Of a stretch of DNA of 64,000 bases, positions 1-64,000 are shown in pieces. The position numbers and the translations under genes were made by a program. The first letter of the stretch is position 1, and each line of letters starts with the position of its first letter. The notes beneath the pieces were generated by a model, which was not told the origin of the DNA, ran no database searches, and saw only the letters and a list, made by a program, of their open reading frames with translations. This DNA is from a virus, in the IMG/VR virus record IMGVR_UViG_3300041411_000085, positions 1-64,000 of that record; one strand, given 5' to 3'.

Positions 1-1303
1 ACTTAGAAGCTTTAGCTTCAGGAACTACTTCTGTACCTTGGTCGCCAAGTTCTGTAAACATATCGGATGCTTCAAGAGCTTGTTTCTGTGCAGCAAAACC
101 ACTCAGAACAGTTTCAAATGCCGAGTCATCAAGGCTGGACAAGGAGGTCGAAACAGCTTCAACTTTGTCAGCGGACATAACAGCGGCAAGAGCAGTCTTG
201 CGACTGGTCATTTTAACGGCTACAGCAGCAGCTTCAGCAGAGGCTACTTGAGAAAGTGCTTCAGTCAGGGCTGCTTCTTTTTCAGTGAAAGCTGCAAGCA
301 AAGTTGCATGAGCTTCTTTAACAGAGGAGAACTCTGCAAGTTGCTCTTGGTACTGAGCAAGCTGAGCCTGCATTTCAGTGATTTGAGTCATTTCGAGAGT
401 TTCCTCATTTTTAGTCATATTAAACAGTTTGTTTTTAAGCATTCCATTCTCTTGGGGTTTCTGAGCCGTATCGGCAAGGTAATTGTAAAATGACTCAACA
501 GTCATCTCTGCATCAATCAAACCAAGTGCCATCGCCTCTTTAGGGAGGAATGTACGAGCTTCAGTTGACTTAACGCTATCGGTTGATAGGTTACGCTGAG
601 TTGCAACAAACTCTACGAATTCAACATACAAAGAATCAACTTTGGATTGAATGTCGTTGATAAAATCAGGACGGAAAGAACCATCTTCTGCATACGGCAC
701 CTTACTGGAACCTGCATACACGAAGGACCGCTCATACCCTTCTTTCTCTAGAGCTTTCGAGTCATTCATAAGTCGAACAACTACACCAATCGATCCAACT
801 TCAGATCCCGGAGAAACAATAATTTCATCGGCAATAGAAGTAAGACCATAACCTGCCGAGGCTGACATTCCGTCAGTGAACGACAAGATCTTTACACCAT
901 TAGCATCAGCCAGATCACGCATATACTGAGCAGTTGGGAACAGACCATGAGCTTCCCCACCGGGGGAGTCGGTCATGAAAGCGATTGTCTTGGCACCACT
1001 CTCAACAAGATATGTAAAATCTTCTTTTAGTTGAGTGTACGAAGTACCACCACAATCCATGCCCATCAAAGTAACGGGACGGTAGGACAGAGGACCATCA
1101 ATCGAGAGAGTAGCTACACCCAAGTCAGCGTTGAAAGAGTATCTATCAGTACTTTCACGGTGTTGGCTATCTTCACTGTCCAGTTTAAAACCTTTAGTGC
1201 AACGGTCGTCTAGGTATTTAGCAATTGCATCAAAACCTTGGACAGACATAAGTTGTGGAGTATTTAAAGTCTTCTCACGGAGACGAAATAAAGCGTGTGG
1301 CAT
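1..1303 (-). CDS. S49-family prohead protease, C-terminus beyond window
   Basis: Head-maturation serine protease of the SppA/S49 (ClpP-fold) type, expected to process scaffold and capsid proteins during prohead assembly. About 434 codons are visible and the frame runs off the left edge. Residues about 112-116 read DSPGG, the probable catalytic serine lies in SASAGY (about S149), GSIGVV follows at 170-175, and a candidate catalytic lysine is K201 in AGSSKV. After about residue 280 the protein becomes an Ala/Glu-rich helical region (QAQLAQYQEQLAEF), as in protease-scaffold fusions. The ATG at 1303 follows a strong AGGAGG. It lies after portal, the usual position, with a GIY-YIG gene in between. 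Confidence 0.85.
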   Translation of the reverse strand, partial: MPHALFRLREKTLNTPQLMSVQGFDAIAKYLDDRCTKGFKLDSEDSQHRESTDRYSFNADLGVATLSIDGPLSYRPVTLMGMDCGGTSYTQLKEDFTYLVESGAKTIAFMTDSPGGEAHGLFPTAQYMRDLADANGVKILSFTDGMSASAGYGLTSIADEIIVSPGSEVGSIGVVVRLMNDSKALEKEGYERSFVYAGSSKVPYAEDGSFRPDFINDIQSKVDSLYVEFVEFVATQRNLSTDSVKSTEARTFLPKEAMALGLIDAEMTVESFYNYLADTAQKPQENGMLKNKLFNMTKNEETLEMTQITEMQAQLAQYQEQLAEFSSVKEAHATLLAAFTEKEAALTEALSQVASAEAAAVAVKMTSRKTALAAVMSADKVEAVSTSLSSLDDSAFETVLSGFAAQKQALEASDMFTELGDQGTEVVPEAKASK

Positions 1304-2083
1304 TTACGCCTCCTTTTTGAATTCTTGAAGCCAGCGTTCATCGTTTGATGGCATCCAGTCAGAAATAAATAACTTAAACATACTTCTGACTACACTTGCG
1401 CTGATATTAAATTGCTTGCCAATTTTATAAGCAGACAAGCCCGATTCCCATAAACCACGTACATCTTCAGCAAAAGACCACGCTGCGTATGGAGTAGGCT
1501 TTCTAAACCAAGGGAGAATATTCAATCTAGCCTCAGACATCTTATTCTTCTGGTCCTCTGTCCTAATTTGACCTCTGACTTTTTCGAGACGTTTGTCAAT
1601 AGTTTCTTGGGATTGTTTCTTTCCAAGATTATTTAAACGAAACTGTTCTTTTGTTTCTTCAGAGTGCCTAAAACCAGCTCGGGTTGCGGAAGATCTTTCA
1701 ACACTCTCTTTAGAACGAGTCTTACCCTTCCAAATTTTGGAAATCTTTTCTTTAGACTCGTCTGAATGTTTAAATCCTAACTTTGATGGAGGCTTAGATC
1801 CACCAATAGCAATATTCCAACCTATACTTTTAGTAGGACGAAGTTTATTTTCAATATCGTAAGCGTACTCTTCATCTGAAATCAGAACGGTTTTTACAAT
1901 CAGGTTTTCTGCCCCGACTTTCCTCATAACATTATAAAGATACGAAGATTTACTGTTAACAACTTTGGAAGCCCTGATATGCTCTGCGTACCGCTCTTGA
2001 GCTGTCTTCGAAGTTACACCAATATACCCTTGAGAGAACATATCGGTGTGTTCGGGGGAATGAATCCAATAAACTTCCACCAT
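1304..2083 (-). CDS. GIY-YIG homing endonuclease with NUMOD3 repeats
   Basis: 259-residue free-standing homing endonuclease. The N-terminal catalytic cassette has VYW at residues 4-6 and GYIG at 19-22, with a conserved Glu in DIENKLRP near 77. Two NUMOD3-type DNA-binding repeats follow (KLGFKHSDESKEKISKIW and AGFRHSEETKEQFRLNNLG). A C-terminal helix-turn-helix-like region ends in ISDWMPSNDERWLQEF. Its ATG overlaps the portal stop codon and it ends just before the protease start, so it is wedged between two essential head genes. The last 25 residues resemble those of the HNH endonuclease at 5093-5980. Confidence 0.85.
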   Translation of the reverse strand: MVEVYWIHSPEHTDMFSQGYIGVTSKTAQERYAEHIRASKVVNSKSSYLYNVMRKVGAENLIVKTVLISDEEYAYDIENKLRPTKSIGWNIAIGGSKPPSKLGFKHSDESKEKISKIWKGKTRSKESVERSSATRAGFRHSEETKEQFRLNNLGKKQSQETIDKRLEKVRGQIRTEDQKNKMSEARLNILPWFRKPTPYAAWSFAEDVRGLWESGLSAYKIGKQFNISASVVRSMFKLFISDWMPSNDERWLQEFKKEA

Positions 2084-3576
2084 TAGGTATTTTCCGAATT
2101 ACTAGTTGAGGCATCACCTGATGAGCCAGTAGAATCGCCAACCCCATTACTCAAGCCAGACTCCATCCCTGATCCACTCATTGATGTATCGGGAGAAAGG
2201 ATTTTCATCAAATCCTCCGTGGACATTTCAGGATCTACGCGATATGGGATATCTGCTTGCTTCATTACCCAGTTAATAACTTCTGGTGTACGTGGTAAGT
2301 TTCCAGTTGCGCTCACTCGTTGCACGAACTTGCCGATTTCATCCAAGGACTCTTTACTGACAGACCCATAGTCCATGTAGGGTAAAATGTCGGTGTCCCA
2401 ACCGTTTAAGGAAAATAGCTGGGGAATGAGGTCGTGGTTCAATTGGGATTTGATTTCATCCAACTTGGATTGGATTGCCATCTCTACAACACTAATTTTG
2501 GACTCTGCAAGAGAGAAGCTGCCTGACCCATTACTACCAAGAGATAGGAAGTCAGCAAACAATGCCGTCAGAATCTCTGATGTATATCGGTTGATAATGG
2601 CGTTAGTATCGTAAGACTTTTGACCAGTGATGGATTCGAATTTCAGTTCGAACATCTTGTTACCAGCACCATCATTCAGAAGTGGAAGAATGATACCTGA
2701 CTGTTTTGCTTGGTGCATATTAGCCAAGATTTTCTTATATTCTTCAAATGCTGCTTTCTTATCTGGTGTGGCGTCTTCAACCATATACTCAGGTGGAATG
2801 TATAGCACTTTGAATCCGTTAGAATCTTGTGCAACTGCAATCGCTTCACTTTCTTGGTAGGCTTGTTTATACTTCCAAGCTTGCCATGCACCGTTGAGTG
2901 GTGAAGTTCCGACGGGACTATCTTTCAAGGGGTTGTTTCGAAACAAGAGGAACTTCTTACGAGGGATCTTCTTCTCCATTGTCTGGTTACTAGACGTGGA
3001 GATAAAATCCCAACCATTAGAACTTTCTGTGCCCGGTAACATTACATTTTGAATGCAACCAGCAAGCTCTCGTCCATTGTTCTTCCAATACCAACGTTCA
3101 ATACTGTCTTGGGAGCGGATTGGAAGTTTCTTAATACCAATCAAGCCGTCGTTGTATTTACTACCCTTCTCTCGCAAACGATAGCGGAATACCTTTTCAT
3201 GTACACTAAAACCGTAACGATTATAAGACACTACTTGTTTAATAAAGCTTTGGAAATCTTGGTCCATGTCGTTAACACATTGACGGACAAAGTTTGCTTT
3301 ATCTTTAAGTTGTTCTTCATAACCTTCCGGGATCTTTACAGTCCACGGCACCCGTGCAATCATCATCTCTACAAGTTCAAGGGCTGGAGCAATAGCACCG
3401 TCTTTTGCCATACGCTTGTAAGTATTAATTGCTTCGGGCCAACGCAGCTCTTTACTGCATTCTTCCATTATCGAACCATCTAAAACCAGAAGTCCGGGGT
3501 AGCCAGTCTCTCCTAATGTGATAGTAGGTACTTCATTACCCCCAGCCTCTAGGGAGACTTCAGTATCTTCAGCCAT
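2083..3576 (-). CDS. Portal protein (DUF935 / Mu gp29-like)
   Basis: 497-residue portal, forming the dodecameric ring at the capsid vertex through which DNA enters and leaves. The N-terminal half shows the family pattern: an acidic start, a helix with DGAIAPALELVEMMIARVPW, then YNRYGFSVHEKVFRYR. The C-terminal part is Ser/Gly-rich and probably flexible. The gene starts 8 nt after the large terminase stop, and a head protease lies downstream, which is the canonical order. Family assignment is from recalled sequence pattern, not a search. Confidence 0.85.
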   Translation of the reverse strand: MAEDTEVSLEAGGNEVPTITLGETGYPGLLVLDGSIMEECSKELRWPEAINTYKRMAKDGAIAPALELVEMMIARVPWTVKIPEGYEEQLKDKANFVRQCVNDMDQDFQSFIKQVVSYNRYGFSVHEKVFRYRLREKGSKYNDGLIGIKKLPIRSQDSIERWYWKNNGRELAGCIQNVMLPGTESSNGWDFISTSSNQTMEKKIPRKKFLLFRNNPLKDSPVGTSPLNGAWQAWKYKQAYQESEAIAVAQDSNGFKVLYIPPEYMVEDATPDKKAAFEEYKKILANMHQAKQSGIILPLLNDGAGNKMFELKFESITGQKSYDTNAIINRYTSEILTALFADFLSLGSNGSGSFSLAESKISVVEMAIQSKLDEIKSQLNHDLIPQLFSLNGWDTDILPYMDYGSVSKESLDEIGKFVQRVSATGNLPRTPEVINWVMKQADIPYRVDPEMSTEDLMKILSPDTSMSGSGMESGLSNGVGDSTGSSGDASTSNSENT

Positions 3577-3584
3577 GTAATTTC

Positions 3585-5093
3585 CTATTGGTTAAAGGGG
3601 TTTGATCTGGTTAAATTTGCAGACATTAAACCGGAAGTAAAGTTAGGGATGTTAATAGATTGAGCAAGAATAGACACACAGTCCGCTAGGCTGTCGACGA
3701 CATCATCGTGGCCTGATTCTCCAGACTTTCGAAGTCCTGTAAAGGCCTCTAACTCACGATAAACGAAGTTCAAATCATTCTGAATTTTGTTTTCATGGTC
3801 AGTCCCGCAGTTCTTCAAGAAGATAACGTGACCATTCTGTGCTAATGAACTTACAGGGCGAAATCTATCAAGCTTGCTCTTCGTAGTAGATAGCGTACGA
3901 ACTCTAAAACCAGCCTCTGATATTTCCCTTGTAAGAATACCTGTAGAAGCTTTCGCAGCAGCACCCGGATCAAGAGGTAGAATAACATCTACATCATAAC
4001 CATCCGACCTTGCATTATTAAGGATAAACTCTTTCCAATCACCAAAACGAATACGAGTACGCTGCACATCATGTACAAAGTAACTGCCATTTTTGAGTTT
4101 TGATACTTTACAAGTTGCCGTGTAATCTGGCGAATTATTGGCATCAGATTTAAGCGTAGATGCTAGGTCATAACTACGAACGGTTTTTACAATCTCAGAT
4201 TTAGGTGGTTCTTCAATAGCTTCGGTACACCAGCTACGCAGAAAGTGTGTCGAGGACTGTTCGCGAGCGTTCCAGTCGCCCAAAAGCAAGCGTCTGCGTT
4301 CAATATCTGGCATAGCTTCGAGCGAAGACAAATATTCTGGTTGATTTTCCATGAGCCATGGATTATCGTAGATTGTACCAAGGATAACTTGGAAGCTTAG
4401 TGGGCGTACTTGTTTAGGATGGTCAATTGGTAGATTAGGATTACCATATTTAACAACCATCTCTTCTCTTGAGTCGCCCCAGAAGATCAAACCTTCACGG
4501 CGAAGAATCCAACGAACTCTGCCATTCTTTCCAGGGTCCGGCAGACCAGCATTAGGGTGCTCATCGTCGTACAGCCACCACTTAACCCAGTCATAAAGAA
4601 ATGAATCTGGGTCGGGGTTACAACTTAACCAAATAGATGGATCAAGTTTAGCCTTTGTACGAAGTCGAGAAATCAACCACCAAATATGTTTTTCATCTGC
4701 GTGCGTACATTCATCAAAAAACACATTTGAGAGTTCTAACCCATGGTATAACTGCCCAGCACTATCGTTTTCATAATGAGAGAACGATACGGAAGACCCC
4801 GAACTGAAGACAATTCGCTGATCTTTTAGTTTAATCTTAATATCATCTACTTGCGAGTATAGATGAACAGCAGCATCAAACAAACCGCCACTTTTCATAA
4901 TCGCAGTAGAGTTTTTACGAATGCAAAACCCCCGGTAAAGAGGGTCATTCATCCATCTCAAGTGTCTCATTAATCCAATGTGGCTCTTCGAAGAGCCGGC
5001 AGCCCCACCCGCTACCAAAATTCTTGAAGTAGAATTGAGGTATTGGGCTTGAAATTTTGACTGTGGGCCAATAATTACTTCTTCTTCACTCAT
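3585..5093 (-). CDS. terL: Terminase large subunit
   Basis: 502-residue packaging motor. The N-terminal ATPase has a Walker A-like GGAAGSSKS at 29-37 and Walker B VFFDE at 124-128. The C-terminal RNase H-like nuclease has acidic residues at SYDLAS (D309), LPLDPG (D375) and GHDDVVDSLAD (D463/D464), fitting the two-metal site that cuts concatemeric DNA. The ATG overlaps the TAA of the upstream HNH gene (TAATG). No residue loss is apparent and the length is normal for the family. Confidence 0.93.
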   Translation of the reverse strand: MSEEEVIIGPQSKFQAQYLNSTSRILVAGGAAGSSKSHIGLMRHLRWMNDPLYRGFCIRKNSTAIMKSGGLFDAAVHLYSQVDDIKIKLKDQRIVFSSGSSVSFSHYENDSAGQLYHGLELSNVFFDECTHADEKHIWWLISRLRTKAKLDPSIWLSCNPDPDSFLYDWVKWWLYDDEHPNAGLPDPGKNGRVRWILRREGLIFWGDSREEMVVKYGNPNLPIDHPKQVRPLSFQVILGTIYDNPWLMENQPEYLSSLEAMPDIERRRLLLGDWNAREQSSTHFLRSWCTEAIEEPPKSEIVKTVRSYDLASTLKSDANNSPDYTATCKVSKLKNGSYFVHDVQRTRIRFGDWKEFILNNARSDGYDVDVILPLDPGAAAKASTGILTREISEAGFRVRTLSTTKSKLDRFRPVSSLAQNGHVIFLKNCGTDHENKIQNDLNFVYRELEAFTGLRKSGESGHDDVVDSLADCVSILAQSINIPNFTSGLMSANLTRSNPFNQ

Positions 5094-5980
5094 TAAGTTC
5101 CCTCACTATGAAATTCCATCCACTCCTTATCGTAATGAGGAATCCAACCTTCATGAAACATCTCTACAAGCGTAGTAAAATGATATTTCTTATATTCTAA
5201 GTTTTCTACTTTTGAGCAAATTGTTGCAAAAGAATAATGTCCGGGTTTATTATTTTCAATCCAGATATTATAATAATTTGCAGCCATTGCCCATACTCTC
5301 GCTCTTTCTGGCCTAGACATACAACTCTTTTGCCAAGGTCGCAAGGATTTTTGATAAGCAGATGTTGCCTCTAATACGTGAGGAGGCATTACCTTACCTT
5401 TATTTGCCTTCGAAATATTCTGTTTGTGCTCTTCTGATATCGGCCTTCCACGAAAGAAATCACCGATCTTTTTACGAGCTTCTTCTGGAACAGTCCAACC
5501 GTCTGCAATAATTTGTTGACGCTTTTCACTAATTCTCTTAGAAGTTTCAGCGGATCGTTTTTGTCCTGTCTGCTTTAAACGACCTTTCTCAATAGACTCT
5601 TCAGAACGCTTGTGTCCAGTTAACGTTGCACTAATCTTATCTTTAGTTTCTTGAGTAATAGTACGCTCACTCATAAACTTTGCTTTTGCAATCTTAGCTT
5701 TTTCAACATCTGACCAAGTTAAAAGATCTTTGTGTGCATTAACAGTACGAGTGTAGGCCCACATCAGACTATAGTTATCTGGATAAGCTTTCCACAAAAG
5801 TTTGTGGGCAATAACATGCTCTTTTGCTGTGAAGAGGACATAATTATCGTTAGTATTTTTACCGCCTAGACACTTTGGGATAATATGGTGTTTTTCAAAA
5901 TACCCATCTAAAGCTTTCTTATCTAGACCTCTAACAATACACTTAGCAACTAACTCATCATAAACTTTAATATAATTCAA
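5093..5980 (-). CDS. HNH homing endonuclease with NUMOD3 repeats
   Basis: 295-residue homing endonuclease. The HNH core is at the N-terminus: EKHHIIPKCLGG (H31/H32), an Asn pair near 45, and EHVIAHK (H55, H59). Several NUMOD3-like segments follow (ISATLTGHKRSEESIEKG, ISKANKGKVMPPHV). The C-terminus reads MFHEGWIPHYDKEWMEF and matches the tail of the GIY-YIG enzyme two genes downstream. The start is TTG at 5980 with only a weak GAGAA site upstream, so the exact start is uncertain. It directly abuts terL. The 116-nt gap upstream contains a GGTG/CACC hairpin followed by TTTTA. Confidence 0.85.
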   Translation of the reverse strand: MNYIKVYDELVAKCIVRGLDKKALDGYFEKHHIIPKCLGGKNTNDNYVLFTAKEHVIAHKLLWKAYPDNYSLMWAYTRTVNAHKDLLTWSDVEKAKIAKAKFMSERTITQETKDKISATLTGHKRSEESIEKGRLKQTGQKRSAETSKRISEKRQQIIADGWTVPEEARKKIGDFFRGRPISEEHKQNISKANKGKVMPPHVLEATSAYQKSLRPWQKSCMSRPERARVWAMAANYYNIWIENNKPGHYSFATICSKVENLEYKKYHFTTLVEMFHEGWIPHYDKEWMEFHSEGT

Positions 5981-6096
5981 AACTAATAATTCTCAAAGTA
6001 AAACGGTGCCTCACCTCACCAGCCGTCAAGACAGCCTCATGTTTGGTATTACAGTTCACCGAATTCTTTTATAACAGAGGCCGTTTACACAACTTG

Positions 6097-6459
6097 TTAT
6101 TTTTCTTCCTTGGAAGATTCTACTTGACCACCTGCTTTCAAATACTGGGTCACGAGCAAATTTCTATCCCTACCTGAAATACCATACTTCTTCTTAACAG
6201 TTGCCTTCAACGTATCCCAATCCATATCATCAAGTTGATCTTTTGTAAAAATCTCTTGCATAATTTGAAACTGAAAACCGGGCTTGCTAACCATAAGCTC
6301 ATCAGTCTGGAGATACATCCAAGCTGAGAAAGGGAAACGCATTGTTGGAACTTTGCCAGCTTCCATAACAGCACCCATGTTTGCTAGCTCAACAACGTTT
6401 TGAATAAAGTTATAACCAATACCGTCGTTGCCTGTAACTAGTACAAGATATTCATTCAT
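6097..6459 (-). CDS. Hypothetical protein, 120 aa
   Basis: Not recognised. It is a mixed alpha/beta soluble protein with no signal peptide; the C-terminal half is Lys/Asp-rich with KYGISGRDRNLLVTQYL, which could be a small helix-turn-helix. The ATG at 6459 follows AGGAGAG and an excellent promoter 35 nt upstream, so this gene can head a transcript that continues through the HNH gene into terL and portal. A role in packaging control is conceivable only from that position. Confidence 0.8.
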   Translation of the reverse strand: MNEYLVLVTGNDGIGYNFIQNVVELANMGAVMEAGKVPTMRFPFSAWMYLQTDELMVSKPGFQFQIMQEIFTKDQLDDMDWDTLKATVKKKYGISGRDRNLLVTQYLKAGGQVESSKEEK

Positions 6460-6494
6460 TTAATCTCTCCTGTTGTGTTCAATTCATAAAAGAG

Positions 6495-6524
6495 ATATTA
6501 CGCTACACAACAGTCGTTTGTCAA
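6495..6524 (-). promoter_or_regulatory. Sigma70-type promoter before the terL-portal operon
   Basis: On the minus strand TTGACA (6519-6524) and TAATAT (6495-6500) are separated by 18 nt. Transcription would start near 6488 and enter the 120-aa gene, then the HNH gene, terL and portal. It is close to the host consensus. Confidence 0.75.
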
Positions 6525-6568
6525 GCTTATTACAAATATATTTAAACTGTTTTCAAATTAACTTATTG

Positions 6569-6594
6569 AAGCTACTTCTATTTCAAAGTAGCTT
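6569..6594 (-). terminator. Hairpin after the 280-aa virion-like gene
   Basis: A 9-bp perfect stem AAGCTACTT/AAGTAGCTT with a 7-nt loop lies just downstream of the gene ending at 6605. No U-run follows on the minus strand, so it may be a weak or factor-dependent terminator or an mRNA-end stabiliser. Confidence 0.4.
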
Positions 6595-6604
6595 TGTAAA
6601 TTAA

Positions 6605-7447
6605 CTAAGGACGCTCTTCCCAAAAACTTGAGAACACACCTGTAGCAACACCACTGCCAAAGTTATTGAAAATCCAATAGTAAGTTCCCGGACCTACTCC
6701 ACGAGAATCATCTACAGAAGCACCGACAGACTGTGCTTGACCACTTGCGTTAGCTACAACAATACGGATGACATCAATGTCAACACCACCTGTTAGGGCT
6801 GTTGCGCCTGACCCCACAGTATTCTGAGCTGTATACAAGGGTAATGGAGGGGCTGGAAATACACTGCCAGTCATAGTATTCTTGGGGATGATTGGGAGAG
6901 CTTCTGAGAATGTACCAGTAGGTGTACCACCAACTACAGTACGTAGTTTGACAGACCCTGCGTCTAGGGAGAGCCTAACGTTCTGAAGTATTGTATTCAC
7001 AGGAACTATAATTCTCATTACCAATGTGGCGCTAGAAGCAATACTAAGCTCCTTGAATGTACGAAATTCCCTACCTTCGAAGAAACCTGTCTGACCAACA
7101 TCCACCCTAAGGCGCCTATATTCCTCTGTGTTTGTAGTCCACACATCGGAAGGAAGGTCTACAGAGGTGAATGGTTCAATAGAACTAGACAGAAGAAGGT
7201 CCACATCAATCACACCAAGGAATGGTGCCCTAATCCACGTCTGCAAAGAATTCTTTGTAAAGGAGTAGGTTTCTTTTGGAAAGATTTCAGCTCCTGTAAA
7301 GGAGTCTGCTGGGATAGTGGCTGAACGTGTGACGTATAATGCACCGTTACTTAGGTTTGTAAGCTTGATGCTGTTGAGTGTAAAGTCTAGAGATGTGAGG
7401 GTGGATAAATTAACCCAACCAGTTGTTTGTAGCCTATGTACACTCAT
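6605..7447 (-). CDS. Hypothetical virion-like protein, 280 aa
   Basis: Not recognised by family. It is rich in Ser, Thr, Val and Gly with alternating hydrophobic stretches typical of beta-sandwich decoration or tail proteins, and lacks a signal peptide or membrane segment. The C-terminal section (SVGASVDDSRGVGPG) resembles short phage structural domains only in style. The ATG at 7447 has AAAGGAA upstream. It follows the SGNH esterase gene by 62 nt in the same direction. Confidence 0.75.
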   Translation of the reverse strand: MSVHRLQTTGWVNLSTLTSLDFTLNSIKLTNLSNGALYVTRSATIPADSFTGAEIFPKETYSFTKNSLQTWIRAPFLGVIDVDLLLSSSIEPFTSVDLPSDVWTTNTEEYRRLRVDVGQTGFFEGREFRTFKELSIASSATLVMRIIVPVNTILQNVRLSLDAGSVKLRTVVGGTPTGTFSEALPIIPKNTMTGSVFPAPPLPLYTAQNTVGSGATALTGGVDIDVIRIVVANASGQAQSVGASVDDSRGVGPGTYYWIFNNFGSGVATGVFSSFWEERP

Positions 7448-7509
7448 AGCATTCCTTTATTATTTTGATTTGGAATGGGTATTTATAAACTAAGTTAGTA
7501 GACGTTAGG

Positions 7510-8898
7510 CTACAACCCTAAAGCAGCCGTATAAGCCGGGATAGCGTACCCAGCCAATGTTAGATAACCATTAGCCGTAGGGTGTGTATTATCCAGTGTC
7601 TCAAACCCTGTCCATGCAGTTGTGTCAATCCAAATAAGCTTAGGATTAGCTTTAGCATCCATCACAGCTTTCAGTGTGACATTTGCAGCATTAACCAGTT
7701 CTGGAGCACCAATGTTAGGCAGAATCCCACGACACAATACTTTGCCATATCCTTTAGCCAGCAGCTTATCAATACACAATCCATAATCAGTTTGTTCTGT
7801 GCTATCAATACCACCAGAGCCGCTATTACCACCTAATGCTAGGATTGCTACATCATTAGCTGTTACAGTCTTCATAGCTAAGGCAGCATCAATCATTACC
7901 TTACCACCACCTACTGTTTGCCCACTAACCCCATTCGTGCTACCAACAAATCCAAGGGCTGCTGCTACGTGCATTGTCTCAGTGTTTACTGAAGTAGCCC
8001 CCGGACCAGATCCGTAAGTGATGCTGTCACCAAACTGGTCAAGCTTTCTTCGGACACCAATATCAAGCAGTGTACTGTTACCACTTACAGCAAAATGTCC
8101 ACCAAGCTCTCTGAATGCACCACCATCCCACACATTGTATGTGGCTACAGAGCCATCACAAGGAATAACAATAGCCCGAGGAACACCATCAGCTTCAGGA
8201 GGGGCAGTATAGTAAGTGGGAATCCCACCATTCTTACTTACGCCAACTCTAGAGGATGTAGCTACAATCTTAGTGAATGCACCACGTATCTTGACAGAGC
8301 CTACGTTAGAACCACTGGTTACATTACTTGGTGCTTGTAGAGGCGGGGAATATCCTGAAACGTTCGGTGTGATCCCAGCAGAATACAAACCTGTAGCTGA
8401 ATCACTGCCTGCCTGAATCCAATTAGATGCTGCAACAAGTGCTGGAGGTTGACCTGTAACACTCAAGACATTTCCAGAGGATGCCACGTAAGGAGCATCA
8501 CCCATCTGCACAACCCACCTTACTTGAACAAAGTAGGTGGCGTGAGGAAGACCTGTGAAGAGTGTGTATACAGATGCAGAGTTAGGAGCACTGATGAAGT
8601 CACCACCGTCTACGCTCACTTGCATAGACCCAGCGTTATCTCCATAATCTGAAGGAGATGTAAGCAACGCTTGCGTCCCTGTAATCCATCCACACCATAA
8701 TGTCAAAGCACCGTATGCATATACTCTTGCAGCGTTCTTAGTTGTATTAAGAGAGCCTGCAAAGCCCGGAACAAACTGAGATGATGTGAAGGGTGCAGTG
8801 GTAGGGTCAGGAATTACGACGGAATGCTTTGGTTTTAAACTATGAAGAGGTCTTGAAATAGAACTGACAACTGAAGATGTAATATCATGAGTTATCAT
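7510..8898 (-). CDS. SGNH/GDSL-family esterase, likely virion-associated
   Basis: 462-residue protein whose C-terminal ~180 residues form an SGNH hydrolase: FGDSITYG (nucleophile S292), GGNSGSG for the block III Asn, and DNTHPTANGY giving the D436/H439 pair. The first ~280 residues are beta-rich with a fibronectin-like stretch (YFVQVRWVVQ). Phage SGNH domains commonly deacetylate capsule or O-antigen sugars from a tail fibre, so receptor modification is the likely role, although the substrate is unknown. The location between putative small and large terminase is unusual for a tail protein. Confidence 0.8.
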   Translation of the reverse strand: MITHDITSSVVSSISRPLHSLKPKHSVVIPDPTTAPFTSSQFVPGFAGSLNTTKNAARVYAYGALTLWCGWITGTQALLTSPSDYGDNAGSMQVSVDGGDFISAPNSASVYTLFTGLPHATYFVQVRWVVQMGDAPYVASSGNVLSVTGQPPALVAASNWIQAGSDSATGLYSAGITPNVSGYSPPLQAPSNVTSGSNVGSVKIRGAFTKIVATSSRVGVSKNGGIPTYYTAPPEADGVPRAIVIPCDGSVATYNVWDGGAFRELGGHFAVSGNSTLLDIGVRRKLDQFGDSITYGSGPGATSVNTETMHVAAALGFVGSTNGVSGQTVGGGKVMIDAALAMKTVTANDVAILALGGNSGSGGIDSTEQTDYGLCIDKLLAKGYGKVLCRGILPNIGAPELVNAANVTLKAVMDAKANPKLIWIDTTAWTGFETLDNTHPTANGYLTLAGYAIPAYTAALGL

Positions 8899-8902
8899 AA
8901 AA

Positions 8903-9205
8903 TCAAGTCTCTAGAAATACACCGAAAGGTTTGCCTGTGTAAGCATAACGCTTCACACGATAAGTGCCGGGACCAGACAAGACAGTAGAGGGGTTGCTGT
9001 AGCTCAATGCGACAAATACAGCATTGTCAGCGCCGGGAGTGTCTTGGAGGATCTTGAACTTAGGTGCGTTTTGTTCTTGATAAGATAGAGGCTTATCAGC
9101 TTCTTGGAAGAACACACCAACCACCACTGAAGCCCCTGCTGCAATAACGATATCTGTTGAAGTCGCTTCTGTAATACCAGCAGCTAAAATTGTACTTTGT
9201 GTCAT
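8903..9205 (-). CDS. Hypothetical small virion-like protein, 100 aa
   Basis: Not recognised. The sequence is beta-prone and Ala/Val-rich (DIVIAAGASVVVGVFF), then GPGTYRVKRYAY near the C-terminus, a pattern often seen in small phage structural proteins. ATG at 9205 follows AAGG. It is 4 nt upstream of the esterase gene and probably cotranscribed with it. Confidence 0.7.
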   Translation of the reverse strand: MTQSTILAAGITEATSTDIVIAAGASVVVGVFFQEADKPLSYQEQNAPKFKILQDTPGADNAVFVALSYSNPSTVLSGPGTYRVKRYAYTGKPFGVFLET

Positions 9206-9405
9206 ATTAATACCTTGAGATTAGCTGCTGATTATTGAATTAACGTATTAGCGTCCACCCTGCCTGACCTAATATCTCTACCTTCGCAAGATTCGAAAGT
9301 CTTCTCCACCTAACCGTCTTTCCGGTTTGTCATTTATTTCAACTGTCCGCCAGAACAGTTTGGGCTAGGACTAGGCGTCCTGATACCAGACCGAAGTCTG
9401 ATTCT
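9206..9405 (-). other. Structured 200-nt intergenic segment
   Basis: Non-coding space between two minus-strand genes. On the minus strand it can form CAGAC-TTCG-GTCTG (a UUCG-type tetraloop hairpin near 9382-9398), AACTGT/ACAGTT near 9339-9360, and CTTTCG/CGAAGG near 9283-9301. No U-run follows any stem. It may be a processed RNA or an untranslated leader; no tRNA fold could be completed. Confidence 0.45.
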
Positions 9406-9819
9406 TTACTCGTCATCATCTTCTGTTGGATCAACATACACAAGAGACAACCGAGGTTTTAATTGCTGTTCAATTTCTTTAGGAGACTCTTCACCAGCTT
9501 CCAAAGAATCTTTAACTTCAAACTTAAGTTTGTTGTAAGAAATTTCTTCCGCATTCGCGGCCTTACTTACTGTTACCAAGCTATTCACAAGCCATTTACT
9601 TGCAGAGGCTTGTTCCGTATCAATAGCAACACCATCGATTTGCTTCTTGATATTCTCAAGAGCTTTGTCTTTCATTTCCAGAAGTTGTTCTTCCAGAATT
9701 CGAAGTTTACTTTTGGTGATTCGTTTACTATTACCGCCTGTAGTCTTGCGATTAGACTTAGGGCCGTTGAACCTAGTATCGGGACTAGGATTTTTATTTG
9801 TAGTTTTCTTAGTCGTCAT
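9406..9819 (-). CDS. Putative terminase small subunit
   Basis: 137-residue basic-to-acidic protein: Lys/Thr/Asn-rich N-terminus (TTKKTTNKNPSPD), a central helical part (LRILEEQLLEMKDKALENI) and an acidic tail (DPTEDDDE). Position as first gene of the packaging block and the helix-rich middle suit a DNA-recognising small terminase, but no decisive motif is visible. A scaffold-like or other DNA-binding protein is possible. ATG at 9819 follows AAAGGAA. Confidence 0.4.
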   Translation of the reverse strand: MTTKKTTNKNPSPDTRFNGPKSNRKTTGGNSKRITKSKLRILEEQLLEMKDKALENIKKQIDGVAIDTEQASASKWLVNSLVTVSKAANAEEISYNKLKFEVKDSLEAGEESPKEIEQQLKPRLSLVYVDPTEDDDE

Positions 9820-10358
9820 AATAGATTCCTTTGTAAATTAATTCTTAATCATTCTGGCAAGACTACTTGCAATAATATCAAAGGATAACAAAATGATTAA
9901 GAAATGACCCTGTTGTAAGCATGCTCTGCAAGGAGAGGTACATTGCACGCTATCAAGGTCAGAAAGATAACCTATGGAGGGGGATAGGCATCTTTAAGTG
10001 CTGGGAGGAGAGATGAACCAGCAGGAGAAGATAAGACTCATGTAGAATTTAGTTCTTATTGTCTTATCGGGTGAAACTTAGAATTAGTTCCGCATGTGCG
10101 GGAAAGTCCACGTTCTTCCAAACTCTATAACGTTACGGTTGTAGGACTGTCTTGCTCCGTATAACAACTCTTACCATTTCTGGCATTGGAAATTGGTATC
10201 GCCTAAGGCTTCAAAGGCCGTCACCTTATTTCTGGCTCAAGTATCCTTTTCAGGAAGTCCCTCACGGGGTAAATGTAGTGCCACCTACAAATTCTTTAGA
10301 AACCTTCGTATTCTTCATTCATAAATTTCTTCCTTTGCTTTATGACTTGATATATCTA
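9820..10358 (-). ncRNA. Long structured leader or RNA upstream of the packaging operon
   Basis: About 520 nt with no credible gene. On the minus strand it forms several stems: CCGCA/TGCGG (near 10092-10103), GATAAGAC/GTCTTATC (near 10032-10070), TACCA-TTTC paired with GAAA-TTGGTA (near 10170-10195), and GTAG/CTAC (near 10275-10290). A short reading frame of 8 codons with a good ribosome site begins near 10321. A candidate promoter lies directly upstream. Candidates are a regulatory leader, a phage RNA, or a packaging-site region. Confidence 0.4.
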
Positions 10359-10387
10359 ATCATCGCATGTTTTTAACCATTTGTCAA
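10359..10387 (-). promoter_or_regulatory. Candidate promoter for the leader and packaging block
   Basis: Minus-strand TTGACA (10382-10387), 17-nt spacer, GATGAT (10359-10364). The -35 is perfect and the -10 matches 4 of 6 consensus positions. It lies just past the stop codon of the 58-aa gene. Confidence 0.5.
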
Positions 10388-10393
10388 CACTTA

Positions 10394-10570
10394 TTATTCG
10401 TATTTAGGTAAAATAGTTTTATAGACACTAAAATCAGGGTCCGTTAGGCTTTCAAATGCCCATTCATTACGGAACACTTCCATACTATCTTCCAAATATT
10501 CTACTTCAATATCACATACACAATAGTTGTTAATACGCCCACATTGTGAGCAAAAGCAAATCTCGCCCAC
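10394..10570 (-). CDS. Small zinc-ribbon-like protein, 58 aa
   Basis: GTG start at 10570 preceded by AAGAGGG. The N-terminus has CFCSQCG and YCVCD, four to five cysteines in CxxC/CxC spacing suited to one zinc ion, followed by an acidic region. Function unknown; such mini zinc ribbons often bind nucleic acid or protein partners. It has its own promoter upstream. Confidence 0.7.
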   Translation of the reverse strand: MGEICFCSQCGRINNYCVCDIEVEYLEDSMEVFRNEWAFESLTDPDFSVYKTILPKYE

Positions 10571-10604
10571 TTGTGAGCCCTCTTAGTTAAGTTCCAAGTT
10601 GTTA

Positions 10605-10633
10605 GTAAAACACAATCGAACTCGTTCTGTCAA
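10605..10633 (-). promoter_or_regulatory. Candidate promoter for the 58-aa zinc protein
   Basis: Minus-strand TTGACA (10628-10633) with TTTTAC at 17 nt (10605-10610) or TTTACT at 18 nt. The -35 is perfect and the -10 is poor. Confidence 0.45.
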
Positions 10634-10652
10634 GTAAATCTGAAAATAAATA

Positions 10653-10841
10653 TTAAACACCATTTAAAATACTTTCAATCTCTTCAAAACAGATTGTCCT
10701 ATGTCCTGCACCATCATCACACCTAGTGATGAGTCCATACTCTTTGTTTTCAAGCGCATCCAAAAGAAATGCAAGCCTTTCAGAGTCTTTGATTAGAGCA
10801 TCTAGCTCGCGCTTGAATTTTACTGCGGTATGCTTGTTCAT
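10653..10841 (-). CDS. Hypothetical protein, 62 aa
   Basis: Not recognised. A helical N-terminal half (KFKRELDALIKDSERLAFLL) is followed by a short Cys/Asp-containing segment. Its ATG overlaps the stop of the polymerase-like gene by 4 nt, so the two are translationally coupled and may work together. Confidence 0.75.
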   Translation of the reverse strand: MNKHTAVKFKRELDALIKDSERLAFLLDALENKEYGLITRCDDGAGHRTICFEEIESILNGV

Positions 10842-12199
10842 TTCTTATCCACCTTACAAAATGTTGTATCTCCCAATACTGTTTTCCATGCACTAAACAT
10901 GGCCTCTCTCAAATCATCTTCAGCAGAAGCCTTAACCAAACAACTATCGTGATAAGCCAGCACTGTATGTCCTTTAGATCCCATTGCACCAACAATACGC
11001 ATCATAATCTTACTGTCAATGTTTTGTAGGGTGATACCGGCATCTGAAAAGAAGTGCTCTGCAATGAAATCGTTATGTGTTTGCACAGCTTCAAGTACAG
11101 ATGAGTAATCGATATTGCCAACCATTGCATAAAACTCTTGATCTTCAATACTGTTCTGAGCACGATCAATCTTAACTTTATTGCCTAGTGTCCAAGCTGC
11201 ACTATTCTTGTCGTTAGAATTCATACCAATAAGAATAGCTAACTTAGCTAACTGCCGTACAGGATTATGAACCTTACCTGTAACAGCCTCCCATTGTTCT
11301 TTCATACGACCATCTACTTTGATAAATGAAAGATCAGCACCGTAAGGAGAGAAATCTTCGCCCATTACATCAAAGATACTAAATCCATCTGTATTATACA
11401 TCATCTGATAGCAGATACTTGGGTGGATAGATGAGTAATCTAATTCCACAACTGGTTCACCATCAATCATTAGAGAAGATGCTCGGATGTGCTGCGGTAG
11501 GAGTTGAACACCACCGCCTAGTGTATAGAGACGACCACCACTTTCTAGATCACCACTAAAGATACGGCGGTATGCAACATCAGCAATCGGACGACCATCA
11601 AATGTAATTGATGCACCAGCCAACATATCATTCATACTCTTAACCTCACTCTTAATATCTTTAAATCCTTTATGACCTCGTGTTGGCATCATTTCTTTTG
11701 TCTCACGATCCCGAATGATAGCTAGATCATTATCTTCAAGCTCTTTCCATAGGTTATAAGAAGTATTAACATTTTCCCACATATCTCCTGTCCTCTTTTT
11801 AAATATCATACACGAAGGCACAGATTCATCTGGAACCAGAACTCCTTTATTCATCTTCCAAGATTTTACATACCCTTTATAAAGGTCAATATAACCCTTG
11901 GCTTCAAGGAAGTCAACAAGAGATTTAACTTTCCTGTATCCAATGCCTTGCTTTGACTTAGTGTATGCGTGTATGTCTAGACTGAAGACAATACCTTTAG
12001 CACTCTTCTTGACAGCGCGAGCTGAGTTAGACACCCACCACCTCACTGCATCTTCCCATTTGTAGTTGGTATGCTCCATCACTTGATCTACTATCTTCTT
12101 ATAGTATTTAGATTCATGGTAATAGATATAACTTCTTACACACCCAAGGTTAACAGAGTAAGCTTGATGTTCTGTCATGTTACTTAATTCATAGATCAA
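10838..12199 (-). CDS. Polymerase-palm-like protein A (family A-like motifs)
   Basis: 453 residues of unassigned family. Visible motifs: RIFSGDLESGGR (212-223), a motif-A-like VVELDYSSIH (D254), R315-x3-K319 then GMN (325-327) resembling the family A O-helix pattern, LQNIDS (391-396), and AYHDSCLV (H417-D418-S419) resembling motif C, where single-subunit RNA polymerases also carry HDS. No exonuclease domain precedes it. It is homologous to the protein at 45062-46348. TTG start at 12199 is set by AAGGAGA 8 nt upstream. A strong promoter lies 145 nt upstream. It could be a DNA or RNA polymerase, a primer-making enzyme, or an inactive relative. Confidence 0.7.
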   Translation of the reverse strand: MIYELSNMTEHQAYSVNLGCVRSYIYYHESKYYKKIVDQVMEHTNYKWEDAVRWWVSNSARAVKKSAKGIVFSLDIHAYTKSKQGIGYRKVKSLVDFLEAKGYIDLYKGYVKSWKMNKGVLVPDESVPSCMIFKKRTGDMWENVNTSYNLWKELEDNDLAIIRDRETKEMMPTRGHKGFKDIKSEVKSMNDMLAGASITFDGRPIADVAYRRIFSGDLESGGRLYTLGGGVQLLPQHIRASSLMIDGEPVVELDYSSIHPSICYQMMYNTDGFSIFDVMGEDFSPYGADLSFIKVDGRMKEQWEAVTGKVHNPVRQLAKLAILIGMNSNDKNSAAWTLGNKVKIDRAQNSIEDQEFYAMVGNIDYSSVLEAVQTHNDFIAEHFFSDAGITLQNIDSKIMMRIVGAMGSKGHTVLAYHDSCLVKASAEDDLREAMFSAWKTVLGDTTFCKVDKK

Positions 12200-12346
12200 T
12201 CACTTGTTCTCCTTATGATCGGTTGTAGTTAGTAGTAGATAGATGTATTGTATTACATGTTCTCCTCTACAGCCCACGGTTTATAAGGGTTTGTCCTCAT
12301 TCTACTCGGTACTTTCTCTGTTTTTTCTACATAATTCATTCCCACA

Positions 12347-12375
12347 AGATTACACGCCTCCAAGCTCCCTGTCAA
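12347..12375 (-). promoter_or_regulatory. Promoter for polymerase-like gene A
   Basis: Minus-strand TTGACA (12370-12375), 17-nt spacer, TAATCT (12347-12352). It is divergent from the plus-strand promoter 47 nt away. The +1 near 12340 gives a leader of about 140 nt. Confidence 0.8.
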
Positions 12376-12421
12376 CCCCCTCACAACATTATTTTATATT
12401 CCAAACAAATCTATTCACCGC

Positions 12422-12450
12422 TTGCAATCCATCCTCGGCAGTGCTATCCT
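12422..12450 (+). promoter_or_regulatory. Promoter of the plus-strand early block
   Basis: TTGCAA (12422-12427), 17-nt spacer, TATCCT (12445-12450), 27 nt before the first ATG at 12477. It resembles the minus-strand promoter at 38664-38692 (TTGCAT, 17 nt, TATCCT). Confidence 0.65.
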
Positions 12451-12476
12451 TTGTACAACAAATAGGAGAGACCCAA

Positions 12477-12611
12477 ATGCCCATCATCCACCTACACACC
12501 TACCGTCTCCTGAAACAAATCCTTGAACATGCAGATAAGGTTGTGATAGTGTCGGTAACACGAGAGGATGGGAAGCAAATGAAATACACGTATGTGAAAA
12601 CTGAGAACTGA
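12477..12611 (+). CDS. Hypothetical protein, 44 aa
   Basis: First gene of the plus-strand early block. ATG at 12477 follows AGGAGAG, whereas a longer upstream reading frame starting at 12243 crosses both promoters and is rejected. Basic, mostly strand-forming peptide ending KYTYVKTEN; no known family. Confidence 0.7.
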   Translation: MPIIHLHTYRLLKQILEHADKVVIVSVTREDGKQMKYTYVKTEN

Positions 12612-12626
12612 GAAGGGAGAGAAGAG

Positions 12627-12788
12627 ATGAACGATTTTACAGTGAAGGAAATGATAGAGTTGCTTAAGTCACTTCCGCAAGATGCTCGTGTGTTCCAGCA
12701 TAGTGGGGAACAAGGTGGTATATTATCTATAGTGTCAAAGAACGGTAACAAGCAGTGGTCTGTGTTGAAGGAAGGTAAGCTGAAATGA
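12627..12788 (+). CDS. Hypothetical protein, 53 aa
   Basis: ATG preceded by GGGAGAGAAGAG. Begins MNDFTVKEMIELLKSLP, a pattern common in small phage proteins; the rest is polar. Stop overlaps the next start by 4 nt. Confidence 0.7.
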   Translation: MNDFTVKEMIELLKSLPQDARVFQHSGEQGGILSIVSKNGNKQWSVLKEGKLK

Positions 12789-12964
12789 CCCATACCTTTC
12801 GCGACAAAGACATAGACGAAATCTTCGTCATCAAATCCCCTAAAAACACTCTCCTCCACATAAGCTATCTTGGCCCAACAGAGGAGACGTTCTACACAAG
12901 GGCTGATCTAGTGAGATTGCTTGATATTATTGATGGGAAGGAAGAAGGAGTGATGAGGGTATGA
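12785..12964 (+). CDS. Hypothetical protein, 59 aa
   Basis: Starts at the ATGA overlap with the preceding gene and ends in an ATGA overlap with the next. Contains a strand-rich middle (EIFVIKSPKNTLLHISYL) and a helical end. Not recognised. Confidence 0.65.
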   Translation: MTHTFRDKDIDEIFVIKSPKNTLLHISYLGPTEETFYTRADLVRLLDIIDGKEEGVMRV

Positions 12965-13200
12965 CATTAAAATATAAGAGCCAACGAATCGTGCAGAATG
13001 TTCTTGTAGATGCATCTTGTGACAGGTGTAATGAACCGCTGAGTGTGGACGACGGCAAGATTCAAGATGGAGGGACTTTCAGACACAGTTTCTCATGGCA
13101 GAATCCTAAATACCCTTGTGGTGATATGGTTGCTACTGTCTGCGAACCTTGCCTGATTGAAATTTTTCATTTTGGCACTTTTACCAAGGACCAATATTGA
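12961..13200 (+). CDS. Small zinc-binding protein, 79 aa
   Basis: Two cysteine pairs, CDRC (about 20-23) and CEPC (about 62-65), spaced like a treble-clef or ribbon zinc site, with intervening His and Cys. No family recognised. ATG overlaps the upstream stop. Confidence 0.75.
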   Translation: MTLKYKSQRIVQNVLVDASCDRCNEPLSVDDGKIQDGGTFRHSFSWQNPKYPCGDMVATVCEPCLIEIFHFGTFTKDQY

Positions 13201-13499
13201 TGCTGTATCTTATCCTTTGGTTTATATGTTCCGTATCGGCATTTTATCTCCTCAAAAACTACGTCTCATCCAACCTGCGACAGATGGGTATCCCAGACGC
13301 TAGCATTGCTACAGCTATGAGAAATGCCGCTAAGAAAGACAAAACAATCGATCCAATGCACGACTGTCCAGACCATATTGCTTCAGCTTTGTTTTGGACG
13401 ATTCTTTTAGTGTATAATCTCTTATGTTGGCCGTTCTGTTTGTGTACACTTGTTTACTGGAAGATTAACAAACAAGACTTTTCAGATTTTAGGAGTTAA
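13200..13499 (+). CDS. Membrane protein with two transmembrane segments
   Basis: About 99 residues. An N-terminal hydrophobic helix (LYLILWFICSVSAFYLL) and a second near residues 62-85 (ALFWTILLVYNLLCWPF) flank a polar loop of about 40 residues. ATG at 13200 overlaps the previous stop; a TTG at 13197 is an alternative. Inner-membrane location is likely; function unknown. Confidence 0.75.
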   Translation: MLYLILWFICSVSAFYLLKNYVSSNLRQMGIPDASIATAMRNAAKKDKTIDPMHDCPDHIASALFWTILLVYNLLCWPFCLCTLVYWKINKQDFSDFRS

Positions 13500-13501
13500 T
13501 T

Positions 13502-13906
13502 ATGGAACTAGAAGAACTTAAGGGGGTTGTAGCTCTTATTGATGAGATAGAATTTATGCAACGGTTAATGAAACAGAAGGACGATAGAATCAAATACCTT
13601 GAAGATTTGAAAGGTATTGCCGAGAAGACGTCAGCCGAGAAAGCAATAATTAAAATACACAAAGAGTTGGTTGAGAAGAATAACAGCCTAACAGATGCGG
13701 CAAGAGACTTATTGAATGATCTTGATGACAGAGCTTATGACTCAGAACCAAACCCCGGTCAGAGGAATTGTATGGAAAGGCTTCGTGATGTCTTGCATTA
13801 CCCAGAAGACCTTGACTTGCTAACAACATGCGGAACATTCAACACAAAAAATTGCATTTCTAGTGAAGACTTGTGCAAACTACTTAAACCTAAAGGAGAT
13901 AAATAA
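13502..13906 (+). CDS. Coiled-coil hypothetical protein, 134 aa
   Basis: The N-terminal 60 residues form charged heptads (DEIEFMQRLMKQKDDRIKYL), followed by EKNNSLTDAARDLLNDL and a segment with three Cys. Follows AGGAG. The pattern with SLTDAARDLLNDLD recalls short unassigned phage early proteins. Role unknown. Confidence 0.75.
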   Translation: MELEELKGVVALIDEIEFMQRLMKQKDDRIKYLEDLKGIAEKTSAEKAIIKIHKELVEKNNSLTDAARDLLNDLDDRAYDSEPNPGQRNCMERLRDVLHYPEDLDLLTTCGTFNTKNCISSEDLCKLLKPKGDK

Positions 13907-14320
13907 TTGACTATCAACAAGCAATCCTATTTAGACGTTCTAACTGAAGTCCAACAATCTCTGACACAAATAGACACCCTAGAATCAGCAGCTATCTCAG
14001 CAGATGCTGCCTATGGATTTGAAGAAACTTTCATTCAAATTGAAAATAATCTGTCAAGCATCCAAGCCTGGGCACAACAGAAAGTAGATGAGGCTAATCA
14101 AGAGGAAGCTGAGCTTGCAGTGATGAATAATTTCCTTGCTGAATTGAAGGCTGTGTTTGATAAATACAGTTCTAGTGTGGAGATCGCTCAGTTTGAGAGT
14201 GGTTACGGAGTTAGTTATGGGGAGCCGGGAGTAGGGTTTGTCTTGTCAGCTAGCCTAAATAATGTAACATCCACCAAAGAGATTAAGAAATCTGTTATTG
14301 TATCGGGAGATTTGGTGTAA
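13907..14320 (+). CDS. Hypothetical protein, 137 aa
   Basis: TTG start directly after the previous stop, supported by AAAGGAGAT. Largely helical and acidic with AQQKVDEANQEEAELAVM in the middle, then a Gly-rich strand segment (SGYGVSYGEPGVGFVL). No known family. Confidence 0.7.
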   Translation: MTINKQSYLDVLTEVQQSLTQIDTLESAAISADAAYGFEETFIQIENNLSSIQAWAQQKVDEANQEEAELAVMNNFLAELKAVFDKYSSSVEIAQFESGYGVSYGEPGVGFVLSASLNNVTSTKEIKKSVIVSGDLV

Positions 14321-14321
14321 T

Positions 14322-14501
14322 ATGGAAGACACAATTGATTATAAACAACTTCTCCGTAAGTACATTGAGCATGTTGGTCAAACAGAGGGAACTACCTTCA
14401 TCAGCAAGGTTAATTGGTGTTCGGACATCACATTCAATGATGAAGAGGTGGCTGAGTTGGAACTGTTTCAAAGTTACCCCTATCCACAGGAGCTAAATTA
14501 A
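14322..14501 (+). CDS. Hypothetical protein, 59 aa
   Basis: ATG at 14322 preceded by GGGAG; acidic, beginning MEDTIDYKQLLRKYIEHVG. Overlaps the next gene at TAATG. Not recognised. Confidence 0.65.
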   Translation: MEDTIDYKQLLRKYIEHVGQTEGTTFISKVNWCSDITFNDEEVAELELFQSYPYPQELN

Positions 14502-14752
14502 TGAAGGAACAGGAGAAAGAGAAGCTTCGGCAGTTGGATAAAGAAGGACTTAGTGGTACTATACAGTCAGTATTGTTAGACCCTAACATTAACCAAGCAC
14601 ACTATGCAGATGTATTGTATTATTTGTTGGTTAAAGGAATTGAGGAGAAGAGTTATTTTGAAAGGGTGGTGAATAATATGATGCGTGTGCTTAAGGCAGA
14701 AGGTTTGCATAAAGATCTTAATGAGTGTTTGGAATTGGAGGAGAAATTGTGA
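14501..14752 (+). CDS. Hypothetical helical protein, 83 aa
   Basis: Strongly charged helical protein (MKEQEKEKLRQLDKEG at the start, LNECLELEEKL at the end). ATG shares bases with the preceding stop. Likely soluble; function unknown. Confidence 0.7.
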   Translation: MKEQEKEKLRQLDKEGLSGTIQSVLLDPNINQAHYADVLYYLLVKGIEEKSYFERVVNNMMRVLKAEGLHKDLNECLELEEKL

Positions 14753-15069
14753 GGGTTATGAAGATGAATAGTATTAATGTCACACTGGATATGACCTATG
14801 ATAAATTTGTAGAACTCTTTGGTCCTGAAAAAGTAACCGCTACACTGTTTGATAAGGTAATTTGGATTAAGGTTAATGGTAATGAAATTAGGATGCAACC
14901 TGAACACTACATTGAGGATAATTCAAGCCTTTATTATCCTAAAGTTCAGGTAATTCTAGTTCCTTGGGTAAACAAAGAAGTGAAAGCAGCAGAAGAATCT
15001 GTAGCTAAAGCTAAGGAAGCGCTGAAGGCTGCCGAGAATGCTTTGAAAGCTGTAAAACAGTCTAAATAA
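14749..15069 (+). CDS. Hypothetical protein with Ala/Lys-rich tail, 106 aa
   Basis: GTG at 14749 in a GTGA overlap with the upstream stop, preceded by GGAGGAG. The N-terminal ~70 residues are strand-rich (TATLFDKVIWIKVNG). The tail is an amphipathic Ala/Lys helix (KAKEALKAAENALKAVK), suggesting a coiled coil or membrane-surface helix. Confidence 0.7.
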   Translation: MRVMKMNSINVTLDMTYDKFVELFGPEKVTATLFDKVIWIKVNGNEIRMQPEHYIEDNSSLYYPKVQVILVPWVNKEVKAAEESVAKAKEALKAAENALKAVKQSK

Positions 15070-15170
15070 AGCTTGCATAATAGATTGAAGTGTGGGAAGC
15101 TAGAGATGTTGGGAAAGTGGTGAAGCAAATAAAGGTGTGGAAATTTAATTACTGAGAAGGAAATACTAAT

Positions 15171-15974
15171 ATGGCGGGTAAAAGTCGGGCATATCTAACT
15201 GTAGTCGATGACCAAGAAGTACTGGTCCCGAGGAAGAAAACACGGTCCACCCGAAATGGTGGTGTTAAGCCTGAGATTAAGGAGAAGTTTTTGGAGGAAC
15301 GTAATAACCCGCCACCAGTTGTGGCTAAGACTGCAAAACAGAAAGAGTATTTCCGCTTGTTGGAAGACCCTGAAATAAAAGCAATTGTGTGTCTTGGTCT
15401 CCATGGCACGGGTAAGACCTTCTGTGCTGCTGTAGTGGCTGCTGATAAGTTTCGTAAGAACGAAATCAAACAAATTATTGTGGCGCGAGCATATGTTCAA
15501 ACTGGTAAAACATCAGGCTATAAACCCGGCAGCTCCTTGCAGAAATTGTATCCCTACGTGCGGAACGTACTAGATACTATCAAATCGCGTATTGGTGCTG
15601 GAGCATATGAAATTGCACTGAAAGATGGAGAATCTGGTGAAATTCAGGTGCAAGAGGTTGAAAGCATCAGGGGTCGATCTTTTGACCTACCTTCTTACCT
15701 AATAATTGACGAAAGCCAACAGACCACCAAGGAAGAAATGCAGAGTATTGTTACGCGAGTATCAGATAACTGCAAATTGGTGTTATGCGGTGATATTTTG
15801 CAGAAGGATATTCAAGGTGAGTCTGGTCTTGAGTGGTTTATGTCTTTTGCTAAGCGTCATAATTTGAAAGGTGTTGCAGTTATTGACTTCAACTCTCCAG
15901 ACGAGATTGTTCGTGGTGGATTGGTTAAAGATATTGCGATTGGGATGATGAAAGATCGGGCAAATGATTTGTAA
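15171..15974 (+). CDS. phoH: PhoH-like P-loop ATPase
   Basis: 267 residues. Walker A GLHGTGKT at 76-83, VARAYVQTGK at 105-113 (the conserved PhoH segment after strand 2) and Walker B LIIDESQ at 177-183 with a downstream GDILQKD sensor. The N-terminal ~55 residues are basic and disordered. PhoH-type ATPases are frequent in phages; an RNA-helicase or nucleolytic role is proposed but not settled. Preceded by about 100 nt of non-coding sequence. Confidence 0.9.
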   Translation: MAGKSRAYLTVVDDQEVLVPRKKTRSTRNGGVKPEIKEKFLEERNNPPPVVAKTAKQKEYFRLLEDPEIKAIVCLGLHGTGKTFCAAVVAADKFRKNEIKQIIVARAYVQTGKTSGYKPGSSLQKLYPYVRNVLDTIKSRIGAGAYEIALKDGESGEIQVQEVESIRGRSFDLPSYLIIDESQQTTKEEMQSIVTRVSDNCKLVLCGDILQKDIQGESGLEWFMSFAKRHNLKGVAVIDFNSPDEIVRGGLVKDIAIGMMKDRANDL

Positions 15975-15982
15975 GGAGAAGT

Positions 15983-16714
15983 ATGAAAGCTATTGATTTA
16001 ACGGGGAAGAAATATAATAGACTTCTTGTAGAAAGTTTCGCGGGTTCTCGTAAGACCGAAGGTGCTGGTCAATCTATACGAACTTGGAATTGTTTGTGTG
16101 ACTGCGGTAATAGGATTGTTGTAGATGGTCATGCCTTGAAGTGTGACAATACGATGAGTTGTGGATGTTATAAACTTGAAGTCACAACAACACATGGTAT
16201 GTGGAAGGATCGATTCTATCAAATATGGGGAGATATGAAAGTTCGCTGTGATTGTGAAACTAATCAGTCTTACTACAGATATGGAGGTCGGGGTATTAGC
16301 TATCAAGAATCTTGGGTATCGTTTGAAGCTTTTAAAGAAGACATGTATTCCAGTTATGAAGATCACCTAACTCTAGAGAGGATTGACGTAAACGGTAATT
16401 ACTCCAAAGAAAATTGCTGCTGGGCCACTAAAGCCGAACAAGCAAGGAATAGAGGTATGGATGCACGTAATAAAACAGGAGTAACTGGTATTAGAACTTG
16501 GATTGATAAAGATACTCAGGTTCTATATTATGTAGCAGAGGCTCAAGGGTTAGATGGTAAAAGGGTGACTAAACACTTTTCAACTGTAAAGTATGGCGAA
16601 GAAGGGGCCTTTAATTTGGCAGTCGCTAAACGAAAAGAGTTTATGAATGTACTAAGTGAAAATGGAATTGAGTACGGCATTAATCACGGTATCCAAAAAG
16701 AGGAATTTGTATGA
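15983..16714 (+). CDS. HNH-type homing endonuclease with AP2 domain
   Basis: 243 residues. The start LTGKKYNRLLV...LCDCGN and the SCGCYKLE zinc-type segment are typical of phage HNH/AP2 endonucleases. The core has YQIWGDMKVRC and LTLERIDVNGNYSKENCCWAT (HNH-like His replaced by other residues in places), followed by an AP2 DNA-binding domain (TGVTGIRTWI to KEFMNV). Good site TAAGGAG. Sits between phoH and a ClpP-like gene, whose ATG overlaps its stop. Confidence 0.8.
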   Translation: MKAIDLTGKKYNRLLVESFAGSRKTEGAGQSIRTWNCLCDCGNRIVVDGHALKCDNTMSCGCYKLEVTTTHGMWKDRFYQIWGDMKVRCDCETNQSYYRYGGRGISYQESWVSFEAFKEDMYSSYEDHLTLERIDVNGNYSKENCCWATKAEQARNRGMDARNKTGVTGIRTWIDKDTQVLYYVAEAQGLDGKRVTKHFSTVKYGEEGAFNLAVAKRKEFMNVLSENGIEYGINHGIQKEEFV

Positions 16715-17481
16715 AACACGAAGAACTGATGCTGTTGCCACAAAAGTCGCGAATTTCCTCCAGTCACAATGGTGGTATGACTCATGTTATTCGGATTCAC
16801 GAAGATATTTCTGAGCCAAGTAATTGGAGCGATGAACTTGATTTGATTAATGGTGCATCCGAACAGGACACAATTGTGCTGGACGTGTGCTCACCGGGTG
16901 GATATCTTGATACAGCAATGCTTTTTCATCGCTCATTGAATAATTGTGCCGCTCACACTGTTGCAATTATTGGCCCTGAGTGTGCAAGTGCTGCGTCGAT
17001 CATTAGTCTTTCGGCTAGGGAATGGATTCTAGACGACACTTCTAGCCTTATGATTCACACCTCAAGTTATTCGCTAGGAGGCAAGGACACCGATATTCTG
17101 GAACATGCAAACTTCTCTCGAGGGCAACTGAAACGACTCTATGAGAAAGTGTATTCGGGCTTCCTAAGTTGCGACGACCTTAGCGACGTAATCAAAGGCA
17201 CCCCGTTCTACTTTAGTGCAGAACAGATTGCAGATCGACTTGATGCACTTACTGAGTACCGTGCAAGTCTTCCTTGTCAGTGTGGTGATCCATCATGCGG
17301 TATCGAGGATGAGAGTGAAATTGAAAAAGGGCAAGAAGACTTCGACGAAATGCCAAGTCTTGCTGAAATCATTGCAGATGCTGTAGAATTGGGTGTAAAG
17401 AAGGCTCTAGCCGCTCGTGATGCTGCTGAAAAGAAAGCATCACGCGCAAAACCTGCAAAAGTAATCGAGAAATCCGAATAA
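16711..17481 (+). CDS. ClpP-like serine protease
   Basis: 256 residues. ClpP/S14 fold signatures are SPGGY (61-65), PECASAAS with probable nucleophile S93, and LMIHTS with H116; an Asp should follow near 128-130. The C-terminal ~55 residues are acidic then Lys/Ala-rich and probably disordered. It lies far from the head genes, which have their own S49 protease, so it may cleave host or early phage proteins. Stop is followed by a 7-bp hairpin (17497-17525). Confidence 0.8.
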   Translation: MKHEELMLLPQKSRISSSHNGGMTHVIRIHEDISEPSNWSDELDLINGASEQDTIVLDVCSPGGYLDTAMLFHRSLNNCAAHTVAIIGPECASAASIISLSAREWILDDTSSLMIHTSSYSLGGKDTDILEHANFSRGQLKRLYEKVYSGFLSCDDLSDVIKGTPFYFSAEQIADRLDALTEYRASLPCQCGDPSCGIEDESEIEKGQEDFDEMPSLAEIIADAVELGVKKALAARDAAEKKASRAKPAKVIEKSE

Positions 17482-17496
17482 TTCGATAGACAAACC

Positions 17497-17525
17497 AGTG
17501 GAGTGCATGTATTATTGGCTCCACT
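17497..17525 (+). terminator. Hairpin after the ClpP-like gene
   Basis: AGTGGAG/CTCCACT stem of 7 bp with a 15-nt loop in the 70-nt gap after the protease gene. There is no U-run, so attenuation or transcript-end protection is more likely than full termination. Confidence 0.35.
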
Positions 17526-17551
17526 AACCCAAACACAAAGGAGAGAAATAA

Positions 17552-17764
17552 ATGAAAACTGAAGAAATGTACACTCACGAGAATGAAAGCTTTGAATTCC
17601 GTCAAGGTTATCGTGAAGGCCTTGAAAAAGCCCTAGAACTTGTCACTGACTACATGTCAGACTTGAAAGCAGATAAGAAAATCAATGAAGCTCTTTGGGT
17701 GAGTGTTGCTAAAGAGTGGATTGATGATGAACTTTCTATGTATCAAGTTGGAGACGAAGAATGA
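17552..17764 (+). CDS. Hypothetical protein, 70 aa
   Basis: ATG after AAAGGAGAG. Acidic helical protein (QGYREGLEKALELVTDYM) ending SMYQVGDEE. Overlaps the next gene by 4 nt. Not recognised. Confidence 0.7.
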   Translation: MKTEEMYTHENESFEFRQGYREGLEKALELVTDYMSDLKADKKINEALWVSVAKEWIDDELSMYQVGDEE

Positions 17765-17967
17765 TTAGTCAATCCGAGATTGAAGAGCTTATCGCAGAAC
17801 AACAAGCTGACCTTGCTGCACAGGAAAAGTCCGAGTCTGATGGGTGGGGATATGATGGAGAAAATGAGACATATCAAATTACAACATATTTCCAAGAAGT
17901 TTGTTTTGATGATCCACAGATGCAATCACATAAAACAGAATTTTCTCTTATCCTTGGTAGAGACTAA
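17761..17967 (+). CDS. Hypothetical acidic protein, 68 aa
   Basis: Starts in an ATGA overlap. A short helix (SEIEELIAEQQADLAAQE) precedes a Tyr/Phe-rich segment containing TTYFQEVCFDDPQ. The next small gene repeats a similar motif (EICFDVDPY), hinting at shared ancestry. Confidence 0.65.
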   Translation: MISQSEIEELIAEQQADLAAQEKSESDGWGYDGENETYQITTYFQEVCFDDPQMQSHKTEFSLILGRD

Positions 17968-18098
17968 TGAACTACCACTATGACCTAATCGAACTGGACG
18001 ATTATCAAGAGGATATCCAAGCTATTCAAGAGATTTGTTTTGATGTAGACCCTTATTGGAATATGGAATACGATGTAGAATCTAACTGTATTGATTAA
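17967..18098 (+). CDS. Hypothetical acidic protein, 43 aa
   Basis: ATG overlaps the upstream TAA (TAATG). Very acidic, with QEICFDVDPYWNM echoing the neighbour's QEVCFDDPQM. Function unknown. Confidence 0.55.
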   Translation: MNYHYDLIELDDYQEDIQAIQEICFDVDPYWNMEYDVESNCID

Positions 18099-18108
18099 GG
18101 AAAATAAA

Positions 18109-18279
18109 ATGTTAGTATTTACTGTTGTAAAAGTTGACTTCGGTCACAAACAAAACATCGGAACACTCTCCACTCTAGAGAAAGCTCAAACATTCCAAGC
18201 TGCATCTGAAGTGGAATTGTTTGATAGTGGTAGTTTGGTGGGTATTAGTTTTTATATTGAAAAGGTACAGGTTCAATGA
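18109..18279 (+). CDS. Hypothetical protein, 56 aa
   Basis: ATG at 18109 after AAGGAAAATAAA. Begins with a strand (MLVFTVVKVDFG) then a short helix and a second strand pair; small alpha/beta protein of unknown role. Stop overlaps the next ATG. Confidence 0.6.
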   Translation: MLVFTVVKVDFGHKQNIGTLSTLEKAQTFQAASEVELFDSGSLVGISFYIEKVQVQ

Positions 18280-18413
18280 ATTACGAAGAGACTGTTAGTG
18301 AAGGTTTGGAAAGTTCAATGGAATTGTGGTTGATGGGTAATGCGGAAAATGCTGTAGAAACATTTGGAGAAGATATTGTAGCTGCAATTAATGAAGCTCT
18401 AGCTCATGACTGA
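18276..18413 (+). CDS. Hypothetical protein, 45 aa
   Basis: Acidic, wholly helical peptide (SSMELWLMGNAENAVETFG). Starts in a 4-nt overlap and overlaps the next gene by 8 nt. No family recognised. Confidence 0.55.
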   Translation: MNYEETVSEGLESSMELWLMGNAENAVETFGEDIVAAINEALAHD

Positions 18414-18531
18414 TTATGATTTGTGGTTGGACAAGGATTTAGATGACTATTATGAAAACACAGAAGACTTTGAACCAGAACCAGAATGGGACGGACCATA
18501 TCCAGAGGATGATCATGACTACTGTGATTGA
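18406..18531 (+). CDS. Very acidic 41-aa protein
   Basis: 18 of 41 residues are Asp or Glu with a single Lys. The frame is closed by start/stop overlaps on both sides. Such charge density is seen in DNA-mimic inhibitors, but nothing else identifies its role. Confidence 0.55.
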   Translation: MTDYDLWLDKDLDDYYENTEDFEPEPEWDGPYPEDDHDYCD

Positions 18532-18802
18532 TAAACCTAAGAAAGATCCTAAAGTAACCATTGTAGACTTTAATACTTTCACAGACTATGAATTTATTCC
18601 ACCAGCAACATTCTACATCCTTAATGCTATGGGAGACTACGTTTTTGTCCATACTGCATCAAGGATTGTTGCACAAGAGTATATCGATTCTGTATATTCT
18701 AAGGGACGTTATAAAATCGTTGCAAGCAAACTTCAAAAGACAGTTAGTAAGTTGGAGGGTGGCGGATATTCTGTGACTGGTACGGAAACTAGAAAGAAAT
18801 GA
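18515..18802 (+). CDS. Hypothetical protein, 95 aa
   Basis: ATG at 18515 preceded by AGAGGA. Basic at both ends, with a compact alpha/beta centre (ATFYILNAMGDYVFVHTASR). Overlaps the deaminase start by 4 nt, suggesting coupled translation. Confidence 0.7.
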   Translation: MTTVIDKPKKDPKVTIVDFNTFTDYEFIPPATFYILNAMGDYVFVHTASRIVAQEYIDSVYSKGRYKIVASKLQKTVSKLEGGGYSVTGTETRKK

Positions 18803-19308
18803 CCAAAGAAGATGATCTTTACATGGATATTGCTATTCGTGCAGCACAAGATAGTTACGCACTTAGAAAAAAGGTAGGCTCGTGTATTCTAACAAAGAGT
18901 CGTGGTTTATACCTAGGAAGAAATGGTACACTTCCCGGAATGGATAATACCTGTGAAGATAGGATTTATGCAAACCACTCGTGGGACTATATTGGGTTTG
19001 ATGAATTCAAAGAAAGATACCCATATGAAGATGATGGACACTATAAGCTGAAAACCAGAGAGGGTGTAATTCACAGCGAAATCAACTCTCTATGCAAGAT
19101 GGCTCGTGAGGGTGTTAGTGCAGAAGGGGCTACAATCTACGTCACCTTGTCCCCATGTGCAACTTGTAGTTCAATTATTGCTTCCAGTGGGATTAAAAAG
19201 GTTGTATACTTAGAACGTTATCGGGATACCAAGGGCATTGAGATGCTAGAGGCCTTTGGTGTTGAAGTTGTACAACATAAGAAAGGAGAGGGTGGTGGAG
19301 ATAGGTGA
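18799..19308 (+). CDS. dCMP deaminase-like zinc enzyme
   Basis: 169 residues. The cytidine/deoxycytidylate deaminase signature is present: HSEINSL (H and catalytic E) and SPCATC for the two zinc cysteines. Converts dCMP to dUMP, the ThyX substrate, and therefore supplies thymidylate together with the thyX gene at 62.5 kb. The insert between residues 50 and 85 is longer than in minimal deaminases. The end overlaps an endonuclease gene. Confidence 0.9.
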   Translation: MTKEDDLYMDIAIRAAQDSYALRKKVGSCILTKSRGLYLGRNGTLPGMDNTCEDRIYANHSWDYIGFDEFKERYPYEDDGHYKLKTREGVIHSEINSLCKMAREGVSAEGATIYVTLSPCATCSSIIASSGIKKVVYLERYRDTKGIEMLEAFGVEVVQHKKGEGGGDR

Positions 19309-19918
19309 TACATTTGGTAGGCTTAAGATTGTAGAGTTTCTACCTAAAAGTAAAGTTTTGGTTGAGTGCTTGTGTGGGAACAGTAAAATAGTTCGTAAAG
19401 GTCACCTAAAAGATGGTAATACAAATAGTTGTGGCTGCTTGCAAAAAGAATTACAAAGCGCTAAAATGAAAACTCATGGTATGGAAGGAACCCCTACATA
19501 CAAGAGTTGGAACAATATGATGATGCGTTGCACTAACCCCAAACGAATTAATTACGAAGAATATGGTGGCAGTGGCGTTACTATCTCAGATTCTTGGTAT
19601 CTGTTTGAGAATTTCTTTGAAGATATGGGTGTTCGCCCTGAAGGCATGACACTTAATAGGGTTGGTGGTGCTAAGATTTACTCTAAAGAGACTTGTGAGT
19701 GGGCTACGCTCTCTGAACAATCTTATGATCAAAAGAAAAGGTCTACAAATACTTCCGGTAAAACGGGGGTTAGCTTTCAAGAAGCTACAGGTAAATGGAA
19801 GGTAGAGATCACTAAAGAGAGGCGAAACTACTTCATTGGCTATTTTACAGATTTTGAAAAAGCATGTACCGCTCGTGAGGCAGCAGAAATTGAACATTAT
19901 GGGAGGAATCTAGATTGA
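19295..19918 (+). CDS. HNH-type homing endonuclease with AP2 domain
   Basis: 207 residues from the GTG at 19295, chosen because AAAGGAGAG lies at proper spacing; an upstream TTG would be buried in the deaminase gene. Same architecture as the gene at 15983: GDTFGRLKIVEFL, LCGNSK and SCGCLQKE, KSWNNMMMRCTNPK, then an AP2 domain (SGKTGVSFQEATGKW). Inserted between deaminase and ligase, another pair of core nucleotide genes. Confidence 0.8.
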   Translation: MEIGDTFGRLKIVEFLPKSKVLVECLCGNSKIVRKGHLKDGNTNSCGCLQKELQSAKMKTHGMEGTPTYKSWNNMMMRCTNPKRINYEEYGGSGVTISDSWYLFENFFEDMGVRPEGMTLNRVGGAKIYSKETCEWATLSEQSYDQKKRSTNTSGKTGVSFQEATGKWKVEITKERRNYFIGYFTDFEKACTAREAAEIEHYGRNLD

Positions 19919-20973
19919 ATAAAATTACACTGTTTGGACTGAATAAGAATTCAGGGTTGAAAGTCTGGTCGATTTGGACCGAAGATGAAAATCTTTACAT
20001 TGAACATGGACAACTCAACGGAAAACTTCAATTAAAATCGGAAGTGGTTGCAGGAAAGAACATTGGTCGCTCTAATGAGACGACTCCTGCGCAACAGGCT
20101 GAATTAGAAGCAAAGAGTCGTGTGAACAAACAGATTGACAAGGGATACCGAGAGAATTCCGACGATCTTAAGGAGCTAGACCTCCTCCCAATGCTGGCAA
20201 ATGACTATTTGAAACAAGGTCATCGTATTAAATACCCTTGCTATGCAAGTGCCAAACTTGATGGTGTTCGTTGCCTTGCAATCAGCACAGAAGAGGGCAT
20301 GATTCTTAAGTCTCGTGGTGGGAAACTCTACGATGTAAAACACATTACGTCTGAGCTTCAAACTATTATGCAGATCGGACAAGTGTGGGACGGTGAGCTG
20401 TACATTCACGGTAAGTATCTTGAAGAGATTGTTTCTGCTGTTAAGAAACCAAATGATAATACAAAAGATATTCACTTTATCATCTTTGACTTCGTTACTG
20501 AAGATACTTTTGTCAATCGAATGAAAGAGGCTCAGAAATTTAAACTTGGAATAAACAGTTCAATTGAAATTCTAGGCTATCAGACGCTATTCTGCGAAGA
20601 AGATATGAAGTCTCTGCACAAACAGTATGTATCTATTGGTTATGAAGGTATCATGCTACGTAACTACAGCGGTCTGTATGAATCAGGTAAGCGTTCGGCT
20701 GATTTGCAAAAGTATAAGGAATTTCTTGATGAAGAGTTTGAAATTGTTGCTGTGCTAGAAGATAAGAACCATAATGCTGTATTTGAGGTTTACGATTCTA
20801 CAGCTAAAGATCATTTTACTGTAACTTATGGTGATTTTGAGCAACGTAAGCACCAACTAATGTATCCTAATCAGTACATCGGCAAGAAGCTCACTGTAAA
20901 ATTCCAAACCCGGTATAAGGACAGCAAGCTACCACAATTCCCAACTGGCCTAATTATCCGCGATTATGAATAA
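19915..20973 (+). CDS. ATP-dependent DNA ligase with WGR-like N-terminus
   Basis: 352 residues. The nucleotidyltransferase motif I is SAKLDGVRC with adenylated K114; motif III-like FDFVTEDTF, motif IV YEGIMLRNY and motif V LQKYKEFLDEEFEI follow, with an OB-fold C-terminus (KKLTVKFQTRYKD). The first ~80 residues look like a WGR domain (VWSIWTEDENLYIEHGQL). Seals nicks during replication. The TTG start has GGAGG upstream. Confidence 0.9.
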   Translation: MNKITLFGLNKNSGLKVWSIWTEDENLYIEHGQLNGKLQLKSEVVAGKNIGRSNETTPAQQAELEAKSRVNKQIDKGYRENSDDLKELDLLPMLANDYLKQGHRIKYPCYASAKLDGVRCLAISTEEGMILKSRGGKLYDVKHITSELQTIMQIGQVWDGELYIHGKYLEEIVSAVKKPNDNTKDIHFIIFDFVTEDTFVNRMKEAQKFKLGINSSIEILGYQTLFCEEDMKSLHKQYVSIGYEGIMLRNYSGLYESGKRSADLQKYKEFLDEEFEIVAVLEDKNHNAVFEVYDSTAKDHFTVTYGDFEQRKHQLMYPNQYIGKKLTVKFQTRYKDSKLPQFPTGLIIRDYE

Positions 20974-20983
20974 GGGGAAGAAA

Positions 20984-21412
20984 ATGCGAACTAATGAATC
21001 AGAATGGTTGCCAGAAGATATTATTGACACACGACAACTCCAAATCTACGCACTCAAGCAGATGATGTCTGCACTGGGTTATGATTTGATGAAAAGTAGT
21101 GTTGAAGGTAATTGGCACTTCCACAGTAATCAATACTCAAATAAAGGTCGTGAAAAGATTAGCGTGCGTACCGCTGTAAAGTTGTACAATGGGGATACGG
21201 CAAAGTGTGTATTTGGTCGTCCTCCACATTACCTTACGATCTGGGCATTCGATGATTTCTCCATCGCTAAAGCAAAGGCATCACGAATTCTCCGTTCAAT
21301 CAAACTCCAGTATTGCCGCCAAACAAAAGTTATTATATGCCAAGACCATCGAGTCCAGTTTATCACGCCTAGCTACGCAAAGTTGTTCCTCAACAATAAG
21401 TATTTGGGCTAA
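20984..21412 (+). CDS. Hypothetical protein, 142 aa
   Basis: ATG at 20984 after AAGGGGAAG. Mixed alpha/beta; contains TIWAFDDFSIAKAKASRILRSI, a possible basic DNA-contacting helix. It follows the ligase gene closely. Not recognised. Confidence 0.75.
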   Translation: MRTNESEWLPEDIIDTRQLQIYALKQMMSALGYDLMKSSVEGNWHFHSNQYSNKGREKISVRTAVKLYNGDTAKCVFGRPPHYLTIWAFDDFSIAKAKASRILRSIKLQYCRQTKVIICQDHRVQFITPSYAKLFLNNKYLG

Positions 21413-21415
21413 CTC

Positions 21416-21607
21416 ATGAACAGATCAATTATCTACGTCTGGTCATCAGGATTCTGGATTTATGGTGTAGATTATCACCACGGTACACATTCTGCTTTAG
21501 GTAAGTATCAAGAAGTTATTATTGGTGAAGGCTGGCATAGACAAGAGGTTACTTTGATGGTGAACGACTTCATTGAAGAGAATCTATTGTTGTGGGAAGA
21601 TCAATAG
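21416..21607 (+). CDS. Hypothetical protein, 63 aa
   Basis: Aromatic-rich (YVWSSGFWIYGVDYHHG), then helical. Last gene before a strong terminator. Function unknown. Confidence 0.65.
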   Translation: MNRSIIYVWSSGFWIYGVDYHHGTHSALGKYQEVIIGEGWHRQEVTLMVNDFIEENLLLWEDQ

Positions 21608-21616
21608 AAATTTATA

Positions 21617-21657
21617 AGGCTCTTAGGCATTGTGCTTGAGGGTCTTTTGTTTTATTA
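21617..21657 (+). terminator. Rho-independent terminator
   Basis: A 13-bp stem with G-T wobbles (AGGCTCTTAGGCA paired with TGCTTGAGGGTCT, loop TTG) followed by TTTGTTTTATTA. It splits the early block into two parts. Confidence 0.75.
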
Positions 21658-21688
21658 TAGCTTTACAAATTAACTAGGAGGGTTCCTC

Positions 21689-21934
21689 ATGGAATTGAAC
21701 AACAAAAGTAGGGAGTTTCTTACCAAGCTGTCTGCATTGCTTGAAGAGTATAAAGTAACTGTAGAGGTCACAGAGTCATGTCATGGCTATGGTGGTTTCT
21801 CTGTGGATGGGATTGAATTCACCATTCCTTATCACAATGAAGAGTTTGATTACAAGTCTGAACAGTTTGTAGAACTATCTGGCAGATATCTTGAATCCAA
21901 AGATATTAATGAAATTCTGGCGGTGTATCTGTGA
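21689..21934 (+). CDS. Hypothetical protein, 81 aa
   Basis: ATG preceded by AGGAGGG. A helix (SREFLTKLSALLEEYKV) then strands with GYGGFSVDGIEF; reminiscent of small phage proteins with an alpha-beta-beta layout. No family assigned. Overlaps the next start. Confidence 0.7.
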   Translation: MELNNKSREFLTKLSALLEEYKVTVEVTESCHGYGGFSVDGIEFTIPYHNEEFDYKSEQFVELSGRYLESKDINEILAVYL

Positions 21935-22464
21935 TGAATATTGTAGAAAAGGCTTACTACTTCGCAATGGCTGGCCACGCTGCTGTAGGCCAGAAAAGAA
22001 AGTACACAGGAGACAACTACATTGTCCACCCTGTTGAGGTTTGTGATATCATTGAACAAGCAGCTTATGTAAATGACAGTATGCGATGTGCTGCCCTTAT
22101 GCATGATTTATGTGAAGATACACAAATTACGATTGATCTGATTATAAAGGAATTTGGATATTGTATTGCCATGTTGGTTGAAGGTCTTACAGATGTCTCT
22201 AAACCAGAAGACGGTAATAGGGCTGTTCGTAAAGAAATTGATCGTCAACATACAGCAATGCAATCACCAGCAGCCAAAACAATCAAACTTGCAGATCTTA
22301 TCTCAAACAGTAAATCGATTCTTGAACACGACAAAGATTTTGCAAAGGTTTATATCAAAGAGAAAGAATTGTTGCTAGAAGTGCTGACCGAGGGTGATCC
22401 TACTCTGTATGCACAGGCTAAGGGTGTTGTAGAGAAGGCTAAGAAGGAGTTGGGAATTGAATAA
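21934..22464 (+). CDS. SpoT/MESH1-like HD-domain hydrolase
   Basis: 176 residues from ATG 21934 (a GTG 3 nt upstream is an alternative). The (p)ppGpp-hydrolase HD signature is nearly complete: HPVEV (32-36), LMHDLCEDT (H57-D58, E61-D62) and KLADLISN (K118, D121, N125). The length is that of a stand-alone small alarmone hydrolase; there is no synthetase, TGS or ACT domain. It may degrade ppGpp and relieve the stringent response during infection; other nucleotide substrates are possible. Confidence 0.8.
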   Translation: MNIVEKAYYFAMAGHAAVGQKRKYTGDNYIVHPVEVCDIIEQAAYVNDSMRCAALMHDLCEDTQITIDLIIKEFGYCIAMLVEGLTDVSKPEDGNRAVRKEIDRQHTAMQSPAAKTIKLADLISNSKSILEHDKDFAKVYIKEKELLLEVLTEGDPTLYAQAKGVVEKAKKELGIE

Positions 22465-22654
22465 AGAACAACTAGAAAAGAATCTTACACTGTTACTTAA
22501 AGATCTGTCCAGTGCAAACAAACGTTGCAAGAAGATTTCCAAAGCGTGTGGTCTAGAAGATAATCATCTTATTGAATTTGCAATGGAACAGACTAAACAA
22601 GTCCTAAACTATATCGAATCTTTAAAGGATTCTAAGGAAACACCAACCCCATGA
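22457..22654 (+). CDS. Hypothetical helical protein, 65 aa
   Basis: TTG start with AAGGAG at 7 nt. Lys-rich helices (LEKNLTLLLKDLSSANKRCK). Overlaps the HD hydrolase end by 8 nt. Unknown function. Confidence 0.65.
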   Translation: MNKEQLEKNLTLLLKDLSSANKRCKKISKACGLEDNHLIEFAMEQTKQVLNYIESLKDSKETPTP

Positions 22655-22665
22655 GGTGACACAAC

Positions 22666-22950
22666 ATGAAAACTTCCATAATCAGTATTCTTTCCTTTAC
22701 ACTGATCTTGACAGGCTGTACACTAGACCCAGTAAAGCAGTCCAACAGTGTTATCGTGGGTCCGGGAACATTCTATGCTAAATGGCAGAAGCAAGTGATG
22801 GATGCTTGTTCTGATAAAGCAGCAGAAATTGTTCTAAAACTTACTGCTGATAAATACAGGGAAGGAATTCTTTTAACGGAAGAGCAGATTGTTATGATTC
22901 ATGGGATGTTGGTTAGGAAGTGTTCTATGAATAGTGGGTTGGTAATTTAA
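22666..22950 (+). CDS. Small lipoprotein
   Basis: 94 residues with a lipoprotein signal: hydrophobic stretch then LTGC at 16-19, so the mature chain would begin with a lipid-modified Cys and be membrane anchored. Mature part is helical with two further Cys that could pair. Phage lipoproteins can block superinfection or act as spanins; neither is shown here. Confidence 0.75.
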   Translation: MKTSIISILSFTLILTGCTLDPVKQSNSVIVGPGTFYAKWQKQVMDACSDKAAEIVLKLTADKYREGILLTEEQIVMIHGMLVRKCSMNSGLVI

Positions 22951-22962
22951 GAGGTGGTAAAA

Positions 22963-23133
22963 ATGAATCAAGAAGAATATGCAACGCTAGATAGGATTAG
23001 AACACATTTCATTGATGCTCTACAGGAGCTAGAATGTCTAGGAAGGCTTCCAAGGATTAGGCAGAATCTTGAATTTGATCTGCATGAGTTGGAAGTTTAT
23101 ATTGAAATGATGAGGGAGATGAATAATGGGTAA
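22963..23133 (+). CDS. Hypothetical helical protein, 56 aa
   Basis: ATG after GAGGTGG. Almost entirely helical (RTHFIDALQELECLGRL). Stop overlaps the following ATG by 8 nt. No family. Confidence 0.6.
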   Translation: MNQEEYATLDRIRTHFIDALQELECLGRLPRIRQNLEFDLHELEVYIEMMREMNNG

Positions 23134-23512
23134 TCCATCGTTTACACCAATGAGTCAAGAACAACGAGAGGAAGTACGACTTAAGCGAATTGCAGACCAA
23201 GAATGGGCTAAAGATAATTTAAAAGATGATTTCGCCGATGAGCCTGTGTGGAGAGCACTTGGCTCAGAATATTCTGTGCGATTTCCACAAAGGCATGTTC
23301 CGGGAACTGAACTTAAGTATCTGAAGCGTACATGTAAAAAGCTCGGACTAGAAATCAGCGCATTTCTTGAATCAACTGGATTCTCAACTCTTAAGCAGTT
23401 TGCAGAAGCTAATAAAACATACCCAAGTTGGGCTTTTGTGGGGTTGATTTTAGAGTTTTACAATGACCATCAAATGAATCAGTACGAGTATCCTCTCAAA
23501 ATCGATTCATAA
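23126..23512 (+). CDS. Hypothetical protein, 128 aa
   Basis: Polar N-terminus (SQEQREEVRLKRIADQEW) and a C-terminal helical domain with KYLKRTCKKLGLEISAFLES, possibly a helix-turn-helix. ATG overlaps the previous gene. Ends ahead of a promoter region. Confidence 0.7.
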   Translation: MGNPSFTPMSQEQREEVRLKRIADQEWAKDNLKDDFADEPVWRALGSEYSVRFPQRHVPGTELKYLKRTCKKLGLEISAFLESTGFSTLKQFAEANKTYPSWAFVGLILEFYNDHQMNQYEYPLKIDS

Positions 23513-23565
23513 GGCACTTTCACCGAGGATTTTCACTAAAAATAGCTGCGTTCGGTAGATAAAGC

Positions 23566-23594
23566 TTGCATAGTATGTCTGAGGTTTCTAGACT
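23566..23594 (+). promoter_or_regulatory. Internal promoter of the early block
   Basis: TTGCAT (23566-23571), 17-nt spacer, TAGACT (23589-23594), in the 116-nt gap before the metallopeptidase-like gene. The AAAGCTTGCATA context also occurs at 15067-15078 before phoH, where no good -10 follows. Confidence 0.55.
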
Positions 23595-23640
23595 CTATTT
23601 CAGGGTATAAAACTCCCTACAAACATTTATGGAGAATATT

Positions 23641-24096
23641 ATGATTAAAAGAATTTTAGCCCTCAGATATGTGTGCAAGAAATATAACCTCAAATGCAAG
23701 CTCATATTCTTTGGTAGCGAAGGCTGGATGAGTAGGAAAGACAGGCTTATTTGTGTAAGCCTGTTCCAAAAGAACTTCTTCCAAGTGTTGTACCATGAAA
23801 TTGGTCATGAGGTGGCTACAAGGTCTTTGAAATTTGATAACAAATATGCAAAAGCAGCTTTTGGCTCTAGATTGAAATTCAATTACGAAGATGATATGTT
23901 TGTAAGACTAGAGGAAGAAGCCAAGGCTAGTAAGTTTTCAATGAGGTTTCTGAAAGTCAAAGATAGGCAATACCTTAAAGAATGTTGGTACACATACACA
24001 AGTTCTGTTGCTAAATGTATAAATGCAAGTGAGCTTGACAGGTACATTACAACCGTTGCAAAATACAGTAAATATTTTGAGGGGAACACAAAATGA
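23641..24096 (+). CDS. HExxH metallopeptidase-like protein
   Basis: 151 residues. LYHEIGHEVATRS supplies the HExxH zinc motif, with candidate third-ligand acids in the helix VRLEEEAKAS about 35 residues later. Length and layout recall small ImmA-like or minimal gluzincin proteases, but substrate is unknown. ATG 23641 is preferred over 23629 because GGAG is correctly placed. An anti-repressor or host-protein-degrading role is speculative. Confidence 0.65.
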   Translation: MIKRILALRYVCKKYNLKCKLIFFGSEGWMSRKDRLICVSLFQKNFFQVLYHEIGHEVATRSLKFDNKYAKAAFGSRLKFNYEDDMFVRLEEEAKASKFSMRFLKVKDRQYLKECWYTYTSSVAKCINASELDRYITTVAKYSKYFEGNTK

Positions 24097-24272
24097 CTTT
24101 GTTTGTCGTATATCTTATCGTTTCACTTATATTCGTCTACATCAATGCCACAGCCTGTTACATTAGAGGAATAAAATATCCTTGGAGACAAGATATTCCC
24201 CTGTGCCTTATCTGGCCTGTGACAGCACCAATCGGTATCTTAGCTATTATTGCTTCGGAGAGTCGTCCATGA
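24093..24272 (+). CDS. Membrane protein, 59 aa
   Basis: Two hydrophobic helices (FVVYLIVSLIFVYI and IPLCLIWPVTAPIGILAII) separated by a basic loop. ATG overlaps the upstream stop. Unknown role at the inner membrane. Confidence 0.65.
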   Translation: MTLFVVYLIVSLIFVYINATACYIRGIKYPWRQDIPLCLIWPVTAPIGILAIIASESRP

Positions 24273-24317
24273 CTCAACACAAAGATACATAAAGTGAAAC
24301 TTACTGGAGAGTAAACA

Positions 24318-24500
24318 ATGACCAAACAATATTCCCATGACAGAGAAGTGATCAAAGACTTCATTCGCTGGGCTAGCGATGAGCATAAATGTGCTGTCGT
24401 GTGTTTTCCAGATGAATTCGCAGCTAGTGCTTACGTTAATTATAAGTTCATCAACGTTTCAGAAATATTGGAAGAGTTTATTGAGGGGAGAGGACAATGA
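24318..24500 (+). CDS. Hypothetical protein, 60 aa
   Basis: ATG after ACTGGAGAG. Alternating helix-strand protein (KDFIRWASDEHKCAVVCF) ending acidic. Overlaps the next gene by 4 nt. Confidence 0.65.
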   Translation: MTKQYSHDREVIKDFIRWASDEHKCAVVCFPDEFAASAYVNYKFINVSEILEEFIEGRGQ

Positions 24501-24811
24501 TTAAGTGGATTAAGGGTTTGTTTTCTTTTCAAACAGAGCAAGGGGGTTGGGAGCCTTGGTTTGAAGCCCTTGAGAAAGAAAAGGTACAAACAGATATTCA
24601 CGGCCTGCCGTTTGTAAAGAATATCGTTCCTATGCCTAAAGTGAAACCAACAAAGAAGAGTGAATATAATACATTTGAGAATTGCAGGGCTTACAGTTCC
24701 GGTACAACCGTAGAAGGTCTAAAGCTAGCACTCTCACACTGTACAAAGTATGAAGACAGGATGTTCTTGCAATTTCTTATCAATGTACACTTGAGAAATA
24801 TGGGGAAATAA
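24497..24811 (+). CDS. Hypothetical protein, 104 aa
   Basis: Trp-rich N-terminus (WIKGLFSFQTEQGGWEPW), basic middle and a C-terminal helix. Shares one base with the start of the phaZ gene, so expression of the two is coupled. No family recognised. Confidence 0.7.
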   Translation: MIKWIKGLFSFQTEQGGWEPWFEALEKEKVQTDIHGLPFVKNIVPMPKVKPTKKSEYNTFENCRAYSSGTTVEGLKLALSHCTKYEDRMFLQFLINVHLRNMGK

Positions 24812-25647
24812 TGAGCATTCAAATGCAAAACCAAACAATCATGTTGAGGAACCAATCAATCAGGGTGTCAATTAAGCCGGGAGCACCAAACAGTGTTCCT
24901 CTTCTGCTTTGTACGGGCATAGGGGCTTCTCTCGAATTGCTATTTCCTTTTGTTGAGGCTATTCACATTGCACAACCAGACTTAGAAATCATTACATTTG
25001 ATTATCCGGGAGTGGGTGGTAGTTCAACACATCTGTTACCTTATCGTTTTAGTGGCCTGTGTAGAACAATCTCAGAAATGTTGGACTTCTTAAACTACGG
25101 GCAAGTATTTGTATTGGGGTTATCATGGGGCGGATTCACCAGTCAGGAATTTGCTTACCAATATCCAAATCGTTGTAAGAAACTAATCCTAGCAGCCACT
25201 TGTGCTGGTGTTACAGCCATTCCTCCAAGTATGAAAGTGCTTAGTTTGATGTCCTCACCTAAACGCTATACAGATCCTGACTATGCAGCTTCGATTGCAG
25301 CAGATATCTATGGAGGCCACTTTAGGGGAAATAAAGAACTGGCTATTGAACATGCTTCGCGTATGTCACAAAGCAAAGGTGAGTTTAAACATAGTCAGTT
25401 GGGTTATGCCTATCAGCAAGGTGCCTTGATGTGGTGGTCATCATTGTGGTATCTGCACAGTATTAAACAACCAACACTAGTCCTTGCAGGTGATGACGAT
25501 CCTCTGATAGACTTGCGGAATATGAAAATATTAGCGAAGCTAATCCCTAATTCTGAGATGCATGTATTTGAGGGCGAAGGTCATCTCTTCCTTCTTACGA
25601 GTTTGGATGAGGTTGTTCCAATTGTTACTAAGTTTTTGGAGGGCTAA
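24811..25647 (+). CDS. phaZ: PhaZ-type intracellular polyhydroxyalkanoate depolymerase
   Basis: 278-residue alpha/beta hydrolase. Stretches such as LLLCTGIGASLELLFPFVEA, DYPGVGGSST, RCKKLILAAT, SPKRY, IYGGHFRG and LVLAGDDDPLID match the medium-chain PHA depolymerase of Pseudomonas as I recall it, and length agrees. The triad is S105 in GLSWGGF, an Asp at 228-230 in AGDDDP, and H258 in EGHLF. The enzyme hydrolyses storage polyester in granules to 3-hydroxyacids. Flanking genes are phage early genes with overlaps on both sides, so it is stably integrated in the operon. It is an auxiliary metabolic gene candidate; a generic esterase is the alternative. Confidence 0.85.
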   Translation: MSIQMQNQTIMLRNQSIRVSIKPGAPNSVPLLLCTGIGASLELLFPFVEAIHIAQPDLEIITFDYPGVGGSSTHLLPYRFSGLCRTISEMLDFLNYGQVFVLGLSWGGFTSQEFAYQYPNRCKKLILAATCAGVTAIPPSMKVLSLMSSPKRYTDPDYAASIAADIYGGHFRGNKELAIEHASRMSQSKGEFKHSQLGYAYQQGALMWWSSLWYLHSIKQPTLVLAGDDDPLIDLRNMKILAKLIPNSEMHVFEGEGHLFLLTSLDEVVPIVTKFLEG

Positions 25648-26034
25648 ATGTTAATTGAATATGCTAGAATACTCTCACCCCCAATGTGCAGAAGATATCC
25701 AGATAAGATATACGTCTACGGTGACAACATGAAAGCCTTCGGTAAAGGTGGACAAGCTATCATCCGTGATGAGCCTAATGCTTTTGGTATTCCAACTAAA
25801 CGATATCCCTCTTGGGATGATTGGGCATTCTTTAGTGACCAACCAGATGAAATTGAAGCTGTAAAGATATCCCTACGTGAATTGTGGAAGGTTGCACGAA
25901 ACAAAGTGATTGTATTCCCTGAAGATGGGATCGGTACAGGGAGAGCTAAGATGAAAGAGAAATCTCCTGTTGCTTATAAGATGATGTGTGATATATTGCG
26001 GGAACATTTTGGTATTGTTAATGGAGGAAAATAA
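25648..26034 (+). CDS. Conserved phage/bacterial protein of unknown function
   Basis: 128 residues. Contains YVYGDNMKAFGKGGQAIIRD, DEPNAFGIPTKRYP and VIVFPEDGIGTGRAKM, a pattern I recall from a conserved domain of unknown function found in phages and bacteria; the Gly-rich loops and conserved Asp/Asn suggest binding of a nucleotide-like ligand, perhaps macrodomain-like. Begins right after the phaZ stop. Confidence 0.7.
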   Translation: MLIEYARILSPPMCRRYPDKIYVYGDNMKAFGKGGQAIIRDEPNAFGIPTKRYPSWDDWAFFSDQPDEIEAVKISLRELWKVARNKVIVFPEDGIGTGRAKMKEKSPVAYKMMCDILREHFGIVNGGK

Positions 26035-26288
26035 TGACAAACCTTGAACGCTGCTCATGTGGAGCTAGGGAGAAAAATAAGTGTAGTAAGGAGAGTGCTC
26101 CAATGAATGGAGTCCAAAGTGGGAAGATGTGTTTGAAGGATGAAGATACCCTGTTCGTTAACTTTAGAGACACCTTGAATGGTGGTTTCTGTGCTGATAT
26201 TGACTATGAATCACAAGCTTGGCAGAAAGTGCTGGGTGATTGGGAAGGGTTTAAAATTGAGGAGCAGCTATGTATTACCAAGAAGTAG
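26034..26288 (+). CDS. Cys-containing hypothetical protein, 84 aa
   Basis: N-terminal CSCGAREKNKC cluster could bind zinc; the rest is acidic with DTLNGGFCADIDYES. ATG shares a base with the previous stop. Unknown role. Confidence 0.65.
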   Translation: MTNLERCSCGAREKNKCSKESAPMNGVQSGKMCLKDEDTLFVNFRDTLNGGFCADIDYESQAWQKVLGDWEGFKIEEQLCITKK

Positions 26289-26563
26289 GCTACAAACTAC
26301 CACCAGAATACACAAGCCTTATCTACCTGCACCAGCGTCTAGGTGATATCGATACTGTGGATGCCGCTTGTTATATCTGGAATAGGTTGCACACAGGCGA
26401 CACTCTTCGTATTAATAAAGTTGAAGAAATGCTAGGCACAATTCATCTGACAGGGAAGTGTAGTGACACGGAGGCTGCTTTGAACATTTGCAGATACCTC
26501 ACGACTATCTGTGTTGGTGTTACGTACCAGAAGACAATTATCACTGAGAGTTGGGAGATTTGA
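26270..26563 (+). CDS. Hypothetical protein, 97 aa
   Basis: ATG at 26270 after GAGGAGC, overlapping the previous gene by 19 nt. Helical, with three Cys in the second half. Not recognised. Confidence 0.65.
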   Translation: MYYQEVGYKLPPEYTSLIYLHQRLGDIDTVDAACYIWNRLHTGDTLRINKVEEMLGTIHLTGKCSDTEAALNICRYLTTICVGVTYQKTIITESWEI

Positions 26564-26808
26564 TGAAATATAAAATGGGTAATAAAGTCTACATCGCTTC
26601 CTCTAAGAAGACAGATGGGACACATAACAGAGGTAAGATCGTAGGTATTGAGCTTTCTTACTTTGGACTTGGGTATCTTACAGAAACTCAGTATTTTAAT
26701 GACTTTGATCATCCAAGATATAAAGTTGCCTATGTTGATTGCTTCACAAATAAAGCTAACTGTCATTGGTACTCGGAGGAAGAGCTTCAGAAGGAGAAAC
26801 CTGAATGA
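26563..26808 (+). CDS. Hypothetical protein, 81 aa
   Basis: ATG at 26563 in a TGATG junction with GGGAG upstream. Begins MKYKMGNKVYIASSKK, resembling small SH3-like barrels of phage proteins that start with GxKVxI. Ends EEELQKEKPE. Confidence 0.65.
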   Translation: MKYKMGNKVYIASSKKTDGTHNRGKIVGIELSYFGLGYLTETQYFNDFDHPRYKVAYVDCFTNKANCHWYSEEELQKEKPE

Positions 26809-26969
26809 ACCAAACAATTGAAGAACGCATGCAGAATATTGATAATGAACTGAAAGCACTTAGGGAAGAACTAAAAGTAGAACTTTTACCTAAATATCTT
26901 TCACCAGAACATCAAAAGAGAGTGTTAAAAGCGTTTATGAAAGGTATTGATGACAAGGAAGAAGAGTAA
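26805..26969 (+). CDS. Coiled-coil protein, 54 aa
   Basis: A single long charged helix (RMQNIDNELKALREELKVEL) predicted to dimerise, with overlaps at both ends and AAGGAG upstream. Function unknown. Confidence 0.65.
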   Translation: MNQTIEERMQNIDNELKALREELKVELLPKYLSPEHQKRVLKAFMKGIDDKEEE

Positions 26970-27466
26970 TGACTGAACTCCTCACACACGATAACCTGTG
27001 TCTGTTAGCTGAGAAGTTCTTAACTAAGAATGCATTTGGTGTTGTATTCCATGATAAGTTTAAAGCTTATACAAACACAGGTGAACAACCAGACTGTCTT
27101 GGATTCAGAAGTGGAGTATCTTGTCTGATTGAGTGTAAAACATCTAGGTCTGATTTCTTAGTAGACAAGCGTAAGAAGTTTAGAGTTGATCCGGCACTTG
27201 GTATGGGTGATTGGAGATTCTTTCTAACACCTACAGGACTTATTAAAGCTGAGGAGCTTCCTGCTGGATGGGGATTGTTAGAGACTGATGGGAAACGGAT
27301 TAAGAAAGTATACGGATTCCCTGCAAACACAGGGTGGTTTGATAAACCATTCACCGGTAATAAACAAGCTGAGTGTGATTATATGTATTCTGCCTGTAGG
27401 CGTATGGTCATACGAGGACACTTGAAAGAGATTTATGATGGTGTTCCTGTAAAGGAGTTTGTATAA
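26969..27466 (+). CDS. PD-(D/E)XK nuclease-like protein
   Basis: 165 residues. PDCLGFRSGVSCLIECKTSR gives the PD...ExK core (D about 39, E about 52, K about 54), followed by DKRKKFR, a pattern seen in single-domain DNA repair or restriction-type nucleases. A C-terminal Cys/Arg-rich segment (YSACRRMVIRG) may bind DNA. Could degrade host DNA or process recombination intermediates; specificity unknown. Confidence 0.7.
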   Translation: MTELLTHDNLCLLAEKFLTKNAFGVVFHDKFKAYTNTGEQPDCLGFRSGVSCLIECKTSRSDFLVDKRKKFRVDPALGMGDWRFFLTPTGLIKAEELPAGWGLLETDGKRIKKVYGFPANTGWFDKPFTGNKQAECDYMYSACRRMVIRGHLKEIYDGVPVKEFV

Positions 27467-27642
27467 TGAAACCACTAATCCTTAAAACACCAGAAGGACT
27501 GTATGTCTGTGAAATACCTATTGAGAGTGAACCAGAAGACGGAGCATCTGATAGAGAATGGTGGATATGGGCAGCAACTGGGGGGACAAGTCCTGTAGAG
27601 GCTTATAATAATTGGCTGAAGGATTGGGAGGAGAGGGTGTGA
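27466..27642 (+). CDS. Hypothetical protein, 58 aa
   Basis: AAGGAG upstream. Contains REWWIWAATGGTSPVEAYNN, a pattern of small phage proteins ending in a helix. Linked by overlaps to both neighbours. Confidence 0.6.
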   Translation: MKPLILKTPEGLYVCEIPIESEPEDGASDREWWIWAATGGTSPVEAYNNWLKDWEERV

Positions 27643-27869
27643 TGTCTGATTTCAAAAGTTGGTACGAAGTAGCTGAATATCTTCTATCAAACAAGTGGAA
27701 CTCTATAGACGTAGACAGTACATGGTCATTCACTGAGGACAAGAGCTGGAGTAAGGTGTATCCTCCTGAAAATGCTAGTGACTATGAGCATTATAAGAAT
27801 ATTGGTGATGCAATAGAAGAGATGATGTATTTCTGTGATGGTGACTTAGGGAGTGTTAGTAAAGAATGA
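27642..27869 (+). CDS. Hypothetical acidic protein, 75 aa
   Basis: ATG at 27642 after GGAGGAGAG. Trp/Tyr-rich acidic helices (KSWYEVAEYLLSNKW). Ends in an ATGA overlap. No family. Confidence 0.65.
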   Translation: MSDFKSWYEVAEYLLSNKWNSIDVDSTWSFTEDKSWSKVYPPENASDYEHYKNIGDAIEEMMYFCDGDLGSVSKE

Positions 27870-28042
27870 AAAGTGGAGACGTATATCTTCCAGAATCAGA
27901 TGAGTATCTAGAATCAATCGAAGAAGAATATGATTGGTATTGCTGGGAGGAAGAGGATTGGTCCGAGAATAGATGTTTCTATGAGAATGATTTAGAGCAT
28001 TTGGAAGAATTACCGAGTAAGGAGAAGATACATGCTAACTAA
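27866..28042 (+). CDS. Very acidic 58-aa protein
   Basis: 20 of 58 residues are Asp or Glu, only 4 Lys or Arg; aromatic residues are interspersed (EYDWYCWEEEDW). Overlaps the next gene by 11 nt. A DNA-mimic inhibitor is one possibility. Confidence 0.6.
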   Translation: MKSGDVYLPESDEYLESIEEEYDWYCWEEEDWSENRCFYENDLEHLEELPSKEKIHAN

Positions 28043-28565
28043 AGAGGAGCTACAAGCCTTAGAGCAAAGGATTGCTCAGAATGCCAATAAACTGGTGAGT
28101 TCTGCTAAGAAGGTGGAAAGGAAAGACACAAAAGACACAAGAGGTCGTAAACCAAAGCAATTGCACAATAAGCTGCTTCCTGTATTTCAGGACTTGCGGC
28201 TTGAGTTGTTTGAGGATGACGGCAACTCTTGGCCTTTGTGGATTGATGATGTGTTGTCTGGGGTTAGTAGGCTTGATTGGTATAGACAAGGAGAACGAAG
28301 TGTCCCATTGAGTACAGGAAGTCTTAAGAGTATCTTTGAAAGCCTTGAATATATTGACTCTGTATCTATTGCTGACCTACTCTCCCTTGGAGAAAGGCAA
28401 GCTCGTAGGTATATGCAAGCCTCAATCCTCTGTTATAAATACCTTGACACTGGCTATAAAGATGTTAATATTAAAGGTCTGAAATATCCTGCACATCGCC
28501 CCGGTGTTGATAAACTAGTTATTGCTGATTTAGAACGATTAGAGCAATTATTAACTAATAAATAG
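28032..28565 (+). CDS. Putative DNA-binding protein, 177 aa
   Basis: Lys-rich N-terminal helix, TRGRKPKQ (AT-hook-like), an aromatic middle, then SIADLLSLGERQARRYMQAS, which has helix-turn-helix spacing. It may regulate transcription of adjacent genes. AAGGAG site upstream. The 80-nt gap after it holds no clear terminator. Confidence 0.65.
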   Translation: MLTKEELQALEQRIAQNANKLVSSAKKVERKDTKDTRGRKPKQLHNKLLPVFQDLRLELFEDDGNSWPLWIDDVLSGVSRLDWYRQGERSVPLSTGSLKSIFESLEYIDSVSIADLLSLGERQARRYMQASILCYKYLDTGYKDVNIKGLKYPAHRPGVDKLVIADLERLEQLLTNK

Positions 28566-28645
28566 GGTTATTGTGCACGTTTATTTCGGTCGCACTATAT
28601 TAAAGAATAGATCAAAAGCATAATTAACCAAGTAGGAGTAACAAA

Positions 28646-29752
28646 ATGGAAGAAGAGTGGAAAGAGATACCCGGTTATCCGGGGTATGAAGCTAGCGATA
28701 AAGGTAATGTAAGACAGTTATCTGGTAAACAAGTGTTCCTCCAGATAACAGGTGAGCCTGAATACCACTATGTAAACATTGTAGATGAGTATGGTAACAG
28801 AGTCCTAAGACGTGCTCATGTCATGGTTGCGAAAGCCTTTCTTGAGAATCCATTGAACCTACCAATGGTTGACCATATTGACAGACAGAGGTTTAATAAC
28901 AACCTTGAAAATCTCCGGTGGGTAACTCGTAAAGATAATGCTAGAAATAAAGTTAATACACTCTTTACTGAATATCAAGGAAAACAAAGGGTCTTGGTTG
29001 AGCTTGTAGAGGAAATATTTGAAGATGATTATCTTGCACCATACCAAGCAATCAGGTACAGAGTATCAACTGGTATGGATTTTGATGCTGCCTTGGCATC
29101 TTATCTGTACCTTCTAGAGCACGGAAGGTGTAAGATTAAAGTGGACTGGAATAACGAAGAAGTATTCCTCACAGTTCTTTGTAAGGACTTGAGTAAAGAT
29201 TTCTTTTATGTGAGACAGAGACTTAGAGATGGTTGGTCTATTTGGAATGCTATTTACGATATTCCACACTCCCACAGTTACAGCTTCGAGGTTATTGACT
29301 CAAAAGGTGTTGGCCACTGGTATCAGAATAATGAAATGTTTGAAAAGACACACCCAACTGCAATTGGAATCTGGAAGTCCTTGTTTAGAGAAGGTAAGAC
29401 ATTAGATGAAATATTAGCATATGATGGTAAAGACTATTTAAGACGAACTGTAGGTAAGCACACAGGAACTTTAAAAGAGCTGTGTAAGCTTTATGGGAAG
29501 ACAGAATCCTCAGTAGAAACTAGAGTAGGCAAAGGCATGTCTTTAGAGGATGCTTTAACCTCCCCTCCTGAAAGGATCAAGAAAGTCACTATTGATGGTG
29601 TATCAGGGAGCCCTAAATATTGGTATGAGCATTACGGGCTTGTTTACAAGACTGTGAAACATAAGAAAGATAGGTTGAAGTGTTCCTTTGAGGATATCTT
29701 GAGATACTTTGATGTAGATTTAACTGGTAAAGTTATTTCGTACACAGACTAA
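28646..29752 (+). CDS. HNH homing endonuclease with NUMOD4 and repeated DNA-binding modules
   Basis: 368 residues. NUMOD4 start (EEEWKEIPGYPGYEASDKG), HNH core MVDHIDRQRFNNNLENLRWV (residues about 72-92), then several repeats of a short helix-turn unit, e.g. RQRLRDGWSIWNAI, VETRVGKGMSLEDAL and KKDRLKCSFEDIL, probably laid along a long DNA target. ATG after TAGGAG. Last gene of the block, directly before a terminator. Confidence 0.88.
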   Translation: MEEEWKEIPGYPGYEASDKGNVRQLSGKQVFLQITGEPEYHYVNIVDEYGNRVLRRAHVMVAKAFLENPLNLPMVDHIDRQRFNNNLENLRWVTRKDNARNKVNTLFTEYQGKQRVLVELVEEIFEDDYLAPYQAIRYRVSTGMDFDAALASYLYLLEHGRCKIKVDWNNEEVFLTVLCKDLSKDFFYVRQRLRDGWSIWNAIYDIPHSHSYSFEVIDSKGVGHWYQNNEMFEKTHPTAIGIWKSLFREGKTLDEILAYDGKDYLRRTVGKHTGTLKELCKLYGKTESSVETRVGKGMSLEDALTSPPERIKKVTIDGVSGSPKYWYEHYGLVYKTVKHKKDRLKCSFEDILRYFDVDLTGKVISYTD

Positions 29753-29773
29753 TTCTAAATTCCCTACAAATTT

Positions 29774-29808
29774 GAGGTCTTGCTTCTATAGAAGACCTCT
29801 TTCTTTTT
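29774..29808 (+). terminator. Terminator of the plus-strand early block
   Basis: GAGGTCTT/AAGACCTC 8-bp perfect stem with a 10-nt loop followed by TTTCTTTTT. Strong rho-independent structure 22 nt after the endonuclease stop. Confidence 0.88.
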
Positions 29809-30446
29809 GCCCAGAATATGCTGAAAGCCTTATAAACAAAGGGTTCGTACTTCTTAAAACCTTGTCGCTACCGGAGACCGTCTTAACTCGCTGGGACTGT
29901 GGCACACCAGTGACGTGCCAGAATACAAAATATGTAGCTTCCTATCTATTAGCCTACTAATCATTATCAAGCTGTCTGCTAGTACCCTATCGATACGATC
30001 AATTGGATGCTACCAGTCACTGCGGTATTCCAAATGGTATTCCAAGCCACTATCACTACTAGACAAATGCCTTTAGATACAACCACTTACCTCTCCGGTT
30101 CAACTTCCTACTGGTCAACTGAACCGAGACATTGAGCATTATACTGGTCTGCACAACTAGCACACTTCACTAGCTCATGTCAAGGTATTATGAGGATTGT
30201 GTGAAAGGATTGGCTAGTAGGTGGTGGTTAGGATGGGTGTTCAACATGTGGGATGAGATAAAGCAGCGACAAGAGCGTCTGTGCTTAACTACTCACGTAG
30301 TTTCGCCCATACTTACAGATGACTATAAAGTGACTAAAACACTCTTATCGGTCACATTGGAGACTAAGTAGAATAAAGCTTTGACAAGATTTGTCAGTGT
30401 TTATAAAGTGACTAGAATTGAAGCCGTAGTCACATTTAAGACAGTA
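29809..30446. other. Non-coding convergent region with short repeats
   Basis: About 640 nt without a credible gene between two converging blocks; frames at 29772 and 30177 lack ribosome sites and protein-like composition. It contains a tandem GGTATTCCAA pair (30024-30033 and 30036-30045), a 13-bp direct repeat TATAAAGTGACTA (30324-30336 and 30402-30414), a CGGTTCA/TGAACCG hairpin near 30098-30125 and an orphan promoter. Could be remnant DNA, an origin or an RNA locus; no tRNA fold found. Confidence 0.5.
30381..30409 (+). promoter_or_regulatory. Orphan plus-strand promoter candidate
   Basis: TTGACA (30381-30386), 17-nt spacer, TAAAGT (30404-30409). The -35 is inside the palindrome TGACAAGATTTGTCA, a possible operator. 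No gene lies downstream on this strand; a transcript would run antisense into the 30.5 kb genes. Confidence 0.4.
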
Positions 30447-30475
30447 TAAAGCCGACTAAACAGTCGGCTTAGGAT
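30447..30475 (-). terminator. Terminator of the minus-strand accessory block
   Basis: AAGCCGACT/AGTCGGCTT 9-bp stem with a 4-nt loop; on the minus strand it continues TTTAT. It lies 21 nt past the stop of the last minus-strand gene. Confidence 0.8.
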
Positions 30476-30495
30476 TACCCTGCTAGAATGTTTGT

Positions 30496-30703
30496 TCAGA
30501 TGCCTTTATGTGTCCAGTCTTCACCAGCCCGTTTAGCATCTTCCATAGACTGATAGTTAACCACTTCAGGACTAAATCCACACCCTTTGTACCACTTAGA
30601 CAGCTGATAAGTGTTGCCTACCACTGTCACTGTAGACCTTCTGAAAGAGTCTTCCCCCGTAGTGTGTGATGTAATCAAGGTATAGCTCAGACCACTTGTA
30701 CAT
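30496..30703 (-). pseudogene. Small gene with apparent one-base frameshift at a G5 run
   Basis: From the ATG at 30703 (strong GAGGAAG site) the frame reads MYKWSELYLDYITHYGG and then leaves the conserved-looking frame at five G residues (30654-30658). Removing one G joins it to TVTVVGNTYQLSKWYKGCGF through EDWTHKGI. Span is 208 nt, i.e. one extra base. As written, the downstream 60-codon frame could only start at a TTG with a poor site. Decay, slippage or a sequencing error are all possible. Confidence 0.55.
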
Positions 30704-30714
30704 GATTTACTTCC

Positions 30715-30978
30715 TCAATCTACGTTAACAGACATTTGGAACTGAAGGTTATCAAGAGCTTCTTGTCCTTCATGGTAGTGACAAGCCCTCAAGGACACTT
30801 CAGCATTCATACCTTTACCACCACCTGTACGTTGACCTTGTTCATTAAAGTGTGCCCATTCAACAATGAAAGCCCCAGCCTCTAACATCTCATCAAGCAT
30901 CTCGTAGGTTGCATAGTTAGCGAAGTTTTCAGTGTATTCAGCGCCAGTAGCAAGGTCAGTGTAGGTGATGGTTAGCAT
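30715..30978 (-). CDS. Hypothetical protein, 87 aa
   Basis: Begins with strands (MLTITYTDLATGAEYTENF) and a helix (EMLDEMLEAGAFIVEW). Own promoter 47 nt upstream. No family recognised. Confidence 0.75.
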   Translation of the reverse strand: MLTITYTDLATGAEYTENFANYATYEMLDEMLEAGAFIVEWAHFNEQGQRTGGGKGMNAEVSLRACHYHEGQEALDNLQFQMSVNVD

Positions 30979-31024
30979 GTGGGTATTCTCTGTTTAGGAA
31001 GGCTTTCTGCCTTTCGATGTGTTC

Positions 31025-31053
31025 ATTCTAATACTGTTTGATTGTTGTGTAAA
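31025..31053 (-). promoter_or_regulatory. Promoter for the 87-aa gene
   Basis: Minus-strand TTTACA (31048-31053), 17-nt spacer, TAGAAT (31025-31030). Confidence 0.7.
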
Positions 31054-31160
31054 GCCTTTTCTTAGCTCTTTTCAAAAGAATTTATAGCTGCTTTCCTATC
31101 CCCCACTCTCTCTACTTGTCTCGTGTCTTTACCTACTCACCATAGAGATTATTCTACAGG

Positions 31161-31189
31161 CAAACAAAAGCCAGCACAAGAGGCTGGCT
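31161..31189 (-). terminator. Rho-independent terminator
   Basis: AGCCAGC/GCTGGCT 7-bp stem, 7-nt loop, then TTTGTTTG on the minus strand; 54 nt after the stop of the 62-aa gene. Confidence 0.8.
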
Positions 31190-31242
31190 AGGTTATTTCT
31201 TCTCTTACATTGTGTCTTTAGACACTCATCCGACGTTTACTA

Positions 31243-31431
31243 TTAAAGCGCTTCAAAGCGAATTGGTGTATACAAAGCATAATCATCAGACATCATCGTA
31301 AAGCTCTCATACATACCAGCATGAGCTGTATAGTATTGTGTATCCACACGGCCCCACAAGACCAGTTGAATTCCATTAATAACTTTAATGAAAGGGGCAA
31401 TGATTGGAATAGGTCTTGGAGGAGTTCTCAT
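31243..31431 (-). CDS. Hypothetical protein, 62 aa
   Basis: Pro-rich start (MRTPPRPIPIIAPFIKVI) followed by strand-forming residues. Possibly membrane-associated at the N-terminus, but not clearly transmembrane. Last gene before a terminator. Confidence 0.6.
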   Translation of the reverse strand: MRTPPRPIPIIAPFIKVINGIQLVLWGRVDTQYYTAHAGMYESFTMMSDDYALYTPIRFEAL

Positions 31432-31454
31432 TATAATTACTCACTGTTCAATCT

Positions 31455-31604
31455 TTAATAAACAACAATCTGCAAGCTCTTAGCATAGCTAGAGGCTGGA
31501 TAACCTTCCAATTCATCTTTCCATGTTTTGTGGTATGTAGGCTGAGGCTTGGATGAGTTACCTTTAAGGAGAGCTTTGTAGAGGACTATCAGAGAGATGA
31601 TCAT
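31455..31604 (-). CDS. Hypothetical protein, 49 aa
   Basis: ATG at 31604 after GGAGAATAAA, overlapping nothing. Hydrophobic first 13 residues (MIISLIVLYKALL) may be a membrane anchor; rest is basic and polar. Confidence 0.55.
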   Translation of the reverse strand: MIISLIVLYKALLKGNSSKPQPTYHKTWKDELEGYPASSYAKSLQIVVY

Positions 31605-31605
31605 T

Positions 31606-31848
31606 TTATTCTCCAAACAAATCATTAAGAAGGTCATCATCAGAGAGTGTATTGTCTGCTTCTGACTGATAAACGTCAATCCCTTTAGACTTAAGAAATT
31701 CAGCCTCTTGTGCTATTTCTTTCTCAATCTGTTTAATCCATACAGAACGCAGTTCGATTTCAGATTGACTCTTAGCGACAGCTAAGTATCCTTTCTCACT
31801 ACTGAGGCGAATCATGAGAGCTGCGTAGTGAGAAGTATTGTAAGTCAT
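31606..31848 (-). CDS. Hypothetical helical protein, 80 aa
   Basis: Helical with charged heptads (SVWIKQIEKEIAQEAEFL) and an acidic end (LSDDDLLNDLFGE). First gene after a promoter at 31882-31910. Confidence 0.7.
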   Translation of the reverse strand: MTYNTSHYAALMIRLSSEKGYLAVAKSQSEIELRSVWIKQIEKEIAQEAEFLKSKGIDVYQSEADNTLSDDDLLNDLFGE

Positions 31849-31881
31849 GATCTTTACTCTTCTGTTTGTTTGGTATGGCTC

Positions 31882-31910
31882 ATTATGAGGCTATCCACCT
31901 ACCTGGTCAA
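31882..31910 (-). promoter_or_regulatory. Promoter for the 31.2-31.8 kb genes
   Basis: Minus-strand TTGACC (31905-31910), 17-nt spacer, CATAAT (31882-31887). Confidence 0.75.
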
Positions 31911-31933
31911 CAACTATATTCAGTTATTTTAGG

Positions 31934-31962
31934 CAAAAGAAAAGGAGCCCTGTGAGGCTCCT
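31934..31962 (-). terminator. Terminator after the 63-aa gene
   Basis: AGGAGCC/GGCTCCT stem of 7 bp, 6-nt loop, then TTTCTTTTG on the minus strand. It separates the methyltransferase operon from the next promoter. Confidence 0.85.
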
Positions 31963-31981
31963 GGAATGTAACCTTAACTCT

Positions 31982-32173
31982 TTACTTCACCATCTGTTTA
32001 GCCGTCCCAACAGCATCTTCCAAATCATCTGTGTGATATGTGGCTTCTTTCTGGAACTTATTATCAATGTAATACCACACTTGATACTCTTCCCATTCAT
32101 CATTCCATTTGATGATAGCTTTCTTGTTGTCATTCTTATATGTGGTTGGGAATGTTTTCGATGGTTTGGTCAT
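31982..32173 (-). CDS. Hypothetical protein, 63 aa
   Basis: Lys/Tyr/Trp-rich strands (AIIKWNDEWEEYQVWYY) followed by a short helix. Its start lies 38 nt inside the methyltransferase gene in another frame, so it is probably translated from the same transcript. Confidence 0.65.
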   Translation of the reverse strand: MTKPSKTFPTTYKNDNKKAIIKWNDEWEEYQVWYYIDNKFQKEATYHTDDLEDAVGTAKQMVK

Positions 32174-33101
32174 GATGCTGATTCCTGGTGTATTCGTCTT
32201 GGGTTAGGTCCATTGTGAGGCTTTCACCATCTTGTGTCAACATTTCTTGTGAGATATTTTTAAGGATGTGAGCTACGGCATCCACGGTCCAGGCATTCCC
32301 AATGCTTTTGTACCGTTCTGATGTACGAATACAATCTGTGTAGTTATCTGGCAATGTCTGTAAACGTTCGTATTCAACAGGCGTCAATCGTGTAATTTGA
32401 TCACCACGAGTGACATAGTTGCTATTCCAAGAACCATCAGAACGAGCTGTCAAGCAATTAGCTTTAATTGGATTCAATACAGCATAACGCTTATCAAAAC
32501 ACTGTTGCCCTTTTTCACTAGTGACCCAACGAGCACGACCCGGTGTAAGGATAGATAGTTCTGGAATACCTGGTTGTAAGATGTCTTTAAGATTAATACC
32601 TAAATCCTGTGGTTGTTCAATGTTAGGAATGTTGGTCCAATACAAACGATCACGTTTTTGTGCACTGACCAAAGAGGAGTTAATACGAATAGGTTCAACT
32701 CCTAGTACTTTACTAATTTCATCAATAGCTTTTTTATTACCACTAACATTCTCAAGCATCCACCACTTTGGGTTTAGTTCATTTTTAATACGAACGTATT
32801 CCCAAAACAAACCACTCTTACCCTCAAGACCTGTGCCATCCCCCAGGTTTGAAATCGATTGGCAAGGTGTGCCTCCAACCAGCAAGTCAATTGCCCCGAG
32901 TTTGGATGTGTCTAGTGCACACATATCGCCAACTTGTTTAATATTAGGCCAATTGGACTGGCTAACTTTAATTGCATGCTTGTCGATCTCGGATGCGTAG
33001 TAATTATTTACGATAATACCTGCACGTTGCAATGCAACAGCAGCACAAGAGATTCCATCACAAACTGACAAAACATTAATACCTTTATTCATAACACCCA
33101 C
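32136..33101 (-). CDS. C5 cytosine DNA methyltransferase
   Basis: 321 residues. Motif I-like VCDGISCAAVAL near the N-terminus, motif IV GGTPCQSIS (catalytic Cys), motif VI LENVSG, motif VIII QKRDRL and, near the end, SIGNAWTV for motif X. Methylates a cytosine in an unknown DNA sequence, probably to shield phage DNA from host restriction. No partner endonuclease is adjacent. GTG at 33101 is favoured because AAGGAG is 8 nt upstream; ATG at 33092 is the alternative. Confidence 0.88.
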   Translation of the reverse strand: MGVMNKGINVLSVCDGISCAAVALQRAGIIVNNYYASEIDKHAIKVSQSNWPNIKQVGDMCALDTSKLGAIDLLVGGTPCQSISNLGDGTGLEGKSGLFWEYVRIKNELNPKWWMLENVSGNKKAIDEISKVLGVEPIRINSSLVSAQKRDRLYWTNIPNIEQPQDLGINLKDILQPGIPELSILTPGRARWVTSEKGQQCFDKRYAVLNPIKANCLTARSDGSWNSNYVTRGDQITRLTPVEYERLQTLPDNYTDCIRTSERYKSIGNAWTVDAVAHILKNISQEMLTQDGESLTMDLTQDEYTRNQHHDQTIENIPNHI

Positions 33102-33120
33102 TTATAAAGCTCCTTACGTT

Positions 33121-33146
33121 AAAAGCCGCTTTACGCGGCGTTTTTG
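33121..33146 (-). terminator. Bidirectional terminator
   Basis: GCCGC/GCGGC core (AAAAGCCGC TTTA CGCGGCGTTTTT region): the minus strand ends in TTTT and the plus strand in TTTTT. It lies between the 81-aa gene and the methyltransferase gene, so the latter must depend on read-through or an unseen promoter. Confidence 0.8.
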
Positions 33147-33169
33147 GTTTGTGTTTAAAACTTATTAAT

Positions 33170-33415
33170 TTAGACTTTCCAGAAGTCACTCTTGTTAGCC
33201 TCATCAGCACAAACCTGAGCAGCCTTAGCAACAAGCTTAGCCACTTGATTCACAACGTTAGGCACTTCCAAACCAAAGGCTTCAGTAGTCAGCTCAACAG
33301 TTTGCCCATTCACCTTTGCCACAAGCTTCAAAGCATCTTCCAAAGCAATCTGTACGAAAGCTGGGGAGTTCATGAAAGACATTGCTGTGTATGTGGTTTT
33401 CACTGAAGTGGTCAT
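33170..33415 (-). CDS. Hypothetical protein, 81 aa
   Basis: Ala/Val-rich helices (ALKLVAKVNGQTVELTTEAF). Starts MTTSV, as does the gene at 36940-37110, with a similar promoter-leader arrangement. Possibly abundant, as it has a consensus promoter and terminator of its own. Confidence 0.75.
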   Translation of the reverse strand: MTTSVKTTYTAMSFMNSPAFVQIALEDALKLVAKVNGQTVELTTEAFGLEVPNVVNQVAKLVAKAAQVCADEANKSDFWKV

Positions 33416-33449
33416 GATTGAAGTCTCTGTATTTGGTTGGTGTAGGAGA

Positions 33450-33478
33450 ATTATGGGCTCCTTTCAGAGCCCTGTCAA
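33450..33478 (-). promoter_or_regulatory. Promoter with palindromic spacer
   Basis: Minus-strand TTGACA (33473-33478), 17-nt spacer, CATAAT (33450-33455). The spacer with the first -10 base forms GGGCTC/GAGCCC around TGAAAG, a 6-bp palindrome between the two boxes. Confidence 0.82.
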
Positions 33479-33485
33479 CATCTGA

Positions 33486-33752
33486 TTAGAAAGTAATTAC
33501 AGATGTTGTGTAGGCTTCACTGACTTCACCATCGCCCCAATCCATTTCAGGGTGAAACTCTTCCGTCACTACAGCCCCCGGAGTAACCTTAACGAAGTCT
33601 AGGGCTGCTGCTTTATGGTTCTTGCCGCTGATGATTACAAGATTATCATCATGACCAAAGTGAACAGCTCGTGCAACCATGATGTGGATATCAGCACCGT
33701 GGATTTTCTTAGCAGAGGCATTAATTGCTTTGATTTCGTTGGCGATTGACAT
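33486..33752 (-). CDS. Hypothetical protein, 88 aa
   Basis: Alpha/beta protein (KKIHGADIHIMVARAVHFG, GAVVTEEFHPEMDWGD). Its own promoter lies 47 nt upstream. No family recognised. Confidence 0.72.
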   Translation of the reverse strand: MSIANEIKAINASAKKIHGADIHIMVARAVHFGHDDNLVIISGKNHKAAALDFVKVTPGAVVTEEFHPEMDWGDGEVSEAYTTSVITF

Positions 33753-33798
33753 GGTGTTCTTCCTAGTGGTTGGAAGCGTTCTTGCTTCCTATGAGTCC

Positions 33799-33827
33799 AT
33801 TCTAGAGAGATTTAGAAGGTACGTCAA
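33799..33827 (-). promoter_or_regulatory. Promoter for the 88-aa gene
   Basis: Minus-strand TTGACG (33822-33827), 17-nt spacer, TAGAAT (33799-33804). The -10 box contains the TAG stop codon of the upstream gene. Confidence 0.72.
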
Positions 33828-33984
33828 CAGGAGTTTGTAAAAATTCTATAAATTCTTTTTCAGGTGTGTCTGTATGATCAGACCAATCGGCGTAAAAGTG
33901 TGGTATCTCAATTGGATTGCACCAACGACCTCTAACCTTGTCGGGGCTTATCATGAATCGAAAACCTTGATCTTTGAGTGTCAT
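33802..33984 (-). CDS. Hypothetical protein, 60 aa
   Basis: Short protein with aromatic centre (IPHFYADWSDHTDTPEKEF). ATG overlaps the stop of the upstream gene; stop codon is shared with the next promoter's -10. Confidence 0.65.
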   Translation of the reverse strand: MTLKDQGFRFMISPDKVRGRWCNPIEIPHFYADWSDHTDTPEKEFIEFLQTPVDVPSKSL

Positions 33985-34244
33985 TAGGGATAATCCACAT
34001 ATGTGATTTTCTTGGTTTTCTTCTTTTGTTTCTTGACAATCTGAGCTGCATCGTATTCAGCTTGCCTGATGATCCATTGATCAATGTGGCGCTGAGCTTC
34101 CTCGATTGTGCCAAACTCTGCCAATGTCTCAAGGTCAACGTGCATATTTTGCCAACCCCACAAGAAGAAACAGTTATATTGACATTGATAAGACACACTA
34201 TCACAGTCTGTTGTTATCTTAATTCGTGTTCTATCCACCTTCAA
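33984..34244 (-). CDS. Hypothetical protein, 86 aa
   Basis: N-terminal strands with two Cys, a helix (TLAEFGTIEEAQRHIDQWII) and a Lys-rich tail (VKKQKKKTKKITY). The helix resembles short phage domains with xxFxTxEEAxxxID. Unknown. Confidence 0.7.
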   Translation of the reverse strand: MKVDRTRIKITTDCDSVSYQCQYNCFFLWGWQNMHVDLETLAEFGTIEEAQRHIDQWIIRQAEYDAAQIVKKQKKKTKKITYVDYP

Positions 34245-34552
34245 TCTCCTTGCCCTATATTCCCACTATAATAACCACCCCCACTACCATTCACTGTCCT
34301 CTTGCTCCAGATGTCGTCAGCGGAGTGCTCAGAGAGGGTGTTTTCGATAGAGTCCCATGACTTGAACTTGTCATTCCATTTGTAGAGCTTATTTGTCTTA
34401 ATGAAGACTTTGTAGTTATCATTCAACAGGTACGAACCTTTGCTCTTATCCTCAAAGTAAGCTTGTCCATCTTGAACAGAAATGCATTCAAGAACAACTG
34501 ATTCATAGTAATTGACTTGGAGCTTGTATTTGGTGCCTTCCTTGTAGGTCAT
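34241..34552 (-). CDS. Hypothetical protein, 103 aa
   Basis: Begins MTYKEGTKYKLQVNYYESVVL, beta-rich, resembling small phage barrels; C-terminus Gly-rich (GSGGGYYSG). ATG about 4 nt after the next gene's stop. Confidence 0.72.
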   Translation of the reverse strand: MTYKEGTKYKLQVNYYESVVLECISVQDGQAYFEDKSKGSYLLNDNYKVFIKTNKLYKWNDKFKSWDSIENTLSEHSADDIWSKRTVNGSGGGYYSGNIGQGD

Positions 34553-34555
34553 AAC

Positions 34556-34744
34556 TTAATACTCCGTTTGAAGCATCTTGGCAACAGTGGTCATTCGATC
34601 TACACAATACTCTAGTGTTGCTGCTACCAATAGCTGATTGGTTTCAGAGTCTCGAATCTCAGCGTAAAGAGTTCGTGCATGGCCGTTCTTACCATAACGA
34701 ATGTTTGTAATCACAGCTTTAATGTAGGCATCAGTCCAGCTCAT
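34556..34744 (-). CDS. Hypothetical protein, 62 aa
   Basis: ATG at 34744 chosen over the upstream TTG because GGGAG is 8 nt away. Alpha/beta (ARTLYAEIRDSETNQLLVAA). Overlaps the upstream stop. Confidence 0.65.
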   Translation of the reverse strand: MSWTDAYIKAVITNIRYGKNGHARTLYAEIRDSETNQLLVAATLEYCVDRMTTVAKMLQTEY

Positions 34745-34893
34745 CACTCTTGCTCCCAATTCCGCTTAAGATTTCTCTCATTACTATAGCCTCGCTTCTT
34801 GTCTTTACCGCCTGTGTCATAGTGGTCTGCACACTTACGTTTAGAAGATTTGCGTTCATATTTCTGGAATGATTCTTGTGTGTAGGTTTTCAT
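34744..34893 (-). CDS. Basic hypothetical protein, 49 aa
   Basis: Strongly basic (FQKYERKSSKRKCADHY, GGKDKKRGYSNERNLK). Joined to both neighbours by ATGA-type overlaps. May bind nucleic acid; not recognised. Confidence 0.6.
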   Translation of the reverse strand: MKTYTQESFQKYERKSSKRKCADHYDTGGKDKKRGYSNERNLKRNWEQE

Positions 34894-35120
34894 TTGATTG
34901 AGTCTCTGATAATTGGTGCTAGTTTACAAATGCTTTCAGCAAGCTGATCTTTAGTTTCATGCGCTGACCATAGCTGTACAACTCTATTTAGTAAATTCTC
35001 AAGCTCAATGTTTCGTTCTTGTGTAGCTTCAAATGCAGCATTTGCGAGCATCCACTTATCTTCTATGAGAACCTTTTGGCGGCCAACAGGAAGACTGAGC
35101 CACCATTCATTAAAAGTCAT
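34890..35120 (-). CDS. Hypothetical helical protein, 76 aa
   Basis: Begins MTFNEWWLSLPVGRQ; helices with ERNIELENLLNRVVQLW suggest a coiled coil. Coupled by overlaps up and downstream. Confidence 0.7.
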   Translation of the reverse strand: MTFNEWWLSLPVGRQKVLIEDKWMLANAAFEATQERNIELENLLNRVVQLWSAHETKDQLAESICKLAPIIRDSIK

Positions 35121-35263
35121 TTCAACATCTCCAATTCAATCATCTGTTTTGTATTATATATTGGAACACACGTCCATTGCCCATTGTCACGACAGAGTTT
35201 AGCATGGGTTCCTTGGGAAAGGAAGTTGTAGGCTTGTTGGAATGCTGATTGGTAGTTGTTCAT
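35117..35263 (-). CDS. Hypothetical protein, 48 aa
   Basis: ATG at 35263 with GAAAGAGAAA upstream. Contains QQAYNFLSQGTHAKLCRDNG, a compact helix-turn. Overlaps the next gene by 4 nt. Confidence 0.6.
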   Translation of the reverse strand: MNNYQSAFQQAYNFLSQGTHAKLCRDNGQWTCVPIYNTKQMIELEMLK

Positions 35264-35460
35264 TTCTCTTTCCTTGCTTTGTCCCAACCTTGTAGACGTT
35301 CTAGTTTAGATCGAACATCGTTCAGCACAAGCCAATACCCTGCTGGACACACACTCAAGCTCTTATAAATTTGCTTGTAATAAGCTAAGCAGATTTTAAG
35401 CTCTTCGTCTGTCAAGTAATCAGCAGTTTTGGTGAATTTATCAAGAATTCGTTTGTCCAT
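35260..35460 (-). CDS. Hypothetical helical protein, 66 aa
   Basis: Basic, helical (MDKRILDKFTKTADYL, SKLERLQGWDKARKEK). Follows the 196-aa gene. No family. Confidence 0.68.
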   Translation of the reverse strand: MDKRILDKFTKTADYLTDEELKICLAYYKQIYKSLSVCPAGYWLVLNDVRSKLERLQGWDKARKEK

Positions 35461-35461
35461 C

Positions 35462-36052
35462 TCACGCCGCCTTCAATTCGTTGATGTAGTTTCTTGCTTT
35501 CTGATGCCATTCTATCGAGGTTTTCACTACCTTGCAAGACATTTTCAAGAAAGATTTGAAAGAGTTGCTAGGCGAAAGATCATCTATCCAGCTCACTCCA
35601 CAAGGTGTGGCTACCTCTGTATGGGTGTAGTCTACATCAGAGCTTGAGTAGGTAGTTTCTACGCCAACTACCTCATATTCTTCCCCTGTTTTGATAGGTG
35701 TAATAGCCTTCTTCAACAACTCTTCAGCTCTGCGTAGTTTCTTGAATGCAACCTCACGAAGTAAGGTATATTCTTCAGGACTGAACTCACCAGCTTTGAA
35801 TGCTTGCTCTAATTCAATGGCTTCTGAGAGGAGCTTTTCGACACGAGCTGATTGTGGTAAGATGCGTTGTTTAAGAGGAACCTTTGTAGGCTTTTTCTCG
35901 TTATTCTCTTCAGAGTACAAGAAAGTGTTAGCCGTTCCGTCCCTATTAAAATGCAGGCCACGAGACTGAGCAAGGCGATTCCCTATTTGTTCCCCACTCG
36001 TCTCGCTGGCGTTGTTCCAACTTTGTATGCAATACAATCGACCTGCTGTCAT
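35462..36052 (-). CDS. Hypothetical protein, 196 aa
   Basis: ATG at 36052 is used because the promoter at 36090-36118 places the transcript start near 36083; longer upstream frames would begin inside the promoter. Central helices (SEAIELEQAFKAGEFSPEEY) and a Ser/Asp-rich segment. Not recognised. Confidence 0.68.
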   Translation of the reverse strand: MTAGRLYCIQSWNNASETSGEQIGNRLAQSRGLHFNRDGTANTFLYSEENNEKKPTKVPLKQRILPQSARVEKLLSEAIELEQAFKAGEFSPEEYTLLREVAFKKLRRAEELLKKAITPIKTGEEYEVVGVETTYSSSDVDYTHTEVATPCGVSWIDDLSPSNSFKSFLKMSCKVVKTSIEWHQKARNYINELKAA

Positions 36053-36089
36053 GATGCACCTGCCTGATATTCCTGTTCCTGGTGTGATA

Positions 36090-36118
36090 ATTCTAACCCA
36101 ATAGAAAAAGGCCGTCAA
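36090..36118 (-). promoter_or_regulatory. Promoter nested in a terminator
   Basis: Minus-strand TTGACG (36113-36118), 17-nt spacer, TAGAAT (36090-36095). The -35 box lies in the loop of the preceding terminator hairpin and the terminator U-run lies in the spacer. Confidence 0.75.
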
Positions 36119-36126
36119 GCGGCCTG
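36103..36126 (-). terminator. Terminator overlapping a promoter
   Basis: On the minus strand AGGCCG-CTTGA-CGGCCT, a 6-bp GC-rich stem, then TTTTC. It ends the transcript of the 76-aa gene 22 nt after its stop. Confidence 0.8.
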
Positions 36127-36147
36127 TATGGTTTATTTTTCATCTGT

Positions 36148-36378
36148 TTAGGTGGGTACTCTATCAATCAGTTTATACGGCTTCTCTGTTGAAAAGATTA
36201 GCACTTCACCTTTCAAGGTCTTAGCTTCAGTGTATGCCTGACTAAATGTAGGATAGTCAGTGCTGTACCCATACTCGATAGGATCACCACACTCATCAAA
36301 GTTCCAGTACCCTTGGTCATTAACCCAAGACTCAAAAGACGTAGCTGCTCTAGCTACATAAAACTCATCAATGATCAT
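36148..36378 (-). CDS. Hypothetical acidic protein, 76 aa
   Basis: Aromatic and acidic (ESWVNDQGYWNFDECGD), with a helix containing FSQAYTEAKTLKGEVLIF. The ATG overlaps the previous stop. No family. Confidence 0.7.
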   Translation of the reverse strand: MIIDEFYVARAATSFESWVNDQGYWNFDECGDPIEYGYSTDYPTFSQAYTEAKTLKGEVLIFSTEKPYKLIDRVPT

Positions 36379-36548
36379 TTATTCTTCCTCACCAACTCAC
36401 GAAGCAAGGCAATCTCCTCCTCACGCATAGCAGCCTCTTTGCGTTTACGACTATTACCCGCACTTACTGCACACCCAACCCAAACAATGATCCAAGGGAA
36501 GAACAGGACAGTCATTATCAAGTGGCATATGTGGGCGAACGCGCTCAT
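36375..36548 (-). CDS. Single-pass membrane protein, 57 aa
   Basis: One hydrophobic helix (LIMTVLFFPWIIVWVGCAV) followed by a basic then heptad-like helix (EEEIALLRELVRK). Likely inner membrane with a cytoplasmic C-terminus. Overlaps both neighbours. Confidence 0.68.
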   Translation of the reverse strand: MSAFAHICHLIMTVLFFPWIIVWVGCAVSAGNSRKRKEAAMREEEIALLRELVRKNK

Positions 36549-36730
36549 GATTGAATTACTCCACCACTGCCCATAAACATTGGACGATTATGTTGTTGAT
36601 TCCAACCACAATCTTGGTGTCCAATCTCACCAGCTTTCTGGCAGTTACAACGTTCAAGGTCATCGTCCACAGGAGGGTATCCAACAATACATTCAAACTC
36701 TTCAGCGGTCATCTCTAATTCAAGCTTCAT
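36545..36730 (-). CDS. Cys-rich hypothetical protein, 61 aa
   Basis: Acidic start (MKLELEMTAEEFECIVGYPP) and a CNCQKAG...HQDCGW cluster that could bind a metal. Unknown role. Confidence 0.68.
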   Translation of the reverse strand: MKLELEMTAEEFECIVGYPPVDDDLERCNCQKAGEIGHQDCGWNQQHNRPMFMGSGGVIQS

Positions 36731-36936
36731 ACTATCACCTCAATAAGTTCAGTTGTGTACCAATTTTGTAGCCACTTGGTGGTTCCGTCATCAAAAAGTA
36801 TAGTGGCTGTTTCATTCTTTTCGCCTACATTGTTAAACGTCACTTCTTTAACTTCGCAAGCGGATTTGAACTTGCTGCCACCTACGCGGATGAACACTTT
36901 GTCACCGGGTTTGAGTTGGCCTATGAGCTTTTTCAC
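36727..36936 (-). CDS. Hypothetical SH3-like protein, 69 aa
   Basis: Begins KKLIGQLKPGDKVFIRVGG, typical of small beta barrels; the C-terminal half is strands as well (TATILFDDGTTKWL). ATG about 4 nt after the next-upstream stop at 36940. Confidence 0.7.
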   Translation of the reverse strand: MKKLIGQLKPGDKVFIRVGGSKFKSACEVKEVTFNNVGEKNETATILFDDGTTKWLQNWYTTELIEVIV

Positions 36937-36939
36937 TGC

Positions 36940-37110
36940 TCAGACCAGACGTACGATGAATCTGACAGCACCGTATTGCAAGTCCTTCTTGTTAGCGAGG
37001 TTACGTGCAGCTTGACCTTTACCTGCTGGGTATTGCTTGATAACAGCCTTGGTCTGGATGTCTACTACTTCGTAAGCTACGTTGGTTTGAGTATTCACTG
37101 AAGTGGTCAT
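36940..37110 (-). CDS. Hypothetical protein, 56 aa
   Basis: MTTSV start after GGAGCAACAG, shared with the gene at 33170. Basic alpha/beta (AGKGQAARNLANKKDLQYG). Own promoter 49 nt upstream. Confidence 0.65.
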   Translation of the reverse strand: MTTSVNTQTNVAYEVVDIQTKAVIKQYPAGKGQAARNLANKKDLQYGAVRFIVRLV

Positions 37111-37158
37111 GTCTGTTGCTCCTGTTCGTTTAGAAGCTTTCTGCTTCCTATGTATTAG

Positions 37159-37187
37159 AGTTTAAGGTAGATAGAAAGCCCTGTCAA
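37159..37187 (-). promoter_or_regulatory. Promoter for the 36.5-37.1 kb genes
   Basis: Minus-strand TTGACA (37182-37187), 17-nt spacer starting GGGCTTT, TAAACT (37159-37164). Confidence 0.75.
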
Positions 37188-37190
37188 CAC

Positions 37191-37370
37191 CTATTTATAA
37201 ATAAATTTAGCAGAAAGTAAATCATTAGCCCACTCGTACATCTCGCCTACACCAAATGCATAGGATAGGGCAATCTTTGTACGGTGCGAGCTGTTTGGGT
37301 ATACGTTGTCGCACACCATTGAGTTAATAGTGTCGCGATAGGACTGCTTGAAGCGTTTAGAAGGTTTCAT
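37191..37370 (-). CDS. Hypothetical protein, 59 aa
   Basis: Basic helical start (KPSKRFKQSYRDTINSM), then SYAFGVGEMYEWANDLL. The start overlaps the upstream gene's stop by 4 nt and the stop is 3 nt from the next -35 box. Confidence 0.65.
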   Translation of the reverse strand: MKPSKRFKQSYRDTINSMVCDNVYPNSSHRTKIALSYAFGVGEMYEWANDLLSAKFIYK

Positions 37371-37555
37371 TTTAAACCTCTCTTACCGATCCTGTCCATC
37401 AAAGCTGACAACTGTTCGCGGTATTCGGAAGGGATTCTTGCAAACTGGTCTGGCGTCATTTGTGACGACAAAACTAAAGCTAGTTGTTCAGTCTCAAGCA
37501 GTCGCTTCTCAAGATTAGTTACAAACTTCCTTTGAACTTGAGATATTGTGGTCAT
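37367..37555 (-). CDS. Hypothetical helical protein, 62 aa
   Basis: ATG at 37555 with AAAGGAAT; earlier starts fall before the transcript start. Heptad-like helices (FVTNLEKRLLETEQLALVL). Unknown. Confidence 0.68.
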   Translation of the reverse strand: MTTISQVQRKFVTNLEKRLLETEQLALVLSSQMTPDQFARIPSEYREQLSALMDRIGKRGLK

Positions 37556-37595
37556 GTCATATTCCTTTGTTAGATTGTTTTGCTTTCTTGAATTG

Positions 37596-37624
37596 ATTAT
37601 GGACACCTTTCAAAGTCCTGTCAA
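37596..37624 (-). promoter_or_regulatory. Promoter with partly palindromic spacer
   Basis: Minus-strand TTGACA (37619-37624), 17-nt spacer, CATAAT (37596-37601). GGAC/GTCC flank the TTTGAAAGGT centre, closely related to the palindrome in the 33450-33478 promoter with one compensated base pair (G-C to A-T). Confidence 0.8.
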
Positions 37625-37842
37625 CAACTATTTTCAGATTCTTTCTCTAACCTGTATTGACACCACGAGCTGTGGCCTTCAAGACTATAGTTAATTTCAG
37701 GTACAGCCCTCTTGCAATGGGAGCACATCCAGTAAGGATTGTCACCACCAATAGGCTCTTTAGGGAAGTCCTCAAACCATGTTTGTTTTGGTGTTTCTGC
37801 GGCTGCCACCTTAGGTTTGAATTTCTTGAATGACTTGGACAT
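37621..37842 (-). CDS. Small zinc-finger-like protein, 73 aa
   Basis: ATG at 37842 after AAAGGAT. CSHCKRAVPEINYS then HSSWC provides CxxC...HxxxC ligands for one zinc. Basic N-terminus (KSFKKFKPKV). Likely nucleic-acid or protein binding. Confidence 0.7.
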   Translation of the reverse strand: MSKSFKKFKPKVAAAETPKQTWFEDFPKEPIGGDNPYWMCSHCKRAVPEINYSLEGHSSWCQYRLEKESENSC

Positions 37843-37877
37843 TTTGAAATCCTTTTGTCGTTGGGTTATGTGTGCCA

Positions 37878-37906
37878 ATTCTAAGACAACAAAAAGCCCC
37901 GGTCAA
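37878..37906 (-). promoter_or_regulatory. Second promoter nested in a terminator
   Basis: Minus-strand TTGACC (37901-37906), 17-nt spacer, TAGAAT (37878-37883). The -35 box forms the terminator loop. Confidence 0.72.
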
Positions 37907-37912
37907 GGGGCT
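37891..37912 (-). terminator. Terminator overlapping a promoter
   Basis: AGCCCC-TTGACC-GGGGCT stem of 6 bp then TTTT on the minus strand, 18 nt after the stop of the 135-aa gene. Confidence 0.82.
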
Positions 37913-37929
37913 GAGGTAAATCTTTTCAC

Positions 37930-38337
37930 TTATTCATTAGGTTTTAACACCTGTTTACAGCTTTCAGAGATAACCAGCAGCTTCGAACGATTCTCAATGC
38001 TGCTTTGACTGATCACTTCAGTTATCTCTACAATCCCCTCAACCACCTCAACAAATTTCTCCAGCCTAGTTTTGAGGAAGTCGATTTCAGCCTGTTGCAA
38101 ATCAAACAGTTCGTTCATTAGCTCAATACGTTCTTGTGTGTCGTCCGTAATGGGTAACGTTGTGGCTTCTTCCTTAGCAGCCTCTACCAAAGGTTCTTCC
38201 CTATCTTCCATCAAACCAGATACTAAGGGTGTTACTTTGTAGTTTACGTCCTCAATTGCCCAAGCCTCAACCTCTTTCATAAACAAGCTGCGGCCATCTC
38301 TCTCAATCAAAAACCCTTTAACTTTTGAGTTAGTCAT
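37930..38337 (-). CDS. Coiled-coil hypothetical protein, 135 aa
   Basis: N-terminal alpha/beta part (FLIERDGRSLFMKEVEAW) and a long C-terminal coiled coil (ELFDLQQAEIDFLKTRLEKF). ATG 1-2 nt after the upstream stop. No family recognised. Confidence 0.72.
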   Translation of the reverse strand: MTNSKVKGFLIERDGRSLFMKEVEAWAIEDVNYKVTPLVSGLMEDREEPLVEAAKEEATTLPITDDTQERIELMNELFDLQQAEIDFLKTRLEKFVEVVEGIVEITEVISQSSIENRSKLLVISESCKQVLKPNE

Positions 38338-38338
38338 T

Positions 38339-38539
38339 CTAGTTGCTCCTTGCGATAGAACGAAAAGCTTCAGCTAATGTTGGCTTAACTCTTGTTTTCC
38401 CGTCAAGGCGGGTAATCCGATACCCCTCAGAACATTTCACAATTATTCCAATGAAGTTATTACTTGCATCAAAAACTCGGCGGGTTCCGTTCCCAGCTAC
38501 TGGGGAAAACGAGCCTTTTACAGATTGGGCACTTGCCAT
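38339..38539 (-). CDS. Hypothetical protein, 66 aa
   Basis: ATG at 38539 after AAGGTGATT; begins MASAQSVKGSFSPVAG. Basic, strand-rich (NFIGIIVKCSEGYRITRL). Leader of about 120 nt from its promoter. Confidence 0.68.
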   Translation of the reverse strand: MASAQSVKGSFSPVAGNGTRRVFDASNNFIGIIVKCSEGYRITRLDGKTRVKPTLAEAFRSIARSN

Positions 38540-38663
38540 GATAATCACCTTAAGATTTATTAGGTAATAAAACCTAGAGAACCATTTCACTAGGCTTGCC
38601 TCCCTGATATCGTCAGATGGCCTACTACTTAATCGCCGTCTCTTGTTGCTCCTTCATGTTCAA

Positions 38664-38692
38664 AGGATAGCGAAAGGCTTACACGAATGCAA
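38664..38692 (-). promoter_or_regulatory. Promoter for the 66- and 135-aa genes
   Basis: Minus-strand TTGCAT (38687-38692), 17-nt spacer, TATCCT (38664-38669); same type as the plus promoter at 12422-12450. Confidence 0.62.
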
Positions 38693-38710
38693 GCAACTTC
38701 TGAAAAGATT

Positions 38711-38974
38711 TTACGAATTGTAAATTAACCCTTTAGAAACAAGCACTTGCTCAATACTCCCAAGGCTGATAACATAAGCTTTAGCCTGATCTGTAGGGTA
38801 TGCAACATCGAAATCAGCATCCTCAGCAAACCAAAGGTGGCTGTCTAGAAACCCTTCCAGTGTGCTAACAGGCAGATTTGAATAAGCTAGACAGTCCATT
38901 AATGCTTCGTTGTGTACACCTTCTACTTTCAGCGAGATCAGTGTGGCCTTGATGCTGTTTTCCTGATTGTTCAT
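38711..38974 (-). CDS. Hypothetical protein, 87 aa
   Basis: Contains NEALMDCLAYSNLPVSTLEG, which aligns with QEALSDCIYACNLGVTALEE of the gene at 39700-39933; the two appear to be diverged copies. Acidic, helical. Preceded by a hairpin-bearing leader. Confidence 0.7.
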   Translation of the reverse strand: MNNQENSIKATLISLKVEGVHNEALMDCLAYSNLPVSTLEGFLDSHLWFAEDADFDVAYPTDQAKAYVISLGSIEQVLVSKGLIYNS

Positions 38975-39051
38975 TTTAGATCCCCATCTAGTTAATGTTG
39001 TGTTACAGATTCAGAGCCCGTGTAACGTTGGTGAGAGGCTCTGTTAAGGTG

Positions 39052-39079
39052 ATGATACGCTTGTTGGATCCGATAGCAA
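39052..39079 (-). promoter_or_regulatory. Candidate promoter for the 87-aa gene
   Basis: Minus-strand TTGCTA (39074-39079), 16-nt spacer, TATCAT (39052-39057). The leader then holds AGAGCC/GGGCTCT, a possible attenuator hairpin. Confidence 0.45.
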
Positions 39080-39104
39080 GGGGTGTTTCACGAAATTATC
39101 ACAT

Positions 39105-39653
39105 TTATTTTCCAACGATTCCTTGCAATTTCTCAGCTTGTTTCTGAAGATCCGCGATTTTTTGCACCAGAATGTCAAGCTGTTTTTGCTCTTCTGACTC
39201 AATTTCTGGAAACTCTACAGAATCTATGACTGTCTTAAATGTAAGCTTAATTTCTTTAGCTGTGTCATGTTTAAGATCAATGCTGTCTGTGTGACAGAAC
39301 GCGCCTCGCTTGTACGGGCTCAGTTTGAGGTAAAGCGAGCTTGTGTAACGTACAGAAGCGTCTTCATGGTGTTGCCACACAAACCCCTGATCAAACAGCC
39401 AGTTCTGCACGAGCCTAGAGATTTCATGAGTTGGTGTGCAGATAAACCACCTATCTTTCTTAATATCAAACACAGCCACATCCTGATTAATAATTTCTAC
39501 ATCACCTTTGTCAAAATAACGGTTTACACCCGGACTACCCACCTCTTTATAATCCCAACTCCCATTCGTATTTTCAACGGCTTCAAAGACCTCACCAACC
39601 TTATCCGCATACCAGTAGCTAGCAAATGTAGCCTTAATCACTTTAACTTTCAT
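39105..39653 (-). CDS. Hypothetical protein, 182 aa
   Basis: N-terminal beta barrel-like part (MKVKVIKATFASYWYADKVG), a middle alpha/beta domain, and a C-terminal coiled coil (LDILVQKIADLQKQAEKL). AGGAGAG upstream. No family recognised. Confidence 0.72.
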   Translation of the reverse strand: MKVKVIKATFASYWYADKVGEVFEAVENTNGSWDYKEVGSPGVNRYFDKGDVEIINQDVAVFDIKKDRWFICTPTHEISRLVQNWLFDQGFVWQHHEDASVRYTSSLYLKLSPYKRGAFCHTDSIDLKHDTAKEIKLTFKTVIDSVEFPEIESEEQKQLDILVQKIADLQKQAEKLQGIVGK

Positions 39654-39699
39654 CTTTCTCTCCTAAACCATTAATTTAAATTATCAAAACACCAGCTAT

Positions 39700-39933
39700 T
39701 TAAAACATCCCAGTTATTTTATGCCACTGTTCTTCTACAAACGCAATGCCTCTGATGTATTCCTTGTCATCCCAAGTCGTATTAATCCACATACTAATGT
39801 GTTCTTCCAAAGCTGTGACACCTAGATTGCAAGCATAGATACAGTCAGAAAGCGCCTCTTGATAACAATCTGATTCTGTCGATTCATTTAAGACAATTTG
39901 CAAGCGTTCTTTTAGTAGATCAAGAGGGTTCAT
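39700..39933 (-). CDS. Hypothetical protein, 77 aa, paralog of the 38.7 kb gene
   Basis: Start at ATG 39933, which overlaps the upstream stop; an ATG 15 nt earlier lacks a ribosome site. Helical and acidic (MNPLDLLKERLQIVLNEST). Shares the ALxDCxxxxNLxVxxLE pattern with the gene at 38711-38974. Confidence 0.66.
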   Translation of the reverse strand: MNPLDLLKERLQIVLNESTESDCYQEALSDCIYACNLGVTALEEHISMWINTTWDDKEYIRGIAFVEEQWHKITGMF

Positions 39934-40090
39934 TTGGTTTGTTCCCATTCGTACTGTTCAAGCATCTGTTGTTGGGTAACTTCAATATGAGAGAGCCACT
40001 TTTCACTCCAAACTTCTTTGTCGGACTCTTCAAGATGATGCTGACATCATGCAACAGATCCATAATGGTTTGCATATCAATGTCGTTCAT
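39930..40090 (-). pseudogene. Frameshifted small gene
   Basis: ATG at 40090 after GAGGAAAC reads MNDIDMQTIMDLLHDV, then drifts into an unlikely frame near 40049. The next frame immediately gives HHLEESDKEVWSEKWLSHIE and ends KWEQTK-like residues in a stop overlapping the next ATG. One missing base near CATGATGTCAG would restore a 53-residue protein. Confidence 0.5.
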
Positions 40091-40131
40091 TCAAGTTTCC
40101 TCAATTTCCATCCGTTTAACAATCTACCCAA

Positions 40132-40160
40132 ACAATACCCCAATTTCCCTCACAAAACAA
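40132..40160 (-). promoter_or_regulatory. Weak promoter candidate
   Basis: Minus-strand TTGTTT (40155-40160), 17-nt spacer, TATTGT (40132-40137) in the 150-nt gap before the frameshifted gene. Confidence 0.35.
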
Positions 40161-40241
40161 CCCTTTCATGCGGCTTTTTCGTATGTTTAAGCCACGTTAG
40201 GGCTTAGTTGGTACAGCACTAGGCTGAGCGATATAGTCTGT

Positions 40242-40556
40242 TTAATTCCACTCCAAAACACTATTCTTCAATGTCTGCATCAATTCTTTATAATCCATCT
40301 CACCGGGCTGTTGAAATTTCTTCAAGGATTCTTCCAACCACAAAGCTTCCACACCATCACATTCTATGAAATCCACAAGAGGGGTGTCTAGAATGTAGGC
40401 GTGTCCTTCATTTGTGTAGATTGTTTGCCCTGTAAGTCTACACACAAAATCTTCGTTAACTTCGATAATGGCTTCGATAATATAACAGCCATTGTGTTCC
40501 GATAAGAGTTTACTTTGGAGGATTACTTTTTCGCCTATGCTGAAGAGGTGGTTCAT
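40242..40556 (-). CDS. Hypothetical protein, 104 aa
   Basis: Begins MNHLFSIGEKVILQSKLL, a barrel-like start seen in small phage proteins, then strands (CYIIEAIIEVNEDFVCRL) and a terminal helix. ATG overlaps the preceding stop. Confidence 0.72.
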   Translation of the reverse strand: MNHLFSIGEKVILQSKLLSEHNGCYIIEAIIEVNEDFVCRLTGQTIYTNEGHAYILDTPLVDFIECDGVEALWLEESLKKFQQPGEMDYKELMQTLKNSVLEWN

Positions 40557-40738
40557 GATTTATCCTCTTTAGTGAGCACCCGTTGACTTACGTTGGATAT
40601 CAGGTATCCGCTCAATATAGTCATAGTAAGAATCTGGAAATTCTCAACAGGAAGCTTGCCGATGTACAGGAATAGAAACAAGAGCATCTGCACAACGGCA
40701 GATAGCAGAAACTTCCTAGAAATGTATTTGATATTCAT
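40553..40738 (-). CDS. Membrane protein, 61 aa
   Basis: Two hydrophobic stretches (LLSAVVQMLLFLFLYIG and ILTMTILSGYLISNV). ATG at 40738 overlaps the upstream stop; longer starts lie inside the previous gene. Inner membrane, unknown function. Confidence 0.68.
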   Translation of the reverse strand: MNIKYISRKFLLSAVVQMLLFLFLYIGKLPVENFQILTMTILSGYLISNVSQRVLTKEDKS

Positions 40739-40974
40739 TATGCAAGTTTCTCCCAATACCAACTAATAAGTTTTGATTCAGACATCGGCTCTGTTTTATC
40801 CAAAAGATCGGTGATTGCTTTCATACACTCCTGCCCATAAAGAAACCTAGCTTGTTTAAGCTCTTCACGGGCAACCACTAATTCAAGTGGGCTGTAATCA
40901 AGAGACGAATCAGCCTCTTTGTATTGCTTTTCTGCATGCTGGAGACGTTCTAGCAGTTCGGTAAGGTGGTTCAT
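40738..40974 (-). CDS. Hypothetical helical protein, 78 aa
   Basis: ATG at 40974 with AAGGG 8 nt upstream. Charged helices (LTELLERLQHAEKQYKEA). Coupled to both neighbours. Confidence 0.68.
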   Translation of the reverse strand: MNHLTELLERLQHAEKQYKEADSSLDYSPLELVVAREELKQARFLYGQECMKAITDLLDKTEPMSESKLISWYWEKLA

Positions 40975-41162
40975 AGGGTACACCCTTGTTGGCTCTCCAG
41001 CTGGTCAATTTTATCCAACAAGGCATGGGCAAGTTTATCACCTACAAGATCAGATGTTCTGGCTGTCCAAGGTTCTCCATTCCTGTACGCCCATAGGATA
41101 TATGTTTCCTCGCAGCGTTCAAGTCTGTATTTACCATCACCAACTTCATAAACCCTTTTCAT
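40971..41162 (-). CDS. Hypothetical protein, 63 aa
   Basis: N-terminal strands (RVYEVGDGKYRLERCEETY) and a C-terminal helix (KLAHALLDKIDQLESQ). Linked by 4-nt overlaps. Unknown. Confidence 0.67.
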   Translation of the reverse strand: MKRVYEVGDGKYRLERCEETYILWAYRNGEPWTARTSDLVGDKLAHALLDKIDQLESQQGCTL

Positions 41163-41314
41163 TTCTGTACCCCAATAATCCTAGTCGTACGAGCTACACA
41201 TTCCCACCCATCAAAATCTAGGAAATGATAACCTGAAGCATTACTCCACACAAGCAGAGTTTTATCTTTAATAGATTGATTTGTGTACTCTTCAAAATCT
41301 TTAATGTTATTCAT
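41159..41314 (-). CDS. Hypothetical protein, 51 aa
   Basis: ATG at 41314 after TGGTGAA, overlapping the upstream gene. Contains LLVWSNASGYHFLDFDGWEC. No family. Confidence 0.6.
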   Translation of the reverse strand: MNNIKDFEEYTNQSIKDKTLLVWSNASGYHFLDFDGWECVARTTRIIGVQK

Positions 41315-41463
41315 TTCACCAAACCCCTTGCAAACTCCATCGCATCACTCACATTTCCAAATGTCTTAGCAGTGTTGTTAAAGATTACTGTCCATTGATT
41401 ATCGCGTTTAAAGGGGAGTACACCAATGGAGTTCATGAGGGCTAGTTCATGTGAGGCATTCAT
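41311..41463 (-). CDS. Hypothetical protein, 50 aa
   Basis: GGAGATATAAA precedes the ATG. Alpha/beta (NQWTVIFNNTAKTFGNV). Overlaps at both ends. Confidence 0.6.
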   Translation of the reverse strand: MNASHELALMNSIGVLPFKRDNQWTVIFNNTAKTFGNVSDAMEFARGLVK

Positions 41464-41681
41464 TTTATATCTCCTTTCATAGCAACATCAATTGCTTTAG
41501 TGATATGAACTTCTGAGGATTCTGTGTTCCCCGTTTCACAGTAAAAGTCTTTCCATGAATCGTTCAGATCTTCCCAAGGAATCAAACAATTCTTAACGAA
41601 AGCTTCCCAGCGTTCAGAGTTTTGAATCTGTTCGTCGGATACTTTGCGACTAACTACAGCCTTTTTCTTAGGTACGCTCAT
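41460..41681 (-). CDS. Hypothetical protein, 73 aa
   Basis: Basic start (MSVPKKKAVVSRKV) and an acidic remainder (PWEDLNDSWKDFYCETG). Not recognised. Confidence 0.67.
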   Translation of the reverse strand: MSVPKKKAVVSRKVSDEQIQNSERWEAFVKNCLIPWEDLNDSWKDFYCETGNTESSEVHITKAIDVAMKGDIK

Positions 41682-41893
41682 GATAGATCCTCAATCTCTT
41701 TTAAGAAGTCTTCTTTGGTCAGTTCATACACATGACCGCCTTTACACAAGGTAAAATCTTCAAAAGATTCTGTGCATTGATAAATCGTATACTCGTCATC
41801 CATAAAGTTAAGGTGTTCAGTGATCCACACCCAAAAGAACCCGTCTGGATATTGTTTGAGGGTAAATCCCTTAGAAATCAATAACTCCTTCAT
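41678..41893 (-). CDS. Hypothetical protein, 71 aa
   Basis: ATG after TAGGAGAGAG. Beta-rich, aromatic (FTLKQYPDGFFWVWITEH) with an acidic helix at the end. First gene after a promoter. Confidence 0.7.
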   Translation of the reverse strand: MKELLISKGFTLKQYPDGFFWVWITEHLNFMDDEYTIYQCTESFEDFTLCKGGHVYELTKEDFLKEIEDLS

Positions 41894-41943
41894 AACACTC
41901 TCTCCTAAATTCCTGTGATGTATTGCTGTCTTTTGATAGCCGT

Positions 41944-41972
41944 ATTGTCTCTGTTTTGGTACGGGCTGTCAA
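41944..41972 (-). promoter_or_regulatory. Promoter for the 40.2-41.9 kb genes
   Basis: Minus-strand TTGACA (41967-41972), 17-nt spacer, GACAAT (41944-41949). The -35 contains the TGA stop codon of the upstream 57-aa gene. Confidence 0.72.
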
Positions 41973-42142
41973 GCGGGTTTTACAGAATTATCTACAAACC
42001 ATTTACAGCCGTCATTGGGACTTTTGCAAGCTACGCACATCACCAAATACGCTTGGTACTTTGGCAGAGATTCCTGTGTGAATCTTGTGCAGGTTGACCG
42101 TCTGTCACAATCTGTTCCGTGGCATTTTACCAGATTTGTCAC
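41969..42142 (-). CDS. Cys-rich small protein, 57 aa
   Basis: GTG start in a GTGA overlap with the previous stop and AAGGAG at 7 nt. Cysteines CHGTDC, STC, CVAC and DGC suggest one or two zinc sites or disulfides. Unknown role. Confidence 0.65.
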   Translation of the reverse strand: MTNLVKCHGTDCDRRSTCTRFTQESLPKYQAYLVMCVACKSPNDGCKWFVDNSVKPA

Positions 42143-42390
42143 ACTCTAACTCCTTCAGGAATCTCACTAAGAAATTGAGGATAGCCCCCATGATACTCAA
42201 CCACATTCTCAGTATAATCTCCATTCACTTCAAAAGACTTAGCCTCTTGGATGTGATGACTATTGATCAAGTCAAAGATGTCATGTGTAGGGATGCTGTG
42301 AGCTTCACAATACAAATCATTATCAAGATATAAACCCTCCCAGTCACCAGAACTACACTTGACTAGCGTGATGTTTTTATGTGTGATCAT
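42139..42390 (-). CDS. Hypothetical protein, 83 aa
   Basis: Strand-rich start (HKNITLVKCSSGDWEGLYLD) then an acidic helical part. Four-nt overlaps on both sides. Not recognised. Confidence 0.68.
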   Translation of the reverse strand: MITHKNITLVKCSSGDWEGLYLDNDLYCEAHSIPTHDIFDLINSHHIQEAKSFEVNGDYTENVVEYHGGYPQFLSEIPEGVRV

Positions 42391-42635
42391 TTTAAGTCCT
42401 CAAATACATTATCTGGCACTATAGGTTTTTCAGTAATCAACACCCGGAAATTATCATCAGACAAATAGCTCCAACCACTACCTTCAATCCACTCGTCCGG
42501 TGCAGTTCCTCGATAATAGTTTTGCACAACAGATTGATAGGGTTGACGAACGGCTGTAGACACCCAACCTTTCCAGACAATCCAACAGTGTCCGTGGAAC
42601 TTTTCAGGAAGCTCGCTTGGTTTAATCCAATTCAC
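42387..42635 (-). CDS. Hypothetical protein, 82 aa
   Basis: GTG start with GGGAG at 7 nt. Begins NWIKPSELPEKFHGHCWIVW, a pattern common in phage proteins of the DUF551-like type (short, Trp-rich); the end is PIVPDNVFEDLK. Function unknown. Confidence 0.68.
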   Translation of the reverse strand: MNWIKPSELPEKFHGHCWIVWKGWVSTAVRQPYQSVVQNYYRGTAPDEWIEGSGWSYLSDDNFRVLITEKPIVPDNVFEDLK

Positions 42636-42788
42636 TGTTCTTCTCCCAAATCAAATTCAAGCGCTTCAATAATATTTGTAATCTCATCTGTCACAGACCA
42701 GTCATATTCCAATTCTTTCTCCAACAAGTGTTTAGCATTTTGGGAGGAGGGTGATAGTGTTGAGAATTGTTTGTTTACGTTGGATCAT
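42632..42788 (-). pseudogene. Frameshifted small gene
   Basis: ATG at 42788 sits behind an excellent AAAGGAGG, but its frame closes after 18 codons. The +1 frame continues as FSTLSPSSQNAKHLLEKEL and runs to a stop overlapping the next gene. Dropping one C at ATGATCC would give a 51-residue protein. Span is 157 nt (3n+1). Confidence 0.5.
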
Positions 42789-42952
42789 ACCCACCCTCCT
42801 TTGATTAACAAATAAGTCCACTTAGTTACCAGTACAGGCCAGAACGCAAACAACTTCAAGGTCCCTAAAGCGGAGATATTAAAGAACATTCGCCCTATGA
42901 TAGCAATGATTGTACCTGTCCATAAATATAATACAACAAATGAAATAGTCAT
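42785..42952 (-). CDS. Membrane protein, 55 aa
   Basis: Hydrophobic helices (SFVVLYLWTGTIIAIIG and KLFAFWPVLVTKWTYLL). Stop overlaps the next ATG. Inner membrane; role unknown. Confidence 0.66.
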   Translation of the reverse strand: MTISFVVLYLWTGTIIAIIGRMFFNISALGTLKLFAFWPVLVTKWTYLLIKGGWV

Positions 42953-43161
42953 TGTTTAAGTTCCGTATCAGGACGTGCTGTCCATTGCCATTCTTTACAG
43001 TTCTCTTGCCAAGCCTCTTCAAACCAATCGTTAGTATTCTCAAGACACGCCCAATACTTCCCATCACCTTCATCTTTGTAGAACCATGCTGCACAGACAA
43101 GTCCTGTAGCCGGTTGATACCATTGTGCTTCTTCTGGCGCTTTGTTCCAATCGATATTCAT
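42949..43161 (-). CDS. Hypothetical Trp-rich protein, 70 aa
   Basis: Begins MNIDWNKAPEEAQWYQPA with many Trp and acidic residues, a pattern seen in many phage early proteins. Overlaps both neighbours. Unknown. Confidence 0.68.
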   Translation of the reverse strand: MNIDWNKAPEEAQWYQPATGLVCAAWFYKDEGDGKYWACLENTNDWFEEAWQENCKEWQWTARPDTELKQ

Positions 43162-43544
43162 TTCTCATCTCCTCTCTTACTAAACGTATGCACAACTACA
43201 AGTTTCTCTTCAGAAACACAGTCTACATCATATGCGTAAGGAATCCAATCGATTGCTTCTGGTTCACCATGTTTTCCGCCACCATGCCAGTATGTGAACC
43301 CAACCCAATCACCGTTGGGACACTGAACAGCTACAGCCTCAGATTCATAGTGTCGAGAATAGTCACAAGGGAGTCCTGTAGAAATTCCTGAACAACGAAT
43401 CTCTGACTTAGCATCTTGCAAGCAATCGGCTTCGTCCCAAAAAATTTCAATATCATCTTCAGACATATTTTTAGGAAGCTTAATCTCATCCCATTCAGCT
43501 TGTAGGGCAAGGATTGCGTATTTCAGTTTGTATTCTGGTTTCAT
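43158..43544 (-). CDS. Hypothetical protein, 128 aa
   Basis: N-terminal helix (KLKYAILALQAEWDEI), four Cys in the middle, and WVGFTYWHGGGKHGEPEAI, a segment I recall from conserved phage proteins of unknown function. Overlaps both neighbours. Confidence 0.7.
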   Translation of the reverse strand: MKPEYKLKYAILALQAEWDEIKLPKNMSEDDIEIFWDEADCLQDAKSEIRCSGISTGLPCDYSRHYESEAVAVQCPNGDWVGFTYWHGGGKHGEPEAIDWIPYAYDVDCVSEEKLVVVHTFSKRGDEK

Positions 43545-43831
43545 TTAATATCTCCAGTAATTGGGCCAAACGATTCAAACCCACCAACACCTAAAACACA
43601 GTCGAAGTAATCGCTACCTGTTCCTGTGTATGTTGGTTGTTTCAGTTCATCTAGTCGTTCATGTACACGGTCTAGTAGTTTCTTGAGTGATAGGTTTTCT
43701 CTAACTTGAAGTTCATACGCCTCAAATAGTTCTTCGTAGTCTTCACGTTGATACCACCAACCACTTTGATCAACGTAAGTTCCATAACCATCGCCTACTG
43801 TCCAGCAATCAGCTTTTTCAAGTTGTTTCAT
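43541..43831 (-). CDS. Hypothetical protein, 96 aa
   Basis: Aromatic start, then a coiled-coil (QVRENLSLKKLLDRVHERL), Gly-rich end. Unknown. Confidence 0.68.
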   Translation of the reverse strand: MKQLEKADCWTVGDGYGTYVDQSGWWYQREDYEELFEAYELQVRENLSLKKLLDRVHERLDELKQPTYTGTGSDYFDCVLGVGGFESFGPITGDIK

Positions 43832-44040
43832 TCTCCAAACCCCCGAAATTCATTAACCAAAACATAACATTTACCGGTTCCCGACACGTCGCTTTTCTCC
43901 ACACCAATCACGCAGACATGCATCCCCTTACCTAGATCATCAGGACACTTTCCAACACGAATCACTAGCTCTTTTCCCGCCAAGTCTTCCCATTTGAAGA
44001 TTGATTTATCTAGGGTGTCTTTGGTGAATAGTGATGTCAT
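43828..44040 (-). CDS. Hypothetical protein, 70 aa
   Basis: Beta-rich (GKELVIRVGKCPDDLGKG, KCYVLVNEFRGFGE). Shares one base with the upstream stop. Unknown. Confidence 0.67.
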   Translation of the reverse strand: MTSLFTKDTLDKSIFKWEDLAGKELVIRVGKCPDDLGKGMHVCVIGVEKSDVSGTGKCYVLVNEFRGFGE

Positions 44041-44297
44041 CAGAAAACATCCTCTTCCTCATAAACCACGTTGATTCCTTTACCATACTCCTTGTAGTAA
44101 CCTTTCGGGCATTTGGAATATGAATATTCTTTCCAGTCTGTAATGGTTAGCACACGCTCAGGGTAGGCTTCAATTGTAAACTTATTTCCTTCACGAATAC
44201 CATACCAAGCACCATTGCAAACGTAATACTTGCCTGTTGATTGCTCAATTACACATAGCAGATTAGCTTCCTTTGAAAACATATAAACGTCTTTCAT
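44040..44297 (-). CDS. Hypothetical protein, 85 aa
   Basis: Strand-rich and Tyr-rich (QSTGKYYVCNGAWYGIREG). Overlaps at both ends with 1-4 nt. No family. Confidence 0.68.
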   Translation of the reverse strand: MKDVYMFSKEANLLCVIEQSTGKYYVCNGAWYGIREGNKFTIEAYPERVLTITDWKEYSYSKCPKGYYKEYGKGINVVYEEEDVF

Positions 44298-44506
44298 TTA
44301 ATCCTCTCCTTAGCAACCCAGACAAGTATCTCCACAGCCATCTCCTGTTGATCACTAAACTCATAGCTTCCGAAGTATTTGTAAGCTGTCTGCTCAATAG
44401 TCCATTGTATCTCTTCCGTAGTGAAGTGTATAGCACCCTTTTGCTCAGCACTCCAAGATGTACGTTCCATGTAGAATTGATTGTATGTCCAAGTGTCGAA
44501 TATCAT
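44294..44506 (-). CDS. Hypothetical protein, 70 aa
   Basis: Aromatic start (MIFDTWTYNQFYMERTSW) and a helical end (QQEMAVEILVWVAKERIK). AAGGAG upstream. Unknown. Confidence 0.67.
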   Translation of the reverse strand: MIFDTWTYNQFYMERTSWSAEQKGAIHFTTEEIQWTIEQTAYKYFGSYEFSDQQEMAVEILVWVAKERIK

Positions 44507-44627
44507 TCATCTAACTCCTTAACAAACTCTATCAATCGCTGTACATCTTCTCTTGATAGGACTTTACGAGCCAGCCACCAAACACTTCTGCACGTTGGTG
44601 ATAGGCATCAATTTGTTCCCATTCCAT
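44503..44627 (-). pseudogene. Frameshifted small gene
   Basis: ATG at 44627 (TAATG overlap with the previous gene) reads MEWEQIDAYHQRAEVFGGWL and then enters a short dead-end frame. The alternate frame from the same point gives ARKVLSREDVQRLIEFVKEL and ends at an overlap with the next gene. One missing base near GGCTGGCTCG would fuse both into about 42 residues. Confidence 0.48.
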
Positions 44628-44824
44628 TAGATTTGCTCCACTTCAAACTCTGCAATACCACACAGACAACGGCCGATAGATTTTAAGTATTTCTGAATAT
44701 CTTCTAGTGCATTGTCTGCACACCATGAGGATTCAGTCAAATGAAAATCAACCATACTTTCATCAAAATCATCTGGATATTCAATCTCATACTCTACAGT
44801 CATTTTAATCTTAAATTTATTCAT
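44627..44824 (-). CDS. Hypothetical protein, 65 aa
   Basis: ATG at 44824 in a TGATG junction. Strand start (KFKIKMTVEYEIEYPDDF), acidic, then a helix with Cys pair CLC. Unknown. Confidence 0.66.
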   Translation of the reverse strand: MNKFKIKMTVEYEIEYPDDFDESMVDFHLTESSWCADNALEDIQKYLKSIGRCLCGIAEFEVEQI

Positions 44825-45048
44825 CAATACCTCTCCTTAACTCTGTAATAAGGCTTCTTAACTTCCTTCACAGGCATAGCATGCCAACTTGTATCTTCTG
44901 AATATTCATCAACGATGCAGATATCCGGTGCAATACCACCATACGCATCATCCTTTCCAATATACACAACCTCATGACCATCTGAAATGATCTGGTCAAT
45001 GACGAGTTGTTGTCTAGGGTCCATGTCTCCGATTACTGCGATGATCAT
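44824..45048 (-). CDS. Hypothetical Rossmann-like protein, 74 aa
   Basis: ATG at 45048 with GGAGAG upstream. MIIAVIGDMDPRQQLVIDQI, HEVVYIGKDD and DICIVDE look like three strands of a small nucleotide-binding fold. Substrate unknown; it may act on the ends of nucleotide metabolism or merely bind a ligand. Confidence 0.66.
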   Translation of the reverse strand: MIIAVIGDMDPRQQLVIDQIISDGHEVVYIGKDDAYGGIAPDICIVDEYSEDTSWHAMPVKEVKKPYYRVKERY

Positions 45049-45061
45049 TTTATCTCTCCTT

Positions 45062-46348
45062 TCACGCCAAGATTTTACTTTCTTGGAGCACATTAGCATC
45101 CTTCCAAGACATTTTCAAGGGGATTAATGATGCAATACCAAATTCCTCCCTAAAAGCGTCACCCATAGCATTCTCCAAGAGGCCCACGTCAGACATTCTG
45201 ACCACAAAACTGTCATGGATTGGCAGGATTGGCTTCATTTCATCTACAAATTTCTCAATTACTCGTTGAGCGAGGTACGAATCTGCGTTCTGTAGTGCTA
45301 GCCCAAACGAATCATCCCGGCAATAGCAAGGAATAAAGTCAGGAGTCATACTGTAAATGTGTTCGCGGGCTTTCTTACCAGTGTTTAGGCTCTTATCAAT
45401 GCTCCAACCTTGAGATTTAAATTTAGTAATCTCTTTGTTGATTGCACGATCAGCGCTATCTTCAGTTTTGGAGTTAAACAGAATGTTAATAGACAATTTA
45501 ATCAGTTCACGATGGTCATCATTCTGTAACCGCTCAGGTAGAATATCCATGTACACGTCAAGCGGTAGGTTCTCCATACTGATCTGTTCCATCAAGCTGG
45601 CAAGCCTGTAGTGAAGATTAGAGAAATCAATTTCCACAACCTGTTCACCATTGATAGTGATATCAAGGCGTGCCTTAGTCTTCTTGTGTTTAATCTTCAA
45701 AGCGTCAGAATGAAAGTAACGCCCACCGTGTTCAAAGTCTTTATTAAAGATACGAGAGTAGATGTTAGTCATAACATTACCTTCGCCATCTTTAATATCA
45801 TGCAATTCATTAATACGGTTAAGTTTCTCTACAACCTTACGCGCAGCTTTGATATTCTTATTATCTTGATAGTCAATAGCTTTACCATACTCGTTACGGA
45901 GGATGATTGTTTGAAGGCTGGCATTGTAAGCAGCAATAGCACTCTGAACCTCTTCATCTTTAGAACAAAATTCAGCAACAAAGGCTTCAGATGGTGTGAT
46001 GTAAGACATGATTCTCTTTTCCTTATCTATATGTGCTTTGCCAATGAAATTGTGAATATATCCTATTTCTTCAAGCACTGCAATACATTTCATCAGACGA
46101 TGGGCTGTTATTCCCCGTCTGTCATACTTAGTTTTGATTGGTGAGTGGTTGACCTTATCTCTTGAGTATAGAAGATTCTCATTCTTCTTAATGCAAGCAA
46201 TCAGATTCATAACCACTACACCACTTAATTCCTTATCTACAATAGCTTCTATATGTCTAAGCTTATTAACTACTGACTTAGATAGATTAATACTGTAGGT
46301 AAGCAATCTACTCCTTGTATTCTTCTCTTCTCCTTCCTCTTCTATCAC
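45062..46348 (-). CDS. Polymerase-palm-like protein B (family A-like motifs)
   Basis: 428 residues from a GTG at 46348, chosen because GGAAGGAG lies 7 nt upstream; an ATG at 46381 has no ribosome site and sits at the predicted transcript start. Motifs: RIFNKDFEHGGR (199-210), VVEIDFSNLHYRLA with D241 (very like motif A of family A polymerases), K284 followed by LFN at 290-292, LQNADS (352-357) and LPIHDSFVV with D379 (motif C). All five align with protein A at 10838-12199. No exonuclease domain. Enzymatic activity is inferred, not shown. Confidence 0.7.
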   Translation of the reverse strand: MIEEEGEEKNTRSRLLTYSINLSKSVVNKLRHIEAIVDKELSGVVVMNLIACIKKNENLLYSRDKVNHSPIKTKYDRRGITAHRLMKCIAVLEEIGYIHNFIGKAHIDKEKRIMSYITPSEAFVAEFCSKDEEVQSAIAAYNASLQTIILRNEYGKAIDYQDNKNIKAARKVVEKLNRINELHDIKDGEGNVMTNIYSRIFNKDFEHGGRYFHSDALKIKHKKTKARLDITINGEQVVEIDFSNLHYRLASLMEQISMENLPLDVYMDILPERLQNDDHRELIKLSINILFNSKTEDSADRAINKEITKFKSQGWSIDKSLNTGKKAREHIYSMTPDFIPCYCRDDSFGLALQNADSYLAQRVIEKFVDEMKPILPIHDSFVVRMSDVGLLENAMGDAFREEFGIASLIPLKMSWKDANVLQESKILA

Positions 46349-46390
46349 TATTCTACTCCTTCCTCTTCCTCTTCTGTTCATATAAGTAAT

Positions 46391-46420
46391 TTAGTACTAC
46401 AAAACATAGGTTTGAGTCAA
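46391..46420 (-). promoter_or_regulatory. Promoter for polymerase-like gene B
   Basis: Minus-strand TTGACT (46415-46420), 18-nt spacer, TACTAA (46391-46396). The transcript would start near 46384, leaving a leader of about 36 nt to the GTG at 46348. Confidence 0.55.
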
Positions 46421-46456
46421 TGTTTATAGGGGTTTGAGGCTAAATCCCATGTCACC

Positions 46457-46741
46457 CTAATCCTCAATCCCATCATCAAAATGCCTACGAATCAAATACT
46501 GTCGCCACTCTTCAGACACTTCATAATCCTTCTTTGTGTGGTTGTCAAAGAAATACATAGCCCAACCACTGCTACTAATAATCCCACCTTCTTGGATAGG
46601 TTTACCCCAAGATTCCTCTACATTCAGCACCTCACCTTCAACGTATGTAGATGCAAGATAGCGTGATTTACTAAGGACAACTGAAGAGTATTTCTTTCCT
46701 GAGTGTAAATGTGTAACGTACCAAGCTTTAAGGTTGTTCAT
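46457..46741 (-). CDS. Hypothetical protein, 94 aa
   Basis: ATG at 46741 with GGAG upstream, overlapping the previous stop. Strand-rich start (NNLKAWYVTHLHSGKKYSSV) with charged end. Unknown. Confidence 0.7.
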   Translation of the reverse strand: MNNLKAWYVTHLHSGKKYSSVVLSKSRYLASTYVEGEVLNVEESWGKPIQEGGIISSSGWAMYFFDNHTKKDYEVSEEWRQYLIRRHFDDGIED

Positions 46742-46929
46742 TACAAACTCCACAAATAACAAGCAAGGAAACCAATGAGAAATCCTACCACAATTTGAGT
46801 GTAATTACTTACCCTGTACTCACTACCAATCCTGTCTCCACACTCGCCAAGGTTCAACAAACCACCTACAACTAGCGTAAAAGACAGCAAGAAAAGAACT
46901 ACCAATCCAATGATAGATAAGATTGTCAT
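46741..46929 (-). CDS. Membrane protein, 62 aa
   Basis: Two hydrophobic helices (IIGLVVLFLLSFTLVVGGLL and IVVGFLIGFLACYL). ATG at 46929 after AAGGAG; longer starts lie in another gene. Inner membrane. Confidence 0.68.
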   Translation of the reverse strand: MTILSIIGLVVLFLLSFTLVVGGLLNLGECGDRIGSEYRVSNYTQIVVGFLIGFLACYLWSL

Positions 46930-46942
46930 AACTATTTGCTCC

Positions 46943-47044
46943 TTAAGCCCATAACGGCGTTTGAGTGTAAAGGACGGTAGTTCGTATCCCCTCACCAGTC
47001 TCTTTCTGGAGTAGGTGTACATCTTCTGCTGTGATTTGTTTCAT
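46943..47044 (-). CDS. Hypothetical protein, 33 aa
   Basis: ATGA overlap with the previous gene; KQITAEDVHLLQKETGEGI is a helix-turn-helix-like start, possibly a truncated gene. Weak evidence beyond context. Confidence 0.4.
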   Translation of the reverse strand: MKQITAEDVHLLQKETGEGIRTTVLYTQTPLWA

Positions 47045-47217
47045 TTGGTGTTCTCCAATTGACTAACCCAAGATAAAAGCTCATTGTAGTCTGAGAACCA
47101 CTTCAGCATACCATCAGAAACCCTGACCTTGTATGTCGGTGTGATGTTGACTACAATTTCTTGGTACTCTCTGTACCATTCGTGAGTCATGGCCCACTTA
47201 ACCTGCTCTTTAGTCAC
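47041..47217 (-). CDS. Hypothetical protein, 58 aa
   Basis: GTG at 47217 with GGGAG at 7 nt. Begins TKEQVKWAMTHEWYREYQEI, then strands. Overlaps the upstream gene by 8 nt. Confidence 0.6.
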   Translation of the reverse strand: MTKEQVKWAMTHEWYREYQEIVVNITPTYKVRVSDGMLKWFSDYNELLSWVSQLENTK

Positions 47218-47425
47218 CACTCTTCTCCCTTCCATTCCATTCCACATCAAACACAGGACACCCATCAGGCAGCTTCCTGACATACGTATCATAATCCATA
47301 AAATTCCCTACAATGGAGAATATTCCCTGTGAGTTCATGGCCCATTTATGGAGTATCATCTCCTTATCTCTTAGCTTAAGCTTCTGTCCTGTGGATGTGT
47401 CAATTATTTTGAATTTCTTTTTCAT
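47210..47425 (-). CDS. Hypothetical protein, 71 aa
   Basis: Basic beta-rich start (KKKFKIIDTSTGQKLKLRD) and acidic end. ATG overlaps the upstream stop by 4 nt. Confidence 0.67.
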   Translation of the reverse strand: MKKKFKIIDTSTGQKLKLRDKEMILHKWAMNSQGIFSIVGNFMDYDTYVRKLPDGCPVFDVEWNGREKSGD

Positions 47426-47583
47426 TTGTTATTCTCCTTACCATAGAGAAATGCTTGGTATGCACATTCGACAAATTCTTCTACATAGGTATGAGGGGAT
47501 TCATAATCAGGGCAGAGAAAATCATCCTCTCCGTTCTCATTCCAGCCCGATTTCCTAAACCACACTTCAAATTCTTCTTTCAT
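47422..47583 (-). CDS. Hypothetical acidic protein, 53 aa
   Basis: ATG at 47583 after GGAGGAAG, 20 nt downstream of the predicted transcript start. Acidic, aromatic (EEFEVWFRKSGWNENGEDD). First gene of the minus-strand operon. Confidence 0.66.
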   Translation of the reverse strand: MKEEFEVWFRKSGWNENGEDDFLCPDYESPHTYVEEFVECAYQAFLYGKENNK

Positions 47584-47610
47584 GTTGCTTCCTCCTATTG
47601 ATTTCCACAC

Positions 47611-47639
47611 AGTATGCCTCCATCACCAACCCCTGTCAA
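47611..47639 (-). promoter_or_regulatory. Divergent promoter, minus arm
   Basis: Minus-strand TTGACA (47634-47639), 17-nt spacer, CATACT (47611-47616). Drives the 46.4-47.6 kb genes; together with the plus arm 98 nt away it forms the second divergent control region. Confidence 0.8.
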
Positions 47640-47736
47640 GCACCTCTTCGAAAAATCTTCTGACAGATGCTAAATAAATTTACCCAAGGGATTTTCCCTG
47701 AATAGGTCGCCTTAAATAATATTTTTAAATCAGTGC

Positions 47737-47765
47737 TTGACAGGTGTAGGGGTGAGGGGTAGGAT
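47737..47765 (+). promoter_or_regulatory. Divergent promoter, plus arm
   Basis: TTGACA (47737-47742), 17-nt G-rich spacer, TAGGAT (47760-47765). Start of the replication block. The CAGTGCTTGACAGG context resembles the opposing arm. Confidence 0.8.
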
Positions 47766-47799
47766 TGGTGTATTGAAAGACAACTGAATGAGGTGTGAA

Positions 47800-47970
47800 A
47801 TGCTCAGCCAAGAAGCTAAGTCAGATAAAGGTGAAATCCGGTACATGTGGGAAGGTAAAAATAACACCTACTGGGCACTTATCAGCTACTGGATTGGCAC
47901 AGGCTATCAGAGTGTTGAGCGTGAAGTTGTAAGAAATGTTTATGAAGGGTGGCTGATCGATAATGAATGA
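47800..47970 (+). CDS. Hypothetical protein, 56 aa
   Basis: ATG at 47800 has GAGGTG upstream; an ATG 12 nt earlier has none. Aromatic strands (YMWEGKNNTYWALISYWIG). Overlaps the next gene. Confidence 0.63.
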   Translation: MLSQEAKSDKGEIRYMWEGKNNTYWALISYWIGTGYQSVEREVVRNVYEGWLIDNE

Positions 47971-48184
47971 AGTCATAGAACAACTTGAGGCTGCAATTGC
48001 AGCCTCTTATGAGGAAATGATAGGGCTCGGTTGGATACCTAGAGCCGCAGTTGTCCCAAACAGGTATAGTGAAAGCTTCATAGATTTGGTATTGACAAGG
48101 CTGACAGTGTTTAGTAAGCTTTCATTTGGTGAGGCGACAAAGTTAACCTTTGAAATTCAACAGTACTTGGCAGATAGTGCCTAA
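47963..48184 (+). CDS. Hypothetical helical protein, 73 aa
   Basis: Helical (EQLEAAIAASYEEMIGLGWI) with a second helix near the end. ATG in an 8-nt overlap. No family. Confidence 0.67.
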   Translation: MNEVIEQLEAAIAASYEEMIGLGWIPRAAVVPNRYSESFIDLVLTRLTVFSKLSFGEATKLTFEIQQYLADSA

Positions 48185-48205
48185 CGGACTAAATAGGAAA
48201 TTGAG

Positions 48206-48475
48206 ATGAATTTTGTAGAGCTAATCCAAGCGACGAAGGAAACACACTGCAACGATGAGCTAGTGGTAAGCCTTATGCAAAGGGCTTGGGATGAGAGCAA
48301 ACACGACAATAAACCACTTGCACAGATCAAATATGTAGATTACCCTTGCCAAGGTTGGTTTAAAAATAAATCAAAACCTTTTTACACAGTACAGAATACA
48401 TCTGCTACAGTCATTCTCCAAACGCTGAGGGAGGCTGAAGATTGGGCTGTAGAAAATGGTATGAGAGCCTCTTGA
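48206..48475 (+). CDS. Hypothetical protein, 89 aa
   Basis: Mixed helix and strand (FVELIQATKETHCNDELVVS) with a conserved-looking aromatic segment (YVDYPCQGWFKNKSKPFY). Unknown. The 127-nt gap after it carries a GAGACT/AGTCTC hairpin (48506-48521). Confidence 0.67.
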   Translation: MNFVELIQATKETHCNDELVVSLMQRAWDESKHDNKPLAQIKYVDYPCQGWFKNKSKPFYTVQNTSATVILQTLREAEDWAVENGMRAS

Positions 48476-48602
48476 CTCCTCACAAACAATGTGACAATAT
48501 GCGATGAGACTGAAGTCTCTACTGACGTAAGATGTAAGCAAATAAATTTGAATACTTATTAATGTAATACTATGCAGCGAAAGATGCTGTGGGAGAGATG
48601 GG

Positions 48603-48854
48603 ATGAGCACAGAGAAATTTAAACAGTTATTGGCTAACCTTGAATTTGTTGTAGGTGGTGAACCTTCTGAATGGTATGCTGAAAGGGAGAAATTGATTGA
48701 TTATGTCGAAGAGCTTGATGTTTGGAGTCGCTTTGCTGGATACCTTCTTGATCATTGTGAAGGTGAAACAATCTACGAAGAAAGTCTTCAGTATTGGTTG
48801 AGCGAGATGCTTAGGAAAGAAAAGGATGCAGCAGCTAAGTTAGATGGAAAATAA
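48603..48854 (+). CDS. Hypothetical acidic protein, 83 aa
   Basis: ATG after GGGAGAGATGGG. Acidic and helical (REKLIDYVEELDVWSRFAGY). A TTGAAT-17-TATGCA pair about 40 nt upstream could be a weak promoter. Confidence 0.67.
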   Translation: MSTEKFKQLLANLEFVVGGEPSEWYAEREKLIDYVEELDVWSRFAGYLLDHCEGETIYEESLQYWLSEMLRKEKDAAAKLDGK

Positions 48855-48878
48855 ATTGAATGGTTGGGAGGAGTGATT

Positions 48879-49049
48879 ATGAGCAAGAAATTTGGTAAAA
48901 GTGTTATCGCAGAGCTGCAACGGATTCGTTATGTACTTGACAACATGGAAAACTGTGAGGATGGTGAAGAGATGATCCATATTGCACAAGAGATTTCAGC
49001 AGATGTTGAGTCTCTGGAACAAGTGGTTGAAGAGAAATTTAAGCTCTGA
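48879..49049 (+). CDS. Hypothetical helical protein, 56 aa
   Basis: ATG at 48879 after GGAGGAG. Helical (KSVIAELQRIRYVLDNMEN), acidic end. Immediately precedes the primase-helicase gene. Confidence 0.65.
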   Translation: MSKKFGKSVIAELQRIRYVLDNMENCEDGEEMIHIAQEISADVESLEQVVEEKFKL

Positions 49050-49104
49050 CATCTTGAAGCAATTTGATTAATACTCTTTGCAGGGTGTTGGAGGGGAGAA
49101 GAGC

Positions 49105-50859
49105 GTGAGTAAACAAGAGCGACCGGACGGAGAATTGTTGTACCATGCGTCCTGTATTGGAGATGACTGTTCGTCGTCAGATGGTATGGCTGTGTATCAG
49201 AAAGAAATTGATGGAAAGCATATTAACGATGCCTTCTGTTTCGTTTGCACAAATTATTTCAACCACGACCAACTTGAAGAGGTTGGTATTAAGATTAAAG
49301 AGGGGAAACATAAAGTGTCCGAAGTAGTGGATTTTACAAACATTCAAGCAATTCCATTTCGTGGTTGGAAAGAACGCGGTATTGGTCAACCCGTATCCAC
49401 AAAGTATGGCGTGCACACAGAAGTTGAAAACAGCTTTGATGTGACAGCTCGTTATTACCCATCTACATCAGATGGTAAGATCGTAGGCTTTAAGAAACGT
49501 TTGAATCCTAAAGACTTCGTTGGGATTGGTAGCACTAAGGCAACTAATGAACTCTTTGGTCAGTCTGTCTTTGAAGCCGGTCAAAAGTATTTGGTAATCA
49601 CCACGGGAGAGGAAGATGCTTTGGCATTTGCCCAAGCTCTATATTCCAAAAAAGATGGAGTGGAATACTGGACACCGTGTGTTAGTGTGACTTGTGGTGA
49701 TGGTAGTATTATCAAACAATTCAAGGCTAACTTTGAATATATCAACAGTTTTTCTAAGGTCATCCTGTCGTTTGATCAAGATGAATCAGCACAGAAATAT
49801 GTAGAAGAGGCAGCACGTCTCCTTACTCCGGGTAAGGCGTTCATTGCAAAGCTCCCACAAGGGGTTAAAGATGCCTCGGATATGGTTAAATCTGGTCGTA
49901 CAGCAGAGCTTAAACAACTCTTCTGGAAAGCCACTCCGTTCAGTCGGGTTGACGTTCTACACTTGAGTCAAATGTGGGATGACTTTGAAAGTGAAGACAA
50001 TAACGTAAAGATTCCATTTCCTTCATCTTGGGCGCACTTGAATGAAATGATGAATGGGGGTATGGAAAAGGGTGAAATTACAATCATCGGTGCATTGACA
50101 TCTATTGGTAAGAGTTCGATTGTAAACAACGTGGTATATTCGCTGATTGAGAATACACCGTTCAAAGTAGGTGCAATGTATCTGGAAGGCACCAAGCGTG
50201 AAGTTGTGCGTGACCTGTTGTCGCTTGATGCTGGTATGAACCTCCGGACAGTCAATCGTGAGAACGTAGATATTGAAGCTCTGAAGAATCGTTTCTTTGA
50301 GAACCTTGCGAAGAAAGATCAATTCGTTTATGTTGACCATCAGGGTAGTATCTCAACCGCTGAGATTTTTGATAAACTTAATTATCTGGCGAAGGCTGAG
50401 AACTGTGATGTAATTGTTATCGATCCTGTTCAAGCGGGTGTAAACAGTAGTGATAACGGTGCAATCATTGAGTTTATGGATACATTGTTGAAGTTCGCAA
50501 AGGAGACAGATACTTGTGTGGTTGCAATTAGTCACATGAGAAAGCCTTCTGAAGAAAACCCACACGCTGTAACCGAATACCAATTAATGGGTTCCAGTTC
50601 TTTAAATCAAATTGCATTCAATACAATTTTGATCAGCCGTGATAAGATGAACCCTTGTCCAATTAAAAAGTCAGCCACTAAGTTGCAATTGGTTAAATGT
50701 CGTCGGACTGGTAACACTGGTGATGCTGGATGGTTGCGATATGATGGAGCCACAACACATATGTTTGCGACATCTGATCCATATATTGAAGAAAGCCTAA
50801 TGGATGAGCCACCATCGGTAGAAACTCTAGAAATTCCAGCACATATGGTTGACTTTTAA
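49105..50859 (+). CDS. T7 gp4-like primase-helicase
   Basis: 584 residues from GTG 49105, set by GGAGGGGAG. Zinc-binding domain with C17, C22, C45 and C48; Toprim primase with VITTGEEDALA (E169/E170) and SFDQDES (D224, D226); then a DnaB-like motor with Walker A GALTSIGKS (329-337), Walker B VIVID (436-440) and a GSSSLNQIA-type sensor. Makes primers and unwinds the fork. It is followed 45 nt later by the polymerase gene. Confidence 0.93.
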   Translation: MSKQERPDGELLYHASCIGDDCSSSDGMAVYQKEIDGKHINDAFCFVCTNYFNHDQLEEVGIKIKEGKHKVSEVVDFTNIQAIPFRGWKERGIGQPVSTKYGVHTEVENSFDVTARYYPSTSDGKIVGFKKRLNPKDFVGIGSTKATNELFGQSVFEAGQKYLVITTGEEDALAFAQALYSKKDGVEYWTPCVSVTCGDGSIIKQFKANFEYINSFSKVILSFDQDESAQKYVEEAARLLTPGKAFIAKLPQGVKDASDMVKSGRTAELKQLFWKATPFSRVDVLHLSQMWDDFESEDNNVKIPFPSSWAHLNEMMNGGMEKGEITIIGALTSIGKSSIVNNVVYSLIENTPFKVGAMYLEGTKREVVRDLLSLDAGMNLRTVNRENVDIEALKNRFFENLAKKDQFVYVDHQGSISTAEIFDKLNYLAKAENCDVIVIDPVQAGVNSSDNGAIIEFMDTLLKFAKETDTCVVAISHMRKPSEENPHAVTEYQLMGSSSLNQIAFNTILISRDKMNPCPIKKSATKLQLVKCRRTGNTGDAGWLRYDGATTHMFATSDPYIEESLMDEPPSVETLEIPAHMVDF

Positions 50860-50904
50860 TAAAAGGAGGGCTAAAATCCTCCGTTCAATCTAGGAGATTT
50901 AGCA

Positions 50905-52617
50905 TTGGAAAAGAAATGGTTCAAAACTGACTTCATTTGGGACTTGGAAACTTTTCCAAACTGTTTTACCGCATGCTTTGTTTATGCTAATGGTCAAGGG
51001 ATACGTGTATTTGAAATCAGTGATCGAAAGGATGAGACTGAGGGGTTATTGGAGTTTTTAAGGAAGGTGAGAGCGGGTAACTATCGATTGGTAGGATTCA
51101 ACTCCAATGCATTTGATTACCCTATTCTCCACCACATTCTGACAAAGGCACGTAAAGCCTTTACAGAAGGAAAGAAAGCAAAGTTTACAGCAAAGGAACT
51201 GTATAAGGTTGCTATGGATCTTATTAATTCCATGAAAGATGAGAAGTTTGGGTCTTCGATTAAGGAGAAGGATGTAATCATCCCTCAAGTTGATCTATTC
51301 AAGGTTCACCACTTTGACAATAAAAATAGGTCAACCTCTCTAAAAATGTTGGAATATAACATGAGGTCAACTAACATTGAGGATTTACCGTTTCCTGTAG
51401 GTACAGTGTTAACACACGTAGAAAAAGATGTATTAGTAAAATACAACAAACACGATGTCATGGAGACGCTTAAGTTCTATTGGTATTCATACGAAAACTT
51501 AAAACTGAGGGAAGACTTGACTAAACAGTTTGGTTTTGACTGTACTAATTTCAACGATACGAAGATCGGCAAAGAACTGTTTATTCGAACACTGGAGAAA
51601 GAAAAACCGGGCTGCTGTTACGAGATTACTAAGTTTGGTCGTAAAGTTCGTCAAACCAAACGAGATCAAATTGTAATCAAAGACTGTCTTTTTCCTTACA
51701 TTAAATTTGATAGACCAGAGTTTAAAGCTGTACATGAATGGTTCAAAACTCAAGTAATCACTGAAACAAAAGGTGTTTTTAGCGATCTACTGGAGCACCA
51801 GTTGGGTGATGTGGCTAAATATGCTGAGATGGTTGTTAAACGAAAGAAGCTTGGTAACGCTAACGACTGCGCTAAGTATGGATTTGATGACTTCAAAGGA
51901 ACAAGAAGTAAAACATTTGTACCTACTGAAAAGCAGTTAAGTGAACTTAAACTATCACAGCCTATGGGTTGGGTTGAGGAGAAAGAACTTAAGAGCCCTA
52001 AAGGAGCTAAAAGCTATTACTGGTGTTGGAACGTAGCAGAAACCCTCAACGTGGTAATTAACGGGTTTCGTTATGACTACGGTGTAGGAGGTATTCACGG
52101 GGCTAAACAAGGGACCATTCGGAGTACGGATAAGAGAAAGATTCGTTCGTTGGACGTAAAATCTTTTTATCCAAACATGGGGATTGCAAATCAGATATAC
52201 CCTCAACATCTGGGTACAACGTTTTGCAATGTTAACTCATCGTTGTATGCTGAGCGGGCAAAGACCGCTAAAGGTTCCGCTGGTAATGCTGCATTGAAAC
52301 TTGCTTTGAATGGTTCGTACGGGGAAACTAACAACGAGTTTAGCCCACTCTTTGATCCGGCTTACACCATGAGTATTACTATCGGCGGCCAGCTCTCACT
52401 TTGTATGTTGATGGAGAAACTGATTGATCATTGTGATGCACAAATCGTAATGTGTAATACTGACGGATTTGAATATATGATTGATGTAGATAAGATTGGT
52501 GTGGATGACCAATGGGTTAAATGGTGGGAAAAAGAAACTAAGCTTGAAATGGAAGGGTTAAACTATTCGACTATGTTCATACGGGATGTAAATTCTTACT
52601 GCGCCGTGAAGGAGTGA
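50905..52617 (+). CDS. Family B DNA polymerase, N-terminal part (exonuclease, palm, fingers)
   Basis: 570 residues from a TTG with GGAG 8 nt upstream. Proofreading exonuclease: D13-x-E15, NSNAFD (66-71), YNKHD (Y180, D184). Polymerase: motif A SLDVKSFYPNMG (D417), motif B KLALNGSYG (465-473), motif C CNTDG (518-521, first Asp replaced by Asn). It stops at VNSYCAVKE, before the thumb. The thumb is encoded separately at 53267-53764; the two presumably associate. Confidence 0.9.
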   Translation: MEKKWFKTDFIWDLETFPNCFTACFVYANGQGIRVFEISDRKDETEGLLEFLRKVRAGNYRLVGFNSNAFDYPILHHILTKARKAFTEGKKAKFTAKELYKVAMDLINSMKDEKFGSSIKEKDVIIPQVDLFKVHHFDNKNRSTSLKMLEYNMRSTNIEDLPFPVGTVLTHVEKDVLVKYNKHDVMETLKFYWYSYENLKLREDLTKQFGFDCTNFNDTKIGKELFIRTLEKEKPGCCYEITKFGRKVRQTKRDQIVIKDCLFPYIKFDRPEFKAVHEWFKTQVITETKGVFSDLLEHQLGDVAKYAEMVVKRKKLGNANDCAKYGFDDFKGTRSKTFVPTEKQLSELKLSQPMGWVEEKELKSPKGAKSYYWCWNVAETLNVVINGFRYDYGVGGIHGAKQGTIRSTDKRKIRSLDVKSFYPNMGIANQIYPQHLGTTFCNVNSSLYAERAKTAKGSAGNAALKLALNGSYGETNNEFSPLFDPAYTMSITIGGQLSLCMLMEKLIDHCDAQIVMCNTDGFEYMIDVDKIGVDDQWVKWWEKETKLEMEGLNYSTMFIRDVNSYCAVKE

Positions 52618-52620
52618 TTT

Positions 52621-53280
52621 TTGGATTTAATAGATTTTAAATTTTTAGGATGTGGAGGTATTTATAAGATAACCAACACAATTAATAGCAAGTGTTATAT
52701 AGGCCGAACCAAATGTTTTTATAGAAGGTGTTCTGAGTATAGAGGAGCCTACAGAAATAAAAACATAGGAAAAATCAATGAATATATGCTCAACTCTATG
52801 TTGAAGCATGGGATCGAATCTTTCACTTTTCGAATAATTGAGATGTGTGAGTATGAAGACATGTTTGAAAGAGAAAATTTTTGGATGGATTATTTTAATA
52901 GTCATGACAAATCATTAGGATATAATCTCAGGAAAGATTCTTTGGGTGGTGGTATGGAAACACATCCGAGTACATCTAAGAAGATAACGGAACGACTTAA
53001 GAAAGAATGGTCTGAAGGTACAAGAGATGGTCATTCAGACAAGCTGAAAGCTTCTTGGGAATTCAGAGACAGAGATGCACAAGCCGATCTGATGTCAAAG
53101 AACTTGACAAAGTGGAAGTATCTGGTATCTTTGGATGGGATCACTGAAGATCTGCTATATAAAGATTTAGCTGAGCTTGGTCTTAAGAACTGCGTCAGTA
53201 CTTTCTTCCAAAAGAAGAGTGATGTTGTTCAGTTCAAAGGGTATACTATTGAGAGGATCAGATTGGATGATGTCGCATGA
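52621..53280 (+). CDS. GIY-YIG homing endonuclease inside the polymerase gene
   Basis: 219 residues. GIY at 13-15, YIG at 26-28, R35/R36 and the ERENFWMDYF helix make a complete catalytic cassette; the C-terminal ~55 residues (LLYKDLAELGLKNCVSTF) look like a DNA-reading helix-turn-helix. TTG start 4 nt after the polymerase part-one stop with AAGGAG upstream. It ends overlapping part two. It fills almost all of the 700 nt between the halves, so a group I intron core does not fit. Confidence 0.85.
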   Translation: MDLIDFKFLGCGGIYKITNTINSKCYIGRTKCFYRRCSEYRGAYRNKNIGKINEYMLNSMLKHGIESFTFRIIEMCEYEDMFERENFWMDYFNSHDKSLGYNLRKDSLGGGMETHPSTSKKITERLKKEWSEGTRDGHSDKLKASWEFRDRDAQADLMSKNLTKWKYLVSLDGITEDLLYKDLAELGLKNCVSTFFQKKSDVVQFKGYTIERIRLDDVA

Positions 53281-53764
53281 GGAAGAAGTTTCAGTAATTC
53301 AAAGCCTGATCAAAGACGGTAAGGTCAAGACTAAAGGTGCTTATGAAGTGATGCCTTTTGACAAGATTGGTTGGAATAAAAACCAATCAGCAATGGTTGT
53401 ACCAATGGCTGCACTTTATCACCTTTTGGATATGGGTGATTACGAGGATTTTATTCGGTTACATAAAGATAAATATGACTTTCTTTTGAGGACAAAAGTC
53501 CCGAGAAGTAGTAAGCTGTTGCTCGTTACCCAAGATGGTGAAGAAATACAGCTTCAGAACATTTGTCGCTATTATCCCTCGAAAGAAGGTGGTAAACTGA
53601 TTAAGGTGATGCCTCCATTGGTTGAAGGTGGTGAGTGGCGACGATTAGGTATTGACACCAGTTGGGATGTGAAACCATGTAACGACATCAAGGACTTTTC
53701 TTGGGATTTGGACTACAGATATTTTGTCCAAGAAGCAAAGGCTTTGATTGATTCTGTAAGCTGA
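53267..53764 (+). CDS. Family B DNA polymerase, C-terminal part (thumb)
   Basis: 165 residues; start ATG 53267 or 53270 with GAGAGGA upstream, overlapping the endonuclease end. From DGKVKTKGAYE onward it continues exactly where part one stopped (SYCAVKE), so no coding sequence was lost; the first ~16 residues (MMSHEEEVSVIQSLIK) are new. The rest (WNKNQSAMVVPMAALYHLL) is typical of the thumb of this polymerase type. Confidence 0.85.
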   Translation: MMSHEEEVSVIQSLIKDGKVKTKGAYEVMPFDKIGWNKNQSAMVVPMAALYHLLDMGDYEDFIRLHKDKYDFLLRTKVPRSSKLLLVTQDGEEIQLQNICRYYPSKEGGKLIKVMPPLVEGGEWRRLGIDTSWDVKPCNDIKDFSWDLDYRYFVQEAKALIDSVS

Positions 53765-53847
53765 AAAGAAATTGAAAATACCGCTGTACAAACCCAGTAA
53801 ATCATGCGAGAATGGCAGTACAAATTAAATTGTAAAGGAGAGAAGAG

Positions 53848-54117
53848 ATGACAGTAGTAATTGATCGTGAATTGAATGGTGGCACTCAAGTAGTTCACCG
53901 CTTTGAGAATAACTTTGGCGCAAGTGTTGTACGCCATAATTTCTCTTATGGGGGTGAAGATGGTTTGTTTGAGTTGGCTGTACTGACCTTTGAAGGCGAA
54001 GCAAATGATTATGAGTTGACTTATAACACTGAAATTACTGATGATGTGCTTGGTCATTTGACTGAAACAGATGTAGCAGAATTGCTAACTAAAATTGAAC
54101 AACTGGAGAGTAAATAA
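53848..54117 (+). CDS. Hypothetical protein, 89 aa
   Basis: ATG after AAAGGAGAG. Beta-rich acidic protein (GEDGLFELAVLTFEGEAND) with a C-terminal helix (VAELLTKIEQLESK). In the 83-nt gap upstream TGTAC/GTACA forms an inverted repeat. Unknown. Confidence 0.7.
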   Translation: MTVVIDRELNGGTQVVHRFENNFGASVVRHNFSYGGEDGLFELAVLTFEGEANDYELTYNTEITDDVLGHLTETDVAELLTKIEQLESK

Positions 54118-54118
54118 C

Positions 54119-54283
54119 ATGTCTAACTTTACATATGCCGTGGTAGAAAAAGCAACTGGCCTGACCCTTGAAGCAACCACTACACGCGAAGAGGCGAGAG
54201 CCGTGAAACGTGAGTTTGAAACTTACAACTCTGGCAATCAATTTCAGATTGTACAGTTTGTTAAGTCTAAGGTAGTACGATGA
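54119..54283 (+). CDS. Hypothetical protein, 54 aa
   Basis: ATG at 54119 after GGAGAG. Strand-helix-strand (FTYAVVEKATGLTLEATT, REEARAVKREFETY). Overlaps the next gene by 4 nt. Confidence 0.64.
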   Translation: MSNFTYAVVEKATGLTLEATTTREEARAVKREFETYNSGNQFQIVQFVKSKVVR

Positions 54284-54486
54284 GCAAAGTAACTGTACGA
54301 GATATCCAAAAGATTGGTGAAGTCACAGCTACACTTGAGTACGAATTCTCCACCATTGAAGACTTCTTTAAATATGAAGATCGTAAAGTTCAGAATATTA
54401 AAGATGCCATCAGCAGTATTTATGGTGAGAGTGAACAGTCTGCTGTAGTGGATATTAATGTGAAGAAGAAGGAGACGAAACATTGA
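54280..54486 (+). CDS. Hypothetical protein, 68 aa
   Basis: Alpha/beta (ATLEYEFSTIEDFFKYED) ending KKKETKH. Overlaps neighbours at both ends. Unknown. Confidence 0.66.
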   Translation: MSKVTVRDIQKIGEVTATLEYEFSTIEDFFKYEDRKVQNIKDAISSIYGESEQSAVVDINVKKKETKH

Positions 54487-54662
54487 AATCTGAAGAAGAA
54501 TTGAAAGCTATTTCTGAAGAGTGGCTAACCGGACTGATTGACACTTGGTTTTGGGAATATGGAGCTTGGGATGGCTTTGTAGAAGATGAAGAAATCACCG
54601 ATGATAAACTTGAATGGATTCAGAATAATATTCGATTCACACATCAAGCGAGTATTAAATAA
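54483..54662 (+). CDS. Hypothetical acidic protein, 59 aa
   Basis: TTG start in a TTGA overlap, with GGAG further upstream. Helical, acidic, Trp-rich (EEWLTGLIDTWFWEYGAWDG). The leader before the SSB gene follows, with a TGATTC/GAATCA hairpin near 54687-54702. Confidence 0.6.
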   Translation: MKSEEELKAISEEWLTGLIDTWFWEYGAWDGFVEDEEITDDKLEWIQNNIRFTHQASIK

Positions 54663-54757
54663 AGAATTTACGGGAACGTAGATAATGATTCGTAAGAATC
54701 AACCCCTCACAATAATGTGAACAAAACTTATACACAACTAAATAGAGAAAATTAAAT

Positions 54758-55441
54758 ATGACTAACAAAACTGAAGTGATCGTTCGTGACTTGCCTAAAT
54801 CGGGTGGTCTTGAAACTGTAAATATCTATATCAAGAACGCCGTTGTATTTTATGCAGCAGTTCACGAAGCCAAGAAAAAATATCAGAGTGAATCGAAAGA
54901 GTTCAGCGCTCAAGTGTTTGTGGACGAGGAAGCTAAGGACCGTTTGCTGGATGAAGTAATGGTGAACAAGACCTTTGCCGAAGTTGGTGTAACGAAAACA
55001 TCGAAACCGCCTCGGAAGATTAAATACATGACATCTGATCAAGCCGAAGAGGGTAAGGTTAACTATGACGTGGTTAAAGGTCTGTGGGGCTTCAACGTAG
55101 CAAAGCCTGAGTTCAGTAAGAAGAATAACCCGATGACTGTGAATGTTATCAATACCGAGGGTGAAGCTTTCACAGATAACATCGGCAACGGTAGTGTTGT
55201 TAACTTGAAATTGTTTGGGTATCGGAATGTTGACAATCAAGTTGTAATTACTTTGGATACTGTTCAAGTTGTTGAACACATTCCGTTTGAAGGTCGTACA
55301 GCTTCGGATAGCGTTGATGACGATATTCTTGGTAGTTATAAAGTGAAGAAGGTTGAAGCTAAGGCTGCTGAAGAGGAAGCTCCAGCACCTACTCCGCAAC
55401 CTGAACCAGAAGATGACCTCGGATCGGATTTGCCGTTCTAG
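54758..55441 (+). CDS. Single-stranded DNA-binding protein (gp2.5-like)
   Basis: 227 residues. A beta-rich core (residues about 70-185, including VKGLWGFNVAKPEF and VVNLKLFGY) is followed by a Pro/Glu/Ala linker and an acidic tail ending DDLGSDLPF, the type of tail by which SSB proteins contact replication partners. Lies between polymerase and exonuclease genes. Identification rests on tail, size and context. Confidence 0.75.
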   Translation: MTNKTEVIVRDLPKSGGLETVNIYIKNAVVFYAAVHEAKKKYQSESKEFSAQVFVDEEAKDRLLDEVMVNKTFAEVGVTKTSKPPRKIKYMTSDQAEEGKVNYDVVKGLWGFNVAKPEFSKKNNPMTVNVINTEGEAFTDNIGNGSVVNLKLFGYRNVDNQVVITLDTVQVVEHIPFEGRTASDSVDDDILGSYKVKKVEAKAAEEEAPAPTPQPEPEDDLGSDLPF

Positions 55442-55451
55442 GATAAATAAG

Positions 55452-55471
55452 GCTCAAGGATGAGCCATTTT
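55452..55471 (+). terminator. Weak terminator after the SSB gene
   Basis: GGCTCA-AGGA-TGAGCC 6-bp stem then ATTTTC, 10 nt after the SSB stop. An ATG at 55460 lies in the hairpin and is not used as a start. Confidence 0.5.
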
Positions 55472-55486
55472 CAAACGAGAGTGTTA

Positions 55487-56062
55487 ATGAAAAAGAATAA
55501 ACTTGTCTGTGGAGTTGGGGTTAATGATCTAGGCAGACCTGTGTATTGGAAAGAAAATGGAAAGTATGTTATCTGCCCAATATACCGAGTTTGGAAAAGT
55601 ATGTTGGTCCGTTGTTATGATAAGAATTTCCACCATAAAGTCACATATGCTGAGTCCTATGTAGTACCTGAGTGGCTTCGGCTGAGTAATTTTGAAAAAT
55701 GGATGGAGCAGCAAGATTGGAAAGGTAAAGAATTGGACAAGGACATTCTTTTTCAGGGAAACAAGATTTACGGTCCCGAGACTTGTGTTTTTATTCCTCA
55801 CGACTTGAACGTATTCCTGATAGATAGTGCAGGCGCCCGTGGTGAATACCCTATTGGTGTTTCTTTTCATAAAAACAGTGGTCAATTGCAAGTAGATTGC
55901 GGTAATCCGTTTACACGTAAGAGAGAATATCTAGGTCTTTTTAAGGATGTACAAGAGGCACACTTAACATGGAAAGCAAAGAAACATCAACATGCACTAA
56001 CTTACGCAGAGCAACAAACAGATCCACGAATAGCTGAAGCGCTTCGCACACGCTATCTGTAA
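55487..56062 (+). CDS. HNH-type homing endonuclease
   Basis: 191 residues from ATG 55487 (GAGAG site). The pattern CPIYRVWKSMLVRCY, WLRLSNFEKWMEQQDWKGKE, LDKDILFQGNKIYGPETC and GEYPIGVSFHK is that of a common phage HNH endonuclease family with a C-terminal AP2-like DNA-binding part (LGLFKDVQEAHLTWKAK). Inserted between SSB and a small gene. A broken relative lies at 59097-59880. Confidence 0.8.
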   Translation: MKKNKLVCGVGVNDLGRPVYWKENGKYVICPIYRVWKSMLVRCYDKNFHHKVTYAESYVVPEWLRLSNFEKWMEQQDWKGKELDKDILFQGNKIYGPETCVFIPHDLNVFLIDSAGARGEYPIGVSFHKNSGQLQVDCGNPFTRKREYLGLFKDVQEAHLTWKAKKHQHALTYAEQQTDPRIAEALRTRYL

Positions 56063-56081
56063 TTTAACTAGGAGAAACACT

Positions 56082-56216
56082 ATGACTGTAGAAATCGTCA
56101 ACACAGAAGCACAAACACTGAGCAAACTTTATGCAGCACTTGATTCAGCTATTGATAAAGGACAAGCTGACTTGATTAATGTACTGAGTTCTGCAATTCA
56201 ACGACTGACACGATAA
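56082..56216 (+). CDS. Hypothetical helical protein, 44 aa
   Basis: ATG after TAGGAGAA. One helical pair (TLSKLYAALDSAIDKGQADL). Unknown; short but well supported by ribosome site and spacing. Confidence 0.6.
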   Translation: MTVEIVNTEAQTLSKLYAALDSAIDKGQADLINVLSSAIQRLTR

Positions 56217-56226
56217 GGGGAATAAT

Positions 56227-56478
56227 ATGAAAGAGAAACAAGCGCTGTTTGATCGTAGCTATCAACTGGAACAAGAAATCCTCACTCTACAAGAGGATCT
56301 GAAAGAGTTGAAGTCAGAATTCACTTATGAAAAAGAATATAATACTGACGGTTTCCCAAAAGCTGATGTTGCAGATATTATGAAAGCAGCAAAAGCCAAA
56401 GTGAAACAAGATGACTTGAAAGCTAAGGCAGAAGAATTTAGTAAGCTGCAAGAGATTCAGGATTTGTATTCTAAGTAA
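56227..56478 (+). CDS. Coiled-coil protein, 83 aa
   Basis: Two charged helices (SYQLEQEILTLQEDLKELK and KQDDLKAKAEEFSKLQ) with a short central turn. AAGGGG site. Followed by a terminator. Possibly a structural adaptor; unknown. Confidence 0.68.
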   Translation: MKEKQALFDRSYQLEQEILTLQEDLKELKSEFTYEKEYNTDGFPKADVADIMKAAKAKVKQDDLKAKAEEFSKLQEIQDLYSK

Positions 56479-56488
56479 ATTGTTAACA

Positions 56489-56508
56489 GGGGCGAAAGCC
56501 CCTTTCTT
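56489..56508 (+). terminator. Terminator before the exonuclease gene
   Basis: GGGGC-GAAA-GCCCC stem with a GNRA loop followed by TTTCTTG. Compact rho-independent form. Confidence 0.75.
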
Positions 56509-56523
56509 GTAAAGGAGAAAGGA

Positions 56524-57468
56524 ATGAGCCTCGTTGTGATTGATGGAGATTTGATCAGCTACAAAGCCTCGGCAGCAAGTGAAACACGAACTATCTTAGT
56601 TACAAACAATTCAAGTAAAGCAAAGAAAGAGTTTGCTAATCGGACAGAGTTTAAAGCTTGGTTAAAAGAGTCTGAGAAGAACATTGAAGATTATTCAATT
56701 ACAGATGTGCAAACTCCTGAGCCTTTAGAGAATTGTTTACACACTGTTAAAATGATTCTACAAGGTATTCACGAAGCATCGGGCTGTGATGAAATGAAAG
56801 TGGTGGTTCAGGGAGAGGGTAATTTCCGTGACAGCTTACTACTTCCGACTAAATATAAGTCTAACCGTACAGACACACAGAAACCTATTCATTTGTCCGA
56901 GGCAAGAGGCTATTTGTTGGGGAAATACAAGGCTGAAGAGGCGAATGGTTGGGAAACTGATGACGTACTAGCCCAATATGCTTACAAAGGTTTTACTACC
57001 AAAAAACGCATTGTACAAGCCACAATCGACAAAGACGCGAATCAGTGCGCCGGTTGGTTATTCAACTGGGATAAGATGCAGAAGCCTCAATTCATTTCAG
57101 GATTAGGTAACTTCGATAAAGAGGGTAAAGGATTTGGTCGTAAGTTTCTCTACTATCAAATTGTTGTTGGTGATCCTTCTGACTGCTACAAACCTACAGA
57201 ACTTGTAAAGGCTAAGTATGGTGCAGCGTCAGCATTCAAAGACTTTGGTGAACTTACCACTGACAAAGAATGTTGGGCTAAGATGAAAGAGCTTTATCAA
57301 ACTTGGTATCCTGAAGAGTTTGTGTACACAGCTTGGAATGGTGAGGAAGTGAATGGTAGTTGGTTACAGATGATGCAACTTTACGCTGACTGTGCGCATA
57401 TGAAACGGTTTGTTGGTGATAGACTGGATGTGAGTACAACACTTGATAAGATGGGGTTGATTGAATGA
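56524..57468 (+). CDS. T7 gp6-like 5'-3' exonuclease (FEN family)
   Basis: 314 residues. Flap-nuclease acidic motifs: VVIDGDLISYKA (D7), ANGWETDDVLAQYAY, QATIDKDANQ and GDPSDCYK, in the order expected for the metal site. Removes RNA primers and resects ends. AAAGGAGAAAGGA site. Four-nt overlap with the following HNH nuclease gene. Confidence 0.85.
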   Translation: MSLVVIDGDLISYKASAASETRTILVTNNSSKAKKEFANRTEFKAWLKESEKNIEDYSITDVQTPEPLENCLHTVKMILQGIHEASGCDEMKVVVQGEGNFRDSLLLPTKYKSNRTDTQKPIHLSEARGYLLGKYKAEEANGWETDDVLAQYAYKGFTTKKRIVQATIDKDANQCAGWLFNWDKMQKPQFISGLGNFDKEGKGFGRKFLYYQIVVGDPSDCYKPTELVKAKYGAASAFKDFGELTTDKECWAKMKELYQTWYPEEFVYTAWNGEEVNGSWLQMMQLYADCAHMKRFVGDRLDVSTTLDKMGLIE

Positions 57469-58049
57469 CTGTCCCATCACAAGCAGACATTGCTAAACGT
57501 AAGGCTAACCTTGAAAAGTTCTTAAAAGAAATTGATCCCTTGACAGGTAAAGCAATTGAGTCTAAGATGGTAGGTGTAGTTCGTTCTGCAATTCGTAAGA
57601 GTTGGATGAGAAGTCCTACTAAGTTAGCTTTCCTCTATATGAATACCGTCCCAGACATGGACGACACAACACGCACTAAATGGAAGATTCAGTGTCAATG
57701 CTGTAAGAAATGGTTTAAGATAGATCAGGTAGAATGTGACCATATATCCGGCCACAATACATTCACTAAGTCTTCTGACTTCCAATCTTACTTTGATAGT
57801 ATCTTGATGGTTGGGTTTGATGGATTGCAAATCCTGTGTTCTGCTGATTGCCATCCGTGCAAAACCCTTTCTGAGAAGTTGGGTATTACCTTTGACGAAG
57901 CTGTTGTGGAACGTGAAGTGATTAAGATTTGTAAACTAAAAGCTGCACAGATTGATAAATGGCTTAGTGATCGAGGAGTTAAGGTTGCTAAAAATCCACA
58001 GGCACGAAGGGATGCTGTAAGGGAGGCATTGAAGAATGAGCACAAATGA
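57465..58049 (+). CDS. HNH-type nuclease of the replication operon
   Basis: 194 residues. CQCCKKWFKIDQVECDHISG and LQILCSADCHPCKTLSEK carry two Cys pairs and His residues in the order C-C-DH-C-CH of zinc-supported HNH nucleases. Unlike the homing enzymes it is embedded by overlaps in the replication operon and lacks NUMOD/AP2 modules, so a recombination or DNA-processing role is likely. Confidence 0.72.
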   Translation: MTVPSQADIAKRKANLEKFLKEIDPLTGKAIESKMVGVVRSAIRKSWMRSPTKLAFLYMNTVPDMDDTTRTKWKIQCQCCKKWFKIDQVECDHISGHNTFTKSSDFQSYFDSILMVGFDGLQILCSADCHPCKTLSEKLGITFDEAVVEREVIKICKLKAAQIDKWLSDRGVKVAKNPQARRDAVREALKNEHK

Positions 58050-58368
58050 ATACCTAGACAAACTAACCCTTGACCAACTACGTTATGCTCGTGATGAAGC
58101 TGATCGTCGGGTAAAGAAAGCTGAGCAAGGTCCGAAGAAGATTGTTTGGGTTGTCACTAACGGGATGTGTAATGTTAGCTGGCACCGTGAAGAAGATTAT
58201 CAGAAGGCCATCCAATCTTACGTGAACGTTATGCAACGTGAAGGAGTTGTAGAAACTTTCACAGACATGATTGAAGATCGTTCCAGTGTGTATGACTTCA
58301 AACAGTGGCTTCCTGAGATTACTGCTTACTATCAAAATGAAACTGAGTACGAGGAGTGGTTTAAATGA
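58036..58368 (+). CDS. Hypothetical protein, 110 aa
   Basis: Helical start (NEYLDKLTLDQLRYARDEAD), then alpha/beta. Overlaps the nuclease gene by 14 nt. The phrase LTLDQLRYARDEADRR recalls conserved phage proteins of unknown function. Confidence 0.7.
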   Translation: MSTNEYLDKLTLDQLRYARDEADRRVKKAEQGPKKIVWVVTNGMCNVSWHREEDYQKAIQSYVNVMQREGVVETFTDMIEDRSSVYDFKQWLPEITAYYQNETEYEEWFK

Positions 58369-58556
58369 CCGATAAAACTAAGATGTCCAACCTTGAATCC
58401 TATCAGGAACTAACTATTCAAATTTCTACTCTTAATCTTAAGCTTGATAAAATTCTAAGTTTGCTAAATAAACCAAACGAAGTTGTAAACATTATTGGTG
58501 TTACTGTCACAGGTAATCTGTCAATTGACGAAGAATTCTTGGAGAACTTCAAATGA
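58365..58556 (+). CDS. Hypothetical protein, 63 aa
   Basis: A heptad helix (LTIQISTLNLKLDKILSLL) then a beta hairpin. Overlaps both neighbours. Unknown. Confidence 0.65.
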   Translation: MTDKTKMSNLESYQELTIQISTLNLKLDKILSLLNKPNEVVNIIGVTVTGNLSIDEEFLENFK

Positions 58557-58645
58557 TTAAAGACTATTGGACAGCAATCTTCTGGTGTGAGTTTGTTCAG
58601 TTTAGTGTTTATTTCAATGTGTGGTGCTCAGTCTTGGGGGTTTAG
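58553..58645 (+). CDS. Possible 30-aa hydrophobic peptide
   Basis: ATGA overlap with the upstream gene; aromatic and hydrophobic (YWTAIFWCEFVQFSVYF). Could be a membrane peptide. Evidence is only the overlap and length. Confidence 0.35.
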   Translation: MIKDYWTAIFWCEFVQFSVYFNVWCSVLGV

Positions 58646-58647
58646 AT

Positions 58648-58878
58648 ATGACTACTAGTAAATTTAAGATTAAAGTTTATATAGATAACGGTCTTATCTA
58701 CAGTTATGATGTAGACTCTCAGGAATCTGCACGGGAGCATTCAGCGGCTATTGTGCAGTCAGGTTATCGACATGTTGGGGTTGGTAGCTTTACACACTTT
58801 CCTCCACACAGGCTTCTCAAAGTAAAAGTTGTAGGAGATATTACAACCAACTTTCCAGACACCGTCGAAGGTACTTGA
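58648..58878 (+). CDS. Hypothetical protein, 76 aa
   Basis: ATG at 58648 after GGGGG. Alpha/beta (FKIKVYIDNGLIYSYDV, SAREHSAAIVQSGYR) with His-rich end. Unknown. Confidence 0.65.
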   Translation: MTTSKFKIKVYIDNGLIYSYDVDSQESAREHSAAIVQSGYRHVGVGSFTHFPPHRLLKVKVVGDITTNFPDTVEGT

Positions 58879-58879
58879 T

Positions 58880-59104
58880 ATGGGAAGTGTTATAGATATG
58901 TTTCCGAAGAAGCCTATTAGCGAAAGTATTACTGTGAAAGTTGATGTGCTGGAATACTGGCGAATTAGGAATGAATTGATTTCTGATGAATTCTCGCTTT
59001 ATAATGCTTACCAGAAACAAGAGATACTCGACACGGTGCTCAATATGAATTACGAATTATATGAGCTTGTAGTTAAGTTAAAGGAAAGACTTAGGGATGA
59101 ATAG
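58880..59104 (+). CDS. Hypothetical protein, 74 aa
   Basis: Helical second half (YQKQEILDTVLNMNYELY). ATG 1 nt after the previous stop. Overlaps a broken endonuclease gene by 8 nt. Confidence 0.67.
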   Translation: MGSVIDMFPKKPISESITVKVDVLEYWRIRNELISDEFSLYNAYQKQEILDTVLNMNYELYELVVKLKERLRDE

Positions 59105-59880
59105 GTATAATAAAGCAACAGTTGTGGCAAAACATAGGGAGGAGAATATAGGTAAGATATTTGAAACGGTAAATTTCGGCCCTTTGATCATAGTAGGGTA
59201 TGAAGGCGCATATCATGTGAGTGTCGAATTCCTCAATACTGGAACTTTGGTAACTGGTGCCCAAATGGCCCATATTAAGAGGGGTTTGGTAAGAGATGAT
59301 AATTTACCAATACTCTACGAGAAATGCTTTTTGGGCACTGGTAAATACAAATCAAAACGTGACGGAAAGGACGCAATAGAATACACTGTGTGGAAACAGA
59401 TACTAGAGAGGTGTTTCTTTTTATAATTATCATTGAAACACCCTACCTATCAGGACTGCATATTGAATGATCACTGGAGAAATTTTCAGAATTTTGCAGA
59501 GTGGTATTGGACTCAGAAGGGGTCTGGAAACAAAGTTTGGCACATAGATAAAGATTTACTTAGAAAAGGCAACAAAGAATATGGACCAGATACATGCTGC
59601 TTGATACCACCGGATTTAAATAAGGCACTTAAGTTAAGTAAAACCAGTACTAAAAGTACCCCGGTAGGAACTCATCAAAGGCCTAATGGTGTGTTTGTTG
59701 TGGGAGTTGTTGGAGATTCTTCTAAATATGTTGTAGGCATTAAATGCATCAAAGGCATTTAATGCCTACAAGCTTGCGAAAGAAAACCACCTAAAATCTT
59801 TAGCTGAGAAGTATAAAGAAGTCATAGAAGTAAAAGTTTATGAAGCGGTTTACAACTTTAAAATAGAAATTACAGACTAA
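59097..59880 (+). pseudogene. Broken HNH/AP2-type homing endonuclease
   Basis: Three pieces of one gene. Piece one (59097-59426) ends in an in-frame TAA after VWKQILERCFF, where the intact relative at 55487 reads VWKSMLVRCYDKN. Piece two continues in the same frame (HPTYQDCILNDHW, WHIDKDLLRKGNKEYGPDTC). Piece three (AFNAYKLAKENHL to the stop at 59880) is in another frame, separated at a perfect 15-bp inverted repeat. It lies between the small replication genes and the phosphoesterase gene. Confidence 0.75.
59733..59769. repeat. Perfect 15-bp inverted repeat at a frameshift
   Basis: GTAGGCATTAAATGC (59733-59747), 7-nt loop, GCATTTAATGCCTAC (59755-59769). It coincides with the second break of the endonuclease pseudogene, as expected from quasipalindrome templated mutation. 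Confidence 0.85.
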
Positions 59881-59893
59881 TTGGAGAAAGAAA

Positions 59894-60667
59894 TTGAGTT
59901 CACGTATTCTAGTAATTCCAGATGCACAAGTAAAAGATGGTGTAGACATTGAACACCTCAAGTGGTGTGGTGAATATCTTGTAGAAAAGAAACCGGACAC
60001 TGTTGTTTGTTTGGGAGATTTCTGGGATTTTGAGAGTCTTTCCTTCTACGACAAGGGTACACTTTCTTTTGAAGGTCGTCGTCTTAAGAAAGATATCGAT
60101 GTTGGTAAAGAAGCAATGGAGTTGATGCTTAAGCCTCTGAAAGATTTGCAAGAACGACAACGAGCAAATAAGAAGAAGGTTTATGAGCCGCGTCTTGTTT
60201 TCACTCTTGGTAATCACTGTGAACGCTTGATGCGTATTCCTAAAAGCTCCCCTGAATTCTCTGGCTTTATTGGTTACGAACTGCTAGACTTGGAGCGTCA
60301 TGGATGGGAAGTTTATGACTTTCTTCTCCCGGTGGAAATTGAAGGTATTTACTTTGTACACTTCTTGGCTAACCCAATGACTGGTAAGCCTTATGGTGGT
60401 ACAGCAACAAGTATGCTGAAGAACGTAGGTAAGAGTTTTGTTCAAGGTCATAAACAAACTCTAGATATCGCTGTACGCCCTACAATTGATGGTAAGATGC
60501 AGATCGGCATTATTGCTGGGGCGTTCTATCAACACGAAGAAGCCTATAAGGGTTATACCGGAAACAACCATTGGCGTGGCATGGTTATGCTAAATAATGC
60601 TAAGGATGGTTATGCTGACCCTTGCTTTATTTCCATTGATTACTTGAAGAAGAAATACGGAGAATAA
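59894..60667 (+). CDS. Metallophosphoesterase (calcineurin-like)
   Basis: 257 residues. Metal-binding motifs: VIPDAQ (D-x-Q/H type), VCLGDFWD (GDxxD), LGNHCE (GNHD/E), FVQGHKQT (GHT-like) near 195. Resembles phage SbcD-like or general phosphoesterases; nucleic-acid or nucleotide substrate is likely from the operon. TTG start with TTGGAGAAAG. Confidence 0.85.
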   Translation: MSSRILVIPDAQVKDGVDIEHLKWCGEYLVEKKPDTVVCLGDFWDFESLSFYDKGTLSFEGRRLKKDIDVGKEAMELMLKPLKDLQERQRANKKKVYEPRLVFTLGNHCERLMRIPKSSPEFSGFIGYELLDLERHGWEVYDFLLPVEIEGIYFVHFLANPMTGKPYGGTATSMLKNVGKSFVQGHKQTLDIAVRPTIDGKMQIGIIAGAFYQHEEAYKGYTGNNHWRGMVMLNNAKDGYADPCFISIDYLKKKYGE

Positions 60668-60823
60668 GTGGAAGACTACAAACTAAAGAACACTGTCAAT
60701 CGCTTGGAGAATTCGGTTGACAGCTTGACTAAAGAAATCTATAATCTTAAGCAGCAACAGAAAGATATGCTTGATCAGATTAGACGCCTGAAGGAGATGA
60801 ATAATGACGGTAGCGGAAAGTGA
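60668..60823 (+). CDS. Coiled-coil protein, 51 aa
   Basis: GTG start directly after the phosphoesterase stop with GGAG 5 nt away. One continuous heptad helix (LENSVDSLTKEIYNLKQQQ). By position it could be a partner of the phosphoesterase, as SbcC coiled coils are for SbcD, but this is guesswork. Confidence 0.6.
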   Translation: MEDYKLKNTVNRLENSVDSLTKEIYNLKQQQKDMLDQIRRLKEMNNDGSGK

Positions 60824-61385
60824 ATTTAAAATCGGGGATCGAGTTGAACTATCTCCATTCGGTATTGATACATTTAAACAAGACGGTTGGGCAGATTATC
60901 GACTACCCTTGATTATTTATGGTGGTGCTCTTGCAAACGTATTTAAAATTGAAGGTGACAAGGTTTGGGTGAAAGTTCATGGAGAAGGTACTGCATTCTT
61001 TTATGAGGATCATTTGAAATTGTTTGGTACTAAAGTAGAGTCCTCAATTGCCCGTCCAATCCTTACAGAACGTAAAGTTGGCAAAGTTCAGATGGACTTG
61101 TTCGATTCAGGCTTCCCAAACGCTGTAATGGAAGTTGCAAAGGTAATGACATGGGCTGCTGAGAACAAAGGCTATAAACCTCACGATTGGATTAATCTTC
61201 CTGACGCTGAGACTTCTTTCCCATCAGCAGCTAGTCGTCATCGGGTTAAAAGTTTGATTCAGAAGGTTGAAGGATTACCTGTAAGAGAGCGTGTAGATGA
61301 AGAGTCTGCAATCTTGCATAAAGCTCACGAGGCTTTCAACATCTTTGCTGAACTGGAGTTGATGCTACGAGGAAAGATTAAATGA
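60804..61385 (+). CDS. dNTP pyrophosphohydrolase-like protein (dATP/dGTP type)
   Basis: 193 residues. N-terminal ~75 residues form a small barrel (IGDRVELSPFGIDTF). The C-terminal domain has AVMEVAKVMTWAAENKGYKP, AASRHRV and EESAILHKAHEAFN, the pattern of phage dATP/dGTP diphosphohydrolases, which remove or remodel purine dNTPs. It is followed by other nucleotide enzymes with overlapping starts. Confidence 0.75.
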   Translation: MTVAESEFKIGDRVELSPFGIDTFKQDGWADYRLPLIIYGGALANVFKIEGDKVWVKVHGEGTAFFYEDHLKLFGTKVESSIARPILTERKVGKVQMDLFDSGFPNAVMEVAKVMTWAAENKGYKPHDWINLPDAETSFPSAASRHRVKSLIQKVEGLPVRERVDEESAILHKAHEAFNIFAELELMLRGKIK

Positions 61386-61822
61386 GACTTTTAGGCATTG
61401 ATGTTGACGGCGTAGTAGTAGACACACTTACTCTGTACAAACAAGCTTCACTTCACTTGGAAGATCCTCTAGACTTCTGGCGAGATGAAAACCTTTATGA
61501 TAATCTTGTCCCAATGGAAGGTGCGGTAGAGAAACTTGAGCAACTTAGTAGATATTTTGGTATAGTGTTTGTAAGTCGGCTGAAGGGGAATCATCACAGA
61601 TCGAAGGTTTATTTCCTAAAGAAATACTTTCCGTTTATGACTGGCTTTATCGGTACTCACGAGAAGTACCTTTTGAATGATTCTCTTGTTGCAATGGTAG
61701 ATGACTTAGAGGATAATCTCTCCAAGTTTGAAGCTCACAAGAGGATTCATTTCGGACAAGGTGAATATAAAGATTGGAATACGTTTGATGTTCCTAAGTT
61801 TTGTAAAGAATACTTAAAATAA
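61382..61822 (+). CDS. HAD-family 5'-nucleotidase-like phosphatase
   Basis: 146 residues. Nucleophile motif IDVDGVVVDT (D7, D9), motif II FVSRLKG, a Lys in the helix SKVYFLKKYF, and motif III VAMVDDLEDN. Size matches small deoxynucleotidases acting on dNMPs. Part of the nucleotide operon. Confidence 0.82.
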   Translation: MRLLGIDVDGVVVDTLTLYKQASLHLEDPLDFWRDENLYDNLVPMEGAVEKLEQLSRYFGIVFVSRLKGNHHRSKVYFLKKYFPFMTGFIGTHEKYLLNDSLVAMVDDLEDNLSKFEAHKRIHFGQGEYKDWNTFDVPKFCKEYLK

Positions 61823-61837
61823 TTAAGGAGAGTTTTG

Positions 61838-62323
61838 GTGTCAAAGAAAGAATGTATCAAGTTCGGTTATGCAATCGGTAATCAACCAGCCATGGGCGAT
61901 CATTGGGAAGTTTGGAAACAAGTAAAAGCCCAATCCAAACTTATCCTAGAAGAAGTGAATGAACTTGAGGATGCTTGTTCAGAAGAAGACCTTCTAGAAG
62001 TGTTGGACGCTGTAATGGATATTAAATATCTGAACACATATCTTGAACATCTACTGGAAGCTTACGGTTGTAAAACAAAGCTTGCTTGGGAGACAGTGTG
62101 TTCAAACAATGCTCAGAAGATTACAACTAGCTACACCTACGCACAAAGCAGTAAAGAATACTTGGAATCTCGTGAAGATGGTGAATTCTATATTGATGAA
62201 ACTTTGTTTGAAGGTGAACGTCTTTATACGGTTAAACGAGTTAGTGATCAGAAAGTAATGAAACTGAAGAGTCATCAGCGACCAGAACTTGATACTTGTA
62301 TTCCTGAAGAGTTCCGAGTATGA
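61838..62323 (+). CDS. MazG-like NTP pyrophosphohydrolase
   Basis: 161 residues from GTG 61838 (AAGGAGAG upstream). The all-alpha motif ILEEVNELEDA...LEVLDAVMD provides the E-x2-E...E-x2-D metal ligands. A C-terminal extension of about 60 residues follows. May clear non-canonical nucleotides or, as proposed for phage MazG, alter alarmone-related metabolism. Confidence 0.8.
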   Translation: MSKKECIKFGYAIGNQPAMGDHWEVWKQVKAQSKLILEEVNELEDACSEEDLLEVLDAVMDIKYLNTYLEHLLEAYGCKTKLAWETVCSNNAQKITTSYTYAQSSKEYLESREDGEFYIDETLFEGERLYTVKRVSDQKVMKLKSHQRPELDTCIPEEFRV

Positions 62324-62505
62324 TTCACGCAAGCACACAAACAGCCCGTCCTAAGCTTCACTGGACAGAAGTTGTAAAAACAGAAATGGATTACAAATCA
62401 ATTGTTGCAACAGGATTGGAGAATGTCCTATTTGATTCGTTTCCAAGTGAAGAAGAGTTTTTTGATTATTTGATGGGTAAGGAAGAGGAGAAGGGGAATG
62501 TCTAA
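62320..62505 (+). CDS. Hypothetical protein, 61 aa
   Basis: Acidic C-terminus (SEEEFFDYLMGKEEEKGNV). Linked by overlaps to MazG-like and thyX genes, hence probably part of nucleotide synthesis, but not recognised. Confidence 0.66.
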   Translation: MIHASTQTARPKLHWTEVVKTEMDYKSIVATGLENVLFDSFPSEEEFFDYLMGKEEEKGNV

Positions 62506-63202
62506 GATTAAAGTAGAATATATTGATCATCTTGGGGATGACTTGCGAGTAGCGAATATTGCACGAGTGAGTTTCGGTAAATGGAAAGAAGAGATTGATG
62601 AAAAAGATATTAAGCTGATTAAGTATCTTGCAGACCATGAACACAACAGCCCATTCCGCCATGTTCAAGTAAGTGTACGTTGTAAAGCTCCAGTGTTCCT
62701 TGCCCGACAACTTGTAAAGCATTGCGTAGGACTTAGTTGGAACGAAATTAGTCGTCGCTATGTGGACACGGATTTTGAGTTCTACCATCCTGAAGAGTGG
62801 CGTAGTCGCCCAGAAGGTAGTGTTAAACAAGGAAGTGGTGGTAAAGTTATTGACCAACTTAAAGTTGCTTTCATGTGGGATGAAAAAGAAGGCGAGCAAG
62901 AGTGTATTGGTACACAATCCATACATGATGCTTATCAGGATCTTGTAAGTTATACAGTTGAGTTTTATGAGCTTCTGATTAAGAATGGTGTAGCGCCAGA
63001 AATGGCAAGGATGTCTCTTCCTCAATCTATGATGGTTGATTGGGTATGGACAGGTAGCCTTGAAGCGTTCTATAATGTTCACCGGTTGCGGTCTGGTGAA
63101 GGCGCTCAAGAAGAAGCTAAAGATTTCTCAGAACAACTTAAACAAGTAATTGAACCAATCTTTCCAAATGCTTGGAAGGCTCTTGAAGGAGTAGCAAAAT
63201 GA
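62498..63202 (+). CDS. thyX: Flavin-dependent thymidylate synthase ThyX
   Basis: 234 residues. Converts dUMP to dTMP with FAD and methylene-tetrahydrofolate. ADHEHNSPFRHVQV (46-59) is the N-terminal signature. The ThyX motif reads KHCVGLSWNEISRRY (74-88), with K and C where the usual RHRxxSxNExSxRY has Arg. C-terminal RLRSGEGAQEEAKDFS holds the second substrate-binding Arg region. Pairs with the dCMP deaminase at 18.8 kb. GAGGAGAAGGGG precedes the ATG. Confidence 0.92.
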   Translation: MSKIKVEYIDHLGDDLRVANIARVSFGKWKEEIDEKDIKLIKYLADHEHNSPFRHVQVSVRCKAPVFLARQLVKHCVGLSWNEISRRYVDTDFEFYHPEEWRSRPEGSVKQGSGGKVIDQLKVAFMWDEKEGEQECIGTQSIHDAYQDLVSYTVEFYELLIKNGVAPEMARMSLPQSMMVDWVWTGSLEAFYNVHRLRSGEGAQEEAKDFSEQLKQVIEPIFPNAWKALEGVAK

Positions 63203-63393
63203 AAGACATTAAATTTAGTGACTACACCTTTGAACTCGTAAACTATTACAAAGTTCTTGGTGGCATGACAGGTGATCAGGCTCGACGTTACGTATTGGAT
63301 ATTGTTGATGATGTCCTTGAAAGCTACAACGGTGGATACTCCGCACATAGTATTTTCTCTGATGATGTAAATAATAATTGGGCTGGGGAGTAA
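63199..63393 (+). CDS. Hypothetical protein, 64 aa
   Basis: ATGA overlap with thyX. Contains GGMTGDQARRYVLDIVDDVL, a helix-turn-helix-like stretch. Unknown. Confidence 0.66.
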   Translation: MKDIKFSDYTFELVNYYKVLGGMTGDQARRYVLDIVDDVLESYNGGYSAHSIFSDDVNNNWAGE

Positions 63394-63396
63394 TAT

Positions 63397-63759
63397 ATGT
63401 CTGTAGGTTTTAATCTTTCACTTTCCGATTTGCTTCTGGTACATGGATTTGCTCAGGCATTCGGAGAAGATAATAAAGAAGCAATCAATAAGTTCCTAGA
63501 ACAGAACGGGATGGATACCAGCCAAGAAATTGATGAGGTAGTTTGCAAGCATCGTAATCTTCGTGGTCAAGTAGTTGATTGTTTGATGTATCAAGGTCAT
63601 GAACTTGAAACTAAAGCTTGGCTAGCCAGTGGTGCAGCATCGTGGGATTGTGTCGTAGATAATTGTGACCTAGATCTTCGGATTGCACTTAAGACGATGG
63701 GTAAGTCATATAATAATTCTGGTCATATTATTTCTGAACTAGAACGACATAGTAATTAA
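63397..63759 (+). CDS. Hypothetical protein, 120 aa
   Basis: Helical protein (SLSDLLLVHGFAQAFG, EINKFLEQNG-like segment, KHRNLRGQVVDCL) with several Cys. Between thyX and ribonucleotide reductase genes. Not recognised. Confidence 0.7.
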   Translation: MSVGFNLSLSDLLLVHGFAQAFGEDNKEAINKFLEQNGMDTSQEIDEVVCKHRNLRGQVVDCLMYQGHELETKAWLASGAASWDCVVDNCDLDLRIALKTMGKSYNNSGHIISELERHSN

Positions 63760-63808
63760 ATAAGTAAATTTAAAGAATAAAGTATTAATTTTAAATCTAA
63801 GGAGTTGT

Positions 63809-64000
63809 ATGAATACCGCTGGCAAAAATATGATGTCGTCTTCGAAATTTTATATGGGATATTCTCGTTGGGATGAAGTGAAGGGGGGTTATGAAACTTG
63901 GGAAGAATCAGTTTCCCGTGTAATGAATATGCACCGACAGAAATATGCTTCTGTAATGACACCAGAACTTGAAGAATATATTGCTTTTGCAGAGCAAGCT
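63809..64000 (+). CDS. Class II ribonucleotide reductase, N-terminus only
   Basis: 64 codons before the window edge. KFYMGYSRWDEVKGGYETWE and VSRVMNMHRQKY match the start of adenosylcobalamin-dependent ribonucleotide reductases, which make deoxyribonucleotides without oxygen or a small subunit. TAAGGAG precedes the ATG. Assignment to class II is from pattern memory. Confidence 0.7.
   Translation, partial: MNTAGKNMMSSSKFYMGYSRWDEVKGGYETWEESVSRVMNMHRQKYASVMTPELEEYIAFAEQA

Follow-up and report, generated by a model that had tools for sequence, protein, structure and literature searches.

Can a gene embedded among small phage genes encode a genuine poly(3-hydroxyalkanoate) (PHA) depolymerase, and what would such an enzyme do for the virus? 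The question is raised by phaZ, an open reading frame (ORF) in the 64,000-base stretch of viral DNA analysed here (positions 1 to 64,000 of IMG/VR record IMGVR_UViG_3300041411_000085; hereafter the window). The initial annotation, made from sequence alone, had described a full-length PhaZ-like enzyme in an operon of tiny phage genes, joined by 1-nt junctions on both sides, and had pointed to a Pseudomonas host. The enzyme, the operon and the host all held, and the junctions held in part. The ORF begins with ATG, ends with TAA and comprises 278 codons without internal stops (Table 1); it overlaps the preceding gene by 1 nt (TAATG at 24809-24813), but abuts the following gene without overlap (TAA/ATG at 25647/25648). 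The complete viral record spans 87,003 bases and also encodes a terminase, portal, tail sheath, baseplate, tape measure and ribonucleotide reductase, with ThyX and dCMP deaminase likewise among its ORFs. Terminase kinship, alongside the similarity of the depolymerase to Pseudomonas PhaZ, supports Pseudomonas as the inferred host genus. No integrase was seen on the record, the annotation of which is incomplete, and a lytic lifestyle is inferred with this reservation. As 23 kb of the window gave no megablast match among phage isolates, no near relative appears to have been isolated.

Table 1. Coordinates and characteristics of phaZ and associated features in the window.
Feature	Position	Strand	Remarks
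Terminase large subunit	3585..5093	-	84% identity to Pseudomonas phage vB_PsaM_M1; host-genus evidence
Polycistronic cluster of small phage genes housing phaZ	20966..28042	+	DUF7390, HD_4 protein, phrog_21723, phrog_631, others
60-aa ORF, function unknown	24318..24500	+	Conserved upstream partner of phaZ; 67-90% identity in 8/9 related phaZ loci
104-aa ORF, function unknown	24497..24811	+	Between 60-aa ORF and phaZ; 1-nt overlap with phaZ (TAATG)
phaZ, TIGR02240-type intracellular (mcl-)PHA depolymerase, 278 aa	24811..25647	+	ORF, profile match, alignment, model
Lid of PhaZ	about residues 136-201 of window PhaZ		6-aa insertion; counterpart is KT residues 133-192
DUF7831 / phrog_2072 protein	25648..26034	+	Begins on the base that follows the phaZ stop codon
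84-aa ORF, next in operon	26034..26288	+	Conserved downstream in most relatives

The family of the phaZ product could be determined by profile comparison. NCBIfam TIGR02240, the equivalog model for poly(3-hydroxyalkanoate) depolymerase (curated cut-off 250.6 bits), covers residues 8-277 with a score of 323.6 bits (E 1e-96), the runner-up family reaching 84.6 bits. When calibrated on three Pseudomonas genomes, the true PhaZ scored 619-632 bits and all other alpha/beta hydrolases less than 90 bits, a gap which rules out a generic esterase. A short-chain PhaZ or PcaD is likewise ruled out, with scores far under the respective cut-offs. All ten further phage copies that were checked exceed the TIGR02240 cut-off (291-403 bits). 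Outside Pseudomonas such proteins are rare, and only 2/369 genomes drawn from the same class encode a PhaZ above the cut-off, one of these being the reference itself. The chromosomal kin of the window protein are Pseudomonas genes, the nearest sharing 52-55% identity with it; a scan of genome contigs returned no matches with a single-protein query and recovered the chromosomal homologues with an alignment query. By descent and model score the ORF product is thus a genuine TIGR02240-type intracellular mcl-PHA depolymerase, while its hydrolysis of mcl-PHA is inferred.

The catalytic triad supports this placement. S105 and H258 had been reported as intact, which held, and the acid, given as Asp228-230, is narrowed to D230; nucleophile, acid and base align with S102/D221/H248, the catalytic triad of Pseudomonas putida KT2440 PhaZ (PMC12504323). 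The triad and its lipase box (G-x-S-W-G-G) are invariant in all compared phage and bacterial rows, save one truncated contig, and G36-I37-G38, several lid residues and Q202 are invariant among the phage and Pseudomonas copies. An AlphaFold2 model based on 40 sequences (pLDDT 91.7; pTM 0.92) has helices in the lid region. Foldseek ranks esterases and lipases first, followed by the Bacillus thuringiensis PHB depolymerase (E 7.5e-19), and no solved structure closer than these esterases and lipases was found by sequence or fold. The assignment was to be considered refuted if general esterases were the best matches and PhaZ-specific residues were absent, which is not the case by sequence score and triad, with the exception of one substitution.

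This substitution, overlooked by the initial annotation, is a Thr at residue 35, where Asn is essential in P. putida PhaZ. N35T falls in the oxyanion/lid-contact loop, which reads CTGIG instead of FNGIG, and mutation of Asn-35 abolished the activity of the P. putida enzyme (PMC12504323). The Asn is a residue needed in that enzyme and not a published criterion of the family, but the window copy fails it. N35T is confined to the window and two other phage loci (L002 and L138), with Asn found in 91/91 bacterial and 37/39 other phage copies; A111S and D256E are fixed in the same three, at positions more than 95% conserved elsewhere. Furthermore, a 6-residue lid insertion is common to the M1-like clade, with a similar one in L111 and L113, the C-terminal tail of about 17 residues has been lost, as is common among phage copies, and the lid is more diverged from P. 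putida PhaZ (43% identity) than the core (58%). Given N35T, the lid insertion and the lost tail, the substrate or rate of the window sub-clade may have shifted, a possibility inferred from the sequences. The N35T copies are not decaying, because their dN/dS is 0.116, and loss of activity is less likely than an active site that has been altered or compensated, although no assay data are available. Considering N35T, full mcl-PHA activity is not claimed for the window copy.

The genomic position of phaZ is that of a phage gene. In the M1-like group, nine viral contigs that were assembled independently show it in the same place with the same small genes as neighbours, typically after the 60-aa ORF and before either the DUF7831 gene or the ORF at 26034. 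A homologue of the 60-aa ORF lies immediately before phaZ, with a 1-nt overlap, in L004, L006 and L021; the 104-aa ORF is missing from the equivalent place in relatives and is therefore probably a local insertion. With the window included, four phages (the others being L002, L021 and L022) have the DUF7831 gene immediately 3' of phaZ. On the phiPMW-like contigs L131 and L141 this gene is present away from phaZ, and its mobility and proximity to phaZ suggest that the two share a cassette. The criterion of the Pseudomonas pha operon, a location between PHA synthase genes, is not met, the neighbours of phaZ being small phage genes. A search with a positive control found no phasin gene alongside phaZ in 25 phage records, which speaks against a wider PHA cassette in these records; given the lack of an accompanying phasin, the phages are likely to have taken the hydrolase alone.

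The phaZ cluster also includes a 177-aa HD_4 (RelA/SpoT-type HD) protein (21931-22464, +), which resembles Mesh1-type small ppGpp hydrolases by sequence and is kept in L002, L003, L006 and L020 at 67-94%; it is possibly a phage alarmone hydrolase, an inference resting on sequence alone. Elsewhere in the window, homing endonuclease-like ORFs of HNH and GIY-YIG type are found at 1304-2083, 5093-5980, 15983-16714, 19256-19918, 28646-29752, 52621-53280 and 55460-56062, several of which adjoin core genes such as the terminase and portal. That at 28646-29752 was confirmed as NUMOD4/HNH, the remainder being judged by eye. Near the structural genes, a 462-aa protein (7510-8898, -) incorporates a C-terminal GDSL/SGNH hydrolase domain and has no PHROG match; it is tentatively inferred to be a tail-associated deacetylase acting on surface polysaccharide. 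A C5 cytosine DNA methyltransferase (PF00145; 32136-33101, -) could conceivably shield the phage DNA.

The distribution of phaZ among phages is wider than the initial annotation saw. Searches of IMG/VR recovered five loci with a single protein, eight with six relatives and 39 with a phage-plus-plasmid alignment query, so that 39 contigs (5 to 307 kb) besides the window encode PhaZ, some of the short ones (5-15 kb) being viral by IMG/VR classification alone. A terminase was detected in 25/40 phaZ records, including the window. Those of L131, L132 (307 kb) and L117 share 78, 66 and 73% identity, respectively, with the terminases of phiPMW of P. putida, PhiPA3 and phage KLEP17-4 of P. cuatrocienegasensis. 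By terminase kinship, phaZ is thus present in at least four phage lineages, mostly Pseudomonas phages: M1-like and phiPMW-like myoviruses, PhiPA3-like jumbo phages and KLEP17-4-like phages. The neighbours of phaZ include phage structural and DNA polymerase families in L111 (284 kb) and a subunit of a phage RNA polymerase in L140 (280 kb). True PhaZ is absent from 50,697 phage records, which yielded only generic hydrolases at about 26% identity. The genome of vB_PsaM_M1 (OP714164), the closest isolate by terminase and partly alike in its neighbourhood, is without phaZ, as are eleven records of at least 71 kb sharing the helicase-primase (72-95% identity). The absence from these eleven long relatives indicates that phaZ is dispensable and accessory, although the completeness of the relatives' records is uncertified and a few absences may reflect missing ends.

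A PhaZ phylogeny including bacterial sequences, as had been proposed, was constructed from 71 sequences. The window, L002 and L138 group together (98/92) within a ten-member M1-like clade (100/98), whose neighbour in the tree is chromosomal Pseudomonas PhaZ; a clade of their own is made up by L133-L137, and L140 falls with Cupriavidus and Caballeronia. The AU test rejects the hypothesis that all phage copies share one origin (p = 9e-5), and phages have thus acquired phaZ more than once. For the core phage set a single origin is weakly rejected (AU p 0.036), with a P. silesiensis megaplasmid copy nested inside. This copy, on the 1.17-Mb plasmid pPL1 (L023:3489-4382), falls within the phage PhaZ clade, lies outside a pha operon and has an NYN-like ORF and an ATP-grasp R2K gene as neighbours. 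Transfer may have taken place from phage to plasmid or in reverse, and it is possible that at least one phage phaZ copy has returned to a bacterial replicon. Among related phage copies dN/dS ranges from 0.03 to 0.15 (0.116 for the window against L002), and the frames at 39/39 other phage loci are without internal stops, one being cut by a contig end. These ratios and open frames show that phaZ is maintained by purifying selection in phages, as an accessory gene. The GC content of phaZ tracks the flanking phage background (0.41-0.63); contamination or chimera is ruled out by synteny, GC and open frames.

The criterion for an auxiliary metabolic gene (AMG), a host-derived metabolic gene within phage genes on a viral contig, is met on the basis of the structural genes, synteny and Pseudomonas kin. 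The preferred reading, with a probability of about 0.7, is that phaZ is a phage-borne AMG encoding a functional Pseudomonas-family PhaZ, which mobilises host PHA in lytic infection; expression, mcl-PHA hydrolysis and benefit are inferred. The phage operon would be transcribed during lytic infection of a Pseudomonas cell containing mcl-PHA granules, and PhaZ would work at the granule surface, under its lid, where S105-D230-H258 would cut the polyester into (R)-3-hydroxyalkanoic acids, to be converted by acyl-CoA synthetase and beta-oxidation of the host to acetyl-CoA, NADH and FADH2. These products may supply phage nucleotide and protein synthesis, the genome encoding ribonucleotide reductase, ThyX and dCMP deaminase. 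The mobilisation of host polyester during infection, as originally proposed, remains inference, and N35T leaves the full mcl-PHA activity of this copy open. Further points against are the diverged lid with its 6-aa insertion, the lack of a phasin, the dispensability of the gene and the absence of activity, expression or infection data. A bolder reading, towards which the balance tips only slightly, holds that Pseudomonas phages have converged on PHA mobilisation as a means of taking over the host: M1/phiPMW myoviruses, jumbo phages and small phages would each have captured phaZ independently and modified it (lid insertion, tail loss, N35T), and PHA content would help to determine phage yield in nature.

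Three other explanations can be weighed against the preferred reading. The enzyme of the window sub-clade may have come to act on a different ester (a short ester, a lipid, an acyl-lactone or oligomeric PHA), with a benefit other than granule mobilisation. The fixation of N35T, A111S and D256E in the window, L002 and L138 speaks for this, as does the lid-hinge S184F substitution, by which P. putida PhaZ acquires activity on p-nitrophenyl esters at the expense of that on PHA (PMC12504323), and the nearest solved structures are general esterases and lipases. However, the score of the window protein exceeds the equivalog threshold for PhaZ and is well separated from those for other families. The copies do not vary in the triad, the G36-I37-G38 loop or many of the lid residues, and other phage lineages retain N35, so that PhaZ chemistry should be the common reason why phages carry the gene. 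A shifted substrate is thus considered unlikely.

Less likely still is that PhaZ is active on granules for a physical or regulatory gain, such as more room in the cytoplasm, the release of proteins bound to the granules, or easier lysis. In its favour, phaZ is carried alone, without a phasin, and is also carried by jumbo phages such as PhiPA3-like L132, for which cell volume is a requirement, but direct evidence is lacking. In Pseudomonas, PhaZ is best known for mobilising carbon. That phaZ is a bacterial gene which entered the contig by recent capture or mis-assembly and does nothing for the phage could be argued from its homologues being chromosomal Pseudomonas genes, but identity to even the nearest of these is low, the same place and neighbours recur in the nine contigs, GC is phage-like, dN/dS is about 0.1 and the gene is found on 39 other contigs. 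Conserved synteny and purifying selection effectively refute this explanation, which can be all but excluded.

If the preferred reading is correct, its implications extend beyond this locus. Auxiliary genes that serve photosynthesis or the metabolism of nucleotides, sulphur and nitrogen are familiar from phages. Breaking down a carbon storage polymer of the host follows a different principle, with the phage drawing on a stockpile and not on redirected flux. That unrelated phages have captured the gene repeatedly implies that it is of real benefit, and cells rich in PHA are predicted to be better hosts, or different ones; the occurrence in at least four lineages suggests that phages have repeatedly turned to the carbon reserves of their hosts, with the enzyme activity an inference. 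This would matter for carbon flow in settings with PHA-storing Pseudomonas and for phage-afflicted industrial PHA production. The phage enzymes also represent naturally diverged variants, in loop, lid and tail, of an enzyme whose activity has so far been destroyed by engineered changes to the lid. The initial view that this is not an established phage theme held in the literature searched and in the 50,697 phage records. No phage-encoded PHA depolymerase was found in the open-licence literature searched, although other literature or AMG tables may contain a prior mention. Within the limits of these searches, this is the first PHA depolymerase described for phages: the enzyme family is known, while the phage location and repeated capture are new.

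Among known systems, the short-chain intracellular PHA depolymerase i-nPhaZ (NF050089) is likewise a lidded alpha/beta hydrolase, acting on intracellular PHB, but belongs to a different family (55 bits against a cut-off of 300 bits). The lidded alpha/beta hydrolase PhaZ of Bacillus thuringiensis (8ynv, 8ynw) is also of another family, with about 20% identity to the window protein, while phrog_789 'esterase/lipase' shares the alpha/beta hydrolase fold but is a weak match (95 bits), generic and not PhaZ-specific. P. putida KT2440 PhaZ (TIGR02240) shares full-length homology (about 55%), the triad and the lid architecture. The window copy differs in being phage-encoded, of low GC and not located between phaC1 and phaC2, and in its N35T, 6-aa lid insertion and missing C-terminal tail of about 17 residues. 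Phage phaC, phbB, fadJ and other PHA-synthesis AMGs have been reported in PHA-producing mixed cultures (PMC12013262), in a study which does not mention the term "depolymerase"; these genes also touch host PHA metabolism, but in the opposite direction, that of synthesis as opposed to mobilisation.
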